NCBI RefSeq assembly: GCF_002072955.1
Contig: NZ_LPUF01000001.1
Span: 2,316,896 to 2,380,895, forward strand
Direction of reading: 5' to 3'
DNA: 64,000 nt
Origin: Methyloprofundus sedimenti
GTDB lineage: Bacteria > Pseudomonadota > Gammaproteobacteria > Methylococcales > Methylomonadaceae
Made by a program: the position numbers and the translations under genes. The notes below the pieces were generated by a model, which did not search any database, was not told where the DNA came from, and saw nothing but the letters and a program-made list of their open reading frames with translations. Position 1 is the stretch's first letter. Every line of letters begins with the position of its first letter. Of this stretch, positions 1 to 64,000 are shown piece by piece.

Positions 1-335
1 GGATCAAAGACCGGTTCCAGCAGTAGCTTTAATATTGTTTGTACCACTCGATCCCGTACCGTCGGTATGCCGAGTAGTCGTACACCTTTGCCTCCCGGCT
101 TGGCTATTTCTACTCGACGGACTGGCGAGGGTTGATAAGTCCAGTTTGCGAGTTCCTCTTGCAACTGACTTAGCTCTTCGTCTAAACGAGTTTCAAAGTC
201 TGCAATGGTTATTCCGTCTATGCCGGGTTTACCTTTGTTTTTCTTTACCTGTTTAAAAGCGACGCCCAAGTATAAGGTTGAGCATAACTGGTCGAAAAGT
301 CTGGGTTCCTCTATTAATAGGTCGTGTTCGTTCAT
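1..335 (-). CDS. ltrA: Group II intron reverse transcriptase/maturase, N-terminal part
   Basis: This is the N-terminal 111 residues of a group II intron-encoded protein, cut by the window edge. It starts MNEHDLLIEEPRLFDQL. It contains the KNKGKPGIDG block of RT motif 0/1, then PVRRVEIAKPGGKGVRLLGI and PTVRDRVVQ, which are hallmarks of the RT-1 region. Such proteins bind their own intron RNA, assist splicing and reverse-transcribe the intron into new DNA sites. The ATG at 335 is the first start after the structured intron RNA. Whether the protein is intact cannot be judged from this part. Confidence 0.9.
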   Translation of the reverse strand, partial: MNEHDLLIEEPRLFDQLCSTLYLGVAFKQVKKNKGKPGIDGITIADFETRLDEELSQLQEELANWTYQPSPVRRVEIAKPGGKGVRLLGIPTVRDRVVQTILKLLLEPVFD

Positions 336-994
336 TTCACTTTTTTTTCTTTCTTTTGCAATGGGCTTTCTTCAATCTCGCACAACCGATTCGTTCACTG
401 TTTACGACGCGAATAGAGGGTTGTTCCTGTTAGGCTGATCTCAGTCCATCAGTTTATAATCAACGGCCATGGCCGCTTACGTGTTCCGCCCTTCACCTCC
501 AACGTCCTGTTGCTGATTTGATGTTTTACCCTCCTTCATGTCACCATGAATTCATCGGCACCAAACTTTACGATTACTATGGCTTCATCTGAAAACCCTC
601 GGTTCATAACGTCTACATTACTGTAGCGCTTAGGGCTTAAGGAGTCGCAGTTACTCCGACCCAAAGCCGACGGCTCTTCACTGGGTAAGATAGTCAACTA
701 TCTCTCGATCTACCTACCTTCAATACAACAACACGTTACGGTGAGAATATTGGACTTCGGTGGTCGCGGGCACCTTATCCCCTTGTTGCCGCCTTACGAA
801 GGTTCACTTTCGTTTAGGTGATCGATTTGGCTAGAGCTTCCTTCAGATTCCGCATTGGCTCCCAATAACCGTGTTTCCCTGTTGGGTAGCTACCGGGAGT
901 TTCTTTGGACACCCTTGCTTTCGCCTACTTTTTCCCTTCTCACAGGGCAAAGGCTGGACTTCCACCAGCTAGCTGACTATCATGCCAGTCACAC
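1..994 (-). mobile_element. Group II intron, 5' part (runs off left edge)
   Basis: On the minus strand the sequence reads as a bacterial group II intron. The proposed intron 5' end is GTGTGAC, with its first G opposite position 994, matching the GUGYG consensus. About 660 bases of GC-richer, highly structured sequence follow, as expected for domains I-III, before the intron-encoded protein begins at 335 in domain IV. The rest of the protein and domains V-VI lie beyond base 1. The upstream exon (above 994) lies in a repeat related to one at 4284-4590. The boundary comes from the consensus and the spacing to the ORF and was not modelled by folding. Confidence 0.75.
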
Positions 995-1029
995 CGCTCA
1001 GATTTCGACAAAACACCCGGCCTACGACT

Positions 1030-1110
1030 ATGCGAAGGTCGGTGAACGTTACCCATCCGCTAAAGCTGCTTCGTTTCCTGTCTGCCCTCCAAGCAATGAA
1101 TACTTACCTT
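1030..1110. repeat. Diverged copy of the structured repeat at 4284-4590
   Basis: Around 1045-1095 the sequence runs CGGTGAAC ... AAAGCTGCTTCGTTTCCTG TCTGCC. It matches the stretch around 4530-4582 (CGGCGAAC ... AAAGCTACTTCATTTCCTG TCCGCC) at roughly three quarters of positions, in the same orientation. The group II intron lies immediately to its left, so this repeat may form part of the intron's 5' exon. Confidence 0.5.
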
Positions 1111-1217
1111 GTAGTTACTGACTTGATGGGCCAGGGTATCAATCCAGTTACCTGTGATTGCTCCGGGGCGCCTCAGGTTTTTGGTTAGAACATAGCGAGA
1201 TTCAGTTCCCGGTATAG

Positions 1218-1349
1218 AAAATCACCATTGCTGGAAATATTAAAGATATATACCAGCATATACTGGCAGTAGTTAAAGCTATAGACCATCACAGAAATAT
1301 CCGCACAGGCTCTATTTTAATTGAAGAAATGGCTATTGCCGGGGAATAA
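1218..1349 (+). pseudogene. Unrecognised ORF tail without a start
   Basis: An open stretch of 43 codons with no start codon follows a TAG at 1215 and ends with TAA at 1347. It reads ITIAGNIKDIYQHILAVV...RTGSILIEEMAIAGE. Codon use looks like real coding sequence, but the family is not recognised. It is probably the 3' end of a gene lost when mobile DNA arrived on its left. The rest of the stretch from 1350 to 1500 shows nothing recognisable. Confidence 0.3.
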
Positions 1350-1505
1350 AAGTCTATCTACCCATACAATCAGCTAGAGTAAAAAAACTTCAGCTTTTGT
1401 TAATACCAGCACCAGCAAAAGCTATTGCTCTCCTTTTATAACTACAATAAATCCTACTACCTGCCTTTCTTTACTTCATACGCATTGGTCACGGGCGATG
1501 TTTAG

Positions 1506-1658
1506 CACTTTAACAATATACTTTCGGCACAAATAGCAGAAATTAAAAAACAATTATGTGATCATGCATTAAATGGTACTATGATTTACATCTCAGGTTA
1601 TTTACTTGGAAAACCGGCCTCGCTTACGAAAATTTTACTTAATAATCAAATAACTTAA
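1506..1658 (+). pseudogene. Possible relic of an EAL-domain C-terminus
   Basis: This is a 50-codon open stretch without a start. Its centre reads YISGYLLGKPASLTKIL, which resembles the conserved VQGYxxGKPxP end of EAL phosphodiesterase domains; the intact gene downstream has VQGYYIGKPEPLDQFL at the same place. The upstream EAL catalytic motifs are absent. It may be what remains of a tandem or duplicated cyclic-di-GMP gene. The match is short and the call is tentative. Confidence 0.3.
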
Positions 1659-1834
1659 TGAGTCTCAAGCTATCTCTTTATTGCTTTGCGATAATAATGG
1701 CACCGACACTTAAAACTTCAAATGGAATAGCTGATATTAAACCGATCCAAGCTTTCGAGCATATCGAATACTTATTATGAATTTTTTAAGGCCTATAGTT
1801 TGGCGACCCATCAAATAAATCTGGTATAAATTTT

Positions 1835-4282
1835 ATGTCTTTAGAAAAAAAGAACGTAACTGAAAAAAAGAAAAATGCTGCCATAGAAGAAAGCTTCAGA
1901 TATATTTTTGAAAATTCACTCAACGAAATTTTTGTATTTGATGCAGAAACCTTTAAATTTATTAAAGCCAATCGAGGGGCCTGTAAAAATATCGGTTACA
2001 CACAGGAAGAATTAACTCAACTTACACCAGTGGATATAAAGCCAGAAATGAACCTGGAAACGTTCGTTCAGCTTGTCGAACCACTACGAACCCGGGCTAA
2101 AGAAATTATCCAGTTCGAAACTATCCATCAGCGAAAAAATGGTAGCTCTTATTTTGTAGAAGTACACTTACAACTAACTCATTTTTTAACAAAACCTGCA
2201 TTCATTGCCATTATTCTTGATATATCACGACGTAAAGAGGTTGAAAATCGATTGAATCTGGTTATTGACGGTGCTGAACTTGGATACTGGGACTGGAATT
2301 ATGTCTCTGACGAACATTTTGTTAATGACCGCTGGTTGGAAATGTTAGGTCTGCAACGATCCCAGCTTGACAACCAGGTGGACGACTGGGCAAATCGCTT
2401 ACATCCTGATGACCAACAGCGAGTACATAAAGTTATTGAACAAAGTATCAAGAGCAAAAAGCCTTATACCGTTGAATTTAGGATACGTCATCAGCAAGGG
2501 CACTGGACATGGATTCAGGGTTCAGGCGCTGTCGTTGCCTATGATATAGATAATCATTCAGCCTTAAGATTATGTGGAACACATCAGGATATATCGCTTC
2601 GCAAACAAAATGAAGAACAGATCAAAAAACTTTTACAGGCAGTTGAGCAGAGCCCTAGCCTTGTCATTATTACTGACACGACCGGAAATATCGAATATGT
2701 TAATTCTAAAATCCTCGAGTTAACGGGATATTTTGCTGACGAAGTAATCGGTAAAAACATATGTATCTTAAGCTCAGGAAAAACCACTATTAATGATTAC
2801 AGAGAACTATGGAACACTCTTAAATCGGGAAAAAACTGGCGAGGAATACTACAGAATAAAAAGAAAAATGGAGACCTTTACTGGTCTCAGGAGTCATTTG
2901 CCCCCATTAAGGATAGCAATGACCAAGTATCACATTTTATTGCTATTCAAGAAGACATTACAGAAGCAAAGAAACTTTCAGAACAGTTAAATTATCAAGC
3001 ATCGCATGACCCCTTGACTGACTTGATCAATCGACGGGAATTTGAAAACCGCATTAACAGGGTCATTGCAACCGCTAAAACTACTAATAGTGTACATGTT
3101 TTATGCTATCTGGATTTAGACCACTTTAAAATTATTAATGATACATGCACTCACATTGCCGGTGATGAACTGTTGAAGCAATTCGCTAAAATTTTAAAGA
3201 ACACTTTTCGCTACAGAGATACAGTAGGTCGCTTAGGGGGAGATGAGTTTGCCATTCTGTTAGAGCACTGTTCGCTTCAACAGGCTGAATTACATGCTCA
3301 AGAATTATTAACCAAGATCAGTAACTTTCAATTTTATTGGGATAATAAAAATTTTCGTATTGGTGTCAGTATTGGCATTACAGATATAACAACAAACACC
3401 AAGAGTTTATCTGATTTATTGTCTAATGCAGATATCGCCTGTTACTCAGCAAAAAATGCCGGTAGAAACTGTACACATATCTATCAAAAAACGGATAGCA
3501 TTTTAGCTTCAAATCGAAAAGAACTACAATGGATTAGTAAAATAAATCAGGCACTTAATGAAAACCTGTTTACCTTATATGTACAGCCTATTTATCAATT
3601 AAATACGACTAATAGCCCTGACCATTATGAAGTGTTAATACGCATGCAAGACACTAATGGCGATATTATTCTCCCCGGAGCATTTTTACCGGCAGTAGAA
3701 AGATTTAACCTTTCATTACAGCTAGATCAATGGGTGATCAGAGCTGTATTTAACTGGATTAAACAAACAACTGAAAAAGATATTAATGTACCCTTTTTAT
3801 CAATTAATCTTTCTGGAAAAAATCTAGGCAATAAACACTTGCTGTATTTTATTCATGAACAGCTAAATAACAATTCTCACTTATTCGCTAATAAAATCTG
3901 TTTTGAAATTACAGAAACAGCTGCAATCAATAAATTAATTGATGCACAAGATTTTATTTCAGAATTAAGCCAACGTGGTGTCAAATTTTCTCTCGATGAT
4001 TTCGGCAGTGGCTTGTCATCATTTGATTATTTAAAAAATCTTCCGGTAGATTACCTTAAAATTGACGGGCAGTTTGTCAAAAATATTGAAGATGATGCAG
4101 TAGCTTTTGCTCTGGTTAAATCAATTAATGAAATTGGGCATATCATGGGAAAAAAAACAATTGCGGAGTTTGTTGAGAATGAAGAAGTCTTAAAAAAATT
4201 ATCTGAACTTAATATTGATTATGTTCAGGGCTATTATATTGGTAAGCCCGAACCGCTTGATCAATTTCTTAGTTTGGAGTAA
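1835..4282 (+). CDS. PAS-PAS-PAS-GGDEF-EAL cyclic-di-GMP signalling protein
   Basis: This is an 815-residue cytoplasmic sensor that is predicted to make and/or break cyclic di-GMP. Three PAS-type domains (about 20-130, 140-255 and 265-380, the middle one PAS_3/PAC-like) precede a GGDEF domain (about 385-545) and an EAL domain (about 575-810). The synthase motif RLGGDEF is intact, and RYRD sits five residues before it, a proper RxxD inhibitory site. In the EAL domain the signature reads EVLIRM rather than EALLR, but its Glu is kept. NLS, EITET, LDDFGSG, YLKIDG, the AEFVE Glu and VQGYYIGKP are also present, so phosphodiesterase activity is plausible. There are no membrane segments. The gene stands alone and the sensed signal is unknown. 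Confidence 0.93.
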   Translation: MSLEKKNVTEKKKNAAIEESFRYIFENSLNEIFVFDAETFKFIKANRGACKNIGYTQEELTQLTPVDIKPEMNLETFVQLVEPLRTRAKEIIQFETIHQRKNGSSYFVEVHLQLTHFLTKPAFIAIILDISRRKEVENRLNLVIDGAELGYWDWNYVSDEHFVNDRWLEMLGLQRSQLDNQVDDWANRLHPDDQQRVHKVIEQSIKSKKPYTVEFRIRHQQGHWTWIQGSGAVVAYDIDNHSALRLCGTHQDISLRKQNEEQIKKLLQAVEQSPSLVIITDTTGNIEYVNSKILELTGYFADEVIGKNICILSSGKTTINDYRELWNTLKSGKNWRGILQNKKKNGDLYWSQESFAPIKDSNDQVSHFIAIQEDITEAKKLSEQLNYQASHDPLTDLINRREFENRINRVIATAKTTNSVHVLCYLDLDHFKIINDTCTHIAGDELLKQFAKILKNTFRYRDTVGRLGGDEFAILLEHCSLQQAELHAQELLTKISNFQFYWDNKNFRIGVSIGITDITTNTKSLSDLLSNADIACYSAKNAGRNCTHIYQKTDSILASNRKELQWISKINQALNENLFTLYVQPIYQLNTTNSPDHYEVLIRMQDTNGDIILPGAFLPAVERFNLSLQLDQWVIRAVFNWIKQTTEKDINVPFLSINLSGKNLGNKHLLYFIHEQLNNNSHLFANKICFEITETAAINKLIDAQDFISELSQRGVKFSLDDFGSGLSSFDYLKNLPVDYLKIDGQFVKNIEDDAVAFALVKSINEIGHIMGKKTIAEFVENEEVLKKLSELNIDYVQGYYIGKPEPLDQFLSLE

Positions 4283-4283
4283 T

Positions 4284-4590
4284 AAGCGCGCCACTATTTT
4301 TCGCGAAACCTGCGACGGGTTCCTTCCGGTCTCCGCAGCGAAAAACTACGTGGTAACTATTGCCTTCGGCAGCCCGCTTCCGTACTGCTTCGCCATACCA
4401 CCGCAAGCTCGGTAATGGCTTCGCAGTACTACTACAAATAACTTGACGCCGTTTCGGAATGCCTTGTATTTTGTCTCCACCTTCACTATCGCTATGATCA
4501 CGACCCCCAGGCTTCCTAAGGCTACGCGGGGGCGGCGAACCACTCATTAACCAAAGCTACTTCATTTCCTGTCCGCCTTCAGGGAGTATT
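4284..4590. repeat. GC-rich structured repeat with imperfect palindromes
   Basis: About 300 bases, clearly richer in G+C than their surroundings, begin directly after the stop of the EAL gene. They contain several palindromes. The clearest runs from about 4380 to 4434: GTACTGC TTC GCCATACC pairs with GGTAATGGC TTC GCAGTAC through symmetrical TTC/TTC internal loops. Many TTCG and GAAA tetraloop-like steps occur. The right end matches a second copy at 1030-1110. Short open frames here are artefacts of the GC-rich sequence. The remaining bases to 4880 hold no recognisable gene. Confidence 0.55.
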
Positions 4591-4880
4591 TAGGTTTATC
4601 AGGATAAAGTTTTCCATCATTATTTTTCTTGTCGCTGCAATTTATTAGAGGTCTTATTTTATCATTGTTAGGCTGTTAAATCCGCAGACTCCTGGACAAA
4701 TATTTCTCCAAAGCTGTGAAGTATAACCCTATTTACTATGCCGTTCGAGTTCCTAATAAATAGCATATAGAGCCGCTTAAGTTGTGACATACAATAAAAG
4801 TTTTTAATGTCTGTATTCATCAATAAACTCATAGTGTAGTATTAGTACTAAACTCAATATAAACCGGCTATCATTTGATA

Positions 4881-7800
4881 ATGAAAATAGACATGAACCC
4901 TTTATCAGAATTAGATCATTATTTTCAGCAAGTGCAGAATATCATTCTCGACCGACAGGATCCGATCAGTGGACTATTACCAGCAAGTACAGCAATAACA
5001 GCTCATGGTGACTATACAGATGCCTGGGTACGTGACAATGTTTATAGTATTCTTGCCGCCTGGGGGCTTGCACTAGCCTATCGTCGTAGTGCTGATAGTA
5101 TAGGAAGAACCTATATCCTTGAACAAAGTGTGGTTAAATTAATGCGTGGTTTGTTAGTCGCTATGATGCGCCAGGCACATAAAGTCGAGCGTTTCAAACA
5201 CACTCAAGACCCTCTTGATGCCTTGCATGCCAAATATGACACCCACACCGGAGAGATAGTAGTAGGCGACCATGAATGGGGGCATTTACAACTCGATGCA
5301 ACATCACTTTTCTTATTGATGTTAGCGCAAATGACTGCATCTGGTCTGCGTATCGTTTTCACCATAGATGAAGTAAATTTCATACAAAACCTTGTGCATT
5401 ATATTGCACGTGCCTATCGTACTCCCGATTACGGTATCTGGGAGCGGGGTAATAAAAGTAACCATGGTATTGCCGAATTAAATGCCAGTTCCGTTGGTAT
5501 GGCTAAAGCCGCACTTGAAGCCATGTCAGGATTTAATCTATTTGGCAAGGATGGTGGTCAGTCTTCTAAAATTCACGTGCTCAGCGATGAAATTGCGCGC
5601 TCCAGGATTGCACTGGAAGCTTTATTACCGCGCGAATCAATTTCCAAAGAAGTCGATTCAGCAGTTCTAAGTGTGATTGGTTTCCCCGCATTTGCCGTTG
5701 ATGATCCAGATTTGTTACAAAAAACTGAACAGCTTATCTGTGAAAAACTTCAAGGTAAATATGGCTGTAAACGTTTTTTGCGCGATGGTCATCAAGTAGT
5801 TATTGAAGACAGTCACCGTATGCACTATGAAGCCCATGAACTAAAGCAGTTCATGGATATTGAATGTGAATGGCCCTTGTTTTTTAGCTATTTACTACTC
5901 AATAAACTGTTTGCCGGCGATACCGATAAAGCCCGGGAATATCGTAATAAACTAAAAGGACTCCTGGTTGAACAAAATGGTCAGCTATTGCTACCAGAAT
6001 TGTACATCGTGCCTGAAGATAAAATAGAAGCCGAACGCAAGAATCCGCACAGTCAGGAACGGGTACCCAATGAAAATGTGCCCTTAGTATGGGCTCAAAG
6101 CCTGTTTATTCTTGGAGAAATGCTCCAGGATGGTTTACTGGAATTCAGTGACATTGACCCATTAGGGCGTAGTAACTTTATGGGTCGTAATCAAAAAACA
6201 GACCTAAAAATCCAGTTGACGCTACTTGCGGAAGACCCGGAGGTACAAAGCAAGCTGGCTAAATTGGGCATTAATACCCAAACAATTGATCAGATTGCCC
6301 CTATTCAAATTAGAGAATCCAGCGACCTGGCTGCTGCATTCACTCAAGTAGGACGCAATAAGCGGCTGGGTTTAAGTGGCAGACCCAATAAGCAAATTCG
6401 TGCCCTGGGAACATCCCTGCTCTATAAACTTGGTGATCAACAGTTTGTGTTTTTACCACAGTTTTTAAACCAGCGTGGTTTTTATCTCATGCTGGACATT
6501 CCTTTACTTGTCGAGCGTCTACGCCTGGAGCTGGGGTATATCTATCAACATTGGGACCGTCCAGGAAAACCACTAGTCACTATCGTTATCAAACACAATA
6601 TGCTGGACAATGACGGACATCAATTATTAGTAGACTTTATGCAGGAATTAAAACAAGGAGAAATTCTTGGTGTCCCTGTTCAACTAGGTAATATGCACGA
6701 GTTCATCACCACAACCGGTCTTGAAACCATTAACTATCTACATGACTTCCACTTTTCCGAAAAAAGCGAGCCAAACGAAATTCGCCCATGTTGCATCTTA
6801 TTACCGGTAGACCTGACAAAAACCGAAGCAGTAATGCCGCAAGCTATAAATGACTGGAATAAGTTAACTGACGATACACTGATAAAACTGCTTACCAATA
6901 GTACCAATCTGTATGCACAACATGAAATTCTCAATTTATTGTATTGTCGGCATGGGCTCGATTTTGAAATAAGCTTACCCGAAGCAAACGACCTTCGATA
7001 TCATCTGCGTGATGTGTTTGAGGAAATCTATACTTTGGCTGGGAACCTGAATGAATGGAGTCTGGTGCGACATTGTGCCGGTTTACTAAATAAACACGAT
7101 GCGAACCTGGAGCAAGCAGCGACGGATATCTTAGTGCGCCAGAAAAGTCTTAGTGTTGGCCGTGAATACAGTAATAAGGCTACCTTCCAACGCCCAGCTA
7201 ATGCACACGAGATACTGGAAAGAATTCGCACCTTCAATAGCCCCAATGTTTACGTTCATATTATCATTCAGGAATTAATAATCTATCTGGGTATTTTGAT
7301 TAAATCCAACCCGGAGTTATTTAACGATATGCATACTGTTAGAGTCGGGCATATTATGCAATTAATTATAATTCGTCTACAGCGGCAACAGAAATGTAAC
7401 CTGGGTGAAGCTTTCGATGCATTAGTAGCGCTCCCACCCCATACCATTGAATTAAAGGTAAAAGAAACCCTGGCCGATTACCAGAACTCGGAATCTCAAT
7501 TAAACATGAGTGAATCATTACGCTATGAAGGCCAGATTAAAAACCTGGATAGTGCCCGTTTTTCAGAGCAAATCGACCCTAAAGATCGAGGCAGAGCTGG
7601 GGATTGGCACGAATGGCGCGAACAACAAGGCAGTATAGGGCGTCAAACAGAGTCATTTTTTGCTGATGTCTGGGAAGTACTGCACCATTGTAAAGGTTTA
7701 ATCATCAGTGAGAAATTGAATAAGCAACGGCGCCTGGATAGCGAGCATATACTCGCCGAAATGACGGATAAAGAAAAAAGCTTTGTTCTGTTGATCAACC

Positions 7801-8111
7801 ACCGGCTGGATAAAGTTCAGTCTCCTGACTACCGGCAATTAACAGTAGAAACGCTACATGCTTTGGCATCTATTTTCAGAGATAACCCGGATTTACAAGT
7901 CGAAGATACTTTAATGACCGACACTCTGATTTATCATGCTGTGCGCCTTACCTGGCTAGATAAACATCCAGAACGAGAGGCTCAATATGAACTGGATCAC
8001 GCCTTATCATGGCAAGGATTTTATCAACTACCTCCGCATGAAGTAGCCAATGGAATTATCGACGGATTAAAGTACTTATTAGCAACAAACAACGAAATAC
8101 CAGGAGCTTAA
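4881..8111 (+). CDS. Phosphorylase kinase alpha/beta-like protein with GH15-type domain
   Basis: This protein of about 1076 residues resembles, along its whole length, the regulatory alpha/beta subunits of animal glycogen phosphorylase kinase. The N-terminal ~430 residues form the glucoamylase-like (GH15) domain, with shared blocks such as DAWVRDNVYSILAAWGL, EWGHLQLDATS, DEVNFIQNLV, YGIWERG, ELNASSVGMAKAALEA and IECEWPLF. The C-terminal part keeps blocks seen in the eukaryotic subunits (VWEVLHHCKGL, EMTDKEKSF, SPDYRQLTVETL). No kinase domain is present or nearby. Glucokinase follows two bases later, its Shine-Dalgarno inside this gene, so a role in alpha-glucan breakdown feeding glucose phosphorylation is inferred. 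ATGs at 4881 and 4893 and a TTG at 4875 are possible starts; none has a strong ribosome site. Confidence 0.9.
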   Translation: MKIDMNPLSELDHYFQQVQNIILDRQDPISGLLPASTAITAHGDYTDAWVRDNVYSILAAWGLALAYRRSADSIGRTYILEQSVVKLMRGLLVAMMRQAHKVERFKHTQDPLDALHAKYDTHTGEIVVGDHEWGHLQLDATSLFLLMLAQMTASGLRIVFTIDEVNFIQNLVHYIARAYRTPDYGIWERGNKSNHGIAELNASSVGMAKAALEAMSGFNLFGKDGGQSSKIHVLSDEIARSRIALEALLPRESISKEVDSAVLSVIGFPAFAVDDPDLLQKTEQLICEKLQGKYGCKRFLRDGHQVVIEDSHRMHYEAHELKQFMDIECEWPLFFSYLLLNKLFAGDTDKAREYRNKLKGLLVEQNGQLLLPELYIVPEDKIEAERKNPHSQERVPNENVPLVWAQSLFILGEMLQDGLLEFSDIDPLGRSNFMGRNQKTDLKIQLTLLAEDPEVQSKLAKLGINTQTIDQIAPIQIRESSDLAAAFTQVGRNKRLGLSGRPNKQIRALGTSLLYKLGDQQFVFLPQFLNQRGFYLMLDIPLLVERLRLELGYIYQHWDRPGKPLVTIVIKHNMLDNDGHQLLVDFMQELKQGEILGVPVQLGNMHEFITTTGLETINYLHDFHFSEKSEPNEIRPCCILLPVDLTKTEAVMPQAINDWNKLTDDTLIKLLTNSTNLYAQHEILNLLYCRHGLDFEISLPEANDLRYHLRDVFEEIYTLAGNLNEWSLVRHCAGLLNKHDANLEQAATDILVRQKSLSVGREYSNKATFQRPANAHEILERIRTFNSPNVYVHIIIQELIIYLGILIKSNPELFNDMHTVRVGHIMQLIIIRLQRQQKCNLGEAFDALVALPPHTIELKVKETLADYQNSESQLNMSESLRYEGQIKNLDSARFSEQIDPKDRGRAGDWHEWREQQGSIGRQTESFFADVWEVLHHCKGLIISEKLNKQRRLDSEHILAEMTDKEKSFVLLINHRLDKVQSPDYRQLTVETLHALASIFRDNPDLQVEDTLMTDTLIYHAVRLTWLDKHPEREAQYELDHALSWQGFYQLPPHEVANGIIDGLKYLLATNNEIPGA

Positions 8112-8113
8112 CA

Positions 8114-9100
8114 ATGATATTAGCAGGTGATATTGGTGGTACAAAAACTGTTTTAGCCTTATTCGCAAAAAATAATCAGGGCACATTACAATGTGAATTT
8201 GAACAGACATTTGCCAGTAATGACTATCCTCAATTCGATGATATTCTAACAATTTTCATAAAATCCGACACCACAATAGATGCAGCCTGTTTAGGTATTG
8301 CCGGTCCAATCGTAGATCAGCGTTGCCAGACCACAAACTTGCCCTGGATAATCGATGCCCGGGAACTTTCTGCAAAATTCGGCACCAAAAAGGTGAAGCT
8401 GTTAAATGACCTTGAAGCCATGGCGATCGGCATGTTAAATAGTCCTGCTGAAGATCTGCTCGAACTTAATCCACAGGCACAAATTAAAACCGGCAATATT
8501 GCCGTTATCGCTGCAGGAACAGGCCTAGGGCAGGCGGTTCTTTATTGGGATGGGCAACAACATCAACCGATTGCTACCGAGGGCGGGCATTGTGATTTTG
8601 CCCCGCAAACACTACAACAAGACCGTTTTCTTTGTTATCTGCGCAAAAAGTTTAATGGCCACGTTAGCTGGGAGCGCGTTCTTTCTGGAGATGGCTTCGG
8701 CTATCTGTATGATTTTCTGCTTGATATAGGCTTCGGGCCCGCCTGCCTGGCGGTACCAACAGCGAATGATGTCAGCAGCTATGCCGGCGATAGAAATGCG
8801 ATCATTTCCCGTCTGGGGATTAATCATGAAGATCCTCTCTGTGTTGAAGCAGTACGCTTATTTGCTGAGCTTTATGCTGCAGAAGCTGGCAACCTGGCCT
8901 TGAAATGTTTATCAACAGGGGGAGTGTATATTGGCGGTGGTATCGGCCCTAAAATCCGCTCTGCTCTGGAGAACGAAAAGTTCTTAAGTGCTTTTACTAA
9001 CAAAGGTCGCTTTAAAAATTTACTTAGCCAGATGTCGATCAAGCTATCGCTGAACCCGAACACTCCCCTTATAGGCGCTGCTAATTATTTCTCTGATTAG
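8114..9100 (+). CDS. glk: Glucokinase (Glk family)
   Basis: This 328-residue enzyme phosphorylates glucose to glucose 6-phosphate with ATP. The N-terminal phosphate loop reads LAGDIGGTKT. AAGTGLGQA, TEGGHCDFAP and SGDGFGYLYDFL match the proteobacterial Glk family rather than ROK kinases, whose cysteine-rich motif is absent. The length is typical. AGGAG at 8102-8106, inside the end of the upstream gene, sits seven bases before the ATG, so translation is probably coupled to the PhK-like gene. The pair looks like a two-gene operon for glucan or glucose use. Confidence 0.93.
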   Translation: MILAGDIGGTKTVLALFAKNNQGTLQCEFEQTFASNDYPQFDDILTIFIKSDTTIDAACLGIAGPIVDQRCQTTNLPWIIDARELSAKFGTKKVKLLNDLEAMAIGMLNSPAEDLLELNPQAQIKTGNIAVIAAGTGLGQAVLYWDGQQHQPIATEGGHCDFAPQTLQQDRFLCYLRKKFNGHVSWERVLSGDGFGYLYDFLLDIGFGPACLAVPTANDVSSYAGDRNAIISRLGINHEDPLCVEAVRLFAELYAAEAGNLALKCLSTGGVYIGGGIGPKIRSALENEKFLSAFTNKGRFKNLLSQMSIKLSLNPNTPLIGAANYFSD

Positions 9101-9212
9101 CTATTTTTAAACTAAACCACGCATGCAAATATCTTGATGATCTGTTGTTTGTTTACGATGTATTAAGCAATGTAACTGACATTCCATTGAATAACTCTAG
9201 AAATAATCCTGA

Positions 9213-10670
9213 TTACTTTACTGGCTTTAGGTAGATAAAGTCCGATCCGTCATGCTTTAAAAGTCGAAAAATACCAGGCAAAACGACTAACCCAATCAGC
9301 AGGGTTGCAGCGCCTAATGCGACTAATAGCAGACTAGCATGATTGGAAAATAACTTCATTCCTACACCATATGCAATTGCCGAAGCCAGAATAAAAATCC
9401 AGTTAAACCAGTTGACGGCCGCAAATACACGCCCTTTTTCACTGTGAGAAGGACGTGCCTGGATAAATGTTAGCAAAGGCACTGAAAAAAAACCGGCTGC
9501 TGCCCCCAGCAACAAAAACAAGCCAAAAGTTGCTGCGCGTACTGATGCAGCCGCTACTGGAATAATGTTAGCTACTGCCAATAACTGAGGCGAATCTTTG
9601 AGTTGATTAAAAGACTGGATATCTTCTGCAGTAGGGCTATATACTGGAATCAGCGACAAACTCAGAAGACATATAACCAGCATAATCAACGCCGGGATCA
9701 CCAAACCTACACGTACTTTACCCATGGAAAAACGACCGACCAACACGCTCCCGATTGCGATACCCAGTGATGTAATGGCAACCATCATACTGGTTTCAAA
9801 ATTACTCAAACCTAATTGAAAACGGCCAAATGCATTGATGGATGTCAAGGTCACACCGCCAACGAACCAGAACCATGAATACAGAAAAATAATTCTCATC
9901 AGTAACGGGTCGCCACGAAAAATACTGCTTAATGTCGGTAATACACTGATAAATGATTTAGCCGATAAACGCCTCTGAGCATCTGCAGGAGGATTCCGGG
10001 CAATGCCCAATGAAGTCAATGTTCCTAGCAGCGCAATAGCGACAGTAAGCAGTCCAGCCAGATACATCCGCCCAGAAAGCAGATCTGCAAGTATGCCCGC
10101 AACTGCCACACCGAATATTATCGCCAAAAATGTGGTCATTTGTGTCATCCCCGTTGCCGAGGCAAGATCATAGGGACGCACCAGTTCCGGAAGGCCGCCA
10201 TATTTAGGCGGACCAAAAAAAGCACTTTGTGACCCTAGAAGAAAAGCTACACCAGCAAGCATGCAAAGATAAAAAGGGGCTTCTTTAGCATCTGAGCTAC
10301 CGACAGTGATCATCAGGAATGCCCCTACACCCAGTAACGCAATAATGACCTCTGCAATCTTGCAAATAACCATCAAACGGCCTTTGCTAAAGCGATCAGA
10401 GAGATCGCCAGCCAGTCCCGAAAAGAGTAAAAAAGGCAATGCAAACAAAAACTGCACCACCGCCTGATACTCTACATCCGCCAAGGTATAGCCCACCCCT
10501 AATAACAAAACTAACTGTTTGAAAACATTATCGTTGAAGGCCCCTAGAGCCTGGGTACCCAGAAAGCTGAGAAATGACCTGTTTTTAAAAGGTAGCGCGG
10601 GCAAATCGTCCCGTTTAATTTGAGATGCTGGAGATATAAAGTCATGCTCAGCTAATACTTGCTTAGTCAT
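9213..10670 (-). CDS. MFS transporter, LplT-like lysophospholipid transporter
   Basis: This integral membrane protein of the major facilitator superfamily has about twelve hydrophobic segments. The start FLSFLGTQALGAFNDNVFKQ and the loop GDLSDRFSKGRLM are typical of the LplT branch, which flips lysophospholipids across the inner membrane for re-acylation. A matching acyltransferase/AMP-ligase is encoded 10 kb away at 20709-22853. In E. coli the two functions are adjacent (lplT-aas), and in some relatives they are fused. An upstream ATG at 10694 is in frame, but the ATG at 10670 has AAGGA before it and is preferred. Substrate is inferred from the family. Confidence 0.8.
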   Translation of the reverse strand: MTKQVLAEHDFISPASQIKRDDLPALPFKNRSFLSFLGTQALGAFNDNVFKQLVLLLGVGYTLADVEYQAVVQFLFALPFLLFSGLAGDLSDRFSKGRLMVICKIAEVIIALLGVGAFLMITVGSSDAKEAPFYLCMLAGVAFLLGSQSAFFGPPKYGGLPELVRPYDLASATGMTQMTTFLAIIFGVAVAGILADLLSGRMYLAGLLTVAIALLGTLTSLGIARNPPADAQRRLSAKSFISVLPTLSSIFRGDPLLMRIIFLYSWFWFVGGVTLTSINAFGRFQLGLSNFETSMMVAITSLGIAIGSVLVGRFSMGKVRVGLVIPALIMLVICLLSLSLIPVYSPTAEDIQSFNQLKDSPQLLAVANIIPVAAASVRAATFGLFLLLGAAAGFFSVPLLTFIQARPSHSEKGRVFAAVNWFNWIFILASAIAYGVGMKLFSNHASLLLVALGAATLLIGLVVLPGIFRLLKHDGSDFIYLKPVK

Positions 10671-10852
10671 TGTTATTGATTCCTTTACAGTCATGCGTAT
10701 TAAATATGTTGAAATCAGTAAATCCAGAATATCCTTTCTGATTACGATTCAAAAATAAGTGTTTATTAGCGGACTTACGTCCATTCCTACTCATGTCTTG
10801 AATGTGTTTAATACTGAACGTATTTCCTAACAAATAAACCTATACTTCGATC

Positions 10853-11650
10853 TTAGTCCGGAGCATCAACAAGCAAGTCTACGCTAACTTGCATATTGGA
10901 TAAACTAGCGCCGGCACCAAACTGATGAAACACTGATACATCAGCAGCATCGCGCCCATATGCAATGGCTACTCGGCCACCATGAATCACATTTTGTGTT
11001 GGATCAAAGGTATACCAGCGGTCACCCACATAGGCTTCGAACCATGCGTGCATGTCCATAGGCTGAAGACCATAAAGATAGCCTACAACCAAACGAGCAG
11101 GGATACTAATACTGCGGCACAACGCTATGCCCAGATGCGCTAAATCGCGACATACACCTTCGCAACGAACATTAACCTCTTGCGCAGAAATAGGTAGATT
11201 ACTCGAACCAGGCGTATAGCGTATAAAATGTCTAACCCATTGGTCAATACTAGCCACCTGATCATAACCAGGCAATACTTCAGCGGTAATCTCGCGAGCA
11301 AGATCGCCAAACCTGTCTGACTCGCAATATCGGCTAGGCAATAAATGGGTAAGTACGAACTCCGGAAGATTTTGAACTTCTACAAACTGCGCACCCGGTG
11401 CTTTATCCACTTCATCCGCTGTCATAACTTCTGCCGAGGTATGAATGGCAAACTGTCCAATCGGCGCTACCAGGCGCTGACAAAGGTTGCCAAAGATATC
11501 GGTATATTCCACCACGGGAACGCTGGGCGTAAGAGTATAGGATTCACGCGCGACCCACTGCTGTACTCCGCTGCGCGGGCGCAACATTAACACCAAAGGA
11601 GTCCTTGCCTCCAAATCGAAATCAAGTTTACAACCCATTTTAATCCACAT
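10853..11650 (-). CDS. Transglutaminase-like cysteine protease-fold protein
   Basis: This 265-residue protein has an N-terminal beta-rich region (1-130) followed by a transglutaminase-like core. The triad is visible: Cys in EGVCRDLAH, His in DMHAWFEAY and Asp in TFDPTQN. Bacterial members usually act as peptidases or amide hydrolases and often occur near circularly permuted ATP-grasp genes; none is seen here. A second, different member of the family is at 44157-45008. There is no signal peptide, so it is probably cytoplasmic. The substrate is unknown. An ATG four codons in is an alternative start. Confidence 0.85.
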
Positions 11651-11754
11651 TATAAATATAACTCCGTAATAAGAAAATTATTAAGCTGTATCAGGGTATC
11701 CCATTTACGCATACATCAACGGGCTAATCCAGTACCTGCTTTTAAAAGGTCAAT

Positions 11755-12252
11755 CTATACCTCATCTTCGGGAATTTCATCATGCAATGCAAGGCTTTGC
11801 TCCAAAACCTGTTGACGCATTTTTTTGCGTAACTTAGCCGCTTCATATAAACGTTTATCAACTGCGGTCGCGATTATTAGCGGTGTTACCTGTTTGGGTT
11901 TGCCGTTTTCATCCACCGCAACCATGGTAAAAAAGCAGGAAATAGTATTGCGCTGCTCATGACTGGTCAGGTTTTCGGCAACCACTTTAATGCCGATTTC
12001 CATAGAGCTGGTGCCAACATAATTAACATGTGCATATAAAGTCACTAACTCGCCAACTTTAATATGCTGTGTAAAAAACACTTGATCCAGAGATGCCGTC
12101 ACGACATAGCTTCTGCTATATTTTGCCGCACAAGCATAAGCAACCTGGTCTAAAAGTTTTAGCATTGCTCCTCCATGTACCACACCGGCAAAATTTGCCA
12201 TATCGGGTGTCATCAGTAAACACATAGTCAGTGATTTTTCTGGTTGGTTCAT
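11755..12252 (-). CDS. Acyl-CoA thioesterase, hotdog fold (YciA/BFIT type)
   Basis: This 165-residue single hotdog-domain thioesterase is predicted to hydrolyse acyl-CoA to free acid and CoA. Diagnostic pieces are MTPDMANFAGVVHGGAMLKLLDQVAYACA, with the catalytic-face Asp of the family, and the strand VVTASLDQVFFTQHI, followed by a basic C-terminal helix. The frame is open for another 23 codons to an ATG at 12321, but that extension (MIDSSSLIITNGKR) does not look like the family, so MNQPEKS at 12252 is chosen. No operon partner is evident. Confidence 0.85.
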   Translation of the reverse strand: MNQPEKSLTMCLLMTPDMANFAGVVHGGAMLKLLDQVAYACAAKYSRSYVVTASLDQVFFTQHIKVGELVTLYAHVNYVGTSSMEIGIKVVAENLTSHEQRNTISCFFTMVAVDENGKPKQVTPLIIATAVDKRLYEAAKLRKKMRQQVLEQSLALHDEIPEDEV

Positions 12253-12645
12253 AGTCTGCCTAGTTTGTATAGTTTGTATTCTTTTACCGTTAGTAATTAT
12301 CAGGGAACTACTATCAATCATTATCTCAGTTTATTCATTAGATTATACTGTTCATGCCAATTATACTTCGAACGGCCATGAATGCCGATTTCAATCGGCT
12401 GACACAGCACGATATTTATTCACAATTGTGACCGCATGAAGTATAGCTACAAATCCTAACTTTTGATCTCACAGCATAGAATTAAATATTAGCTATATCC
12501 CTTCTTTCGGCTGAAGTGTCAGATAAGCCTGGTGTTACTGTCATTCCATACTTTAATTTAAGTTCACTCTTTGTCACAGAATTGAAATATTCTTTTGTTA
12601 TGTTTGCTAACTTGCTCATAAACTTACCCTAACAACCAAACTAAT
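12253..12645. other. Intergenic region upstream of pit
   Basis: About 390 bases separate the thioesterase from the divergently transcribed Pit gene. A single CTGTCAT at 12538-12544 matches one half of a Pho box, but the expected second repeat is missing, so PhoB control is not supported. No RNA gene or further ORF is seen. Confidence 0.4.
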
Positions 12646-13350
12646 ATGCTTAGCAAAATACCAAAACTCAGTTTATTTTTTGGCGTTCTTCTACTCGCCA
12701 TGACCAGTTACTTTCTTATGTGGGGCATGGATTACGTCAACCACAATCACGTGACTATTTTCGTATTAGCGACAATATTTGGCATTTTTATGGCATTTAA
12801 TATTGGTGGTAACGATGTCGCTAACTCATTTGGTACCAGTGTCGGCGCAGGCACGCTTACTATTCCACAAGCATTGGCCATTGCTGCAATTTTTGAAGTG
12901 AGTGGTGCAATGATTGCTGGTGGAGAAGTGACTAAAACCATCCGCAAAGGCATCGTAGATTTATCGACGATTGCCATCGAACCCATGCAATTCGTGTATA
13001 TCATGATGTCGGCATTGCTTGCCGCCGCAATGTGGTTACTATTCGCAACTAGAAAAGGATACCCCGTTTCAACCACTCATTCCATTATAGGCGGCGTTGT
13101 TGGTAGTTCAATTACTTTAGGCTTTATCTTAAATGGAGCAGAAACAGCCTTCTCTCTGGTCCAGTGGAGTAAAATCGGCACAATTGCACTTTCATGGGTT
13201 ATTTCCCCGCTACTCGGTGGAGCGGTTTCCTATGTCCTGTTTGCAATGATAAAAAAGCATATTCTTAATTACAATGATGAATCCGATAAAAAACTAAAAG
13301 ACATTCATAAAGAGAAAAAAAGCTCAAAAAAGTGCATAAAACAGCCATAG
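12646..13350 (+). CDS. Inorganic phosphate transporter (Pit family), N-terminal part
   Basis: This is the first 234 residues of a PiT-family phosphate permease. Signature blocks are [21 protein letters not shown], the PD001131-type motif at the N-terminal repeat, and [17 protein letters not shown]. Some six membrane segments lead into a charged loop [13 protein letters not shown]. The frame then ends at TAG 13348 after an off-family tail, CIKQP. The rest of the transporter continues in the -1 frame from 13332. The run A AAA AAG at 13326-13332 is placed exactly where a -1 slip would join the halves. Product is either a short protein, a fusion made by frameshifting, or an artefact or mutation of the poly-A run. 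Confidence 0.85.
13326..13332 (+). promoter_or_regulatory. Candidate -1 ribosomal frameshift site (A AAA AAG)
   Basis: The heptamer is in the correct phase with the upstream frame (TCA AAA AAG), the same slippery sequence used in E. coli dnaX. A -1 slip continues AAA GTG CAT and enters the downstream Pit frame, bypassing TAG at 13348. A six-pair stem AGCCAT/ATGGCT (13343-13348 with 13374-13379, loop 25) lies ten bases downstream and includes the zero-frame stop. The stem is weak, and no strong upstream ribosome-binding-like enhancer is seen. Confidence 0.45.
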
Positions 13351-14210
13351 AAAGAATGACTGAAATCCAACAAATGGCTTATAACGGTGCACTCGCACGT
13401 GATGCTGGCTTAAGGAATGAAGAGGACTTTGACCCTGACGAGCTAGAAACGGATTACTATATAGATATTCATAATCTTAATGCAAAAAAAGAAGACCTTG
13501 CCGCTCATAGAGCGCTAGAAACTTATGTTCCCATTATTGCCGCTTTAGGTTCTATGGTGATCTCTGCCATGCTAATCTTCAAAGGCTTAAAGAATATGCA
13601 CCTTGAATTATCGACGCTCAATAACTTATTGATAATGCTGATGATTGCCGCGTCTATCTGGATGGCGACCTATATATTTGCCAAAACACTCAAAGGTCAC
13701 TCTCTCAATAAATCAACTTTTTTATTGTTTAGCTGGATGCAGGTTTTTACTGCATCAGGCTTTGCATTCAGTCACGGCGCTAACGACATTGCCAATGCTA
13801 TCGGCCCTTTCGCGGCTATTTTAGATGTATTACGTACTGGCGAAATGGGTTCATCGGCTGCGGTTCCACCCATCGCCATGCTGACTTTTGGTGTTGCGCT
13901 AATCTCTGGGCTTTGGTTTATTGGTAAAGAAGTTATCGCGACAGTAGGTCACAACTTGACTGAGATGCACCCTGCTTCTGGATTCTCAGCTGAACTTGCT
14001 GCTGCTGCCGTGGTATTGCTTGCTTCAATGTTCGGTATCCCTGTTTCCAGTACGCATATTCTTATTGGTGCTATTATGGGAATTGGTTTGGTTAATAAAC
14101 AAGCGAACTGGGATTTAATGAAACCGATTGCACTGGCATGGGTCATTACTCTACCGGCAGCAGCAATTTTAAGCTCGCTTGTCTTTCTTGCTTTAGCTAA
14201 TATTTTTTAG
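13332..14210 (+). CDS. Inorganic phosphate transporter (Pit family), C-terminal part
   Basis: This holds the second half of the Pit permease. It has a hydrophilic central loop (residues 1-60), then about five to six membrane segments, including the second inverted-repeat signature [18 protein letters not shown] and [18 protein letters not shown]. It overlaps the first part by 19 bases in the -1 frame and begins at a GTG, which is also the codon reached by slippage at 13326-13332. Sodium- or proton-coupled phosphate uptake is the family function. The coding sequence is well preserved on both sides of the shift, arguing against an old pseudogene. Confidence 0.85.
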
Positions 14211-14232
14211 GTGTCATTCTCACCTACTTTTT
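14208..14232 (+). terminator. Intrinsic terminator after pit
   Basis: TAGGTG (14208-14213, containing the pit stop codon) pairs with CACCTA (14221-14226) around a seven-base loop, followed by C and TTTTT. A short stem with a U-tract is consistent with rho-independent termination. Confidence 0.55.
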
Positions 14233-14349
14233 GTAAGGAGCGAATTGCTGGCTGAAGGCCGTCTTGCGCCCTGAAATCAAGATAAGCAAATATGTGTCGC
14301 TCTATATAACCCTGGAGTTCCAAGTTGCCAGAAGATATTTTGTGCATGA

Positions 14350-14619
14350 AGTAAAAAACCGCTTGATCGGCAAGTGGCTTGTGAGCTTACGACAGCCTGG
14401 CTCACACTCGTTTGCCTGACCTATCAAGATTTCACCTTTGGCTGTGTCATTTCAGCCGCAATGATGCTTAACCTATTGGTGGCTGCGATTGCCGGAATCA
14501 GTATTCCTCTAGTACAATAAAAAATGGCTAAAGATCCTGATTACTTTTATTACCGATACCTTGGATTTTTTAATTTTTTAGGACTAGATACCTACTTTTT
14601 ATTTGTGAAACAAACATAG
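14350..14619 (+). pseudogene. mgtE: Relic of an MgtE-type magnesium transporter C-terminus
   Basis: The frame running through here reads AAMMLNLLVAAIAGISIPLVQ, an in-frame TAA (14518-14520), then KMAKDP and, after a deletion, LGFFNFLGLDTYFL. These match the last two membrane helices of MgtE (family consensus: LLNLLVAALAG, IPL, DPA, then TDVLGFFxFLGLATLF). The N-terminal cytoplasmic, CBS and early membrane parts are missing, and the ASGxFVTT segment is lost or shifted in frame. It is clearly non-functional. It lies directly behind pit. Confidence 0.6.
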
Positions 14620-14687
14620 ACGACTTCAATAATTAAAAGTAGGTGTAAAATACATTGATTGGTTTACGTGTAAAGACAAAATACATT

Positions 14688-15245
14688 ATGAATACATTGC
14701 TTAATTTTCGATTATCCTGGTTTTTGATTTGTTTATACTGTTTAACTGCCGCACACGCTGAAGATCAAAACAGCGCAACTCCAGTTTCCTGGCAGGAATT
14801 TAAGTCAGATGATGGACACTTTTCAATCGAGTTCCCCACAGCACCGAAAATCAAGAAAAACACTCAAGAGTCAGTTATTGGCGATGTGATCAATCATGTT
14901 TTTGAATCGAAAACTGGCATAGGGATATTCAGCCTGGATTATTCAGACATCCCCGGTTTTGCTGTTTCCTTTACCGGTAATGACAAGATATACAGCCAAG
15001 CAACTGAGACATTATTAAAAAAAACATTCGGCAAGATACAATCGAGTACAGACATTAAATACCAAAACCATTCTGGCAAACATCTGATTTACGATATCCA
15101 ACAGACATCCGACAAACCAGAGTTTGATGGACAAACCTATCTATTCCTTATCGAAAAGCGTTTGTATGTGATCAATGCAATCGCGCCGGCAGCTACATCC
15201 ATGTCCCATATCAAGTATTTCCTGAATAGTGTGCGCTTTTATTAG
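14688..15245 (+). CDS. Exported protein of unknown function
   Basis: This 185-residue protein has a signal peptide: MNTLLNFRLSWFLICLYCL followed by TAAHA and cleavage before EDQN. The mature part reads WQEFKSDDGHFSIEFPTAPK, a beginning common to small periplasmic proteins with a PsbP/Mog1-like fold, but the family is not certain. No cysteines suggest a lipoprotein or haem site in the mature part. The ATG at 14688 is chosen because the signal peptide starts there; an in-frame TTG at 14655 only adds a charged leader. It stands alone between a relic and a convergent gene. Confidence 0.75.
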   Translation: MNTLLNFRLSWFLICLYCLTAAHAEDQNSATPVSWQEFKSDDGHFSIEFPTAPKIKKNTQESVIGDVINHVFESKTGIGIFSLDYSDIPGFAVSFTGNDKIYSQATETLLKKTFGKIQSSTDIKYQNHSGKHLIYDIQQTSDKPEFDGQTYLFLIEKRLYVINAIAPAATSMSHIKYFLNSVRFY

Positions 15246-15270
15246 AAAAGCGACTTCATACTCAAACACT

Positions 15271-16140
15271 CTATAGATAGCTGATCAGCGAGCTGGTACT
15301 AAACAAATAAAACCTTGCCAGATAGCCAAAATGATCGGAAACAACTGGAAAAAATCTATGATTGAAAATTACCTCCAGTGAGGTAATCTTTATCTGACTG
15401 TCATGCCGTTTAAAAATATAATCTATGCGTTTTGGCGGACTATTATACCAACCATCAATATGTCCTTGAAAACTAGGTTCATAAAAACGTTGTGGATGCA
15501 TCTGAAAGAACTGATCCACATATTCCTGATTCCCGACAATATAATTATAAGCGTCTTCTCCAGCAGGTGCATTAAAATCACCCACTAGTAAATCAGCTCT
15601 AAAACCAAAATTCATACGTGAATAAATCAGATTTTTCAGCCGATTATATTCTTCGTAGAAACCATGATTCGACCAGCTTAAATGCACATTGGATATATGA
15701 ACCAGTCCATACCATGGCACGTCGATACCTGTCAGAGTGACATTGCGCGACATATAATTATCTTTGCTCTGGTCATTAGAAACATAAGCGGAATGCTGGT
15801 GCTGCATAGGATAACGACTTAGAATTGCCGTGCCTTCTCGCCAACGATCAAAACCAATATGGCTCCAGTCCTGATGTATATGATAGTAATTCCCCCAACT
15901 ACGTAATTTCTGAGTAATACGATAAGCCATATTCGACGGCGACTCCCCGTAAGGGTGAGTTATCGGATCGTGCATATATTCACCGACTTCCTGAAAGCAG
16001 ATAACATCAATCCTTAACTGGGCTATAGCTTCAGCAATTATATGTACTTCACGTTCATGATGATGCATGGTATCGAACGGGCAATGCCGAGAATGCTGGT
16101 GATAGGTATGTAAGTTTAAGGTTAGCAGGGAGAGTTCCAT
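15271..16140 (-). CDS. Endonuclease/exonuclease/phosphatase (EEP) family protein
   Basis: This 289-residue metal-dependent phosphodiesterase or phosphatase has the fold of DNase I. Motifs are N in LTLNLHTYHQH, the metal-binding Glu in VICFQEVGE, N and H in ISNVHLSWSNHG, D and N in LLVGDFNAPAG and the catalytic SDHFGYLA near the C-terminus. There is no signal peptide. The substrate cannot be told (nucleic acid, phospholipid head group or nucleotide sugar are all possible in this superfamily). It converges on the exported protein gene upstream. Confidence 0.85.
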   Translation of the reverse strand: MELSLLTLNLHTYHQHSRHCPFDTMHHHEREVHIIAEAIAQLRIDVICFQEVGEYMHDPITHPYGESPSNMAYRITQKLRSWGNYYHIHQDWSHIGFDRWREGTAILSRYPMQHQHSAYVSNDQSKDNYMSRNVTLTGIDVPWYGLVHISNVHLSWSNHGFYEEYNRLKNLIYSRMNFGFRADLLVGDFNAPAGEDAYNYIVGNQEYVDQFFQMHPQRFYEPSFQGHIDGWYNSPPKRIDYIFKRHDSQIKITSLEVIFNHRFFPVVSDHFGYLARFYLFSTSSLISYL

Positions 16141-16223
16141 GGTTTCTTACAGTTATTATTTAATTTCCACTGGATTACTTGCATACTTAGATTCAACTAA
16201 CGAGTGCAATTCATTTTTAAGGA

Positions 16224-16364
16224 CTATGTACCTTCTTTCCAGGACGTTACAAAAGTCATCTGCTCCGGCGTTATGCAGTCAATGTTGATACCCATAGCTG
16301 CCAGCTTTATTGTGGCAACTTGTTGATCAATATCGGTTGGCACAGGATGGTTATTTTCATACAT
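16224..16364 (-). pseudogene. ahcY: C-terminal fragment of S-adenosylhomocysteine hydrolase
   Basis: A 46-codon frame begins four codons after the pcm stop and stays in the same phase. It reads PTDIDQQVATIKLAAMGI, then ITPEQMTFVTSWKEGT. This matches the extreme C-terminus of SahH of the type ending in SWxxGT, where DxxVAxLKLxAMGIxID...LTxEQ is conserved. The NAD-binding and catalytic domains are absent, so it cannot be an enzyme. It could be a relic, or a small coupled peptide; SahH acts on the by-product of methyltransferases such as Pcm. Confidence 0.55.
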
Positions 16365-16373
16365 AGACTTTGC

Positions 16374-17075
16374 TCAGTGAATTTTGCGGGAGCCAGGAAG
16401 GACATTATCGGCGCAATCTGTTTCATGTTTGCCGGTGAGCGGTACAAAGCTGACACCAAGAATAGATTGGGTCTCGATTTCGCCGTTTGCCTTTTTTTCG
16501 ACAAGCATCAACTCCTGATAACTATTAGGGAAACCAAGCGGGATAACCATTCGTGCTCCAACTTTTAGCTGTTCAATGAGTGAAGGCGGAATACAGGGGG
16601 CCGCGGCAGTGACTATAATGCCGTCATAAGGTGCATGTTCTGGCCAACCGAAATAACCATCTCCTGTGCGCAGGCTTATGTTAGTGTAACCTAGTTTGTT
16701 GAGTCGATTGAGCGCCTTTGCAGCCAGACTTTCTATAATTTCAACACTATAAACCTGTTGCACCATACGGGACAAGACAGCGGTCTGATAACCGGAACCA
16801 GTTCCGATTTCAAGAATACTGTCACTAGGTTTTGTATTCAATAAGTCGCTCATCAGGGCAACTATATAAGGTTGGGAAATGGTCTGCCCAGAGCCGATGG
16901 GGACCGGGCCGTTTTCATAGGCACGGTAATGCAACTCGCGAGGGATAAATTCATACCTCGGAACCTGTTGAATAGCGGCCTTAACCCTGGTATCCATTGC
17001 ATTTTTGCCTATGTACATACGGGTTAGTTTGAACTCCATTTCAATATCGTCCAGCATGCGTTGCAGATCGTTCAT
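16374..17075 (-). CDS. pcm: Protein-L-isoaspartate O-methyltransferase
   Basis: This 233-residue repair methyltransferase methylates isoaspartyl residues in aged proteins, using S-adenosylmethionine. Shared features are VPRYEFIPRELHYRAYENGPVPIG with GSGQTISQPYIVALM, then the SAM motif ILEIGTGSGYQTAVLSRM and post-I VYSVEI, and YDGIIVTAAAP. The N-terminal helix region MNDLQRMLDDIEMEFKLTR is slightly longer than in E. coli. Unlike in many gammaproteobacteria it is not next to surE or rpoS. A SahH fragment follows in frame after its stop. Confidence 0.93.
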   Translation of the reverse strand: MNDLQRMLDDIEMEFKLTRMYIGKNAMDTRVKAAIQQVPRYEFIPRELHYRAYENGPVPIGSGQTISQPYIVALMSDLLNTKPSDSILEIGTGSGYQTAVLSRMVQQVYSVEIIESLAAKALNRLNKLGYTNISLRTGDGYFGWPEHAPYDGIIVTAAAPCIPPSLIEQLKVGARMVIPLGFPNSYQELMLVEKKANGEIETQSILGVSFVPLTGKHETDCADNVLPGSRKIH

Positions 17076-17274
17076 GCATCATTCTCCGTAATGCTATAGG
17101 TACTCTAAATGCCGGTGTCTCCGGTGAATTTAAATTAACTCAAGATATTTTCTATTACGCATTCCATCATAACGCAGAGTTTTTTCAAATGTAAGCTTTA
17201 CTAATGACCTTAAGAAGAGAATCATTAGAAGATCAGAAAAAGATATTACTGCAAATCAAAAAAAGGTGGACGAA

Positions 17275-18300
17275 ATGAAAGCAATGGTATTAAAAAATCT
17301 TTGTAATCTTAAAGAAAATCAGACTCCGCTTGAGATTCTGGAGCTCCCTGTTCCCGTTCCTGCCGAAAACGAAATTTTACTGAAAGTCTCAACTTGTGGT
17401 GTCTGTCATACAGAACTGGATGAAATTGAGGGACGAACCCCTCCCCCGAAATTACCAGTAGTTCCCGGGCATCAAGTGGTTGGCCGGGTTGAGGCTATAG
17501 GTACAAAGGTTACCACTTTTAAAACGGGTGACAGAGTGGGTGTCGCCTGGATTTTTTCTGCCTGTGGAAAATGTAAGTTTTGTCTGTCAGGCCATGAAAA
17601 CCTGTGTAGAGATTTTAAGGCAACCGGGCGTGACGCCAATGGCGGCTATGCTCAATATATGGTCGTTGCAGCGCATTTCGCTTATGCAATACCGAAATTC
17701 TTTTCTGCTGAATGCGCTGCTCCCTTACTGTGTGCCGGTGCAATTGGTTACCGATCATTATGTTTAACGGGATTACAGAATGGACAGCGTCTCGGTTTAA
17801 CCGGATTTGGTGCTTCAGGGCATCTGGTTTTAAAGATGGTAAAACACAGCTATCCGAACAGCGAAGTTTTTGTTTTTGCCAGAAATGCTGCAGAAAGGAC
17901 ATTTGCCCTGAGCCTGGGTGCTGTATGGGCTGGAGATACCACAGAAAAGGCACCGAGTAAACTGGATTGTATTATTGATACCACACCGGCATGGGAACCC
18001 GTAGTTGAGGCATTGGCTAATCTGGATTCTGGAGGAAGACTGGTAATTAATGCGATTCGTAAAGAAGGCGATAAACAAAGTTTACTGGATCTGGATTATC
18101 CTCTGCATCTTTGGCAGGAGAAAGAAATAAAAAGTGTCGCTAACATTACCCGCCGTGATGTTAACGAATTTCTCAACCTGGCTGCTGCAATGGAACTCAA
18201 ACCTGAAGTTCAGGTGTTTGCATTGGAACAGGCTAACGAGGCATTGCTCGAGCTGAAGAATCAGAAGATTCGTGGCGCCAAGGTACTGAAAATAGAATGA
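17275..18300 (+). CDS. Zinc-dependent alcohol dehydrogenase family protein
   Basis: This 341-residue medium-chain dehydrogenase/reductase is predicted to oxidise alcohols or reduce aldehydes with a nicotinamide cofactor. Catalytic zinc ligands are visible in STCGVCHTELDEIEG and PGHQVVGRVEAIG. The structural zinc site is CGKCKFCLSGHENLC. The cofactor-binding glycines appear as LTGFGASGHLVLKM, a variant of GxGxxG. AGGTGGA at 17264-17270 is five bases before the ATG at 17275, which fixes the start over an in-frame GTG at 17266. It resembles the adhP-like, zinc-binding ADH family often annotated in methylotrophs; substrate unknown. Confidence 0.9.
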   Translation: MKAMVLKNLCNLKENQTPLEILELPVPVPAENEILLKVSTCGVCHTELDEIEGRTPPPKLPVVPGHQVVGRVEAIGTKVTTFKTGDRVGVAWIFSACGKCKFCLSGHENLCRDFKATGRDANGGYAQYMVVAAHFAYAIPKFFSAECAAPLLCAGAIGYRSLCLTGLQNGQRLGLTGFGASGHLVLKMVKHSYPNSEVFVFARNAAERTFALSLGAVWAGDTTEKAPSKLDCIIDTTPAWEPVVEALANLDSGGRLVINAIRKEGDKQSLLDLDYPLHLWQEKEIKSVANITRRDVNEFLNLAAAMELKPEVQVFALEQANEALLELKNQKIRGAKVLKIE

Positions 18301-18692
18301 ATTCGTTTGTTGATAGGCACTATTCGATTCGCAGAATTTTCGTGCACACGAATACCTGCCTTTTCTGAACAAATCTTATATTGCAAAATGACTTGGGGCA
18401 TCCGGAAAGCAGAGCATTCCAATCAAGGGTTTATAGAGATATAACTATCTATACTCCATGCAGAACCACTTAATTGATCGAATTTATTTGGCAGACTACG
18501 ATCAAATATTGAATATTTTTCTATACGAAACTTTACACAAAAGTACACAAAATGATTTTAAGCGCGTACTTATTAAGGGATCTCATATCCATATGAGCGG
18601 AGATTTTGCAGTTCGTGCAAAAGTCTCTTAATGTATAATATCGCAAATATATTTTGGCTACGACTAGCTTAAACTAACGACTAATACATATT
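18301..18692. other. Intergenic region with two tandem hairpins before ygfZ
   Basis: No gene is seen in these 390 bases. CTCATAT-CC-ATATGAG (18582-18597) is a perfect seven-pair palindrome. Directly behind it GAGATTTTGCA pairs with TGCAAAAGTCTC (18600-18627) around a GTTCG loop, with one bulged base. TATAAT at 18634-18639 is a good -10 box, but no convincing -35 is at the right distance. The hairpins overlap where the -35 would lie, so they may be an operator. Confidence 0.4.
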
Positions 18693-19643
18693 ATGCATGC
18701 CGACTGGATAGCTTACCTGAATACACTGAATTTATTAACCCACACTCCGCCCGACAAGCAGGCTGTATTAGCTCCTCTCACACATTTAGCAGTTTTAACG
18801 GTTTCAGGTAAAGATGCGGCCAGTTTTTTACAAGGGCAGACTACTTGCGATATTAAGGCATTAACAGAATCCAGGCCCGTTTTAGGTGCTTACTGTAATG
18901 CCAAAGGCCGTGCTATCAGTACCTTTATTGTTATTAAGCGGCAAGAATCATTTCTGCTTATTCTCACTTGCGATTTACTTGATAGCGTTAGAAAAAAACT
19001 ACAAATGTATGTCTTGCGTGCTGACGTGCAATTAACCGATCATAGTGATGATTTGTGCATTAGCGGCACCGCTAATATCGAAGTAACTCCGCAAGATAAT
19101 TTATATACTTACCCTCAGCTTGATAACGGTTTCCTGTTTATCGGCAACCTTGAAGAAACACGCTTATTCTGGTCTGAAATAACACAACGGCAGCCTTTAA
19201 GCCTGGTTAATTCAAGTGCCTGGTTGGGGCTGGATATTCAGGCAGGCATACCCTGGTTGTACGCACAAACCAGTGAAGAATTTGTCCCGCAAATGCTTAA
19301 TCTGGATAAATTAGGCGCTATAAGCTTTAATAAAGGTTGCTATACCGGCCAGGAGATCGTTGCCCGTACGCATTATTTAGGAAAAAATAAACGTGCCATG
19401 TATCAGGCTCACTGTCTAACTACTCGTGATATTGTCCCTGGCTGTACGGTTATCGACGATCAGGATGCCGTATTAGGCACTGTGGTATTGGCCGCAGCGC
19501 ATGACAATGTAACTCAACTACTTGTCGTACTCAAAGACCAGGCTGCAGAAACAAAAATTCTCCAGCTTAATAATCAAAGCCACGATAAAATCACGCTCAA
19601 TGTAATAAGTCACGACCAAAGCCACATTATGGAACACGAGTAA
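18693..19643 (+). CDS. ygfZ: tRNA-modifying protein YgfZ, folate-binding
   Basis: This 316-residue GcvT-like protein is needed in E. coli for efficient maintenance of some Fe-S enzymes, including the MiaB tRNA modification step. It contains the family signature FNKGCYTGQEIVARTHYLGKNKR, with the conserved Cys, and the N-terminal folate-fold region SGKDAASFLQGQTTCDI. The length agrees with family members of 300-330 residues. The next gene, ctaA, starts five bases after the stop, so the two are probably co-transcribed, linking Fe-S and haem maturation. Confidence 0.92.
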   Translation: MHADWIAYLNTLNLLTHTPPDKQAVLAPLTHLAVLTVSGKDAASFLQGQTTCDIKALTESRPVLGAYCNAKGRAISTFIVIKRQESFLLILTCDLLDSVRKKLQMYVLRADVQLTDHSDDLCISGTANIEVTPQDNLYTYPQLDNGFLFIGNLEETRLFWSEITQRQPLSLVNSSAWLGLDIQAGIPWLYAQTSEEFVPQMLNLDKLGAISFNKGCYTGQEIVARTHYLGKNKRAMYQAHCLTTRDIVPGCTVIDDQDAVLGTVVLAAAHDNVTQLLVVLKDQAAETKILQLNNQSHDKITLNVISHDQSHIMEHE

Positions 19644-19648
19644 CGTTA

Positions 19649-20632
19649 ATGAACCCAGAAATTGCACGCCGCTTCAGGCGCTTAGGTACACTCACAATTT
19701 TCGCAGTCTACTTTGTTATATTAGTAGGCGGTATCGTCCGTGCTTCAGGCGCAGGCATGGGGTGTCCTGACTGGCCTACTTGCTTTGGCCAACTGATTCC
19801 GCCGACTAGCGTAGCTGAATTACCTGATAATTATCATGAAATTTATGCCGTTGGTTATGCCAATACCGACTTTAATGTCATCAAAACCTGGACCGAATAC
19901 CTTAACCGCCTTACTGGCGTTACGATTGGTTTTTTGATTTTTTTAACCCTTTGGGCATCTCGCGCCTATCTGAAAACAGATAAGCAGGTGTTTTATTTAT
20001 CCTTAGCCGTATTCCTGTTAGTCGGCTTTCAGGGCTGGTTAGGTTCTGTGGTGGTAAAAACACACTTGCACCCCTTAATGATAACTGCACATATGCTACT
20101 CGCTCTGTTCATAGTCGCCTTATTAATCTATGCCATTGCGCGTTCGCAAAATGATTTATTACGCCGGATTGATATCTCTGAATTACCAGCTAAATTCAAA
20201 ACTGTTTTGCTTGTAGCTATGGGCTTTACCTTGTTACAAGTGGGTATGGGAACACAGGTCAGAGAAGCCGTAGATTTAATTGCCACGCATCACAACTATA
20301 TAGACCGCGAATACTGGCGCGATAGCTTCCCGATAATTTTTTACATACACCGCTCATTTTCTGCTGTTATATTATTCACCAATCTATGGTTAGCCTGGAA
20401 AGTGTATCAATCTGTTGATAAAAATAGCTTATTATTCCGTCTCGCCTGTGTTCTGGTCGGGTTAATAATTACCGCTATTCTTGCCGGCGTATCTTTAGAC
20501 CGCTTAGGTATGCCGCCAGTAGCGCAGCCGATACATTTATTGATGGCAAATTTAATATTTGGCGTACAGTTTTTTATCTTTATCTGCATCAGTTATGCAG
20601 CTAAAACAACACCTCAAACCGTGATACCGTAA
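19649..20632 (+). CDS. ctaA: Haem A synthase (CtaA/Cox15)
   Basis: This 327-residue inner-membrane enzyme oxidises the C8 methyl of haem O to make haem A for aa3-type oxidases. Eight hydrophobic segments are visible. Motifs are VRASGAGMGCPDWPTCFG after helix I, EYLNRLTG with the first His replaced by Asn in the EYxHR motif position, KTHLHPLMITAHM, FYIHRSFSAV and AQPIHLLMANLIF. The EYLNR variant is notable because the usual motif is EYxHR. No cytochrome oxidase subunit genes are nearby. Confidence 0.9.
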   Translation: MNPEIARRFRRLGTLTIFAVYFVILVGGIVRASGAGMGCPDWPTCFGQLIPPTSVAELPDNYHEIYAVGYANTDFNVIKTWTEYLNRLTGVTIGFLIFLTLWASRAYLKTDKQVFYLSLAVFLLVGFQGWLGSVVVKTHLHPLMITAHMLLALFIVALLIYAIARSQNDLLRRIDISELPAKFKTVLLVAMGFTLLQVGMGTQVREAVDLIATHHNYIDREYWRDSFPIIFYIHRSFSAVILFTNLWLAWKVYQSVDKNSLLFRLACVLVGLIITAILAGVSLDRLGMPPVAQPIHLLMANLIFGVQFFIFICISYAAKTTPQTVIP

Positions 20633-20708
20633 AATTATTTTATACGGGTTACTTACCTATTTCTGATGAATACGCTGCGCTGTTTTCATCCAACATACTG
20701 AGACTCTG

Positions 20709-22853
20709 ATGCTAAAAAAATTCTTAAAATGGCTGTTGACTTTTGTTTATAAAATTGAAATAAAAGGCTTGGAGAATTACAACAAAGCAGGCGATCGCGT
20801 ACTTATCATTGCCAATCATACCTCCTTTTTAGACCCCCTATTACTGGGTGTTTTCTTACCTGACAATATTACGTTTGCAATTAATAGTCATATTGCCGAA
20901 CGCTGGTGGTTAAAGCCTTTTCTGAGTCTGTCCCAGGTTTTTCCTATGGACCCGACTCACCCTATTTCTTTAAAAAATTTAATCCATTACTTACAAAAAC
21001 CCTGTAAAACAGTTATTTTTCCCGAAGGCCGGATTACTGTTACCGGTTCATTGATGAAAATATACGACGGTACCGGAATGGTTGCCGATAAATCCGGAGC
21101 AACAATTCTCCCTATCCGTATAGAAGGCGCGCAATATACGCATTTTTCACGTTTACATAATATTGTCCGGTTACGTTTTTTTCCTAAAATTACCCTGCAA
21201 ATTCTCCCCCCTACGCACATTTCAATTGCTAAGGATTTACGTGGAAAAGATCGCCGTCATGCCAGCGGTTTGGTGTTAACTGACATCATGAGCGATATGA
21301 TATTTGCCACCAGTCACTATAAACAATCGCTATTTGCTGCGCTGCTGGAAGCTAAAAAAATACATGGCGGCAAACACACTGTTGCCGAAGATTTAGACAG
21401 GATTCCCTTATCCTATAACACACTGATCACTCGATCTATTGCGATAGGTAACGCACTGACCAGGATCACCGAAAAAGGGGAAAATATCGGTGTTTATCTA
21501 CCCAATAATTGCAAAACACTGAATGTTGTTTTAGGCCTGCAATTGCATGAGCGCACACCAGCCATGTTGAATTACTCAACGGGTGCATCAGGCATGCTTT
21601 CAGCCTGTCATACGGCAAAAATTAAAACCGTCCTCACATCACGTCGTTTTATCGAACTCGGAAAATTTGCTGAAGATGCACAAACATTGTCAGAAAATAT
21701 CAATCTTGTCTTTCTGGAAGATTTAGCCAAAAACATTGGTACTATTGATAAACTAAGTGCATTACTACAAGCTAAAACAGCTGACTTATGGTATCCCCGT
21801 GTTGAACCCAACCCAGATAACCCTGCTGTAGTGCTATTTACTTCGGGCTCGGAAGGCGCACCTAAAGGTGTGGTATTGTCACATAAAAATATCCTGGCAA
21901 ATCATAAACAGGTTTCTGCGCGCATTAACTTTAATGCCCAGGATACCGTGTTAAATTTTTTGCCGATGTTTCATTCTTTTGGTTTTACTGTCGGTACCAT
22001 GTTGCCCATCATGAATGGCATGACTACCTTTTTCTACCCATCGCCATTGCATTACAGCATTATTCCAGAAATGGCTTATGAAACCAGCGCTACTATTATC
22101 TTTGGCACCAATACATTTTTAGCTGCCTACGGAAAAAAAGCCCATGCTTATGATTTTTACAATATCCGCTATGTGGTTGCAGGCGCTGAAAAGCTGCATG
22201 AAAATACCCGACAATTGTGGGCTGACAAATTTGGCATCCGGATATTAGAAGGCTATGGTGCGACTGAAACCAGCCCGGTTGCTGCAGTTAATACTCCGAT
22301 GTTTTATAAAACAGGCACTGTGGGTCGCTTAATGCCGGGCATGCAATACAAACTCGAAGAAATTCCAGGTATTGAAAATGCAGGTAAACTGCATCTTTAT
22401 GGGGAAAATATTATGCGCGGCTACTTGCTGGCAAATAATCCGGGTCAGCTTGTACCGCCCTACTCCCTTTATGGTGAAGACTGGTATGATACCGGTGACA
22501 TAGTGCATGTCGATGCAGATCAATATATTTCCATTCGCGGGCGTAGCAAACGGTTTGCAAAAATTGCCGGTGAAATGGTGTCTTTAACGGCTACCGAACA
22601 ATTAATCAATGATATCTGGCCTGATGCACAACACGTAGTAGTCTGTATTCCAGAAGAGAGAAAAGGTGAACAGTTAGTACTTATTACCACTCAGAAAAAT
22701 GCCACCAGTAAAGACCTCGCTGCACTGGCCAAAGGCGTCGGGAGCATTAATTTACCAAAAAAAATCATTACTGCAGAGCATGTGCCCGTGCTTGCAACCG
22801 GGAAAATTAATTATATTGAAGCAACTGAATTAGCCCTGGATTATTTTAAATAA
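20709..22853 (+). CDS. aas: Acyltransferase / acyl-ACP (AMP-forming) synthetase fusion, Aas-like
   Basis: This 714-residue protein has two parts. Residues 1-200 are a PlsC-type acyltransferase with NHTSFLDP (HX4D), and FPEGRITVTGS. Residues 210-714 are an ANL-type AMP-forming ligase with LFTSGSEGAPKGVVLSH, GYGATETSP, YDTGDIVHVD and a C-terminal lysine region ATGKIN. In E. coli, Aas loads a fatty acid onto its bound acyl carrier protein and transfers it to lysophosphatidylethanolamine. The LplT-like permease that would supply lysophospholipid is encoded separately at 9213-10670. No MFS domain is fused here. Confidence 0.9.
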   Translation: MLKKFLKWLLTFVYKIEIKGLENYNKAGDRVLIIANHTSFLDPLLLGVFLPDNITFAINSHIAERWWLKPFLSLSQVFPMDPTHPISLKNLIHYLQKPCKTVIFPEGRITVTGSLMKIYDGTGMVADKSGATILPIRIEGAQYTHFSRLHNIVRLRFFPKITLQILPPTHISIAKDLRGKDRRHASGLVLTDIMSDMIFATSHYKQSLFAALLEAKKIHGGKHTVAEDLDRIPLSYNTLITRSIAIGNALTRITEKGENIGVYLPNNCKTLNVVLGLQLHERTPAMLNYSTGASGMLSACHTAKIKTVLTSRRFIELGKFAEDAQTLSENINLVFLEDLAKNIGTIDKLSALLQAKTADLWYPRVEPNPDNPAVVLFTSGSEGAPKGVVLSHKNILANHKQVSARINFNAQDTVLNFLPMFHSFGFTVGTMLPIMNGMTTFFYPSPLHYSIIPEMAYETSATIIFGTNTFLAAYGKKAHAYDFYNIRYVVAGAEKLHENTRQLWADKFGIRILEGYGATETSPVAAVNTPMFYKTGTVGRLMPGMQYKLEEIPGIENAGKLHLYGENIMRGYLLANNPGQLVPPYSLYGEDWYDTGDIVHVDADQYISIRGRSKRFAKIAGEMVSLTATEQLINDIWPDAQHVVVCIPEERKGEQLVLITTQKNATSKDLAALAKGVGSINLPKKIITAEHVPVLATGKINYIEATELALDYFK

Positions 22854-23289
22854 TCACGGCGTGCCAGGTATGATAATCACCTACAGAGCTGTCCGCCTGC
22901 TATGAAACTACTTATATTGTATTTTTACAGATATTATGCATCAATCCGCTTTAATGCTAGAGATGCAGTTCGGAGTTGAATTCACCTATTGATTAATAGT
23001 GGGAAAACTAATAAAAGGAATGATACTACACCATTGGATACATTAGTTCGTAGAGCGTAGTAACAGACTTTCTGTTATCATACCCGTATTTTATTAACAA
23101 GAACATTCGTCCTGATTTTTTTGATATTCACTAACAAATCAGACAGATTAGACATGATATTAATATTCTAACTTTTTGCCTTGTTTCCCTACAATATTAA
23201 CAAGAAAATCAGGCGCATTTACCTGCTATCCATTTATTACATTTATTCTTTTTATTACTCTCTACAGACTGCTTTATCAAAGGGCTATA
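22854..23289. other. Intergenic region, nothing recognised
   Basis: These 436 AT-rich bases between convergently arranged genes contain no supported ORF, RNA gene or clear terminator. Confidence 0.5.
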
Positions 23290-23934
23290 TTACTTTTTCA
23301 GAAAATCTAGAATTATATTGGTCAAAGCATCTGCCTGTGATGTTTTAAAGATATGCTGCGCATGGGCGCTACCTGGAATTAATTTGAGCATTTTAGGCTT
23401 TGGGGCTTTGTTATATGCGACTTTAAGTCCTTTGGCCAGATATTCATCTGCGCTGGCAATAAATAATAAATCTCCTTTTAGCTTCTCAGCTTGATATACA
23501 CTCGCTGGTGATAATAAAATCAGTTGATTTATGCTGCCCGGCTCTGAAAACACACTCGCCTTTGCAGTCGCAGAGCCTCCCATGCTAGCACCTAATACCG
23601 ATATTTCACTGATGTCAGACTGGGTCTTTAAAAAATGTATTCCCGCTAAAATATCCTGATATAAAGCACTTGATTGACTACCTTTTGTAGACTTACCGTA
23701 GCCTCTAAAATCTATCGCCAGGACAGTGTAATTATTATCCAGTAGCTGTTGCTCAAATACACCCCAGCTTTCTTTATTAAAAATAGCGCCATGTGCTAAT
23801 AAAACTGCATGAGAACCACGTTTTTGTAGATGGGCATAAATCGTAGCATTATCTTTTGTACTAAAATGCACTTCATTTGCAGACAAATTAACACTGAATA
23901 GCACAAGATTAACAATTAAAAGTAGTTTTTTCAT
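23290..23934 (-). CDS. Secreted alpha/beta hydrolase
   Basis: This 214-residue protein has a signal peptide (MKKLLLIVNLVLFSVNLSA, cleavage before NEV) and an alpha/beta-hydrolase fold. The oxyanion region LLAHGAIFNKESW comes first. The nucleophile elbow is GASMGG, the acid lies in IASADEYLA and the His in PGSAHAQHIF, completing Ser-Asp-His. The small size leaves little room for a lid. It is predicted to be a periplasmic esterase or dienelactone hydrolase-like enzyme; the substrate is unknown. The gene stands alone. Confidence 0.85.
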   Translation of the reverse strand: MKKLLLIVNLVLFSVNLSANEVHFSTKDNATIYAHLQKRGSHAVLLAHGAIFNKESWGVFEQQLLDNNYTVLAIDFRGYGKSTKGSQSSALYQDILAGIHFLKTQSDISEISVLGASMGGSATAKASVFSEPGSINQLILLSPASVYQAEKLKGDLLFIASADEYLAKGLKVAYNKAPKPKMLKLIPGSAHAQHIFKTSQADALTNIILDFLKK

Positions 23935-24060
23935 ACCAATATCCTTTATAAACAGCCCAACTCAGTTGTTTCAATCTAACTAGAATATATCAATATGAGT
24001 TATGCTACGATATATGCGTACTGATTAACTTAACATAACAAAGTCTCTTTTGCACTGCCC

Positions 24061-26034
24061 ATGATCGATAATGCTAATCACCATTCAACGCTTCATCAAA
24101 CGGCAAACTGCATACTAAAACGTGACGTTGACGACCTACAAATCATTCCATACCTGGCTGTTAAACTATTACGTTTAACAATTGACAATACTGCTCGTGC
24201 AGCCGAACTGTCAACATTATTATTAAGCGAACCCTCTCTCGCTGAAAAAGTACTCAGCAGTGTTAATTCAGTCGTGTTTTCACCCAATCAAAAAATAAAA
24301 TCGATTCAGCATGCAATTAAAATTCTAGGGGATTCAAAGGTAAGACAAATAGCTTTAAACCAGTTAATTTTCAACAAACTGATATATCAAAAAGCTAATT
24401 TCGAATTCGAGCAACTTTTTTTTTGGCAACATTGCTTATTTGTCGCGACACTGGCACGCATTATCGCTACCAGCTTAAATCATGATGACCCTGATGTGCT
24501 ACATAGCGCTGGTTTATTACATGATATAGGCAAAATAATTCTGGAGACACATGCAAAGATCAACTATAGCGCTTTTATCCGACACTGTGAGGGCAATATT
24601 GAACCCTCTCCTCAGAGTGAACATGTTTTTTTTGGTTTAAATCATGCTGAAATAGGCCTGGTTTTCTGTCAACAATGGAATATACCAAAACAAATTACTG
24701 CAAGTGTTTACTGCCACCATGTTATGCCTGACGATAATAGTCAATTTCTCGATTGTAAACTCGAAATCGCCATCATCAGCCTGGCCGACTACATTGCCAG
24801 CTTACAAGGCATAGGCTCAAATACAGTTAAGCAGACGCCTGTATTACATCCTGACGTTTTAGAACAGCTGGATATTAAAAAAATAAATATTCAGAAATTA
24901 TTGAATACTGCTGATAATGAAATGCAAGATAGTTGCGCGATTTTTAATATAAAATTTCCAAATATCTATAAATTACGGGCCGCTTTAGTTCAATCCGCTA
25001 TTTTATGCAGTTCACAAAATACACAGTCTAATTTATTAGCAGGTAACATATCAGTAAGCAGTTTGACCATCCCTCACAGAAGCCTTAATCCAGATGAAAT
25101 AGTGCCTGCTACCCTGGCAGCCATTCAGCAGGATTTTCATTTTGACCGCCTAATCATGTTGAATATAAACCCAAAACAACGTAATTTGGAAACAACATAT
25201 ACCTGGCCGGAATCACTGCATAATAGCTCCTTGCAACATTTTAATATAAAGATAGATATATTACCCAATACTCATTTAAGAAGTTTACGTGAACGTAAAG
25301 CTGTGATTATTAGCAACAATCAACCTGAAAATAAAGTTTTCCTTGAGCCTCTCAATATTGATGAATGTTTGTTTTTTCCAATCGTAAGCAATGAGCGACT
25401 TGTGGCCCTGCTTTATGCTGATAACCACACTAGTTACCGGTCAATAGAGCCGGAATGCATCAACCATATCGAACCTATTATCCATGAACTAGGTATTGCA
25501 CTGGCAAATGCACAATGTTTTATGCAGGAAAAAAACAGGGCAGAACTTGATTCACTCACAGGTTTATCAAATAATCGGATGCTAACAGAGCTTATAAACA
25601 GCACCTTTAAATTAGGTCTTCAACAACTACGTCACATTGCAGTCGGGTTTATAGACATTGACTATTTCAAAAATTTTAATGATACCTGTGGTCATCAAGT
25701 TGGCGATGAAGCACTGGTAATGGTTGCTCAGATCATGCGCTCCCTGACTCGACCAAGTGATTTTATAGGCCGCTATGGTGGAGATGAGTTTGTATTTATC
25801 CTGCAAAATACTGACAAGCACGGGGTACACAGCTATGCAGAGAGGATCAGACTGGAAGTTGAGCAACAAGGAAAGATCCTTAGCAGACAGTTTAATGGAC
25901 ATGAAATCACCATAAGCATCGGCGTCAGCCTATATCATCAAGAATTTGATAGCTATGCCAAAATGATTAGTGCTGCTGATTCTGCAATGTATCAAGCAAA
26001 GCAGAAAGGTAGGAATTGCGTGGTCGTGATATAG
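24061..26034 (+). CDS. HDOD-GAF-GGDEF signalling protein
   Basis: This 657-residue cytoplasmic protein combines an HDOD domain (about 20-220), a GAF-like sensor region (about 335-475) and a diguanylate cyclase domain (about 480-657). The HDOD part keeps GLLHDIGKIILETHAK. The cyclase motif RYGGDEF is intact and RPSD lies five residues before it, an RxxD product-inhibition site. It is predicted to make cyclic di-GMP under control of the N-terminal sensors. It lacks membrane segments. It is the second intact cyclic-di-GMP gene in the window, with the PAS-GGDEF-EAL protein at 1835. Confidence 0.92.
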   Translation: MIDNANHHSTLHQTANCILKRDVDDLQIIPYLAVKLLRLTIDNTARAAELSTLLLSEPSLAEKVLSSVNSVVFSPNQKIKSIQHAIKILGDSKVRQIALNQLIFNKLIYQKANFEFEQLFFWQHCLFVATLARIIATSLNHDDPDVLHSAGLLHDIGKIILETHAKINYSAFIRHCEGNIEPSPQSEHVFFGLNHAEIGLVFCQQWNIPKQITASVYCHHVMPDDNSQFLDCKLEIAIISLADYIASLQGIGSNTVKQTPVLHPDVLEQLDIKKINIQKLLNTADNEMQDSCAIFNIKFPNIYKLRAALVQSAILCSSQNTQSNLLAGNISVSSLTIPHRSLNPDEIVPATLAAIQQDFHFDRLIMLNINPKQRNLETTYTWPESLHNSSLQHFNIKIDILPNTHLRSLRERKAVIISNNQPENKVFLEPLNIDECLFFPIVSNERLVALLYADNHTSYRSIEPECINHIEPIIHELGIALANAQCFMQEKNRAELDSLTGLSNNRMLTELINSTFKLGLQQLRHIAVGFIDIDYFKNFNDTCGHQVGDEALVMVAQIMRSLTRPSDFIGRYGGDEFVFILQNTDKHGVHSYAERIRLEVEQQGKILSRQFNGHEITISIGVSLYHQEFDSYAKMISAADSAMYQAKQKGRNCVVVI

Positions 26035-26157
26035 CTCTGTATCTGGTATATTTTTGCTTCCTCAGTAATAGCCTAAACCTTAAATTTTTAGGATAATAGA
26101 GTTCAAGAACCTATTTTCTATCACCTTATCAACAAAATAATAATAAGGATAAAACTC

Positions 26158-27660
26158 ATGCTGGATTTTTTGATCAAATATCGGGGGGTATTTGTTGTTC
26201 TTTTTGTTCTCCCTGCTTCGATGCTTTTTAAACTGTATATGGGCACCCGAAATCGCCTGGTATTCTGGTTAAATAGCGCCCCGGAAAAACATGCAGATAA
26301 AGTAATCAAAGTTCAGCAACAAGTCAAAGACTGGCAACAGAAAACCGGCGGCAATATTCCCATGTGTACAGCTCGTCCTGGATGGCAAACAATGTCCCTG
26401 AAACAGGGAAATTATAAAAAAACTCATTTTCAGGTTAATGTCAGCTTAATGGATGTTTTGGAAATTGATGAAGAAAAAGGCACTGTGCGCGTTGAACCTA
26501 TGGCGAATATGGGGCAAATATCGGCGATGTTAAAGCCTCTAGGCTGGTCTTTGGCTGTAGTTCCTGAATTAGATGCTTTAACTGTCGGAGGATTAATTAA
26601 CGGTTTTGGCATTGAATCCAGTTCACACAAATATGGTCTATTTCAGCATATTTGTGAAAGTCTGGAAATCGTCACAGCTAATGGCGAATTAGTTAAATGT
26701 TCTAAAGAAGAAAATAGTGAACTCTATTATGCGATTCCCTGGTCATATGGTTCTCTTGGTTTTTTAGTCTGTGCGGAAATTAAAATTGTACCGAGTAAAG
26801 ATTTTGTACATATCACATATATTCCTTATAAGGACAAACAAGTTTTTGTAGCGCGCTTTACTGAAGAATCATTAAAACCCTTTGATGAAGCGTATGATTT
26901 CATAGAAGGCTTGATGTATTCTGAACAAGAAGGTGTCTTAATGCTGGGTAACTTTGTCGATAAAGTGCCCGCAGGGGATACCAAAAATGCATTGAATAAC
27001 TTCTGGAAACCCTGGTTTTATGAGCATGTGCGCAGTATCTTGAAGCAAGACAAAGAACAGGAAGAATATGTGCCATTGCGTCATTATTATCACCGACATA
27101 CGCGGTCTTTTTTCTGGGAAATGGCTCAAATCATCCCCTTTGGTAACAGCATCTGGTTTCGCTACCTGCTGGGCTGGATGTCACCGCCTGAAATTTCTTT
27201 AATAAAACTAACTGAGTCAGCAGCGATTCATGAATTATATGATACCCATCATATGGATCAGGATTTCTTATTACCCATCAGTACTCTGGATAAATCGCTG
27301 AGCTACTTTCACCAGGAAGTCGATTTTTATCCTTTATGGCTATGTCCGATGCGTTTATTTGAAACACCTATCCGAGGCATGGTCAACCCATTAGCCAATG
27401 AACAAATGTTTGTTGATGTCGGAATTTATGGTGAGCCTAACGTCGCTAATTTTAATGCCAAAGAAACGATGCGCAAACTAGAAGCGTTTATGCGTGATAT
27501 TGGTGGTTTTCAGGCTCTATATGCCGATACTTATCAGACACGTGAAGAATTGCGCGAAATGTTTGACCATCATTTACTGGATAAATTACGCGAGCAGACC
27601 GGTGCCTTAAAAGCTTTTCCTGAGCCTTTTGATAAGGTATCGCGAGCAGCGAGAACTTAA
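26158..27660 (+). CDS. Delta(24)-sterol reductase (DHCR24) homologue, FAD-dependent
   Basis: This 500-residue FAD-binding oxidoreductase is closely similar over its full length to animal DHCR24 (seladin-1), which saturates the sterol side chain at C24. An N-terminal membrane segment (RGVFVVLFVLPASMLFKLYM) is followed by the PCMH-type FAD domain. Shared blocks include TARPGWQTMSL, KKTHFQVNVSLMDVLEID, VRVEPMANMGQI, PELDALTVGGLINGFGIESS, SHKYGLFQHICE, PLRHYYHRHTRS, IPFGNSIWFRYLLGWM and YADTYQTREELREMFD. No squalene epoxidase or cyclase gene is in the window. In a sterol-making methanotroph it would reduce the side chain; the function is inferred from homology. Confidence 0.88.
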   Translation: MLDFLIKYRGVFVVLFVLPASMLFKLYMGTRNRLVFWLNSAPEKHADKVIKVQQQVKDWQQKTGGNIPMCTARPGWQTMSLKQGNYKKTHFQVNVSLMDVLEIDEEKGTVRVEPMANMGQISAMLKPLGWSLAVVPELDALTVGGLINGFGIESSSHKYGLFQHICESLEIVTANGELVKCSKEENSELYYAIPWSYGSLGFLVCAEIKIVPSKDFVHITYIPYKDKQVFVARFTEESLKPFDEAYDFIEGLMYSEQEGVLMLGNFVDKVPAGDTKNALNNFWKPWFYEHVRSILKQDKEQEEYVPLRHYYHRHTRSFFWEMAQIIPFGNSIWFRYLLGWMSPPEISLIKLTESAAIHELYDTHHMDQDFLLPISTLDKSLSYFHQEVDFYPLWLCPMRLFETPIRGMVNPLANEQMFVDVGIYGEPNVANFNAKETMRKLEAFMRDIGGFQALYADTYQTREELREMFDHHLLDKLREQTGALKAFPEPFDKVSRAART

Positions 27661-27716
27661 TTTTGTATTGATTTTAGAGAGATGCATCAATATAAATTAG
27701 GCAAACTAATTCTTTG

Positions 27717-27765
27717 TGAGCGCGAGCGACTTATCTGCATTTTGCAGGCATACTGTCAGCGCTCA
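27717..27765. other. Nested inverted repeat after the DHCR24-like gene
   Basis: TGAGCGC (27717-27723) pairs with GCGCTCA (27759-27765), and inside it CTGCA-TTT-TGCAG forms a second hairpin. There is no strong U-tract on either strand, so a terminator is possible but not certain. No ORF is supported between 27661 and 27942. Confidence 0.4.
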
Positions 27766-27942
27766 TAAAAAGATCAGTGTATTATGCTTAATTTCTTAGA
27801 ATAAAAAAGTTGAAAAGGGTAACGGAATTACGCCCGACACCTATTTCAGTTGAGTATAACTGAAAAAAACCTCCGCTTTAAGCCCTCTCAAATCCCTACA
27901 TTCAATAGCAGCTGTGTTATCAGAGTTACTTTCAAGCGCTGG

Positions 27943-28506
27943 TTATTTATGTGTGGAAGATGCCATTACAACCAAAGTCCAGCCTCGGAAACTAATATCA
28001 ACGCTCAGTGAAAATGCTATAAACCATAGAGATGCAGGCCAATCAATCCAGATCATTATTCCGAGTAAAATCGAAATTAACCCCGTCAATCTGTTAGCAA
28101 AAGGGTTAGGGATTTCTGCAACGGATAACAAAATATTTCGGTATATGCCCTGAGTAAGCATATAACCAACAATCAAAAGGTTCAAATTATTAGCTGCTTC
28201 ACCTTCGGGACTTAAAAAAACCAAAAAGCCGACCACAACATCTAATATTCCACCCTGCATATTATAGAGAAAACCTTGTGCGGTTTCTGACGCCAAAGCA
28301 TCGATACAGCGAAAAATACCTACTACTAATACCACTAAACTAATAACAGGAATCCATGAAGCATTTTCACCCAGAAGGTATACATTAGGTGAAATCAGGC
28401 TTAATACAGCCATTAAAATGCCAACACAGATCATTACTGTGCCACGGATTTTGAACCACTTGGGCCTTGAAGTATAATGAATGAATTCTGCGTTTATTTT
28501 TGACAT
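27943..28506 (-). CDS. HdeD-like (DUF308) membrane protein
   Basis: This 187-residue membrane protein has six predicted hydrophobic segments in pairs, as in the HdeD/DUF308 family linked to acid resistance in E. coli. Typical pieces are IRGTVMICVGILMAVLSLISP, GGILDVVVGFLVFLSPEG and LISILLGIMIWIDWPAS. AGGT lies before the ATG. It is followed by no partner; the DUF1488 gene is just upstream on the same strand, 23 bases away, so the two may be co-transcribed. Function is not known beyond the family. Confidence 0.8.
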   Translation of the reverse strand: MSKINAEFIHYTSRPKWFKIRGTVMICVGILMAVLSLISPNVYLLGENASWIPVISLVVLVVGIFRCIDALASETAQGFLYNMQGGILDVVVGFLVFLSPEGEAANNLNLLIVGYMLTQGIYRNILLSVAEIPNPFANRLTGLISILLGIMIWIDWPASLWFIAFSLSVDISFRGWTLVVMASSTHK

Positions 28507-28529
28507 TATTTACCTATATTGTTTTATTT

Positions 28530-28787
28530 TCAAAGATTACTCAGGCTGATAAGTACAGAACCATCTTTTTCATAATGACCATTTTCGATGAGCTCTCTCG
28601 CTGCGTCCTGAATTACTTCTCTATGAAGATTAACTGATTGCATAGCGTTATCTTCAGTAGCGCCATATTTATTATGCAAAATTTTCAGGGGAATTCTGCA
28701 AAGTATCCTTTTTTTATCTAAAGTTGCTGCAATTGTAGCAACTTTAGTTGTGGCGTTCCAGCTCTCAAGTTTAGGAAAAGAAATCAT
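28530..28787 (-). CDS. DUF1488-like small protein
   Basis: This 85-residue soluble protein resembles DUF1488 proteins: an N-terminal FPxLESWNATTKVATIAATLD strand pair, CRIPLKILHNKYG, and the C-terminal half REVIQDAARELIENG with KDGSVLISLSNL. The family has no assigned function. It has AGAAG before the ATG and lies upstream of the HdeD-like gene. Confidence 0.65.
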   Translation of the reverse strand: MISFPKLESWNATTKVATIAATLDKKRILCRIPLKILHNKYGATEDNAMQSVNLHREVIQDAARELIENGHYEKDGSVLISLSNL

Positions 28788-29102
28788 AGTTTCTTCTCAA
28801 TCAGGGAGCCCTGAGATGCCGCAAATTTTTTACTTTTATTTATTATACCGTTCATTTTCATTTGTATAGCTCCTTAAAAATAGATAGATATGTATCGTTC
28901 TAATCAGTCAATCCTGCTCCACTTTAAATACTCTCTTTGCCCAATTTATTGAGAATGTAATAACGTGAGTCTAATTTGTCATTGTAAATTTCACCAACGA
29001 TCAATGTAGTATCTAGTGTCTGATGCTGATGCACTATAATCTGGAATTCTATTGGTAATGTATGCTGAAAATGAGGGCTTTTCTGGTTTAATTTTAACTA
29101 GC
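28788..29102. other. Intergenic region, nothing recognised
   Basis: These 315 AT-rich bases lie between the DUF1488 gene and the MurE-like gene; no ORF, hairpin or RNA gene is supported. Confidence 0.5.
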
Positions 29103-30260
29103 CTATACATTGCTAGAGCCTGATGTATATTTTTTGTAAAACTCAGGAAGGATTGCTTCCATACCAGGTTTTAGTTCATTTAAGATAGCTGTGCAAGCTA
29201 CTTCCCTGTCATCAAAATGAATCATTTCTGGCTTTAGAACCTGATAAATTTCATGTTCTTTTCCAGCTAGAAGTACAACATCATTATCTTGTGCATCATT
29301 AATAATAAATTCTATTGCCTTTGCTCTATTTTGAATCATCACATAGTGATCGAAATTCGAGCCTATCCCCGATTTGATTTCACCCATAATTAGCTGGCTA
29401 TCTTCCATGCTGCAGTTATCTTCTGTGATTACCAAGAAATCTGCAATATTACCGGCTATCTTTCCCATTTTGGCGCGCTGTCCAGGATCTCGATTTCCAC
29501 TACAACCTAAAAGTACTAATAGCCGCCCTTGTTGATTTAGAGCAATATTTTTCAGCGTTTTTAACACATTATCAAGACTATCAGGTGTATGTGCATAATC
29601 AACTAAGACCGTGAAGGCTTGCCCTGCATCAACAGCTTCTAAGCAACCTCTAGGTGGAGAACAGGAAGATAAAGTTTCCTGAATAATCTTTTCGGAAATA
29701 TTAATATGCCGAAGTATATTCATTGCTGCCTTAATGTTTAAAAGATTAAAGTGCCCTAAAAGCTTAGTTGTAAAATATATCGGTTCTTTTTTAAAGTGTT
29801 GTGGATAAATTGTATGTGCAGTGCCGTCACGCATAAAGCCTAACTTTGTCTGTTGATATGTGGCAAACGTTTTCTGGTAATCCAGATGATCTTCAGTAAT
29901 ATTAGTCAGTAATTTGATATTAAAATCAATATTTAAAATTCTGTCTTGGTCGATTTGTTCAGAAGATACTTCCATAATAAAATGAGTTCCCCCTTGTTCT
30001 AGGTATTCCCTCATTTGCTTTACAATATCAACTGATTCTGGTGTGGATAGGTCTTTATTGCCCGAGTTCAATGCACCTAATATAAAAGGTTTGTATCCTG
30101 CTGATTTTAGGACTTCTCCAATTAAGTACGAAACGGATGTTTTTCCGCTAGTTCCGGTAATGCCAATAACATAAAGATCCTTTGAAGGATGACTGCCAGG
30201 ATCTAACTTTATGGATGTCGAGCCTTTAGTAATATGAACTTTGCTTTGATGACCTTTCAA
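29103..30260 (-). CDS. Atypical MurE-like Mur ligase
   Basis: This protein (385 residues as counted from TTG) is a Mur-ligase related to MurE, which adds the third amino acid to the peptidoglycan stem. It keeps the ATP loop GITGTSGKT (33-41), MEVSSEQIDQDR, TNITEDHLDYQ, the carbamylated-lysine position YQQTK, GHFNLLN and DYAHTPDSL. It differs in three ways. The UDP-binding N-terminal domain is missing, about 50 residues of the central domain are absent, and the DAP-selecting DNPR motif reads DNCS (281-284). It is therefore unlikely to be the housekeeping MurE. The start is uncertain: TTG at 30260 is the only one in frame, and coding-like sequence continues upstream. Confidence 0.8.
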   Translation of the reverse strand: MKGHQSKVHITKGSTSIKLDPGSHPSKDLYVIGITGTSGKTSVSYLIGEVLKSAGYKPFILGALNSGNKDLSTPESVDIVKQMREYLEQGGTHFIMEVSSEQIDQDRILNIDFNIKLLTNITEDHLDYQKTFATYQQTKLGFMRDGTAHTIYPQHFKKEPIYFTTKLLGHFNLLNIKAAMNILRHINISEKIIQETLSSCSPPRGCLEAVDAGQAFTVLVDYAHTPDSLDNVLKTLKNIALNQQGRLLVLLGCSGNRDPGQRAKMGKIAGNIADFLVITEDNCSMEDSQLIMGEIKSGIGSNFDHYVMIQNRAKAIEFIINDAQDNDVVLLAGKEHEIYQVLKPEMIHFDDREVACTAILNELKPGMEAILPEFYKKYTSGSSNV

Positions 30261-30535
30261 CGAAAGTCTTTCACGCTTTGAAGGTAGCTGGGAATCAAAA
30301 TTATAATCACAATTTAGCTTAATCAGCTCTGAAGAAGATTGAGCTTTTTTATATGAGATATGTGGGCTTTTAGATACACGAGTTTCAGGTGTACGGGCTG
30401 TTTTTTCAGTCTCTTTTTTTACATGGTTATAAGACTGTTTTAAATTATGTGTTTCAAGGTTTTTAATTGAGTAGCCTCTTATTGTTTTTTTGAATATGAA
30501 ATTATAAATTTCAGATTGCTAGCTTTAGCTGCCAT
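30261..30535 (-). other. Possible frameshifted N-terminal extension of the MurE-like gene
   Basis: The frame of the MurE-like gene stays open upstream to a TAG near 30520 but contains no ATG or GTG. An ATG at 30535 opens the neighbouring frame for 18 codons (MAAKASNLKFIISYSKKQ) and stops. The stop follows seven A residues (30491-30485) phased as A AAA AAA. A -1 slip there would join them into a protein of about 477 residues, close to normal MurE length, although the Lys/Ser-rich extension does not look like the MurE N-domain. Confidence 0.35.
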
Positions 30536-30708
30536 GATAGTTTTTTAACTATTATCAGTTATGATGCTGCCTTTATGGCACTCTTTTAGCTGAAAAGTTC
30601 CTGGAGAGACGAGTGGCAAAATTTTAAACTACCTATTTTTTAAGTTCCGGTGTCTACATTGTTGTAGCGTAATCACACCACTCCCGTATTTAGTTAAATG
30701 CATAACAA

Positions 30709-31359
30709 TTAACGTTTATAGCGGAGAATTTGCCCGCGAAATGGCTCTGTTAGATATTCTGTGTTCTCAGGCTTACCTTGGCTATGCGAATAACCCAAAG
30801 TTATCATTTTTTTACTGAATCGAGCATGATAACTACGTCCAGGATCGACAATGATTACTTCACAATGCGGTTTTGCGTGCAGATTAATGAAACCGGATAA
30901 TAGATCAACATGATCGCCTTCATACAGTAAATCACTACCAACAATTAGATCAAACTTGCCTAAACCGCTCTTTTTATCACCCCATCCAGTGCGCACGAAA
31001 GGTATGGTTTTAGCTTTATTGAGTAGCGTATTTTCCAGCAAAAACTGTTCAGCTTCCGGATGATAGTCTGTAGCAGTAATATTTGCCAGGCGATGGTTCA
31101 GCATTAAACTTGTCAAACCGATCCCACAACCGACTTCCAAAATACGTTTTCCTGCAATTTTATAATCAAACAGGAGATGAGCAAGCACTTCACTCGATTG
31201 CCAGACAACACCGAATAATGACCAGATGGCTGATGATATGCCAAGTTTTTTGGCAATATCATCAACATCGAGATATTGTTGTTTATCTCGTAACGTTCGC
31301 AGATGAATATCGACATCACCAAATTCAATTGTTTGATAACAAACTCGTAACAAAGACAT
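30709..31359 (-). CDS. METTL21-like class I methyltransferase
   Basis: This 216-residue SAM-dependent methyltransferase is of the Methyltransf_16 type. Motif I is ILEVGCGIGLTSLML. The product-binding stretch GSDLLYEG corresponds to the D/E-x-x-Y motif of lysine methyltransferases of the METTL21 group. IWSLFGVVWQSSEVLAHLL matches the start of that family (G-x-x-W-x-x-S). The substrate is probably a protein lysine, but not known. The gene is 27 bases downstream of the cysteine-repeat gene's... opposite end: it lies to the left of 31387 on the same strand, so that gene is downstream in space but upstream in transcription. Confidence 0.82.
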   Translation of the reverse strand: MSLLRVCYQTIEFGDVDIHLRTLRDKQQYLDVDDIAKKLGISSAIWSLFGVVWQSSEVLAHLLFDYKIAGKRILEVGCGIGLTSLMLNHRLANITATDYHPEAEQFLLENTLLNKAKTIPFVRTGWGDKKSGLGKFDLIVGSDLLYEGDHVDLLSGFINLHAKPHCEVIIVDPGRSYHARFSKKMITLGYSHSQGKPENTEYLTEPFRGQILRYKR

Positions 31360-31386
31360 TAATTGTACACTCTTAAAAACATGCGG

Positions 31387-31983
31387 CTAGTAATCCGACG
31401 CGGGCAGTTCACACTGATCATTTAACTGAGCATAAGGTGGATTGCAGTCCCAATCATGTCCGGAATAATCGATATGAGCATTCTTCGGAACTATCAAGGG
31501 AACGCACATATCTTTTCTCGCCAAATATCCTCGTTCGCATTCCCACCCATCACCATAAATAGAATGCACGAAATACCCGTGCTCAGGTATCTTTACTGCA
31601 ACGCAAGTTTTATTCTGAGATTTGAAACCACGATCACATTGCCAATCATAGCCATTAGAATTCAAATAGGCATGGGCAGGTATCATAATAACAACGCAAA
31701 TTTTATCGTCCTTTCGGTAGCCCCGGTTACATTTCCAGCCATCTCCAAAAGGTGAATTTGTCAGGTACGCATTATCAGGCACCTTAATAGCATCGCAAAT
31801 ATTACCATTTTGTTGATATCCAGATTTACATTCCCATCCGCTCCCATAGGTTTGGGCATGAGCATTTTCAGGCATCACTTCATTATTGACTTTTGCAAAT
31901 ACAAGACTAGGGATACTAGTCGTAAGCATCAAAAGAATCAAAAGCTGAACTACATTGTCATTTGATGGTTGCTTTCCACTCAT
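31387..31983 (-). CDS. Secreted cysteine-repeat protein (five ~32-residue repeats)
   Basis: This 198-residue protein has an N-terminal signal segment (LLILLMLTTSIPSLVFA). The rest is five tandem repeats of about 32 residues. Each follows the pattern P-x-N/H-A-H/Y ... G-x-x-W-x-C-x-x-G-Y/F ... C-x-x-I-x-x, with two Cys per repeat, about 11-13 residues apart. Examples are GSGWECKSGYQQNGNIC, GDGWKCNRGYRKDDKIC and GDGWECERGYLARKDMC. Each repeat probably holds one disulphide in the periplasm or outside the cell. The family is not recognised. It probably shares a transcript with the methyltransferase to its left. Confidence 0.8.
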   Translation of the reverse strand: MSGKQPSNDNVVQLLILLMLTTSIPSLVFAKVNNEVMPENAHAQTYGSGWECKSGYQQNGNICDAIKVPDNAYLTNSPFGDGWKCNRGYRKDDKICVVIMIPAHAYLNSNGYDWQCDRGFKSQNKTCVAVKIPEHGYFVHSIYGDGWECERGYLARKDMCVPLIVPKNAHIDYSGHDWDCNPPYAQLNDQCELPASDY

Positions 31984-33048
31984 GAATAATTCCTTCTTGT
32001 AATCGTTGTATGCAACTAAATTTCATTGCTGGCATATTCGATAGTGTGAAAGTCGCTTGTTACAGATCAACTATAGCAAAGGTATCTGACGACAGAGATT
32101 CAATGAGGGGGAGGGAGTAAAGAGTGTTACTAGAATAAAATCTTTACCAGCCGTGCGCTATTGCAACTGTTCTTTGCGGGCCAGCCCGGTCATGGATTTA
32201 TTTTACTATACACCTAATTGGGTAATTTAGATATTTATAATATCTTCCCGATTTTTTCAAGCATAAATTAAACTCAAGTTTCGAATAAGTAATATTAAAC
32301 TTATATTAACCTACGGTTTAGGAGGAAGCGTAATCCAGGGGCTTTTACTACAAAAAAATTGAATGATTTCTATCTTATACTGGTCAGTTGTAAGTCCTGT
32401 CCAATGAGGACTTACAACTATCAATGTGGTGTCAATTTTAAAATAAGCGAAAACATAAAACTTTTTGAATTATTTTAAATTTTACTCATTGGAAGTAGTG
32501 GTATTAGAACCAGAGTTATTTATTCTAAGAGAAGTAGGCCATCAACTGCTTATCAAGTAACATGATTCCGCTCAATAAAGTCTGTACTTTGGGTATGCCG
32601 ACACTTTGGTTGGCTGGTCTTCTTTTTAGAAGAGTATCTCCGGGTTATAAAATAGTGAGAACTTAATCCTTATAGGAACGGGGGTTTAATAATACCCGAA
32701 AGTATGGCGCAGGATTTTAGCTTCACAGGTGTGTTAGGAAAGCAGGCGCATAGCAGGCTACGCAAATGGTTTTCTAGCGCGGCTGTGGAGTCAAAAGGCA
32801 ATTCAGACTCGGGCATTATTGAATTCTCGTTCCTTAGTGTCGACTGTGTGGATAGCGAGCTAACAGTTTGGCAAAGCCCTACCAACACTAGCTGGCCTGC
32901 TTTCCTGTTCAATTCAGCAAATTGAGAAAACGTCCAGTATCTGACCTTTCCACCTACACTTTATTGATGCTTTGGAAGCGGTCTTCACTACGTTGAATTA
33001 AAAATGCTAAACCTGTTTTACCGTATTGGAAAAAAAGAGCTATGCTAC
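31984..33048. other. 1-kb region without a supported gene
   Basis: Between the repeat protein and serB no convincing gene is seen. A perfect 13-pair inverted repeat lies at 32386-32419. From about 32670 to 32925 the sequence is richer in G+C, and both strands are open for 73-80 codons, but neither translation resembles a known family. GGGTTTAATAATACCC near 32685 is a short palindrome. The stretch may be the remains of a mobile element. Confidence 0.4.
32386..32419. repeat. Perfect 13-bp inverted repeat
   Basis: AGTTGTAAGTCCT (32386-32398) and AGGACTTACAACT (32407-32419) are exact reverse complements around an eight-base loop, GTCCAATG. No T-run follows on either strand, which argues against a simple terminator. 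Confidence 0.6.
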
Positions 33049-33690
33049 CTACAACAAATACGGTAACACGGCCTGCAAATCCGGGCTATCAACAAATATA
33101 TCCGCTTGATCCCGGACAATTTTACGCGCTACCACCCCGCCAAAACCTATACAAAAAGCACCCGCTTTTTTGGCTTCCATATCGGTATTGCCATCACCTA
33201 CAATAGCTAGATTTAAACCTGTCTTATTTAATTGGGCACAAACTTCAGCTTTTCCGCCATTCCTCGCTAAAGGAGATAGTTGATCGAAGTCTAAATAATC
33301 GCCATTGCAAGCGAATAAAACTTCAACTGCATGTACGTGGCTGGCATCAATATTTAATTTTGCTGCTAATGGCAAAATTGCCTGTTTTAACCCCCCACTA
33401 ATGATATGTACCTGTTTACCCTGCTGGTGTAATTTCTGAAAGACTTCTGCTACACCCTGAACCATTTTTTCGATATATAAATCAGCCAGCCAATCGATCC
33501 CTTTCTTATCAGGCTTGATCAACGCCAAGCGCTGCGCATAAATCGATTCTAAAGAAACTTCACCATTCATGGCAGCATTGGTTAATGCAGCCATTTCAGT
33601 ACCACAGCCAGCACGTTCAGCTAAAACATCAATGCCCTCTATCTCACTTAAAGTACTGTCACAATCAAAACAAATAATATCAAAACTCAT
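33049..33690 (-). CDS. serB: Phosphoserine phosphatase
   Basis: This 213-residue HAD-family enzyme carries out the last step of serine synthesis, hydrolysing O-phosphoserine. The nucleophile motif is CFDCDSTLS, where Asp-x-Asp-Ser-Thr is diagnostic for SerB. HIISGGLKQAI (motif II Ser), the Lys in GGKAEV, and VGDGNTDMEAKKAG (motif IV) are present. It is the short form without an N-terminal ACT domain. It lies 89 bases downstream of serA on the same strand, with a possible terminator between them. Confidence 0.93.
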   Translation of the reverse strand: MSFDIICFDCDSTLSEIEGIDVLAERAGCGTEMAALTNAAMNGEVSLESIYAQRLALIKPDKKGIDWLADLYIEKMVQGVAEVFQKLHQQGKQVHIISGGLKQAILPLAAKLNIDASHVHAVEVLFACNGDYLDFDQLSPLARNGGKAEVCAQLNKTGLNLAIVGDGNTDMEAKKAGAFCIGFGGVVARKIVRDQADIFVDSPDLQAVLPYLL

Positions 33691-33703
33691 CTTAGGCCCA
33701 TTT

Positions 33704-33738
33704 AAAAAAACTCTGTACAGCAGGCTTTAGCCTACTGT
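33704..33738 (-). terminator. Possible terminator or attenuator between serA and serB
   Basis: On the minus strand ACAGTAGGCT-AA-AGCCTGCTGT (33738-33717) forms a ten-position stem with one mismatch, followed eight bases later by seven T residues (33710-33704). It would act behind serA and just before serB. The gap between stem and T-run makes it imperfect. Confidence 0.4.
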
Positions 33739-33779
33739 GATTAATTTGAAATAGCAGAATAATAACCACTCTACTAAGG

Positions 33780-35363
33780 TTATAGCTCTATTTGTATCAC
33801 TGCTTTTACAGCGCCTACCTGACACAGCTCTTGTAACACCGATTCATCTAATTTCTCAGAAACACTGATCACAGCCATTGCATTCTGACCATCTTCAGCG
33901 ACACCGACCTGCATACGTGAGATATTAACATTAGCTTTACCTAGTACCGTGCTAATTGCAGCAATAACGCCAGGCTTATCTGCATGTTGCGTCACTAGTA
34001 AAACACCCTCTGGAATTACTTCGATTTCATACTCATTAATATTCACCAAGCGTGGATGTTTATCGCCTAATAACGTTCCAACCAAACTAATTTCTTCATC
34101 TCCGTAAAAAGCGGTCAATTTAACTAATGCCAGATAACCTGAAATCTTTTCAGTTTTTGATTCTGTTAAGGTAATACCCTGCCGTTTGGCGATATTTTCT
34201 GCATTGACACTGTTAACTGGTGTAGAAACATGGCTTTCTAACAAGCCCACTAAAGCTGCAACTGAAACTGAGCGCGCTTCTGCTTCTGTAGCTTTCCCCA
34301 AAAGAGAGACTTTAATGCCCTCTATAGGTTTAGTGGCTAAACCAGCCAGCACTTTACCAAGCCTGGTTGCTAAACCCATGAATGGTTGAGATTTTCTGAG
34401 TTTTTCGGCAGAAAGACGGGGTAAATTCAAAGCATTAATTGCTTCCCCGGTTTTTAAAAAGGTCACTGCCTGACGGGCGATTTCAACACTCACTGCCACT
34501 TGTGCTTCTCTGGTAGATGCACCTAAATGCGGCGTAAAAACGATGTTATCTAATGCTAATAATGGTGAATCTTTGGGTGGCTCGTGTTCATAGACATCAA
34601 GCGCTGCACCCGCAATATCTCCATTTTTAAGAGCATCGTATAATGCTGATTCATCAATGAGTCCACCACGGGCACAGTTAATAATCATGGCTGATTTTTT
34701 CATCATTGTCAGTTGCTTTCGACCAATAACTCCACGTGTTTTTTCTAATAGAGGGCAATGTAATGTTAAATAGTCTGCCTGTTGCACTAACTCCTCTAAG
34801 CCAACCGATTCGGCACCGCAATCAGCAAAAATATCGGGCGCTACAAATGGATCATAAGCAATGACGCGCATATTCAGCCCTGCTCCACGCTGTGCGACAA
34901 TACGCCCAATCGTACCAAAGCCTAGAATAGCCAAAGTCTTATGTGAAACTTCCGAACCCACTAATGTAGATCTTTCCCATTTTCCTTCACGTATCGATTT
35001 ATCAGCTTTAGGTAAATTGCGACTCAGGGAAAACATGTGCGCAATAGCCAGTTCAGCTGTGGTAGTCGCATTTGCATCTGGTGTATTCATGACAATAACC
35101 CCCTGCTCTGTTGCAGCGGGTATATCAACATTATCCACACCTATTCCGGCACGTCCGACTAATTTAAGGTTTTTTCCGGCACGTAGCACTTCATCGGTAA
35201 CTTTAGTATCACTGCGGATTAATAAAGCGTCATAATCAACAATCGTCTCGCACAATTGCTCATGACTCATACCAGTATCAATATGAACTTGTATGCCTTC
35301 TTGTTCAATTAAGAAGTTAACCCCTGCGTCAGCTAATTTATCGGATATAAGAATTTTTTTCAT
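33780..35363 (-). CDS. serA: D-3-phosphoglycerate dehydrogenase
   Basis: This 527-residue enzyme commits 3-phosphoglycerate to serine by NAD-dependent oxidation. It contains the substrate-binding RSDTKVTDEVL, GRAGIGVDNVDIPAATE, the NAD fold LAILGFGTIGRIVAQRG, the catalytic Arg in NCARGGLIDE, the Glu in DVYEHEPP and the His in FTPHLGASTREAQ. After residue 320 come an intervening (allosteric substrate-binding) domain and a C-terminal ACT domain with TQHADKPGVIAAIS, so it is the long type. Serine feedback through ACT is expected from the family. serB follows. Confidence 0.95.
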   Translation of the reverse strand: MKKILISDKLADAGVNFLIEQEGIQVHIDTGMSHEQLCETIVDYDALLIRSDTKVTDEVLRAGKNLKLVGRAGIGVDNVDIPAATEQGVIVMNTPDANATTTAELAIAHMFSLSRNLPKADKSIREGKWERSTLVGSEVSHKTLAILGFGTIGRIVAQRGAGLNMRVIAYDPFVAPDIFADCGAESVGLEELVQQADYLTLHCPLLEKTRGVIGRKQLTMMKKSAMIINCARGGLIDESALYDALKNGDIAGAALDVYEHEPPKDSPLLALDNIVFTPHLGASTREAQVAVSVEIARQAVTFLKTGEAINALNLPRLSAEKLRKSQPFMGLATRLGKVLAGLATKPIEGIKVSLLGKATEAEARSVSVAALVGLLESHVSTPVNSVNAENIAKRQGITLTESKTEKISGYLALVKLTAFYGDEEISLVGTLLGDKHPRLVNINEYEIEVIPEGVLLVTQHADKPGVIAAISTVLGKANVNISRMQVGVAEDGQNAMAVISVSEKLDESVLQELCQVGAVKAVIQIEL

Positions 35364-35453
35364 ATTAAACGCGTTTCTCGAATTAAGTACACTAAATAAG
35401 CTATTATTTTACCTGCTTTGCTATAATCTCATGAACTAAATTAATTAACTGTC

Positions 35454-36773
35454 ATGCTTGAATTTAACAAATCGCTTTTATCGGCTCATCTCTGGAAGCA
35501 TCGACTGGTTTTTTGGCTTGGTGCTATTTTTATAGGCTTATTAATTGCCGCCATGACTTTACTCAGCGAATGGGCGTCCGAGTTTTTTCGCAAGACCTCT
35601 GTGAGTTATCCCTGGTTTCAGTTTGTCACTCCTCCTGTAGGACTTGCGCTGATTGCCTGGATAACTTTTCGCTTTTTTCCGGGCAGTCAGGGCAGTGGTA
35701 TTCCTCAGATTAAAACAGCGCTGGAAATCCCCTATACTTTAAGTGAACGTAAAAAACTGGTTTCTCTCCGTATCGCGTTCGGCAAAGCTTTTTTACCTAT
35801 TTTGGGATTATTATCAGGCGCATCAGTCGGATTTGGCGGCCCTGCCGTCCATGTTGGTGCATCGCTAATGTCGTCTTTGGGTAAATTAGCTAACTTTCCT
35901 TCTCTGTATATGAGTAAGGGTCTATTATTAGCAGGTAGCGCTGCTGGCTTTGCGGCAATGTTTAGCGCCCCTTTAGCAGGAATTCTGTTCGCTATTGAAG
36001 AAATGGGACGCACACTGGAAGAGCGCATTAGCACTTTAGTGCTGACAGCGATTATTTTTTCCGGGGTAACAGCTTATTCAATTCTGCATCACACGATTTT
36101 TTTTACCGATAATACCTTAGATTTTCCTCTGGATAAAGAGTGGTTAGCCATTCCATTCTGCGGGGTTATCGGCGGTCTGTTAGGCGCAATATTTAGCCGT
36201 ATTATCGTTAGCGGTTACCATAAATTAAAGAAGCTACAGCTTCCTATTGTGCTAGTTGCCTTTGTCAGCGGCTGTATTATTGCCTTGTTTGGTTATTTAT
36301 CTCAAGGCGAAACATTTGGTACCGGCTACCAAATGGCTAAAAATATTATCTACAGTTCGGCATCAATTGATCCCATGTTACCGGTGTATAAAATGTTATC
36401 AACTTGTGCAACATTTTTTAGTGGCATTCCCGGCGGTATCTTTGTCCCTTCCATCGCCACTGGCGCTGCCTTTGGCGCCAATCTGGCACACTGGTTTCCT
36501 ATTGCCCCGACGCAAGTCATGATTTTACTGACTATAACTGCTTATTTTGCCGGCATGTTACAGTCCCCTCTCACTTCATTTGCACTGATACTGGATATCA
36601 CACATAGCCATGAAATTTCCATCCCCATCATTGCGGCAGCTTTTATTGCCTCGGGTGTTGCAAAACTGATTAATCCCCGGCCGCTTTATAGAGAGCTATG
36701 TGATGCTTTTCAACAATATCCAGTACCTGTAGCGACTACTGAAAAAGAAAATGTCCCGCAAGCAGAAAAATAA
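35454..36773 (+). CDS. ClC-family chloride transport protein lacking the gating glutamate
   Basis: This 439-residue membrane protein has the ClC fold. Selectivity motifs GSGIPQIK (80-87) and GGIFVPSIATGAAFG are present. The third motif, normally G-R/K-E-G-P, reads GFGGP at 126-130, so the gating glutamate is Gly128. The glutamate pair of the proton path remains (IEEMG, 181-185). Loss of the gating Glu uncouples proton exchange in studied ClC proteins, so this may be a channel. The thioredoxin gene starts inside its last codons (23-base overlap), so the two are co-translated. Confidence 0.88.
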   Translation: MLEFNKSLLSAHLWKHRLVFWLGAIFIGLLIAAMTLLSEWASEFFRKTSVSYPWFQFVTPPVGLALIAWITFRFFPGSQGSGIPQIKTALEIPYTLSERKKLVSLRIAFGKAFLPILGLLSGASVGFGGPAVHVGASLMSSLGKLANFPSLYMSKGLLLAGSAAGFAAMFSAPLAGILFAIEEMGRTLEERISTLVLTAIIFSGVTAYSILHHTIFFTDNTLDFPLDKEWLAIPFCGVIGGLLGAIFSRIIVSGYHKLKKLQLPIVLVAFVSGCIIALFGYLSQGETFGTGYQMAKNIIYSSASIDPMLPVYKMLSTCATFFSGIPGGIFVPSIATGAAFGANLAHWFPIAPTQVMILLTITAYFAGMLQSPLTSFALILDITHSHEISIPIIAAAFIASGVAKLINPRPLYRELCDAFQQYPVPVATTEKENVPQAEK

Positions 36774-37266
36774 AATCTATATTCTGGCTTTGCTGTTTAT
36801 CCTCAGCGGCCTTGCGCTGTATAGCTTTTACCCAGGTATTAAAATGGCGCCTGATGTCAGCTTTAAAACCATTAGCAATAAGCAGATACAGTTAAATCAA
36901 CTACAGGGCAAAGTCTTGCTCATTAGCTTCTGGGCAAGTAATTGTCCTAGTTGCCTCAAGGAAATCCCCGATATTATAAGTCTATATCAGGAGTATCATC
37001 AGCGTGGTTTAGAAATTATTGCCATCGCTATGTATTACGACCGTCCGAATTATGTGGTTGAAACCCGTAAAAACTATCAAATTCCTTATGACATAGCGCT
37101 AGATTCAAGCATGGATTTAGCGACAGCTTTCGGTAATGTCGCGCTCACACCGACTACTTTTTTGCTTAGCCCACAAGGAGAGATCATCTATCAGATCACC
37201 GGCTCTTTTGATTTGCAAGCGATGCAAACACGTATTCAAACTTTATTAACTCAACAAGGAAATTAA
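36751..37266 (+). CDS. TlpA/ResA-like thioredoxin-fold protein
   Basis: This 171-residue protein has one N-terminal membrane segment (YILALLFILSGLALYSFY) and a periplasmic thioredoxin domain with active site WASNCPSCLKE. FKTISNKQIQLNQLQGKVLLISFWAS, PDIISLYQEYHQRGLEIIAIAM and TPTTFLLSPQG are typical of the TlpA/ResA group, which reduces cysteines of cytochrome c or copper-site proteins. It overlaps the ClC gene by 23 bases and is followed two bases later by hemJ, which suggests a joint transcript. Confidence 0.88.
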   Translation: MSRKQKNKIYILALLFILSGLALYSFYPGIKMAPDVSFKTISNKQIQLNQLQGKVLLISFWASNCPSCLKEIPDIISLYQEYHQRGLEIIAIAMYYDRPNYVVETRKNYQIPYDIALDSSMDLATAFGNVALTPTTFLLSPQGEIIYQITGSFDLQAMQTRIQTLLTQQGN

Positions 37267-37268
37267 CA

Positions 37269-37694
37269 ATGCTCTGGTTAAAAGCTTTTCATCTTATTTT
37301 TATGGTCACCTGGTTTGCAGGATTGTTTTATCTGCCTAGACTTTATGTCTATCATGCCATGAGTGAGGATAGCATCAGTAACGAACGTTTTAAAATCATG
37401 GAGCGTAAATTGTTCTATGGCATTATGACACCAGGAATGATAATTACCTTTATCTTTGGTATCTGGATGCTGATTGATTACGCCTGGGGCATGTATTCCT
37501 CTATGGGCTGGTTACATGTCAAACTCACCTTATTAGTGGGCCTGGTTGTTTATCATTATTACTGTTATCTTTATTTACAGGATTTTAAATTCGACCGCAA
37601 CCAGCGCAGTCATGTTTTCTACCGCTGGTTTAATGAAATCCCAGTGTTATTTTTACTGGCAATTATTATATTAGCTGTAGTTAAACCGTTCTAA
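37269..37694 (+). CDS. hemJ: Protoporphyrinogen oxidase HemJ
   Basis: This 141-residue inner-membrane protein has four hydrophobic segments. It is predicted to oxidise protoporphyrinogen IX to protoporphyrin IX. The family start LKAFHLIFMVTWFAGLFYLPRLYVYHA carries the conserved His and Arg. WLHVKLTLLVGLVVYHYYCY and RWFNEIPVLFLLAIIILAVVKPF complete the UPF0093 pattern. Its start is two bases after the thioredoxin gene, with AAGGAA overlapping that gene's end. Haem supply fits with ctaA and the cytochrome peroxidase elsewhere in the window. Confidence 0.92.
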   Translation: MLWLKAFHLIFMVTWFAGLFYLPRLYVYHAMSEDSISNERFKIMERKLFYGIMTPGMIITFIFGIWMLIDYAWGMYSSMGWLHVKLTLLVGLVVYHYYCYLYLQDFKFDRNQRSHVFYRWFNEIPVLFLLAIIILAVVKPF

Positions 37695-37731
37695 GCGTTG
37701 GTAACGTAAGCTTGCCCCTGATAACTCCTGG

Positions 37732-37917
37732 CTAACGCATCATATAATGCACAATAGCCAGGATAATCAACTGAATGAAGGTCAAAAGCCAAAAATAAAG
37801 TACAAACAGTGCCCACTTGACCTGCTTTGATTTATTTACACCTTTAAATCTGACTAACAACCAGCCACCAATAGTGCCTACGCACAACATAACAAAGCCA
37901 ATCAAAGCATAGTTCAT
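37732..37917 (-). CDS. Small membrane protein of unknown function
   Basis: This 61-residue protein has two hydrophobic helices (YALIGFVMLCVGTIGGWLLV and ALFVLYFWLLTFIQLIILAI) joined by a basic loop RFKGVNKSKQVK. The start ATG overlaps the FtsK stop as TGATG, so its translation is coupled to ftsK. The family is not recognised. Confidence 0.65.
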   Translation of the reverse strand: MNYALIGFVMLCVGTIGGWLLVRFKGVNKSKQVKWALFVLYFWLLTFIQLIILAIVHYMMR

Positions 37918-40262
37918 CAATAATCCTTAATGGGTGCAGGAGCCAACACTTGTCGTGAACCGCTGCCTTCAGCAGGACTCACTACACCGGCCATTTCCAT
38001 CGCCTCTATCATCGTTGCTGCGCGGTTATACCCGACTTTAAAGCGTCTTTGCACACTGGAAATGGATGCTTTTCGAGATTCAGTGACAAATGCGACTGCT
38101 TGGTCATATAAATCATCTTTTTCTGAATCAATTGCTTCTTGTCCCGAAACAAAAGAGCCGTCATGACTTTCAGAATATTCCTGAGTGATTTCCTGTAAAT
38201 AATTGACCGGTGCGGTTTTTTTCAAAAATTCAACCACATGATGTACTTCATGATCATCCACAAAGGCACCGTGAGCACGAATGGGAATGTTTGTTCCTGA
38301 CGGCATAAACAGCATATCGCCATTACCTAACAAAAATTCTGCTCCTCCCTGGTCTAACACTGTTCTTGAGTCGATACGTGAAGACACTTGAAAAGAAATC
38401 CGCGAGGGCACATTCGCTTTAATCAAGCCAGTTAACACATCAACTGACGGACGTTGCGTGGCTAAAATTAAATGAATACCTGCAGCACGTGCCTTTTGCG
38501 CTAATCGGGCAATCAATTCTTCAACCTTTTTGCCTACAATCATCATCATATCCGCTAACTCATCAATGACAATCACAATGCTGGGCAAAGTACTTAGTGT
38601 AGGTATACTTTCTCCTTCAGCTAATCCTGTATCGTAGCTGTACATAGGATCTTTAATCGGTTCACCATTTTTTTCAGCTTCACTCACCAAATGATTAAAG
38701 CCCGCCAGATTTCTCACCCCGACTTTAGACATCAGCTTATATCGTCGCTCCATTTCAGCCACTGCCCAGCGCAGTGCATTGGCTGCATCTTTCATATCGG
38801 TAACGACCGGGGTTAATAAATGCGGTATCCCCTCATAAACGGATAGTTCCAGCATTTTTGGGTCGATCATTATCATCCTGACTTCATCAGGTGTCGCTTT
38901 ATACAACATGCTTAAAATCATCGTATTAATGGCAACCGATTTACCCGACCCTGTTGTACCTGCCACTAAAAGGTGTGGCATTTTTGCCAAATCAGCAACG
39001 ACGGGACTACCGGCAATGTCTTTACCTAATAACAAAGTCAGCGGAGATTTTGATTTAATAAATTTTGATGATTCCAGCCCTTTTCTAAACGACACCATCT
39101 CTCGTTGCTGATTAGGTATTTCCAGGCCAATAACGGACTTACCCGCAATGACTTCGACAATTCTAACGCTGGTGACCGATAAGGCACGCGCAAGATCTTT
39201 GGCCAGCCCAGAAATCCGACTCACTTTTACGCCTGCTGCCGGTTGCATTTCAAAACGAGTAATCACGGGCCCGGGTAAAACCCCCGTCACTTCTACAATA
39301 ACATTAAAATCTTGCAAAGATTGCTCAACCAGACGGGACATATCTTCCAGTTCCTCGGCTGAGTAACCTTGCACATTAACCTCTCTTAAATCCAGTAATT
39401 CGGTATCTGGCAATGTACCTGGGCTTATATCCTGAAATAAATCAGTTTGTAATTTTTTAGTAACAACGGGTTTAGCAACGGCGGTGGCACTGCTCTCCAG
39501 CTCAACACTGTCAAGAAAATTAATGACTGGTGTTATCTTTGCTGTTGCCAAAGGGGGTTTTGCTACCGATTTTGCTGCTTCCTGTACTTGCCTTGGAAGT
39601 CCCTTTTCTGGTTCTCTTATTCCAGTATTTTCATCTGTCCCGGGATTCGTACGTGTAAACAGCACTGTTAATTTTTTATAGCATAAAGACATAAAAAATA
39701 GCGTATTTTTACCCACCGCTTCCATAAGTCTCAGCCATGAAATATGGGTATATAAGGTTATACCAGAAAAAAATACGGCTATCAGTAATAAAGTCGCGCC
39801 AGAATTACCAAAAGTAATGACCGAGGCTTCACCTAATTCTTGACCAATGATACCCCCACTGTTTCTAGGCAGTTCAATTTGACAGCGTAAAATATGCAAA
39901 TAACAGAACGTACTGGCAGAAATAATGGCCGCTATCAGGCCAATCCAGCGTATAGATTTCATCAAACCGACAGTATCGATCACTTTTCCGGTAAAAAACA
40001 AATACCCCTGCCAAAAAATAATGACAGGAAAACTAAAAGCAACCACCCCAAAAAAACTGAACGAAAAATCTGCCAACCAGGCACCTACCATACCACCAGC
40101 GTTTTGAATCGCCATTTTCGAGCCACTATGCGACCAGCCAGCATCTTCATGACTAAAAGAAATAAGTGATATTAAATAAAAAAGAGCGACTACGATAAAA
40201 CCGAACAAAGCAATTTCACGTAAGCCTCTAACCGATCTTTCTTCCATTACCGCCGCCATCAT
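37917..40262 (-). CDS. ftsK: DNA translocase FtsK/SpoIIIE
   Basis: This ~780-residue septal DNA pump clears chromosome ends and activates XerCD dimer resolution. Four N-terminal membrane segments lie in the first 180 residues. A short linker follows, then the alpha/beta motor with Walker A VAGTTGSGKSVAINTMI, Walker B IVIVIDELADMMM and LATQRPSVDVLTGLIKAN. A C-terminal gamma winged helix (YDQAVAFVTESRKASISSVQRRFKVGYNRAA) reads KOPS. The linker is much shorter than in E. coli. An in-frame ATG at 40358 exists, but the extra residues are not family-like; AGGTG favours the ATG pair at 40262/40259. Confidence 0.92.
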   Translation of the reverse strand: MMAAVMEERSVRGLREIALFGFIVVALFYLISLISFSHEDAGWSHSGSKMAIQNAGGMVGAWLADFSFSFFGVVAFSFPVIIFWQGYLFFTGKVIDTVGLMKSIRWIGLIAAIISASTFCYLHILRCQIELPRNSGGIIGQELGEASVITFGNSGATLLLIAVFFSGITLYTHISWLRLMEAVGKNTLFFMSLCYKKLTVLFTRTNPGTDENTGIREPEKGLPRQVQEAAKSVAKPPLATAKITPVINFLDSVELESSATAVAKPVVTKKLQTDLFQDISPGTLPDTELLDLREVNVQGYSAEELEDMSRLVEQSLQDFNVIVEVTGVLPGPVITRFEMQPAAGVKVSRISGLAKDLARALSVTSVRIVEVIAGKSVIGLEIPNQQREMVSFRKGLESSKFIKSKSPLTLLLGKDIAGSPVVADLAKMPHLLVAGTTGSGKSVAINTMILSMLYKATPDEVRMIMIDPKMLELSVYEGIPHLLTPVVTDMKDAANALRWAVAEMERRYKLMSKVGVRNLAGFNHLVSEAEKNGEPIKDPMYSYDTGLAEGESIPTLSTLPSIVIVIDELADMMMIVGKKVEELIARLAQKARAAGIHLILATQRPSVDVLTGLIKANVPSRISFQVSSRIDSRTVLDQGGAEFLLGNGDMLFMPSGTNIPIRAHGAFVDDHEVHHVVEFLKKTAPVNYLQEITQEYSESHDGSFVSGQEAIDSEKDDLYDQAVAFVTESRKASISSVQRRFKVGYNRAATMIEAMEMAGVVSPAEGSGSRQVLAPAPIKDY

Positions 40263-40468
40263 TACACCTAACTTCATAAAAAACAAAACTATAGGCCAAT
40301 CATTACATAAAACACATGAAATAAAAAGGGCTAATCTTGAATTTTTGATGCTCCACAAGGCTAGAAAATAGTTTCTTATAATAAATATCTCTATATCTGA
40401 TAGAGGTCATCATTTTGCAATTGTGGTAATATCCTATTTCTTAAAATTATAATAATCTGGAGGATCGT

Positions 40469-41473
40469 ATGTCCAAAATTCGTTCTATTGTTTCCGCTAT
40501 AGCGCTCGCTAGCTCTGTTTCAGTCGCTTCTGCATGGGAAGCTCTGCCAACTACAGCACCGGCACCGGCAAATAACCCGACAACAGCTGAAAAAGTTGAG
40601 TTAGGTCGTATTCTATATCACGACCCTAGACTTTCTTCTACCGGCACTGTGTCATGTGCATCATGTCATAACACTATGTTGGGCGGTGAAGATAACCGAC
40701 CTAATTCTATGGGTGTTAATGGTCAAACCGGTGGGCGTAGCGCACCCACTGTGTGGAACTCGGCATTTAATGAAGTGCAATTCTGGGATGGCCGAGCTGC
40801 CAGCCTGGAAGATCAAGCTGCAGGTCCGGTGACTAACCCGATAGAAATGGGTATGAAAAACTGGGATGATGTTGTTGCCCGCTTGAAATCCATAGACGGT
40901 TATCAACCCTATTTTGAAAAAGCCTTTGGTAAAAACTCTATTTCTAAAGACAATGCGACGAAAGCCATTGCTGCTTACGAAAGAACGTTAATTACCCCTA
41001 ACAGTGCTTATGACAAGTTTGCCAAAGGTGATAAAAAAGCCTTATCAGAACAGCAAATACGGGGATTTAATAAAGTAGTTGAACTGGGTTGTACTGGCTG
41101 CCATAGCGGCCCTGCTTTTAATGGTCCTGGAACATTCCAGAAATTCCCCGTTACCAGCAACCCTTATTTAGAGAAAAAATATCAATTTAGCAAGGATAAA
41201 GGGCTTTTTGAAGTCACAGGCAAAAGTGGCGATGAACATTTATTCAAAGTACCGACACTACGAAATATTGCTTTAACAGCACCTTATTTTCATAATGGTT
41301 CGGTTAAAACACTAGAAAGCGCAGTTAAAATCATGGCTAAATTACAATTAGGTGCAACACTAAACGATGCTGAAGCAGCCGATATTGTTGCCTTTTTAAA
41401 TGGCTTAACCGGTGAATTTCCTAAACAGGAAATGCCTGTTTTACCTGGTACACCGGGAACATCGTTTTACTAA
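40469..41473 (+). CDS. Di-haem cytochrome c peroxidase (CcpA/MauG family)
   Basis: This 334-residue periplasmic enzyme has a signal peptide (IRSIVSAIALASSVSVASA). Two haem c sites are seen: CASCHNTMLGGEDNR in the N-terminal, low-potential half and CTGCHSGPAFNG in the C-terminal half. NSAFNEVQFWDGRAASLEDQAAGPVTNPIEMGM and PYFHNGSVKTLESAVKIM are typical of bacterial cytochrome c peroxidases, which reduce hydrogen peroxide with electrons from cytochrome c. GGAGG stands eight bases before the ATG. A strong hairpin follows the gene. Confidence 0.93.
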   Translation: MSKIRSIVSAIALASSVSVASAWEALPTTAPAPANNPTTAEKVELGRILYHDPRLSSTGTVSCASCHNTMLGGEDNRPNSMGVNGQTGGRSAPTVWNSAFNEVQFWDGRAASLEDQAAGPVTNPIEMGMKNWDDVVARLKSIDGYQPYFEKAFGKNSISKDNATKAIAAYERTLITPNSAYDKFAKGDKKALSEQQIRGFNKVVELGCTGCHSGPAFNGPGTFQKFPVTSNPYLEKKYQFSKDKGLFEVTGKSGDEHLFKVPTLRNIALTAPYFHNGSVKTLESAVKIMAKLQLGATLNDAEAADIVAFLNGLTGEFPKQEMPVLPGTPGTSFY

Positions 41474-41487
41474 TCGAAAGTCAACAC

Positions 41488-41514
41488 GACTGCCAGTTTT
41501 GTTAACTGGCAGTC
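41488..41514 (+). terminator. Hairpin after the cytochrome c peroxidase gene
   Basis: GACTGCCAGTT-TTGTT-AACTGGCAGTC is a perfect 11-pair stem with a five-base loop, beginning 14 bases after the stop codon. The following sequence is only moderately T-rich (CTTCTTTT further on), but position and stability suggest termination. Confidence 0.6.
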
Positions 41515-41666
41515 ACCCTTCACGATATTCTTCTTTTAAACCAGAAGTGCCAAAGATCTTAACTATTACCTATTACTAGTAAATAATGATCAGTAATTAT
41601 TTTGTCTGAATAGTCTAGAAAATCAGGATCAAGAAAACTTACAAATCAGATATTTGTCAATGATCG

Positions 41667-42757
41667 CGAATTCAAGCAATTAATGCAACACCCTGTGATT
41701 TATTTATATCAACCCTCGTTATTTGGCAAAATACTTCCCATGGAGTTCTGTAATTTAACCCTTTTCTTGGACGATGATTAAGTGCTGTAATTGCACTATC
41801 AACCTCATCTTGAGTTACCTTATCCAAAGGTTCTTTTTTAGGGAAGTATTGCCTTAATAAGCCATTGTGGTTTTCATTTAAACCTCGTTGCCACGAATGA
41901 TACGGTTTGGCAAAATAAGTGCCGCAGTCGAGTGTTTTTGCAATGGCTTCATGCCTACAAAACTCACGTCCATTATCAAAGGTAATCGTGTGAACCCAAC
42001 GTTTAAAAGGCTCAAGAGCATTGATAATCGCCTCTTTCGTTAATTCAGATTCTTTACGCTCAATTGAGATGGCGAAGTTGAGCTTTGAGACCCGTTCAGT
42101 CAGCGTCACCAATACGCCTTTATGTCCTTTACCGATAACAGTATCTGCTTCCCAATCACCTAAACGCGTTTTATCATCAACCACTTTTGGTCGCTCATCA
42201 ATATCAACACGGCTGGGTATCGTTCCGCGATAATCATTTTTTCCATATCGCTTACGATAAGGTTTGGCTTGATGCCTCAAATAAGTATACAAATCGCCAC
42301 CGGCTGCTTTGTTAGCTAAAATATAACGGTAAATAGTCTCATGACTGACGGAGTCCTTACCTTGTTGTTTTAAGCGTCCTGAAATACAGTCAGGACTCCA
42401 TTTCTCTTTGATTAAAGGCGTTATTATCTGTTGTAACTCAGCCGTCATCTTGATGTTTTTGGGCTTATCAATATGGCGTTGTTTAGCTATTCTCTCAGCT
42501 TGCTTGTAACGATAACCACACTGACCTGTATTACACGTAATTTCACGTCCAATAGTCGATTTATGACGCCCCAATGTGATGGCTATTTGATTCTTAGAAA
42601 CGCCTTGTTTTAGTTGCGTATAAATGTAAAATCTTTCCTCTTGGGTTAGATGGTTAAACGTGTTCATTGAGCACCTCTTTTTAGTTTCAGGTTTTAGTCG
42701 ACGGAAACTATACCATCTAACCCTTTAAAGAGGTGTTGCAGTTATTATATGAATTCG
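41667..42757 (-). mobile_element. IS30-family insertion sequence
   Basis: The element is bounded by imperfect inverted repeats of 26 bases: 41667-41692 (begins CGAATTCA, ends TGCAACACC) and 42732-42757 (reverse complement begins CGAATTCA, ends TGCAACACC). About 20 of 26 positions agree. One intact transposase gene fills it and its stop lies in the left repeat. No clear target duplication could be read at the ends. It separates the cytochrome peroxidase from the small membrane protein. Confidence 0.8.
41672..42667 (-). CDS. IS30-family transposase
   Basis: This 331-residue transposase has an N-terminal helix-turn-helix (HLTQEERFYIYTQLKQG, KNQIAITLGRHKSTIGREI) and a DDE catalytic core: the first Asp in RLGDWEADTVIGKGHKG, the second in TITFDNGREFCRHE and the Glu in WQRGLNENHNGLLRQYFPK. 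NHRPRKGLNYRTPWEVF is the typical IS30 end. Length and motifs are intact, so it may be active. Confidence 0.95.
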   Translation of the reverse strand: MNTFNHLTQEERFYIYTQLKQGVSKNQIAITLGRHKSTIGREITCNTGQCGYRYKQAERIAKQRHIDKPKNIKMTAELQQIITPLIKEKWSPDCISGRLKQQGKDSVSHETIYRYILANKAAGGDLYTYLRHQAKPYRKRYGKNDYRGTIPSRVDIDERPKVVDDKTRLGDWEADTVIGKGHKGVLVTLTERVSKLNFAISIERKESELTKEAIINALEPFKRWVHTITFDNGREFCRHEAIAKTLDCGTYFAKPYHSWQRGLNENHNGLLRQYFPKKEPLDKVTQDEVDSAITALNHRPRKGLNYRTPWEVFCQITRVDINKSQGVALIA

Positions 42758-42782
42758 GGGATTATGACAATCTGCAAAGTAA

Positions 42783-42818
42783 AAAGACTTCCAAATCTAA
42801 ATAGACTTGGAAGTCTTT
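42783..42818 (-). terminator. Terminator behind the small membrane protein gene
   Basis: AAAGACTTCCAA (42783-42794) pairs perfectly with TTGGAAGTCTTT (42807-42818), giving 12 pairs and a 12-base loop. On the minus strand the stem ends in a run of T, as expected for the gene at 42852-43028. It may also work on the plus strand. Confidence 0.65.
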
Positions 42819-42851
42819 AATTTTCTTGCTTGAACCGCTCAGAAGCGACTG

Positions 42852-43028
42852 TTATTCGCATGTTAATTTTTCAGTTATACCTTCTTCTTTACTATTCCCA
42901 TTTACCTTAGTGGCAATCGCTGCCGTTGCAAATAACACTGATGAAGCAATAACTTCACCTGAAATTAAACCAAACAGGGCAAGAACAAAACCAAGCCCCG
43001 TTAATACATCTTTCGCAAATTCGCTCAT
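42852..43028 (-). CDS. Small membrane protein of unknown function
   Basis: This 58-residue protein, starting MSEFAKDVLTGLGFVLALFG, has two short hydrophobic segments (VLTGLGFVLALFGLIS and IASSVLFATAAIAT) and a charged tail, NGNSKEEGITEKLTCE. AGGGG lies eight bases before the ATG at 43028, and a clear terminator follows, so it looks like a real single gene despite its size. The open frame extends upstream but without a ribosome site. No family is recognised. Confidence 0.65.
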   Translation of the reverse strand: MSEFAKDVLTGLGFVLALFGLISGEVIASSVLFATAAIATKVNGNSKEEGITEKLTCE

Positions 43029-43168
43029 AGTAATACCCCTAATAAAACAGACAGCGGTTAAAGCCCGCACTGTCATTATAGGAGCGCATAAAAAGTTTTC
43101 AATGTCACTAAAAGCACATAGATTATTTCCTTTTTGGATACATTAAACAAGCTGAAAATCCAGCGTAT

Positions 43169-44107
43169 TTAAAAAATCGACTGCACATAGGCTATTAAAA
43201 AACTTAAGGTGACTATACTCGTGATTGTTGAAATAATAATACTGGTCGCTATCGGGGCAACACAAACCTGAAATTTTTGTGAAAATATGTAAGCGCTAAT
43301 ACCAACAGGCATTGCTGAAGTAAGCAAGGCTACTGAAGCCCACAGTGGAGCAACGCTAAAAACGTGAAACACTAACACCCAAACCAGAAAGGGAAAAATA
43401 ATATTTTTTAACAGCACAATCACTAAAGCGGGCGCAATATGGCCCTGTATTTTGTACTTATTGAGTGTGGTGCCAAGAACAAATAAAGCTGTCGGTATTG
43501 CTGCTTGACTCATCAAGGTAATCGCTTCTTTTAAAGGCGGGTATATCGGGATCTTAAAAATATTGACCAAGCCGCCCATAATTAAACTGCAGGTTATGGG
43601 GCTGGTAATAAGTTGTCTGATGATACCCAGAATATTTTGCAGCAAGGATGCCATTGAAAATGCGCTACGTTCCGCAATGATAAACCCCAGGGTGAATAAA
43701 ATCAGGTTATGTATAGAAATGATAATAAGCAGGGGTAATATAGCACTTTCCCCCAGCGCATAAAGACAAACAGGTATGCCGACGATCGTTGCATTTGAAT
43801 AGGCTGCCCCCATGCTAAATACGCTTTGTTCAGCGGCAGAAAACTGGAATAAAATTTTCCCCAGAAAAATTGCCAGTGCATAGATAAATAACAGGACAGC
43901 GTAATAAGCAAACAGGAATTCCCATTGCATAGAGGCTGGAATTTTTGCATTGACCGTACCTATAAATAGCAACATGGGGATAACATAGTCGAACGCAAAC
44001 TTTGCTAAAGCATCGCAATCACTCTGCTTCAAGTGCTGTCGATTGGCCGATAAAAAACCCAATAGTACAATAGTTAATATCGGCATAACCGTATTAAAAA
44101 CCTGCAT
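43169..44107 (-). CDS. AEC-family permease (auxin efflux carrier type)
   Basis: This 312-residue membrane protein has ten hydrophobic segments in two repeats of five. It belongs to the AEC family of bile-acid/auxin-carrier-like exporters (YfdV, MdcF relatives). VMPILTIVLLGFLSANRQHLKQSDCDALAKFAFDYVIPMLLF is the family's beginning, and GAAYSNATIVGIPVCLYALGE holds the conserved N-x-G-x-x-G/P region. Its substrate is probably a small organic acid, not known here. It ends the minus-strand series with the transglutaminase gene 49 bases to its right. Confidence 0.88.
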   Translation of the reverse strand: MQVFNTVMPILTIVLLGFLSANRQHLKQSDCDALAKFAFDYVIPMLLFIGTVNAKIPASMQWEFLFAYYAVLLFIYALAIFLGKILFQFSAAEQSVFSMGAAYSNATIVGIPVCLYALGESAILPLLIIISIHNLILFTLGFIIAERSAFSMASLLQNILGIIRQLITSPITCSLIMGGLVNIFKIPIYPPLKEAITLMSQAAIPTALFVLGTTLNKYKIQGHIAPALVIVLLKNIIFPFLVWVLVFHVFSVAPLWASVALLTSAMPVGISAYIFSQKFQVCVAPIATSIIISTITSIVTLSFLIAYVQSIF

Positions 44108-44156
44108 ATCTACTGTCTTGGTCTACGCGAGTAAAAGCACTATAGCAATTAAATAA

Positions 44157-45008
44157 CTAACATTTGGTTACCCATACCCCTACATCAAGTTTCGACTCTG
44201 CCGTACCAAAGAATGTACCAGCTATCGGTGGTACTGATTCAGGCAGTCGCGCAACGGCAACAGCGATATGATCCGATCCAACAATATCGCCAATAGTAGG
44301 ATCAAAGCCCTTCCATCCTGCACCTGGTAAATACACTTCTGCCCAGGCATGTGTGGCACCAAAATCTATTGCAGAGGGCCCTGAATACAGATACCCGCTA
44401 ACAAAACGCGCAGCCAGACCTAAGCACCGCGCCGCTTGCATAAATAACACGGCAAAGTCACGACAAGAGCCAGTACCCTTATCCAGTGTTTCCTTCGCGG
44501 ATTGAACACCAGGCTCTTCTCTTATACGATAAGTGAGTGATTGATTAATATGCGATCCCAGTTTCTGCAACAGCGTATAAGTCTGAATCGGCTCACCGAT
44601 TTTCCATAAAGTTTCAAGCCATTTAGTAAGTATGATCCACGACTCTGGATCTGGATAGGCCATATAGGGTAATAGTAAAGTCCGGTCATCAACTGGATAA
44701 GCAAACGGGTAATCGAGCGCATAATCGGCAACCAGAAAATTGAGTGGATTCTCGTTATATTGCTGGATAAATACTTCACTTTCAATCACCAGCTGAGTGG
44801 TAGGCGAATCAAAGGTCGCAATGGCGACCGAATTACCTTCTGTATCTCGATGCCAAAGCAAGTTAGCTGACGGTGTGATACTCAGTTTTAATGATTCAAC
44901 ATGCAATTCATAGTCCTCTCTAGGGCGTAAGTGCAAATAATGAGGACCGAGTTTTACAGCTTCGGAAAAATTATAATAGGTACGATGAAGAATTTTATAG
45001 CGTTGCAT
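44157..45008 (-). CDS. Transglutaminase-like family protein
   Basis: This 283-residue protein has the N-terminal beta domain common to bacterial transglutaminase-like peptidases (YKILHRTYYNFSEAVKLGPHYLHLRPRED) and a catalytic core with Cys in GTGSCRDFAVLFMQAARCLGLAARFVSGYL, His in GATHAWAEVYLPG and Asp in FDPTIGD. It is of the type linked in other bacteria with DUF403 and circularly permuted ATP-grasp genes, which are not here. It differs from the copy at 10853-11650. Cytoplasmic location is likely. Confidence 0.88.
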   Translation of the reverse strand: MQRYKILHRTYYNFSEAVKLGPHYLHLRPREDYELHVESLKLSITPSANLLWHRDTEGNSVAIATFDSPTTQLVIESEVFIQQYNENPLNFLVADYALDYPFAYPVDDRTLLLPYMAYPDPESWIILTKWLETLWKIGEPIQTYTLLQKLGSHINQSLTYRIREEPGVQSAKETLDKGTGSCRDFAVLFMQAARCLGLAARFVSGYLYSGPSAIDFGATHAWAEVYLPGAGWKGFDPTIGDIVGSDHIAVAVARLPESVPPIAGTFFGTAESKLDVGVWVTKC

Positions 45009-45156
45009 AGTTTATCCTATTGGGTAATTTCTATAACACGTTGGAGCTTGAGCCGTTAAATAAAGCTATACGATATTTTCATTACTGATTTTTTAGAACT
45101 GAAAAACGAGTTCAACACATCTTATCCTTGCTCCTGACAATTGAATTATAAAAAAA

Positions 45157-45783
45157 CTAAATCAATTTACGGCTAACAATGGCTAACCAGGGTTGCTCAT
45201 TAACAGGTTTTCCTGGTGGACGATAATAATGATCCAGTATTTCGAAACCAACTCCTTCAAGGTATGCCTGACTATCCTGAAATTGCATGTAATGTCCGTA
45301 TCTTTGCCCGTTCCAGCCTTCCTGATTACCTCTCGGGTTGGATAAAAACAAGATTCCTCCTGGTCGTAAAGCAGCATGCAATTCAGTCAGAACGCGTGGC
45401 AATTCCTGGCTGGGTACATGAAACAGCGACGCGTTGGCAAAAATGCCATCAAATGCCAGCTGCGCTAATGTTAGCTTAAGAAAGTTCTGCTGCAAAATCT
45501 CGCATTGCGTGTACTGGCGAGCCATACGACAAAACATCTTACTGCCATCCAGTCCGACAGTCCGATGACCTAATGATTGAAAATATTTAACGTCCCGCCC
45601 TGGCCCGCAACCAAAATCTAAAATATCAAGGATTTTTCCTGCTGGAAAAGGCGCTAAAAACGCCGCATAATTTTGAGTTACATTATGATCTTTGGTTCCA
45701 TGCCAAAAAGAGTCGGCATTTTGATCATAATGACTTATGGTAATGCTTTCGATTTCAGTCAATCTGTTAATTCCCTGCTGCAT
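45157..45783 (-). CDS. Class I SAM-dependent methyltransferase
   Basis: This 208-residue methyltransferase has motif I ILDFGCGPGRDVKYFQSLGH, an acidic residue following in TVGLDGSKMF, motif II FDGIFANASLFHVPSQELPRVL and motif III LRPGGILFLSNPRG. IESITISHYDQNADSFWHGTKDHNV is typical of the group resembling tellurite-resistance TehB and similar small-molecule methyltransferases. The acceptor is unknown. The gene lies 148 bases from the transglutaminase gene on the same strand. Confidence 0.85.
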   Translation of the reverse strand: MQQGINRLTEIESITISHYDQNADSFWHGTKDHNVTQNYAAFLAPFPAGKILDILDFGCGPGRDVKYFQSLGHRTVGLDGSKMFCRMARQYTQCEILQQNFLKLTLAQLAFDGIFANASLFHVPSQELPRVLTELHAALRPGGILFLSNPRGNQEGWNGQRYGHYMQFQDSQAYLEGVGFEILDHYYRPPGKPVNEQPWLAIVSRKLI

Positions 45784-46157
45784 AATTTAAATCTTTATTT
45801 CTGATCTGATTTGCCTATTAATATTAAACACAACGTGTTTAGTGCCGCAAAAAACTAATCCCAATATATAATGACTCAAAATTCATTTCACTTAGCCGGA
45901 TTTCAGACGATGGCGTTTTACCTCTCCAGCAACAACTTATTGTGATATTTGAAATTGCTATGGTTGGCGAAAAAAACGATTAATTTTAACCATGGCTATT
46001 ACTTGCAAAATTCAGTTTACTTCAGAAATATTGACTATGAGTTTTCTCAGGGCGCTTGAACTCGCTAATCCAAACTCACACTAAGCTGTTCCGGTTGCAC
46101 TTAAATAATACAAAATGCCTTGCGTGCCTACCTCAGACTCATAAAAACCATGCTTTG
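45784..46157. other. Intergenic region, nothing recognised
   Basis: These 374 bases between two minus-strand genes hold no supported ORF. A short palindrome, AAACAC-AAC-GTGTTT, occurs near 45826. Confidence 0.4.
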
Positions 46158-46664
46158 TTAATAATTGCCTGTGTAATCAATCTTGCCTATTTCAACACCC
46201 TGATGTCGCAGAATTGAGTAAGTGGTGGTGAGGTGAAAATGGAAATTGGGAATAACAAAATCAAACAAATAAGCTTGACCTAAAAAATTAAGCTCTCTAC
46301 TGCCAAATTTTACTGTTATTGGACGTTCTTCACTACCGTCTATTTGAGCAGCACTAACACTTTCTAAAAATGCTTGAGTCTTGGCGATACGGGCTTGCAG
46401 TTCGGCAAAAGTGGCTTCGTTATCTGCATAGCTGGGCACTTCGATGCCGGCCAATCGAGCAGCACAACCTTTAACCATATCGGTTGCAATCTGCACTTGA
46501 CGGCTAAGCGGAAACATATCCGGTGTTAGACGCCCGTTGACAAAAATAGAAGGATCGATTTTCTTTGCTTCAGCATGAGCGGCTGCTTTATCGAGTATTG
46601 CCGATAAATTGCCTAACATACGCAAAAAAGAAGGGATAGAGGCTTGATACATGGTTAGAGACAT
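46158..46664 (-). CDS. DUF1993 family protein
   Basis: This 168-residue soluble helical protein fits the DUF1993 family (DinB-like four-helix type): MSLTMYQASIPSFLRMLGNLSAILDKA, RLTPDMFPLSRQVQIATDMVKG, and FHFHLTTTYSILRHQGVEIGKIDYTG at the C-terminus. The function of the family is unknown. The open frame extends 14 codons upstream to an ATG at 46706, but the family start is at MSLTMY, with GGAG eleven bases before it. Confidence 0.85.
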   Translation of the reverse strand: MSLTMYQASIPSFLRMLGNLSAILDKAAAHAEAKKIDPSIFVNGRLTPDMFPLSRQVQIATDMVKGCAARLAGIEVPSYADNEATFAELQARIAKTQAFLESVSAAQIDGSEERPITVKFGSRELNFLGQAYLFDFVIPNFHFHLTTTYSILRHQGVEIGKIDYTGNY

Positions 46665-46792
46665 AAGTGTAGTTACTCCAAATAATGACGAGTGCATTAA
46701 ATACATTTTATAGGATATATTGACGCAAGAGGTGCATTATTTGCAATTTAAATTAATGCCTTTCGCATGTCAGCATGATCCCTATGGCTCTT

Positions 46793-47122
46793 TTAAGAAA
46801 ATACCTTAGCAAACAAGGGTAAAAACAATTCTCTCACTTCTTTAGGTAAACTCATTAACGGTTTATCATTTTTCTGTTCTACAGCCATTACAGCAGCTTG
46901 TAATACTTGTAACGGCAACTGCATCTTCGGATATTTTTCAGCTTGATGCTGCCACTTTTTAAATGATGAAGCTAAATATTCATCTTCAACTCGGGATAAA
47001 ACACCTGAAAACAGTTGCTGCGAGCTTGCTAATATCGCGATATTGTTGTTTTCTTGCAGATAAGCACGCAGCTTTTTTTGCCCTGTATCTTTAAGGTCAC
47101 TATAGACATTATACCTTGACAG
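46793..47122 (-). pseudogene. Unrecognised 5'-truncated ORF
   Basis: The minus strand is open for about 109 codons with no start, after an in-frame TGA. It reads SDLKDTGQKKLRAYLQ, then ILASSQQLFSGVLSRVEDEY and LPLQVLQAAVMAVEQ, ending LPLFAKVFS. The composition looks like a real cytosolic helical protein. It appears to be the C-terminal end of a lost gene. The family is not recognised. Its 5' end meets the promoter-like sequence at 47116. Confidence 0.45.
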
Positions 47123-47146
47123 TCACTCTACCCTGGAGTATAGAAT
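47116..47146 (+). promoter_or_regulatory. MerR-type promoter with 19-bp spacer
   Basis: TTGACA (47116-47121) and TAGAAT (47141-47146) are separated by 19 bases, too long for a normal sigma-70 promoter but typical of promoters activated by MerR-family regulators. The spacer centre carries a dyad, ACTCTA-CCC-TGGAGT (47125-47139), resembling the metal-responsive type. No MerR-family gene is in the window. The first downstream frame (47192-47257, 21 codons) resembles the start of IS66-type OrfA and ends at once. Confidence 0.5.
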
Positions 47147-47343
47147 AAAGTAGGATATTAATCTGATGCAATCACAGGCAAACTAAGAGCTATGCAAGAA
47201 TTAATATTAACTGAACCGCGCAGGTATTCGAATGCGCAAATAAAATGTAATCTTTAGACCGGCCAACAAGCAATAGTCATATTACTTTCTGCCGGCGCTG
47301 AATATTTATCATTTTCATCATCATAAAACTGAGGATAAAGACC

Positions 47344-47778
47344 ATGCATGTAAGCTACGAACAAGCAGAGACGGCAATTGCAGCAGCGCTTGCTGAGTCA
47401 AATAAATTAGGCGTTCAAATGTGTATCGCCGTGGTTGATTCAGGTGCTGACTTAAAGTCGTTTGTCAGAATGAACGGCGCCTGGGTTGGCAGTGTCGATA
47501 TCGCCATCAAAAAAGCCAAGACCGCTTGTTTTTTTGGCATGAACACCGGGCAAATAGGCCAGCTATCGCAACCGGGCGGACCACTTTACGGGATTGAACA
47601 CTCCAATGGTGGTTTAATCACTTTTCCCGGCGGGATACCTATCGTCGATACCGATGGTATTCTGATAGGAGCCATTGGTGTGAGCGGCAGCTCGGTAGAA
47701 AACGATCATCAGGTTGCCAAAGCCGGCGTTGATGTCATTGGCCTTACTGATTTACCTGAACATCCATGGCGAACCTGA
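47344..47778 (+). CDS. HbpS/GlcG-family haem-binding-like protein
   Basis: This 144-residue protein belongs to the GlcG/HbpS (DUF336) family. [47 protein letters not shown] and the conserved C-terminal half [41 protein letters not shown] are diagnostic. Members bind haem or cobalamin, or are of unknown role near glycolate and diol genes. There is no signal peptide, unlike secreted HbpS. The gene lies 37 bases before the rubredoxin-MBL gene, which suggests an operon of three with the DCC gene. Confidence 0.88.
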
Positions 47779-47815
47779 TATCTAACGGAAAACTCAACGG
47801 CACCAGAGTAGCCTA

Positions 47816-48553
47816 ATGTCCACCTCAGATTCGCTTGCTAACAGCAGCCAGCAATGGGTTTGCCTGCAATGCGGGTATAATATGATCGGTGAAATGCCTG
47901 ATATTTGCCCGTTTTGCGGAGCTCGACATGATCAGTTCCTGCCCTGGGGTGAAGTCGAGCTGCGATATTGCGTTACCACTCACCCCGTCAATAATACTGT
48001 CAGTCAATTGCTATCCGTACCCAAACTAGGGCTGGAGCATGCGGCTTATCGCATTGAAACTGAGCAAGGTGCTGTCTGGATTGATTCTCCTTCCGCATTT
48101 AATCGTGAACTCGCACCGGTTAAAGCCATTTTTTTTACCCATCATCATTTCCTCGGCGCTTGCAATCAATATCGTCGTCTCTGGCACGCCGAAGTATGGC
48201 TGCATGATTTGGATGCCAAGCACCGCTTATCTGCATTATTTAATATTGACCGACGATTTTCAGATGACTTTAGTGTATTCGGCCTAAATGCTTATCACAC
48301 TGGTGGCCATACACCAGGGTTTACCTTTTATATTTACCAGGACGTGTTGTTCATCTGTGACTATGTGTTTCTGGTAGATACTGACATGCACTTTAACCCT
48401 CACGGCCCGAATCAGGCAACCCGAGAATGCGCTCAGCGGATATATGACATTATCATCGGAAAGCCTCTCAATACAGTCTGTGGATATAACTATGTTGCAA
48501 ATTTTACCGACTGGTTAATCAAGTTTGAGCACCTTTTACATAATGAACCCTGA
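47816..48553 (+). CDS. Rubredoxin-like / metallo-beta-lactamase fusion
   Basis: This 245-residue protein joins an N-terminal rubredoxin-type iron knot (VCLQCGYNMIGE ... CPFCGARHDQF) to a metallo-beta-lactamase fold. In the MBL part the usual HxHxDH is changed to HHHFLG, so the Asp and last His of the second metal site are missing. HTGGHTPG, CDYVFLVDTD and the final H-region remain. It may bind one metal or none. Flavodiiron-like or persulphide-related electron transfer is possible, but the substrate is unknown. The DCC gene overlaps its end by 11 bases. Confidence 0.82.
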   Translation: MSTSDSLANSSQQWVCLQCGYNMIGEMPDICPFCGARHDQFLPWGEVELRYCVTTHPVNNTVSQLLSVPKLGLEHAAYRIETEQGAVWIDSPSAFNRELAPVKAIFFTHHHFLGACNQYRRLWHAEVWLHDLDAKHRLSALFNIDRRFSDDFSVFGLNAYHTGGHTPGFTFYIYQDVLFICDYVFLVDTDMHFNPHGPNQATRECAQRIYDIIIGKPLNTVCGYNYVANFTDWLIKFEHLLHNEP

Positions 48554-48968
48554 TCCTGATATGACACAATCTGCAGAACCGCTTAAAGAAAACTATGGCG
48601 AGAAAAATACAGCGCAGATTATTGTGTATTACGATGGTGCCTGTCCGAAATGTATTCGTGACAGGCAAAATTATGAAAAACTCTCTGGCCAATCCGGAGA
48701 AGCTGTTTGCTGGTTTGATATCACCGGTCAAGACAGTCAGTTGCGTAAGCTGGGTATTGATCCCCAAAAAGCATTATCCGAATTGCATATTCGCGATGAA
48801 AATGGCCGCATTGTTACAGAATTAGATGCCTATATTTTGTTAATGCAAAAAGTTCCTTTGCTTAAACCTATTGCCTGGCTGGTCGGCCTACCATTGATTA
48901 GGCCGCTTTTAGGGAGGTTTTATCACCAGCAAGTCAATAGCAGGTTAAAAAAAAGAGGCTTACTTTAA
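48543..48968 (+). CDS. DCC-family (DUF393) thiol-disulphide oxidoreductase-like protein
   Basis: This 141-residue protein has the DUF393 signature YYDGACPKCIRDRQNY with a CxxC in a thioredoxin-like setting, then FDITGQDSQLRKLGID, ELHIRDENGRIVTELDA and a hydrophobic C-terminal region WLVGLPLIRPLLGRFYHQQVN. Family members are predicted oxidoreductases without a known substrate. The ATG at 48543 overlaps the preceding stop by 11 bases, so translation is coupled. Confidence 0.87.
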   Translation: MNPDPDMTQSAEPLKENYGEKNTAQIIVYYDGACPKCIRDRQNYEKLSGQSGEAVCWFDITGQDSQLRKLGIDPQKALSELHIRDENGRIVTELDAYILLMQKVPLLKPIAWLVGLPLIRPLLGRFYHQQVNSRLKKRGLL

Positions 48969-49042
48969 AATACCGCTTAGTCAGATCAAAGCGCTCAAAT
49001 GACTGCCCTGACTTCTCAAAGAAATTTTTTTAAACTGTCGCC

Positions 49043-50554
49043 ATGATTACTAAAATCATCATTGCCCTACTAGCACTAAGCCTAATTGCCTGCAATCCTG
49101 CTTATTTAAAAGACAATCATGAGCCAATCGTTGTTCAAAATTGCAGGCAGTTAATTAACATGACAGAGCAGACAATCAAAGATGCCGGGGTAACCGATAC
49201 TCAAAATGCACGCATTGCCAATTTTCCGTATTTGCGCGTCAATCGCTTCTTATCCAGCTTTCGAGCTGAAGTACAAAATCAAACATTTGACAGCTGGCTG
49301 GATTTATTACAAGCCCTTGGCTTACAAGACTGGTCTATAGAACTGAATAATTTACCTTCGCAATATTCCTGGAAACTTGAGCAGCTAACAACAGATTTCT
49401 TTCCTGCAATGGCTTCCATACACTCTAAATTGACCTACTGCAGTAACACTTTAATGCGTTTTGAGTTGAGCCAGGATTTCAAACGCGAAGAACTTAAACG
49501 TAGCGCTATCGTGCCTTCAGAATATAACACCTGGCAACAAGTTTTAGGTCTTTATCCGCTCACGGCTATTCCTTTCCGTATAGGCATATACCGCTGGCAT
49601 CAACAGGCAATGACTACCTTTAGCGGCCCCATTCTCTCGCTACCGGTTGAAGGACAAGTAGTGCTTTATACTCCAGCAGACAGCACGATAAAGCTAAGTC
49701 AGGAACAGGTAGCCGAAATCTTACAATCGTCTGCTAAGAATCCTTTGCACATTCCAATGCCCACAGAGCATCAGCAACAACAACTGTTTAAGCAGTTTGC
49801 GCCGCATTTTGAAATTGATACCGCCTCTGAAAATGATAAAATTGGCGCCCCCCAATGGGATAACAACGACAATATCCTGATAAACACAACCAAGCCAGTG
49901 GTCTTTCAGCTCATATCGCATACCCGCATGCAATCCAAAACCTTATTGCAACTGAATTACAACATTTGGTTTCCTGCCCGACCTAAAGAGTGGCCTCTGG
50001 ATCTGCTAGGCGGTCGTTTAGACGGCATTATCTGGCGCGTGACATTGAACACAGACGGTAATCCTCTGATTTTAGACAGCATACATAATTGTGGTTGTTA
50101 TCATTTTTTCTTTCCTACTCAATACGCGCGCCTGTCTGAATCCATATCACTGTTTCAGGAACCGGCATTTGCACCGCAGAACCAATTTAATTTTAATTTA
50201 GATCAACCAGTCATTGTTCGCCTTGGCAGCAATCAACACTATATCCAGAAGATACATTCAACACCGACTACTGACACGGTGAACCGCAATTATGTTACTG
50301 TTAATGCTGATCAACTGCGTTCTCTTGCCTATATCAACGAACACGACCGCAGTTTGTATAACGAAGCAGGCATCATCAACGGCAGCGAGCGCGGTGAGCG
50401 CTTTTTTTTCTGGCCCATGGGTATTCCAAATCCGGGGGCCATGCGCCAATGGGGACATCATGCGACGGCTTTTGTTGGTCGCCGTCACTTTGATGACGCT
50501 GACCTTTTCGAAAATATTTTAGTGCCAATCACACCACCTGATTCTGATCATTGA
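49043..50554 (+). CDS. Large lipoprotein of unknown function
   Basis: This 503-residue protein begins with a lipoprotein signal, MITKIIIALLALSLIAC, where LIAC is the lipobox and C17 would carry the lipid. The mature protein has paired cysteines (in VVQNCRQ, KLTYCSN and a CGC in SIHNCGCYHFFFP). An aromatic-rich C-terminal part includes GSERGERFFFWPMGIPNPGAMRQWGHHATAFVGRRHFDD. No family is recognised. It probably sits on the inner or outer membrane facing the periplasm. It stands alone, 74 bases after the DCC gene. Confidence 0.75.
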   Translation: MITKIIIALLALSLIACNPAYLKDNHEPIVVQNCRQLINMTEQTIKDAGVTDTQNARIANFPYLRVNRFLSSFRAEVQNQTFDSWLDLLQALGLQDWSIELNNLPSQYSWKLEQLTTDFFPAMASIHSKLTYCSNTLMRFELSQDFKREELKRSAIVPSEYNTWQQVLGLYPLTAIPFRIGIYRWHQQAMTTFSGPILSLPVEGQVVLYTPADSTIKLSQEQVAEILQSSAKNPLHIPMPTEHQQQQLFKQFAPHFEIDTASENDKIGAPQWDNNDNILINTTKPVVFQLISHTRMQSKTLLQLNYNIWFPARPKEWPLDLLGGRLDGIIWRVTLNTDGNPLILDSIHNCGCYHFFFPTQYARLSESISLFQEPAFAPQNQFNFNLDQPVIVRLGSNQHYIQKIHSTPTTDTVNRNYVTVNADQLRSLAYINEHDRSLYNEAGIINGSERGERFFFWPMGIPNPGAMRQWGHHATAFVGRRHFDDADLFENILVPITPPDSDH

Positions 50555-50669
50555 AAACCTTATCATTTGTGTTGCTGAGGCCAGTCCTCAAGAAAATACG
50601 TTTAGCTTAATTATTCAAAAAAGAGTTTTATATTTTCCTGCTAAGTGCCCATGTTTATTAAGAAATAAA

Positions 50670-50694
50670 GTTACCCACAAAACCTGTGGATAAC
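50670..50694. promoter_or_regulatory. Pair of opposed DnaA-box-like sequences
   Basis: TTACCCACA (50671-50679) matches the DnaA box TTATCCACA at eight of nine positions, and TGTGGATAA (50685-50693) is an exact box on the other strand. Together they form a near-perfect dyad with a five-base centre. No other boxes, AT-rich unwinding region or replication genes are near, so this is not an origin; it could titrate DnaA or be chance. The rest of 50555-50953 shows no gene. Confidence 0.35.
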
Positions 50695-50959
50695 TCTGTG
50701 TACTACTTATTCAAAACCCTGCTTAAGGCCTGAAGGTATTACTGTTCTGTTAAATTGTGTATTTTTTATGCAGCAGCATATTTATCTATTTTTCAATAAC
50801 TTACAATTATCAATAGAAATAAAAGATATTTTTAATTTTAAATTTTCTGCTTGCTATCTGAAAAAATCACGGTGTGCATAAATCCTGCTGTTATGTAGTT
50901 TTTACTGACTATCGTATTTTCCTTTCTGGTTCAAAAGGCATTAATAAATTCCATAGAAG

Positions 50960-51355
50960 TTACGCATTGACGACAGGTTGAAATTCTGGGTTTAAATGGC
51001 TTATATTTGGCATAAACGTCTCAATAAATGAAGCCATGATATCTTTGAATAAATTTCTTTGCACGCTATAGCAATTACTAATGACCTCTGCGAAGCTCAA
51101 TTTTTGTAATTGAACAAACCCACAAATTGCAGCAAAAAGGTGATTTTTAATGGCTCCTTTGCTGCGAACCTGAAATCGCTCAATGTTACATACTTGCTTA
51201 ATTGCACGATGATATTGCTCAATTTGCCAATGCCGATCATGTTGTTCGGTAAAATCCCTACTGCCAAAGGACTTGGTTTGCTCGTCATTAGGTAGTGCAC
51301 TTATATAATGGCGAAGTTGGTCTTTCAACTTTGTCCGAAATAATTTCACGTACCC
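50960..51355 (-). pseudogene. C-terminal part of the split IS4/IS701-like transposase
   Basis: This holds the last third of the interrupted transposase: GYVKLFRTKLKDQLRHYI, then the conserved Glu region FTEQHDRHWQIEQYHRAIKQVCN with the Y-x-x-K-type motif, ending PEFQPVVNA. It joins the N-terminal part in frame (WLKNF|GYVKLF) if the nested IS and one copy of its eight-base target are removed. By itself it lacks the first catalytic aspartates and cannot act. Confidence 0.85.
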
Positions 51356-51363
51356 AAAATTTT
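51356..51363. repeat. 8-bp target duplication, left copy
   Basis: AAAATTTT directly precedes the left inverted repeat of the nested IS; the same octamer follows the right repeat at 52420-52427. Confidence 0.9.
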
Positions 51364-52419
51364 GGCTATGTCACCGTTAAGTATTGAAAATCACCCAGAG
51401 CAGAATGTAACAATTGCTCAGGGGTTAGATTGTGGTTCCGATCCATAATTCTGCACCAAGCCAAATAATTAGGTAAATACTTGGTGGCTACACCATGAAA
51501 GCGGTCTAGCCATGATTTAAAACGGTGGTGGTATGCATTGACATTTTGTATATGATAGGCCCCTTTAGTCACCCGCTGCCCTTGACTCATGTTAACGATT
51601 TCATGAGATACTTTTTCAGCTTTACAAAATGCACCATAAGTTGGATTGCCATCACTCACAAGGAGGGCATCCTGGTCTAGTATTGGCTTTAAATGCGTAT
51701 CAAGAACAATTTTGCTTATTGGGCCATTACCTGTCACAAAATCTACGGTTTGTTTTGAGCGATCACGAGCAATTAAAATGCACATTTGCTCATCAGAAAT
51801 CCCTCGCTTAGTCGCACAGCCCCCTCGTTTCCTTGGTTGACGATTGAGATGGCGTTCTCCTTTATGTGACTCAAGTAAGTAGGTTTCATCAGCTTCTGTA
51901 ATGCCATGAAGAGCACTGGGACGATCCTGCTGAATCCAGCTTAAAAAACGGTGCCGCCATCGAAAGGTTGTATTTCGATGCACATTAATTTCTTTAGCTG
52001 CCTGCCGGACAGTCAATGATTCTGCGATAGCTCCTAAGTAATCAAGCCACTTTGACTTGAGGCGTAGATGAGCAAGAGGCGTTCCTGTCAAAGCATTAAA
52101 TGTCTTTTTGCAGGCTTTACAGCGGTAGCGCTGAAGGCCATCTTTTATTCCATGCCTGTGGCTTTCGGTATGGGAGCAATGAGGGCATTTACCTTTGCTA
52201 TCAAATATTGTTTCAATTAAATCAAAAACCTTAGGTTCGTCCTCTAGTTGATCCAGTGCTTTCGTTAGAACAGTGCGTTGATGGTGGTCAAGTTGATTTA
52301 TTTCGGAAATGAACTCTAAAAACTCTGGGGCTTTCATAACTATCTCCTTAATTTACATGGGCTTTATTTACTTATACGCTCTTGTTATATGAAATTCCAT
52401 ACTTTACGGTGACATAGCC
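51364..52419 (-). mobile_element. IS1595-family insertion sequence (nested)
   Basis: This 1056-base element has terminal inverted repeats that begin GGCTATGTCACCGT and continue with AAGTAT in both (51364-51392 and, reversed, 52391-52419). It is bordered by the eight-base duplication AAAATTTT, the size expected for IS1595. It carries one intact transposase and has inserted into the transposase gene of an older IS. Confidence 0.92.
51366..52337 (-). CDS. IS1595-family transposase (ISXO2-like)
   Basis: This 323-residue transposase has an N-terminal zinc ribbon (CPHCSHTESHRHG ... YRCKACKKTFN) and a helix-turn-helix (RQAAKEINVHRNTTFRWRHRFL). Its catalytic ISXO2-like domain starts ITEADETYLLESHKG and includes LLVSDGNPTYGAF and VNAYHHRFKSWLDRFHGVATKYLPNYLAW. 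Length and motifs are complete, so it is probably functional. Confidence 0.94.
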   Translation of the reverse strand: MKAPEFLEFISEINQLDHHQRTVLTKALDQLEDEPKVFDLIETIFDSKGKCPHCSHTESHRHGIKDGLQRYRCKACKKTFNALTGTPLAHLRLKSKWLDYLGAIAESLTVRQAAKEINVHRNTTFRWRHRFLSWIQQDRPSALHGITEADETYLLESHKGERHLNRQPRKRGGCATKRGISDEQMCILIARDRSKQTVDFVTGNGPISKIVLDTHLKPILDQDALLVSDGNPTYGAFCKAEKVSHEIVNMSQGQRVTKGAYHIQNVNAYHHRFKSWLDRFHGVATKYLPNYLAWCRIMDRNHNLTPEQLLHSALGDFQYLTVT

Positions 52420-53070
52420 AAAATTTTTGAGCCAAACGACCAAGCCTTCCTCTGGAACTTCTAGTTGCTTAACTTGAACCCATGTTCCTTCTTCAACAGA
52501 AACCAAGCGGTTACTTTCCAGCGCAAAGAGCAATCCTATCTGATGATTTCTAATCCGTTTAAGATTTTTTACGCAACTGTACCAACTATCTCCTGTTACA
52601 AAGCCTGGCTCAAGCCCCCAAGATAATACCTCTGCAAGCATATCCAGAAAGTAGTCATTTTTTGTTTTCCCTTCGGCTTTATCTACCACTCGAAAATTGA
52701 CAGGTTGGTGTTTTCCTTGAGTATCCGTGTAGTACAAAGTAACAAGGTTAATCCCTTTGACCGCTCGGTGATGCTTGCCTGACCAAAAATGACTGACAAA
52801 AGCCATGTACTGACTATGAGGCTTATCCAGTACGCTATCGTCAACACTTAAGGTTCCGCCCTTTAAATTCAAAGTAGGACTGGCTTCGTTATATAAATCG
52901 CGCCCGGTATACGATTCACGATTCAGAAATCGGTTGACGCTATCATGTGAAATTGACATAACTTCTCCTAGCCGGCAACAGCTAGCCTGTTTAGGCTCAC
53001 TTAACAAAAATCCTATGTACATCGGTAAAGTACAACGAGCAGTTGATGGGCGGGTTATTTCTCTTATCAA
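52420..53070 (-). pseudogene. N-terminal part of the split IS4/IS701-like transposase
   Basis: This is the first 217 residues of the interrupted transposase. It carries the DD of the catalytic core in LSVDDSVLDKPHSQYM and the second Asp in VTGDSWYSC, together with FWSGKHHRAVKGINLVTLYYTD. The frame runs on into the nested IS end (adding VTVKYGISYNKSV, stopping at 52372), which is foreign sequence. The Glu of the triad lies in the other fragment. Confidence 0.85.
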
Positions 53071-53324
53071 GGTCTAGATTTATAGTGGATTCGGCATTTT
53101 TCTGTATTATGGTTTAACATTGACTGTCAATGCGTAACTTCTATTCCAGATGTGAGTAACTATTTTTGCGACAAACCAATAGCCCTTAGAAATCCGATAC
53201 ATAATTATTTGCAGCACAATCATCTTGTCTATCGCAACTGATGCAGCAGTAAATTTTCCTAGGTAATTACGGTACAATTAAGACTGCTGTTGATAACTCA
53301 ACACCTCTCAATGAGAATTACTAT

Positions 53325-53915
53325 ATGAATCAATTAAAAAGCATTTGTGTCTACTGTGGCTCTAGTTCCGGACGTTCTAAAGCGTATGCGTCATCAGCCA
53401 GGGTGCTTGCGCAATCGCTGGTAAATCGTAACATCACATTAGTCTATGGCGGTGCGAGTATTGGCATTATGGGTTTGCTAGCAGATCAAATGTTGGAACT
53501 CGGGGGGAAAGTTATAGGCATAATACCAAAAGCATTAGCACATAAAGAAGTTATGCATAAAAATCTGACTGAACTGCATATTACTGAATCCATGCATGAA
53601 CGCAAAATGTTAATGGCTGAACTTTCTGATGGGTTTATTGCGCTACCGGGTGGTATAGGTACGCTGGAAGAAATGTTTGAAATCTGGACCTGGGCACAAC
53701 TTGGAATCCACAATAAACCCTGTGGCTTGCTGAACATTGACGGTTATTACGATACCTTAATCCAGTTTCTGGATCATATGTTAGTCGAGCAATTTGTCAA
53801 ACAACGGCAACATGACCTGTTAATCATAGAATCTCAGCCTGAAAAATTGCTTGAGCACTATGTTAATTATCAGGCTGTTGCAACAACTCCGTGGCTTAAC
53901 AAAGATGAAACTTAA
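53325..53915 (+). CDS. LOG-family phosphoribohydrolase
   Basis: This 196-residue protein has the TIGR00730 Rossmann fold. The diagnostic motif is LPGGIGTLEEMFE, with GGASIGIMGLLADQML and MHERKMLMAELSDG before it. LOG proteins cut nucleoside monophosphates at the N-glycosidic bond, releasing a base (cytokinin activation in plants; general nucleotide turnover in bacteria). ICVYCGSSSGRS is the usual start. It begins 182 bases after the nested IS and is intact. Confidence 0.9.
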   Translation: MNQLKSICVYCGSSSGRSKAYASSARVLAQSLVNRNITLVYGGASIGIMGLLADQMLELGGKVIGIIPKALAHKEVMHKNLTELHITESMHERKMLMAELSDGFIALPGGIGTLEEMFEIWTWAQLGIHNKPCGLLNIDGYYDTLIQFLDHMLVEQFVKQRQHDLLIIESQPEKLLEHYVNYQAVATTPWLNKDET

Positions 53916-54332
53916 TAGCTTTAATATGAATTAAAAGGTTATTAAACTATACATTTTTTAGAGTTGTTGATTTCATTAAAAAAATAAAGCTATATTTATA
54001 ACTATGCAAATCGACATTTATGTAGCTGTTTTTTTTCCAAAGTTATCCTGCTATAAAGCCCTTGTTCAGCAGATCACTAAAGTTGCAGAAATTTTTGCTC
54101 CTTTTATTTGCAGTCATTAAATATGAACAAAAAGCGAGAAACACGCAGCAAGCTTGACTAATCGATTCATTTCTCGGTGCATTTGCATAGATTTATAGCT
54201 TGTACTACTTCTTAATTGGCCACAAAAGTGACTTTTCGACAAAGAACTTAAAAGAGCACGATACAGTTGTACAAAATGTCTGTGCTCTCAGTGAAGAAAT
54301 GTTACTTTTTGTACTCAATTACTGCTTGAAAA
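53916..54332. other. Intergenic region, nothing recognised
   Basis: These 417 AT-rich bases lie between the LOG gene and the convergent MIF-like gene. No ORF, RNA gene or strong hairpin is supported. Confidence 0.5.
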
Positions 54333-54680
54333 CTAGCCAAAAGTTGAGCCATTCCAGCCCCAGAATTCTGCCGGACAATTACTAAATTCAATATATACAC
54401 GATCGGCACTAATTTTTAGCTGGGTCTTCAATACCTGACTAATGGATTGCGATAAGGATTTTGCCTGTGCAGTTGAGAGCCCAATACTTTTACATTCCAC
54501 ATAAGCTAAAGGTTCGGAGCTGCCACCAAAGAGCATACTTCTCTCACCTTCTAATTCCACCATAATATAGCGTTCAGGCTTTCCTGTTTCACTTGCTAGT
54601 AATTGTGAAAACTCATGTAGTAACTCCGTTGTGTTTTCTTCAGCAATACTGACATTGGTTCTGAGTTTTATCAAAGGCAT
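54333..54680 (-). CDS. MIF-family tautomerase-like protein
   Basis: This 115-residue protein has the length and pattern of macrophage migration inhibitory factor. Pro2 (the catalytic N-terminal proline after Met removal) is present in MPLIKLRTNVS. TGKPERYIMVELEGERSMLFGGSSEPLAYVE, LKISADRVYIEFSN and the ending WGWNGSTFG agree closely with animal MIF (FGGSSEP, ISPDRVYI, GWNxSTF). The Cys-x-x-Cys of vertebrate MIF is absent. Tautomerase activity is plausible; the biological role is unknown. The gene stands alone. Confidence 0.88.
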   Translation of the reverse strand: MPLIKLRTNVSIAEENTTELLHEFSQLLASETGKPERYIMVELEGERSMLFGGSSEPLAYVECKSIGLSTAQAKSLSQSISQVLKTQLKISADRVYIEFSNCPAEFWGWNGSTFG

Positions 54681-54982
54681 GATTATTTCCTTGTAGTAAA
54701 TAAAATATTTATAAATAAGTAATAATGTACATTATTAACGACCATACACAGTTCAATCAATGATATCGATTGAATAAATTTTATTCTAACACTTTAATTA
54801 GGCAATTTTACTAATACTCGAATTTTGCCTCAGGGCAATCGGGTTTAAAAGTTTTTGAAAATACAAGTTAGATAAGGTATCAGATGTATCATATTAATTA
54901 TAAATGACAGACAAAGTAACTTACATCTATTATCCATTATTTTTCAAGCATATAAGGCCCAAAAGTAAACAGACAGAAATGA

Positions 54983-55262
54983 CCAACTGCATGTATCACT
55001 CTTTATGCGGTGATATGTGCTGCAGACAATTAGGCCGCTATTGAAGAATTTGGGGAAACTAAAAAAGACAGGTTTAAGAAACTATTAGAATTGGAGTACG
55101 AAATACCTTCACATGATACCTTTGGCGATGTCATTGCAGTCGTTGATAGCGAAGAATTTTTGTGAATGCTTTTCCAAATAGGTATGCGACTTAGCCGATC
55201 TAACAACAGGCGAAGTGATTGTGATAGATGGGAAATGCTTAAGATGTTGCAGTAATAAATAA
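54983..55262 (+). pseudogene. ISAs1-family transposase relic
   Basis: In several broken frames the translation matches the ISAs1 start region: LYAVICAADN (stop) AAIEEFGETKKDRFKKLLEL, then EIPSHDTFGDVIAVVDSEEFL (stop), then, in another frame, LADLTTGEVIVIDGKCLR. The last piece contains the first catalytic Asp (IDGK). Family consensus reads AIEEFGxAKxxWLxxFL, IPSHDTFGRVF and GEVIAIDGKTLR. Two in-frame stops, a frameshift and missing 3' half show decay. Confidence 0.7.
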
Positions 55263-55290
55263 AGTATCAAAGCTTTCAATTCAGCAGACT

Positions 55291-55513
55291 ATGGTCAAAC
55301 GCTATCGTAAGAAGATGGAAAATTTAAGAAAAGGATTAACTGAGTATGCATCCGGCGAAGCCAGAGAAAATGTGAGGACATTAATTGAAAAGACTAATTT
55401 AAACACCCAAGGCCAATCAAGAAGATCTATCTAGTGATCTTTATGAAGATTTGGCTGGAATACTTAAAATTACTACAGAGGATAAAACTATGAAAGACTG
55501 TTCAAGCCATTGA
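55291..55513 (+). pseudogene. Serine recombinase C-terminal relic
   Basis: The frame from 55291 reads MVKRYRKKMENLRKGLTEY, then EARENVRTLIEKTNL and stops. The neighbouring frame continues EDLSSDLYEDLAGILKITTE and stops at 55511. Together they match the end of large serine recombinases (LIERIVLxP ... ELxGDLAGIL). A one-base shift separates them. The catalytic N-terminal domain is missing. It lies just beyond the 3' end of the initiator tRNA gene. Confidence 0.6.
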
Positions 55514-55545
55514 TGCCCAACGGCAATAATGAAAAGTCTGATCAA

Positions 55546-55622
<77 letters not shown>

Positions 55623-55671
55623 ATTGATTTGTTCCATTATACTGAATATTTCAGGTCTGGCAAGTTTAATT

Positions 55672-56166
55672 TTAAATTAAATTGATTATGACTAAACCAA
55701 GCCCGGCAATCAGGCCTGCAATGACATCATCTAGCATAATACCAAAGCCACCCGATATTTTTTGATCTATCCATTTTATCGGCCAGGGTTTAAAAATATC
55801 AAATATCCTGAACAATACAAATCCCAATATTAGATTTTGCCAGCTAAAAGCAACAAACCACATGGTAATTAAATAACCAGCAATTTCATCCCAGACTATT
55901 CCTCCAAAATCATGCTCTCCTAATTTGTCTGCCGCAACACCACAAATCCAGATACCTGCAACTGAACTCAATAAAGTAACAACACTATATAACCAAATAT
56001 TTGTCTGTATTAAAGCTATATAAATAGGCACAGCCGCTAAAGTACCAAAGGTTCCAGGAGCCTTTTTTGCCAGGCCTGAGCCAAAGCCAAAGGCCAGACA
56101 TAAAACAGGGTCTAATAATATTTCCCGTGCGCTTATTTGATTTTTTCCTGCTTTAGTCAAAAACAT
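55672..56166 (-). CDS. pgpA: Phosphatidylglycerophosphatase A
   Basis: This 164-residue inner-membrane enzyme removes the phosphate from phosphatidylglycerol phosphate. LAFGFGSGLAKKAPGTFGTLAAVP and GGIVWDEIAGYLITM are the family signatures, with RIFDIFKPWPIKWIDQK and GGFGIMLDDVIAGL following. Several hydrophobic segments match PgpA. It starts eight bases after thiL, as in many proteobacteria (thiL-pgpA). Confidence 0.94.
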   Translation of the reverse strand: MFLTKAGKNQISAREILLDPVLCLAFGFGSGLAKKAPGTFGTLAAVPIYIALIQTNIWLYSVVTLLSSVAGIWICGVAADKLGEHDFGGIVWDEIAGYLITMWFVAFSWQNLILGFVLFRIFDIFKPWPIKWIDQKISGGFGIMLDDVIAGLIAGLGLVIINLI

Positions 56167-56174
56167 TATTTTTC

Positions 56175-57110
56175 TTACGTATTAAAGTGCTCGAAGCCAC
56201 TTTTATTAAAAATTGAGGTTTCTCCATTTTGCATGATGCGTAGCCCCTGCTCTTCTTCAATAATACCTATACAGGTACAGGAGATATTTAATCTCCTGAC
56301 ATTTTCAGTATTTATGGTAAAACATAATTCATAATCGTCACCCGCGATCAATGGCATCTGCCAATCGTCCGTTTTCTGTATATAGCTTGTTACCGCTTCT
56401 GACATGGGTATTTGCGCATAATCAAGCTTGGCTCCGACCCCACTATTATTCAGAATATGTCCCAGATCAGCAGCAAGTCCATCTGAAATATCAATACAGG
56501 CATTTGCTAAAGAACGTAGTGCCAAGCCTTCTTTAATACGCGGTTCAGGCTTGTTAAATCGTTGTAAAACCTGCTGAACATCCGCCCCCCTAAAACCCTG
56601 TTTGATTTTTAAGCCCAAACCAGCGTCACCAATACAACCCGTCACATAAATCAAATCACCCACTTTTGCAGCTGAGCGTTTTAATGCCTGGTTATTTGGC
56701 ACCAGGCCCATTGCCTGAATACTTAAAGTTAAAGGTCCTGAAGTAGTATCTCCGCCGATTAAATCAAGCTGATATTTATCAGCTAAGGCAAACAAGCCAT
56801 TAGCAAATGCCTTTAGCCAGTCTGCATCGACTTTTGGCATAGTCAGAGCTAAAGTAATTGCAATAGGCTCAGCCCCCATACTGGCCAAATCACTTAAATT
56901 AACAGCCAATAATTTATGGCCTAATTGTTCAGGCAACACATCGGGGAAAAAATGCACATTCTCTACCATAGTATCGGTAGTAATCGCTAATTCATAGCCT
57001 TCAGGAATGGAAAGCAGTGCACAATCATCTCCGACAGATAGTCGGGTACTTTTACCTTGCGCAGGGCGGGTAAAGAACTGTTTGATCAAATTAAATTCTG
57101 TAAGTGCCAT
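56175..57110 (-). CDS. thiL: Thiamine-monophosphate kinase
   Basis: This 311-residue enzyme phosphorylates thiamine monophosphate to the active diphosphate. Motifs are TEFNLIKQFF at the start, SVGDDCALLSIPEGYELAITTDTMVENVHF, VNLSDLASMGAEPIAITLAL, GGDTTSGPLTLSIQ, CIDISDGLAADLGHIL and AGDDYELCFTI. An in-frame TTG at 57116 adds two residues; the ATG at 57110 matches the family start. It forms an operon with pgpA downstream and the DUF4124-like gene nine bases upstream. Confidence 0.95.
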   Translation of the reverse strand: MALTEFNLIKQFFTRPAQGKSTRLSVGDDCALLSIPEGYELAITTDTMVENVHFFPDVLPEQLGHKLLAVNLSDLASMGAEPIAITLALTMPKVDADWLKAFANGLFALADKYQLDLIGGDTTSGPLTLSIQAMGLVPNNQALKRSAAKVGDLIYVTGCIGDAGLGLKIKQGFRGADVQQVLQRFNKPEPRIKEGLALRSLANACIDISDGLAADLGHILNNSGVGAKLDYAQIPMSEAVTSYIQKTDDWQMPLIAGDDYELCFTINTENVRRLNISCTCIGIIEEEQGLRIMQNGETSIFNKSGFEHFNT

Positions 57111-57119
57111 ACGCAATGA

Positions 57120-57551
57120 TTACTGTACGTTTTGTAGCTTTTGTAATTCTTTATTATGTTCGTCTAATTGCTTTTGCATATCTGACAGCTTCGGATTGAC
57201 ATATTCAAATGTACTGGGAACATTAACCTGAGCGGGATTATGAACAGGCTTTTTGTCCTGCTCATCCGCTTCTTCTTTCTTAGCATCAGTCGGTTCAATT
57301 GAATTCTGTGCTTGTTCTGGTTTTTCTTCAGTTACAGCTGGCAAATCTTCTGGCATTGTTACTTTTTTCTCCTGCCTGTGTTTGAGTAACTGCTCTTCAT
57401 CAATATATTTACCGTTTATTAAATATTCCGCTTTTGCATGCTCTGGGCATGTTGCTGTTTGATAATAAACCTTACCATTTAACTCACATCGGGTAATCGC
57501 TGCAGCAGAGTTCATAAAGACCGAAAGCAAAAATATTAAAATAACGCGCAT
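57120..57551 (-). CDS. DUF4124-like secreted protein
   Basis: This 143-residue protein has a signal peptide (MRVILIFLLSVFMNSAAA). A short domain follows with ITRCELNGKVYYQTATCP, where two Cys flank a V-Y-Y/F-Q motif, resembling DUF4124. The rest is a charged Glu/Lys-rich linker and a C-terminal helix, SDMQKQLDEHNKELQKLQN. The family function is unknown. It is nine bases before thiL and is probably co-transcribed. Confidence 0.75.
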   Translation of the reverse strand: MRVILIFLLSVFMNSAAAITRCELNGKVYYQTATCPEHAKAEYLINGKYIDEEQLLKHRQEKKVTMPEDLPAVTEEKPEQAQNSIEPTDAKKEEADEQDKKPVHNPAQVNVPSTFEYVNPKLSDMQKQLDEHNKELQKLQNVQ

Positions 57552-57751
57552 ATAACCTCTTTACTCGCTTTAAACAGGGATGAAATTATAACGCTTATTA
57601 TCATCGCCTTGCATTATTACTCTCTACTGAATTAATTTTTTATTACCTATTTTGTGTTCGTGAACTGCTTATTGAATGTTTTTACTTCAACCTGTCATTT
57701 ATGCTATGCTTAAAAAACAACCCTGAATATATTAAGATGATCTTAATTTAA

Positions 57752-58120
57752 ATGACTCGCTACCGGCTTTCAGTTTCTCTGATACTCATAATGGTAATAA
57801 CACCCGTTACTTCAGCATTTGGCTATTGCCCGGACATGTTGATGATTATGCCCATACCTGGTCAGCAGACACACAATGTAATTGAAAATCAAACAGCGCC
57901 TTTTGCACACCATTCAGACAATAGCCGTACTCAAGACCAAACAAGTAACATCGTTAATCATGCTAATGAGCATTGTTACAATCATAGTTGTAGCGGCATT
58001 ACAACCTCCCCGTCAATGCTTATAGCTCATTTGAGCATAAATCTCCCGTTTCTTGATTTCCCTTCTATATCGCCTGATAGCATCCATTTAGCGCCTGGAA
58101 TAAAACCCCCCATACTCTGA
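57752..58120 (+). CDS. Small exported His/Cys-containing protein upstream of cusCBA
   Basis: This 122-residue protein has a signal peptide (LSVSLILIMVITPVTSAFG). The mature part includes FAHHSDNSR and a His/Cys cluster NHANEHCYNHSCSG, which could bind a metal. The position, 250 bases before a Cus-type operon, suggests a role in metal sensing or buffering, which is an inference from the neighbourhood. No family is recognised. The start has no strong ribosome site. Confidence 0.6.
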   Translation: MTRYRLSVSLILIMVITPVTSAFGYCPDMLMIMPIPGQQTHNVIENQTAPFAHHSDNSRTQDQTSNIVNHANEHCYNHSCSGITTSPSMLIAHLSINLPFLDFPSISPDSIHLAPGIKPPIL

Positions 58121-58371
58121 TTCCTCCACAAAAGCTTTAGTGTGTTTGTTATAAGCGCACTGACAGCGAATACTCTAAAGCATACTTTGATTATGCAGTT
58201 AGCTCATCCAATGTTGTAAAATCTCAATGAATACAGGCATTTAAAAACCTTCTCAAGATTTTATGAAAAACACCAAGCTCCCTATGGAATTCAGGCTTAT
58301 ATAGTGCTTTGATTCTTTCTGGATGTACAAACTGCATAATCAGAATCTATTCCCTTATGTGAGAAGAATTT

Positions 58372-59652
58372 ATGGTTTTACCCAAAATAGTAGCGAATTT
58401 TATTTTGTTACTGATTTTATCCAGCGTTGCTAACGCTGAACAGCCTGGCATTTTAACGCTGCAGACCGCTCTTAATATCGCTGTAATGGATAACCCCAGC
58501 CTGGCACAAATACAGATGCGCTCTAAAGCCATGGCAGCGATCCCATCGCAGCTAGGTAGTTTGCCAGATCCGGTAATCAGTTTTAACGCCCTAAATCTGC
58601 CTGTCGATAGCTTTGATCTCGCACAGGAAAATATGACGCAATTACAGGGCGGTATTTCTCAGGCTATTCCTTTTCCTGGCAAACTGGCATTACGTGAACA
58701 AGCCGCCACCTACCAGGCCGAAGCCGCTGTGCATGACGTTATAGAAGCACGCTGGCTTTTACTGCGGGATGTAAAAAAACTCTGGTGGACGCTTTTTTAT
58801 CTGGATCGATCACTGGATATTATCATTGCAAATCAGGATCTTTTACGTCAGTTTGTTAAAATTGCCCGTACCAAGTATGAAGTCGGTGAAGGCTTACAGC
58901 AGGACGTATTATTGGCACAACTGGAATTATCCAAGTTATTAGATAATGAACTCAGGCTAACCGGAGCAAAAAGTAAAACCCGCGCGCAATTAAATGCATT
59001 ACTCAATCGACCCGCTGATCAAAAAATCATACTGGCCAAAGAATTTTCAGGCACGCTCCCTACTCTACTTAAAGAGTCTGAATTGTTTCAACAAGCAGAA
59101 AACTCCCGGGCAATGCTGGCTTCCCAACGTGAAACGATCAACGCTGCACAATCACGTCTGGATCTGGCCAAAAAAGATTTCTATCCTGATTTTAAAGTAG
59201 GCGCATTTTATGGCGGCCGTAGCGATACGCTTTCCGGTCTGGAACGCTCTGATTTACTCACGCTAAAACTAAGCATGACTGTGCCAATTTTTGCCTCCAG
59301 TAAACAACAACGTGCAGTTGACCAACGTAGCAGCGAATTAATGCAACAACGCTATGCTTTGCAGGATCAGTGGAATCAAGTCCGTGCTGAAATTTCAACT
59401 GCCTATAGTGAATTTCAACAAACTAAAAATCAAGCTGTGTTATATAACAGCGGCATTATTCCACAAGCCAGGCAAACCGTCGCGTCAATGCTGGCCGGCT
59501 ATCAGGTTAACAAAGTCGACTTTTTAAATCTGGTGCGCAGCCAAATCACTTTGTATAACTATGAAACTCAATACTGGAAAGCTTTAACCCAGGCTAATCA
59601 AGCTCTAGCACAACTATCTGCTGTAGTCGGAAAGGAAGAAATTTATGAATAA
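58372..59652 (+). CDS. cusC: Outer-membrane efflux protein, CusC/TolC family
   Basis: This 426-residue protein has a signal sequence (VANFILLLILSSVANA) and two outer-membrane-factor repeats. LTLQTALNIAVMDNPSLAQIQMR and AIPFPGKLALREQAATYQAEAAV are typical, as are EGLQQDVLLAQLELSKLLDNEL, PDFKVGAFYGGRSDTLSGLERSDLLTLKLSMTVPIF and QVNKVDFLNLVRSQITLYNYE. It forms the outer-membrane tunnel of the tripartite pump with the next two genes. cusB starts inside its last eight bases. Confidence 0.9.
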   Translation: MVLPKIVANFILLLILSSVANAEQPGILTLQTALNIAVMDNPSLAQIQMRSKAMAAIPSQLGSLPDPVISFNALNLPVDSFDLAQENMTQLQGGISQAIPFPGKLALREQAATYQAEAAVHDVIEARWLLLRDVKKLWWTLFYLDRSLDIIIANQDLLRQFVKIARTKYEVGEGLQQDVLLAQLELSKLLDNELRLTGAKSKTRAQLNALLNRPADQKIILAKEFSGTLPTLLKESELFQQAENSRAMLASQRETINAAQSRLDLAKKDFYPDFKVGAFYGGRSDTLSGLERSDLLTLKLSMTVPIFASSKQQRAVDQRSSELMQQRYALQDQWNQVRAEISTAYSEFQQTKNQAVLYNSGIIPQARQTVASMLAGYQVNKVDFLNLVRSQITLYNYETQYWKALTQANQALAQLSAVVGKEEIYE

Positions 59653-61159
59653 GTCTACATGGATAACCGCCATTCTCATGTTAATTCTAGGTATCGGTAT
59701 AGGCTATTGGCTGAATGTTATTTTACAAGATACCCCTTATCCTTTAGGGCACAAAAATATGCCTACGGAGAGCAGCGATAACCCCAAACAACCTTTGTTT
59801 TATCGCAACCCGATGAATCCAGAAGTGACATCACCCATACCCAAAAAAGGCCCTATGGGTATGGATTATGTCCCTGTTTATGCCGACGAAAAGCAGCCCG
59901 AGCAACGCAAACTATTATTCTACCGTAGCCCTATGAACCCGGAGGTAACTTCCCCCGTTCCCGCTAAAGATGCCATGGGCATGGATTATGTGCCTGTCTA
60001 TGCGGATAACAATGGCACTGAAAGAGTACCTGTCGGCACGGTTACAATAGACCCAGTCACTGTACAAAATATTGGTGTCCGTACCGATATTGCTATCCGC
60101 GAAACCATCACACATACGGTACGTGCGGTCGGTCGAATAGCCTATGACGAAGAACACCTAGTCCGCCTGCACCCAAAAACTGAAGGCTGGATTGAAACCT
60201 TACGCATCGATAAAACCGGGCAATGGGTTAAAAAAAATGAAGACTTGCTGAGTATTTATTCACCGCAACTCGTGACCAGTCAACAAGAATACGTGCTCGC
60301 GTTGCGTAATCTTAAAGTCTTAGAACAAAGTCCTATTGAGGATATACGCCGCGGCGCGGAAGACTTAGTCAAGAGTTCTCGGGAACGTTTAAAATTACTT
60401 GATGTTCCTGCTCACCAAATGCACGACTTAACGCGTACCCAGAACATTAAAAAAAGTCTACATATTCATTCGCCGGCGGAAGGGATTATTATGAATATTG
60501 GCGCACGTGAAGGTCAATATGTCACCCCAGCCACCGAACTGTATATGATCGCTGACCTGTCTACTGTCTGGGTTTATGCCGATATTTACGAATATGAATT
60601 ACCCTGGGTCAAAGAAGGCGATTCAGTGGAAATGCGTTTAGCTGGCGTACCGGGACGAATATTTAAAGGCTTATTGGCTTATATTTACCCTTATGCCGAA
60701 CCCAAAACCCGCACCATCAAAGTGCGCCTGGCATTTGATAATTCAGAGTTGCTATTAAAGCCGGATATGTTCGCTGAAGTCACCATACTCGCTGGCAAAC
60801 AGGTCGATGCCATCACCATACCCAGTGAAGCAGTCATCCGTTCCGGCACCAGTAATCAGGTCTTTGTCATACGTGCACCAGGAAAATTTGAACCACGGCC
60901 GGTAACCTTAGGATTATCGTCCAACGGAAGAGTAGCGGTATTAAGTGGCATAAAAGCAGGTGAAGAAATTGTAACCTCCGCACAATTCCTGCTTGATTCA
61001 GAATCAAAACTACGAGAAGTGACAGCAAAAATGCTCGAGCCAAAAGCATCTAAGTCCACCATGAATATGCCCCCCCTAACTACTGAGCAGATGCCGAGCA
61101 GCATGAATCAAGAAAGCGAAACGCACAGCCCTCAGCATGGAGAGAAAATAAATGATTGA
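59645..61159 (+). CDS. cusB: RND efflux periplasmic adaptor, CusB type with two metal-binding domains
   Basis: This 504-residue membrane-fusion protein has one N-terminal membrane segment. Two tandem copies of the heavy-metal-binding domain lie at 52-80 and 92-120: FYRNPMNPEVTSPIPKKGPMGMDYVPVY and FYRSPMNPEVTSP ... AMGMDYVPVY. Most CusB proteins have one or none. The lipoyl, barrel and beta-barrel parts follow (GRIAYDEEHLVRLHPKTEGWIE, LHIHSPAEGIIMNIGAREGQYV, YAYIYPYAEPKTRTIKVRL). The Met-rich N- and C-termini fit Cu(I)/Ag(I). It overlaps cusC and cusA by eight bases each. Confidence 0.92.
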   Translation: MNKSTWITAILMLILGIGIGYWLNVILQDTPYPLGHKNMPTESSDNPKQPLFYRNPMNPEVTSPIPKKGPMGMDYVPVYADEKQPEQRKLLFYRSPMNPEVTSPVPAKDAMGMDYVPVYADNNGTERVPVGTVTIDPVTVQNIGVRTDIAIRETITHTVRAVGRIAYDEEHLVRLHPKTEGWIETLRIDKTGQWVKKNEDLLSIYSPQLVTSQQEYVLALRNLKVLEQSPIEDIRRGAEDLVKSSRERLKLLDVPAHQMHDLTRTQNIKKSLHIHSPAEGIIMNIGAREGQYVTPATELYMIADLSTVWVYADIYEYELPWVKEGDSVEMRLAGVPGRIFKGLLAYIYPYAEPKTRTIKVRLAFDNSELLLKPDMFAEVTILAGKQVDAITIPSEAVIRSGTSNQVFVIRAPGKFEPRPVTLGLSSNGRVAVLSGIKAGEEIVTSAQFLLDSESKLREVTAKMLEPKASKSTMNMPPLTTEQMPSSMNQESETHSPQHGEKIND

Positions 61160-64000
61160 GCGCCTGATTGAAAGTTCTTTAAAAGACAGGTTTATCGTTC
61201 TTCTCGCAGCCATTATTTTAGGTATAGGAGGTTTATGGTCATTTAAAAATATGCCTTTGGATGCGATACCTGATTTATCTGATGTTCAAGTCATCGTATT
61301 TACCAAATATCCCGGGCAGGCACCGCAAGTAGTTGAAGACCAGGTTACCTATCCGTTAACTACTGCAATGTTAGCCGTGCCAAAAGCCAAAGTAGTGCGC
61401 GGCTATTCGTTTTTTGGCCTGTCGTTTGTCTATATCATTTTTGAAGATGGCACCGATATGTACTGGGCCCGTTCGCGGGTGCTGGAATATTTAAATTATG
61501 CCAGCAACCGCTTACCACAAGGCGTCAACCCTGCTCTGGGTCCCGATGCGACAGGTGTCGGCTGGGTTTACGAATACGCACTGGTTGACAAAACCGGCAA
61601 ACACGATTTGGCGCAATTGCGCTCAATTCAGGACTGGTACTTGCGTTATCCGTTACAAACGGTGTCCGGCGTTGCCGAAGTCGCCTCAGTTGGAGGTTTC
61701 GTCAAACAATATCAGGTAGAAGTCGACCCGAATGCCCTGCTCGCTTATGGCATTCCACTTGCCAAAGTTAAAACAGCCATTCAGCGCTCAAATAATGATG
61801 TCGGAGGACGCTTGGTAGAAATGGCTGAAACTGAATATATGGTGCGTGGCCTGGGTTATCTACGTGGCATTGAAGACCTGAACAGCATACCGTTGGGGGT
61901 GAATGAAAACGGCACACCTATTCGCCTGCAAGATGTCGCTCATGTGCATATAGGACCTGAATTGCGTCGTGGTTTAGTGGAGTTAGATGGCGAAGGTGAG
62001 ACTGTTGGTGGTGTGATCATTATGCGCTTTGGTGAAAATGCAAAGTCAACTATTGCTGGCGTCAGAAAAAAACTCGATGAACTTAAACTAGGACTGCCAG
62101 AAGGAGTCGAAATCGTTACCGTTTATGACCGGGGCGATTTGATTGAACGCGCAGTCAATACATTAAAAGAAGCGTTAAGCCAAGAATTGATCATCGTCTG
62201 TCTTATGGTAGCTCTATTTTTGCTGCATTTACGCTCGGCTTTGGTCATTGTCATCACCTTACCTTTAGGCATTTTAATTGCCTTTATCGTGATGAAAATG
62301 CAAGGGCTGAATGCCAATATTATGTCACTGGGTGGTATAGCCATTGCCATCGGTGATATGGTTGATGGTGCTATTGTGATGGTCGAAAACGCACATAAGC
62401 ATTTGGCTGAGGCAGCCGAAAAGAAGAAATCTGAGCTAACTAAAGATGAGCGCTGGCAAGCTATTGCTAATGCATCAAAAGAAGTCGGTCCCGCGCTGTT
62501 TTTTTCCTTATTAGTGATCACTGTATCCTTTATCCCTATTTTTGCCATGCAAGCTCAGGAAGGTCGATTATTCGGGCCACTCGCTTATACAAAATCTTAC
62601 GCAATGGCTGCTGCGGCATTCCTGACCATCACAGTAGTACCGGTCTTAATGGGTTATTTTATTCGCGGAAAAATCATTCCCGAACACAAAAATCCGGTTA
62701 ACCGTGCGCTACATTTTGTTCACTCACCGCTATTAAAAATCGCTATGCGCTGGCGGCCTGTCACCTTAATACTTGCTATAGCCTTGCTAGTATCCACAGC
62801 GTATCCATTAAGCAAAATCGGCAGTGAATTTATGCCGCCCCTGGATGAAGGCGATATTCTGTATATGCCCAGCACTTTCCCCGGTATTTCCATCACCAAG
62901 GCTAAGGAGCTATTGCAGCAAACGGACAAGATCTTAAAAACCTTTCCCGAAGTGCAAAGTGTATTCGGCAAAGTGGGTCGTGCCGATACTGCCACTGACC
63001 CCGCACCGCTATCAATGACCGAAACCACTGTGCGCCTTAAACCCCGAGGAGAGTGGCCAAACCCAAAGAAAACCACGCCACAATTGATGTCGGAAATGGA
63101 TAAAGCCATTCATTTTCCCGGTGTTGCCAACGCCTGGACCATGCCCATTAAAACCCGTATTGACATGCTTTCCACCGGCATTAAAACACCGGTCGGTATT
63201 AAAGTATCCGGCCCTGATTTGAATGAATTGCAACGTTTATCCAAAGCCATTGAACAGGCGATGAAAACAATACCGGAAACCTTATCCGCTTTCGGTGATC
63301 GTGCGGTCGGTGGTTATTATCTGGATTTTGATATAAACCGCGAGGAAGCCGCGCGTTACGGGCTAACTACCGGTGACGTACAAGATGTGATTCAAAGCGC
63401 TATCGGCGGCATGAATATCACCGAAACCGTAGAAGGTTTAGAGCGTTATCCGGTCAATCTGCGCTACCCGCGTGAACTGCGCGATAATATGGAAAGTCTG
63501 AAACGCGTCTTGATTCCCACGCCCAGCGGTGCGCAAATCCCGCTAATTCTGGTCGCTGAACTGAACCTAAGACGAGGGCCGCCAGCCATTAAAAGTGAAA
63601 ACTCGCGGCCTAATGCCTGGATCTATGTCGACATTAAAACGTCTGACATTGGCGGTTTTGTCAGTCTGGCAAAAAAAGTCTTGGCCGAGCAAGTTACAAT
63701 ACCTAAAGGTTATACCGTCAGCTGGTCGGGGCAGTTCGAGTATATGCAAAGAGCCGCAGAGAGACTACGCACGGTCGTACCGTTAACGCTGCTGCTGATA
63801 TTTCTATTGTTATATTTCACTTTCCGCAATCTGGTCGAACCAGTCATCGTGATGCTAACCATTCCTTTTGGCTTAATTGGCGGTATCTGGACGATTTTCT
63901 GGTATGACTTTAACTTGTCCGTGGCTGTTTACGTGGGCTTTATTGCCCTGGCAGGAACCGCCGCCGAAACCGGCGTGATGGTACTGAATTTTATTGATAT
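61152..64000 (+). CDS. cusA: Heavy-metal RND transporter CusA, 3' end cut by window
   Basis: This is the first 949 or so residues of the inner-membrane pump of the tripartite system. It starts MIERLIESSLKDRFIVLL and has RND features PLDAIPDLSDVQVIV, YPGQAPQVVEDQVTYPL, the proton-relay aspartate in IAIGDMVDGAIVMVENAHK, and PPLDEGDILYMPSTFPGIS. The Met that binds metal in CusA (in RIDMLSTGIKTPVGIKVSG) is present, supporting Cu(I)/Ag(I) over Co/Zn. Residues to about 64000 cover up to the last but few membrane helices. Confidence 0.93.
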   Translation, partial: MIERLIESSLKDRFIVLLAAIILGIGGLWSFKNMPLDAIPDLSDVQVIVFTKYPGQAPQVVEDQVTYPLTTAMLAVPKAKVVRGYSFFGLSFVYIIFEDGTDMYWARSRVLEYLNYASNRLPQGVNPALGPDATGVGWVYEYALVDKTGKHDLAQLRSIQDWYLRYPLQTVSGVAEVASVGGFVKQYQVEVDPNALLAYGIPLAKVKTAIQRSNNDVGGRLVEMAETEYMVRGLGYLRGIEDLNSIPLGVNENGTPIRLQDVAHVHIGPELRRGLVELDGEGETVGGVIIMRFGENAKSTIAGVRKKLDELKLGLPEGVEIVTVYDRGDLIERAVNTLKEALSQELIIVCLMVALFLLHLRSALVIVITLPLGILIAFIVMKMQGLNANIMSLGGIAIAIGDMVDGAIVMVENAHKHLAEAAEKKKSELTKDERWQAIANASKEVGPALFFSLLVITVSFIPIFAMQAQEGRLFGPLAYTKSYAMAAAAFLTITVVPVLMGYFIRGKIIPEHKNPVNRALHFVHSPLLKIAMRWRPVTLILAIALLVSTAYPLSKIGSEFMPPLDEGDILYMPSTFPGISITKAKELLQQTDKILKTFPEVQSVFGKVGRADTATDPAPLSMTETTVRLKPRGEWPNPKKTTPQLMSEMDKAIHFPGVANAWTMPIKTRIDMLSTGIKTPVGIKVSGPDLNELQRLSKAIEQAMKTIPETLSAFGDRAVGGYYLDFDINREEAARYGLTTGDVQDVIQSAIGGMNITETVEGLERYPVNLRYPRELRDNMESLKRVLIPTPSGAQIPLILVAELNLRRGPPAIKSENSRPNAWIYVDIKTSDIGGFVSLAKKVLAEQVTIPKGYTVSWSGQFEYMQRAAERLRTVVPLTLLLIFLLLYFTFRNLVEPVIVMLTIPFGLIGGIWTIFWYDFNLSVAVYVGFIALAGTAAETGVMVLNFID

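Follow-up and report, generated by a model that had tools for sequence, protein, structure and literature searches.

The deep-sea methanotroph Methyloprofundus sedimenti carries an intact gene of the DHCR24 family that, judging from the family of its product and the pathway with which it occurs, very probably encodes a sterol delta-24 reductase. The gene lies in the 64,000-nucleotide stretch of the genome that we analyzed (the window; Table 1), its product has a predicted VAO/PCMH fold, and members of its family co-occur with genes for sterol synthesis. DHCR24 in methanotrophs is already known, homologues from Methylococcales being in print (PMC4919349, PMC8788690). New here are the two lineages of DHCR24 that Methylococcales carry, the co-occurrence of DHCR24 with squalene epoxidase across phyla, and the broken copies in mussel symbionts.

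Table 1. Features of the window discussed in the text.
Feature	Position	Strand	Basis
HDOD-GAF-GGDEF regulator, directly upstream of DHCR24	24061..26034	+	Pfam
DHCR24-type delta-24 sterol reductase (predicted), 500 aa	26158..27660	+	family match, alignment, tree, model
N-terminal helix (predicted), residues 9-39, hydrophobic at start	26182..26274	+	AF2 model; alignment
FAD-binding (PCMH-type) domain, residues 78-182	26389..26703	+	Pfam FAD_binding_4
SerB-like frame (presumed)	33049..33690	-	synteny
SerA-like frame (presumed)	33780..35363	-	synteny marker

The gene, its product and the proposed reaction

The frame runs uninterrupted from ATG to stop, with AAGGA 8 bases 5' of the start codon. Its GC content (40.2%, versus 40.9% for the window) and GC3 (36.4%, versus 37.1 +/- 4.4 for 27 chosen window ORFs) match the window, and the gene therefore looks native. 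Scans for promoters and terminators returned no more sites than shuffled sequence did, and an Rfam search of window positions 20000-36000 gave nothing at gathering score. FAD_binding_4 (PF01565; 58.9 bits, cut-off 26.4) was the sole Pfam match of the protein, and no DHCR24 model matched it in Pfam or NCBIfam. An AlphaFold2 model (mean pLDDT 87.5), for which 29 proteins of the window and the loci were aligned, points to a VAO/PCMH fold: the 50 PDB matches listed for it, with TMq of 0.51-0.62, are cytokinin oxidases, L-galactonolactone dehydrogenases and DprE1. In the alignment with human DHCR24, the N-terminal helix of the model falls on the hydrophobic stretch at the human N-terminus; it is likely a membrane anchor.

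None of the 45 PDB chains that match the window protein at E <= 0.001 is named DHCR24, so the comparison with eukaryotes relies on two reference sequences that do not come from a database record, human DHCR24 and Arabidopsis DWF1. In local alignments with these two, the window protein is identical at 257 of 491 positions (52.3%) and 209 of 496 positions (42.1%), respectively. Because of the FAD_binding_4 score and the full-length relatives present in many genomes, the similarity to DHCR24 is far beyond chance. The human alignment is full-length and colinear, extending from the hydrophobic stretch to the last residues, and the blocks singled out in an earlier note on this DNA (PELDALTVGGL, PLRHYYHRHTRS and the N-terminal hydrophobic stretch) are all present. 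The window protein thus shares colinearity, the hydrophobic stretch and a YYHRHTR block with the animal and plant enzymes, but it differs from them in its bacterial host and at two of six human residues that are mutated in desmosterolosis (R94, R103, E191, N294, K306 and Y471): relative to the human reference, R94, E191, N294 and Y471 are kept, whereas R103 is replaced by K82 and K306 by E289.

We infer the activity, the substrate, the electron donor and the place in the pathway order as follows. The protein would be a flavoenzyme of the VAO/PCMH fold, probably membrane-anchored, whose role would be to saturate the sterol side chain at its delta-24 double bond. Its FAD would take up two electrons, probably from NADPH, and the reduced FAD would pass a hydride and a proton to C24-C25. 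The acceptor would be an intermediate made from lanosterol, most likely a 4,4-dimethyl or 4-methyl 8(14),24-dienol, and its reduction would yield the side-chain-saturated sterols of methanotrophs. No assay of DHCR24 from a methanotroph came up in a non-exhaustive literature search. Sterols of methanotrophs serve as biomarkers (PMC13277303), and the saturation of their side chains depends on the delta-24 reduction step. The same reaction is predicted for Bsr, a different C-24 sterol reductase from Myxococcota that belongs to the GGR family, whose proteins are said to be FAD-dependent (Lee and Welander 2025, PMC12004948). Bsr belongs to another protein family, however: no GGR-family (Bsr-type) match to the window protein was found at E <= 0.001 in Pfam and NCBIfam, and FAD_binding_4 alone matched in Pfam.

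DHCR24 and the genes of sterol synthesis

The earlier note had put the gene forward as a candidate for the step that reduces the side chain, had proposed looking for squalene epoxidase (SE) and oxidosqualene cyclase (OSC) elsewhere in the genome, and had held that a lack of sterol genes would tell against the idea. Both were found. In the assembly (4,290,526 bases, 6 contigs), an oxidosqualene-type cyclase (TIGR01787, 685 bits, cut-off 323; narrower TIGR03463, 650 bits, under its cut-off of 851) adjoins SE (PF08491, about 296-297 bits, cut-off 20; at a loose threshold this model also matched two weaker frames in the same genome and 2 of 14 control genomes) on contig 3, apart from DHCR24 on contig 1. 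About 170 kb from this pair, also on contig 3, is a P450 with a C-terminal ferredoxin, near which lie a 200-aa protein with no Pfam match, a Rieske oxygenase, SdmA (NF052579, 690 bits, cut-off 600), and an SdmB-like reductase. Place, size and the fused ferredoxin suggest that the P450 is CYP51 and that the 200-aa protein is the 8,14-Bsr of PMC13277303. The C-14 reductase family PF01222 had no match in this genome and none in any control, so that search is uninformative about absence. With sterol genes present elsewhere in the genome, the genomic half of the test has come out in favor of the candidate, whose proposed role is further supported by the P450-ferredoxin fusion and SdmA.

One gene of this pathway appears to be damaged. 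The SdmB-like reductase (L143:7632-8426, +, contig 3) belongs to a family of 328 positions, but its frame stops at codon 264 and the remainder seems to sit in another frame. This could signify a decaying pathway in which the C24 reductase of this strain is idle. We consider this highly unlikely: the break may be an error of sequencing instead of real decay, 9 of 18 Methyloprofundus genomes have an intact DHCR24 frame, and PMC13277303 lists M. sedimenti among sterol producers and states that SdmAB is not essential in M. capsulatus.

Co-occurrence with the sterol pathway is the strongest evidence for the function of DHCR24. In a set of 201 genomes from the family, 42 carry DHCR24 (37 in full, 4 broken or at a contig edge, 1 as a fragment) and 65 carry SE; 39 have both, 3 (63%, 82% and 99% complete) have DHCR24 alone, 26 have SE alone and 133 have neither (Fisher p 1e-20, kinship ignored). 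SE-positive genomes without DHCR24 are thus common (26/65), and these, like the 3 DHCR24 genomes that lack SE, count against the proposed function. We also hand-picked 16 DHCR24 genomes from 80 loci, from Methylothermaceae, Bacteroidota, Competibacteraceae, Chromatiales, Myxococcota and Chlamydiota. SE was present in 15 of them (E <= 1e-15) versus none of 14 controls, and an OSC-type cyclase, in no case over the strict TIGR03463 cut-off, in 14 versus one control (Bacillus subtilis); 14 genomes, from several phyla, have both. Bacterial DHCR24 itself spans several phyla. In two Methylothermaceae loci (L035, with a DHCR24 70% identical to that of the window, and L034), OSC and SE directly follow DHCR24. 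No cyclase was found in a Nannocystis MAG despite its DHCR24, and neither SE nor OSC in the Parachlamydiaceae MAG L078, whose DHCR24 (L078:9977-11482, +) pairs with the human reference row in one tree (97/92), the pairing being open in the outgroup tree; this enzyme may act on host sterols.

Published observations bear on the same association. DHCR24/ERG4 homologues are listed in Methylobacter and Methylococcus; M. luteus has a homologue and only C-24-saturated sterols, Methylosarcina lacus has no homologue and its sterols are not saturated at C-24, and Cystobacter fuscus has a homologue for C-24 reduction but no such sterols (Wei 2016, PMC4919349). For Methyloprofundus INp10, DHCR24 appears among the gene symbols given in the legend of a figure (PMC8788690), and it is predicted in Nannocystis (PMC10152446).

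The genome survey also yielded several minor observations. Nine Bacteroidota MAGs (L038, L043, L053, L058, L062, L071, L076, L084 and L104) carry DHCR24, SE and an OSC-type cyclase, one cyclase being partial and one in two pieces, and are likely sterol makers. In the Chromatiales MAG USCg_Taylor (G212:C186), a single 1184-aa frame (L155:298-3852, -) fuses SE to an OSC-type cyclase, and with them the two first sterol steps (FAD domain from residue 69, SE 216-452, cyclase 537-1162); no bacterial SE-cyclase fusion was mentioned in the accessible text covered by a limited literature search. SE is fused to squalene/phytoene synthase in a Polyangiaceae MAG (L156:252-3314, -) and, with the opposite domain order, in the Flavobacteriales MAG SKYG26 (L157:615-3152, +).

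Two lineages of DHCR24

When three other FAD oxidoreductases serve as the root, the tree unites all 34 DHCR24 rows, human DHCR24 and DWF1 among them, in one clade (100/100). Within it we distinguish type A copies (70-91% identity to the window protein), from Methyloprofundus, its sister genus g7 and Methylothermaceae, and type B copies (44-51%), from other Methylococcales, Bacteroidota and one Competibacteraceae row. Type A includes a direct orthologue in the congener Methyloprofundus sp. INp10, in which we found no substantive difference, and copies in four MAGs titled Methyloprofundus (87-90% identical to the window's) and in Methyloprofundus genome G086 (86%). Type B includes the copies of Methylobacter luteus (L060) and Methylococcus capsulatus Texas (L082); although they share order and family with the window gene, type B copies group with those of Bacteroidota and not with type A. 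Each type occupies one side of a branch in the tree without outgroup (100/100 for both), with supports of 68/100 for type A and 98/100 for type B when the outgroup is included, and a topology that places all 30 copies sampled from methanotrophs in a single clade was rejected (p-AU 0.00025; the question was posed after the first trees). A grouping of types A and B had a support of 81/10 in the first tree and was not rejected with the outgroup (p-AU 0.39). Methylococcales thus carry two DHCR24 lineages, which suggest that the late step was acquired separately from the core sterol pathway.

Two other readings of the window gene bear on these trees. Its 52% identity to the human reference across nearly the whole length could reflect a gift from an animal or another eukaryote, such as a mussel host, and three row sets gave p-AU values of 0.049, 0.082 and 0.224 for a grouping of type A with human. 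Type B with human gave 0.13 and 0.18 in two row sets. Type A is no closer to the human reference than type B: six type A copies, including the window's, are 51.8-54.0% identical to it and type B copies L019 and L023 are 54.8 and 54.9% identical. The window gene is thus not specially animal-like; the earlier note was right in calling it so only in the sense that it is a DHCR24 orthologue, and the tree with eukaryotic sequences that the note proposed, while uniting all DHCR24 rows, came with no test that placed the window gene with animals. Methylothermaceae MAGs also carry type A, as do Methyloprofundus MAGs that bear no symbiont label; its stem is long (0.63 changes per site), and the GC and GC3 of the window gene are native. 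A eukaryotic donor is thus extremely unlikely, and transfer from animals was neither supported nor firmly rejected over the three row sets, with the two eukaryote reference sequences. Human and DWF1 as one clade was itself rejected (p-AU 0.008 and 0.0075), both being single reference rows and DWF1 being long-branched.

The protein could instead share the fold but reduce a C=C bond in a non-sterol lipid, as is proposed for BfaA of 10-methyl fatty acid synthesis, likewise an FAD-binding oxidoreductase, whose suggested substrate is a 10-methylene fatty acid (PMC5660069). The best six plasmid-borne relatives, compared in BfaA's stead, are 23-27% identical to the window protein over 74-83% of its length, and those that are annotated are FAD-binding oxidoreductases; of three inspected, two adjoin SAM methyltransferases, an arrangement resembling bfaAB, and the third is unannotated. 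The DHCR24 rows, among them the human and DWF1 references, stand apart from these BfaA-like relatives (100/100), however, and they co-occur with SE. Moreover, no bfaB-type SAM-dependent methyltransferase directly adjoins the window gene; the closest frame that by eye looks like a methyltransferase lies 3 kb off. We therefore regard a fatty acid reductase as very improbable, and a sterol delta-24 reductase as the preferred reading.

The history of this reductase may differ from that of the cyclase and epoxidase. Between the window genome and Methylothermaceae L034/L035, identity is 70% for DHCR24, 50% for OSC and 44-45% for SE (BioB, 68% in L035), whereas between the window genome and type B genomes it is 44-51% for DHCR24, 68-72% for OSC (seven genomes) and 57-62% for SE (eight); type B loci L049, L072 and L083 gave only 34-36% cyclase and 23-25% epoxidase matches. 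DHCR24 transfer independent of OSC is only suggested by these values, because the OSC tree failed to reject Methyloprofundus, g7 and Methylothermaceae as one clade (p-AU 0.25). A viral origin was also considered and rejected: none of 49 IMG/VR pattern matches encodes a relative, and 12 viral fold matches at E <= 0.001 are FAD enzymes only 9-16% identical.

Mussel symbionts and the surroundings of the locus

DHCR24 is intact and full-length in nine of the 18 Methyloprofundus genomes, broken in two and missing from seven, three of which are only 66-71% complete; 17 of the 18 have SE, and 17 have a cyclase more than 70% identical (one partial). The two broken copies belong to gill symbionts of Bathymodiolus platifrons and B. 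japonicus (G113 and G100). The B. platifrons copy has two frame breaks, after codons 142 and 463, and the HDOD-GGDEF gene next to it is broken as well; errors of assembly could account for the breaks. The B. japonicus copy is split near codon 452 by an insertion sequence of 1533 bp that encodes a DDE transposase and has an 8-bp target duplication. The cyclase and epoxidase frames are open in both. A literature search found no earlier report of a broken symbiont DHCR24, which is no proof of absence.

Takishita reportedly proposed in 2017 that the B. platifrons symbiont supplies a 24-unsaturated intermediate. Broken DHCR24 together with open cyclase and epoxidase frames would fit the handing of a delta-24 sterol to a host assumed to have its own DHCR24, and makes the idea of sterol sharing between host and symbiont testable. 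According to PMC13401447, enzymes for early sterol intermediates are missing from the genome of the mussel and are expressed by the symbionts; PMC8788690, the source of the B. japonicus symbiont assembly, describes the symbiont drafts as composites with many insertion sequences, and lifestyles are not separated in its tree. A broader scenario, possible though doubtful, is that DHCR24 was acquired twice in Methylococcales, that the type from the deep sea passed between Methylothermaceae and an ancestral Methyloprofundus independently of cyclase and epoxidase, and that symbiotic Methyloprofundus repeatedly lose DHCR24 and give the mussel a 24-unsaturated sterol, with the host DHCR24 performing the last reduction, such that the hand-off would be fixed by gene decay.

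The neighbors of DHCR24 in the window are the HDOD-GGDEF regulator and a frame that matched no family. The regulator gene is also beside DHCR24 in L026, L029, L030, L031, L036, L037 and L011, which implies no sterol role. Two frames that we take to be SerB-like and SerA-like lie further downstream; the former adjoins DHCR24 in L025, L027 and L036 and is about 5.4 kb away in the window, and the latter served as a marker to find the locus in genomes without DHCR24, among which G145 holds no DHCR24 remnant in its serA-serB stretch. The window also contains a MurE-like frame of 385 aa with a TTG start (29103-30260, -), which in Pfam matches the middle and C-terminal Mur ligase domains only, and three frames that by eye are transposase-like (41672-42667, 51366-52337 and 52372-53070, all -).
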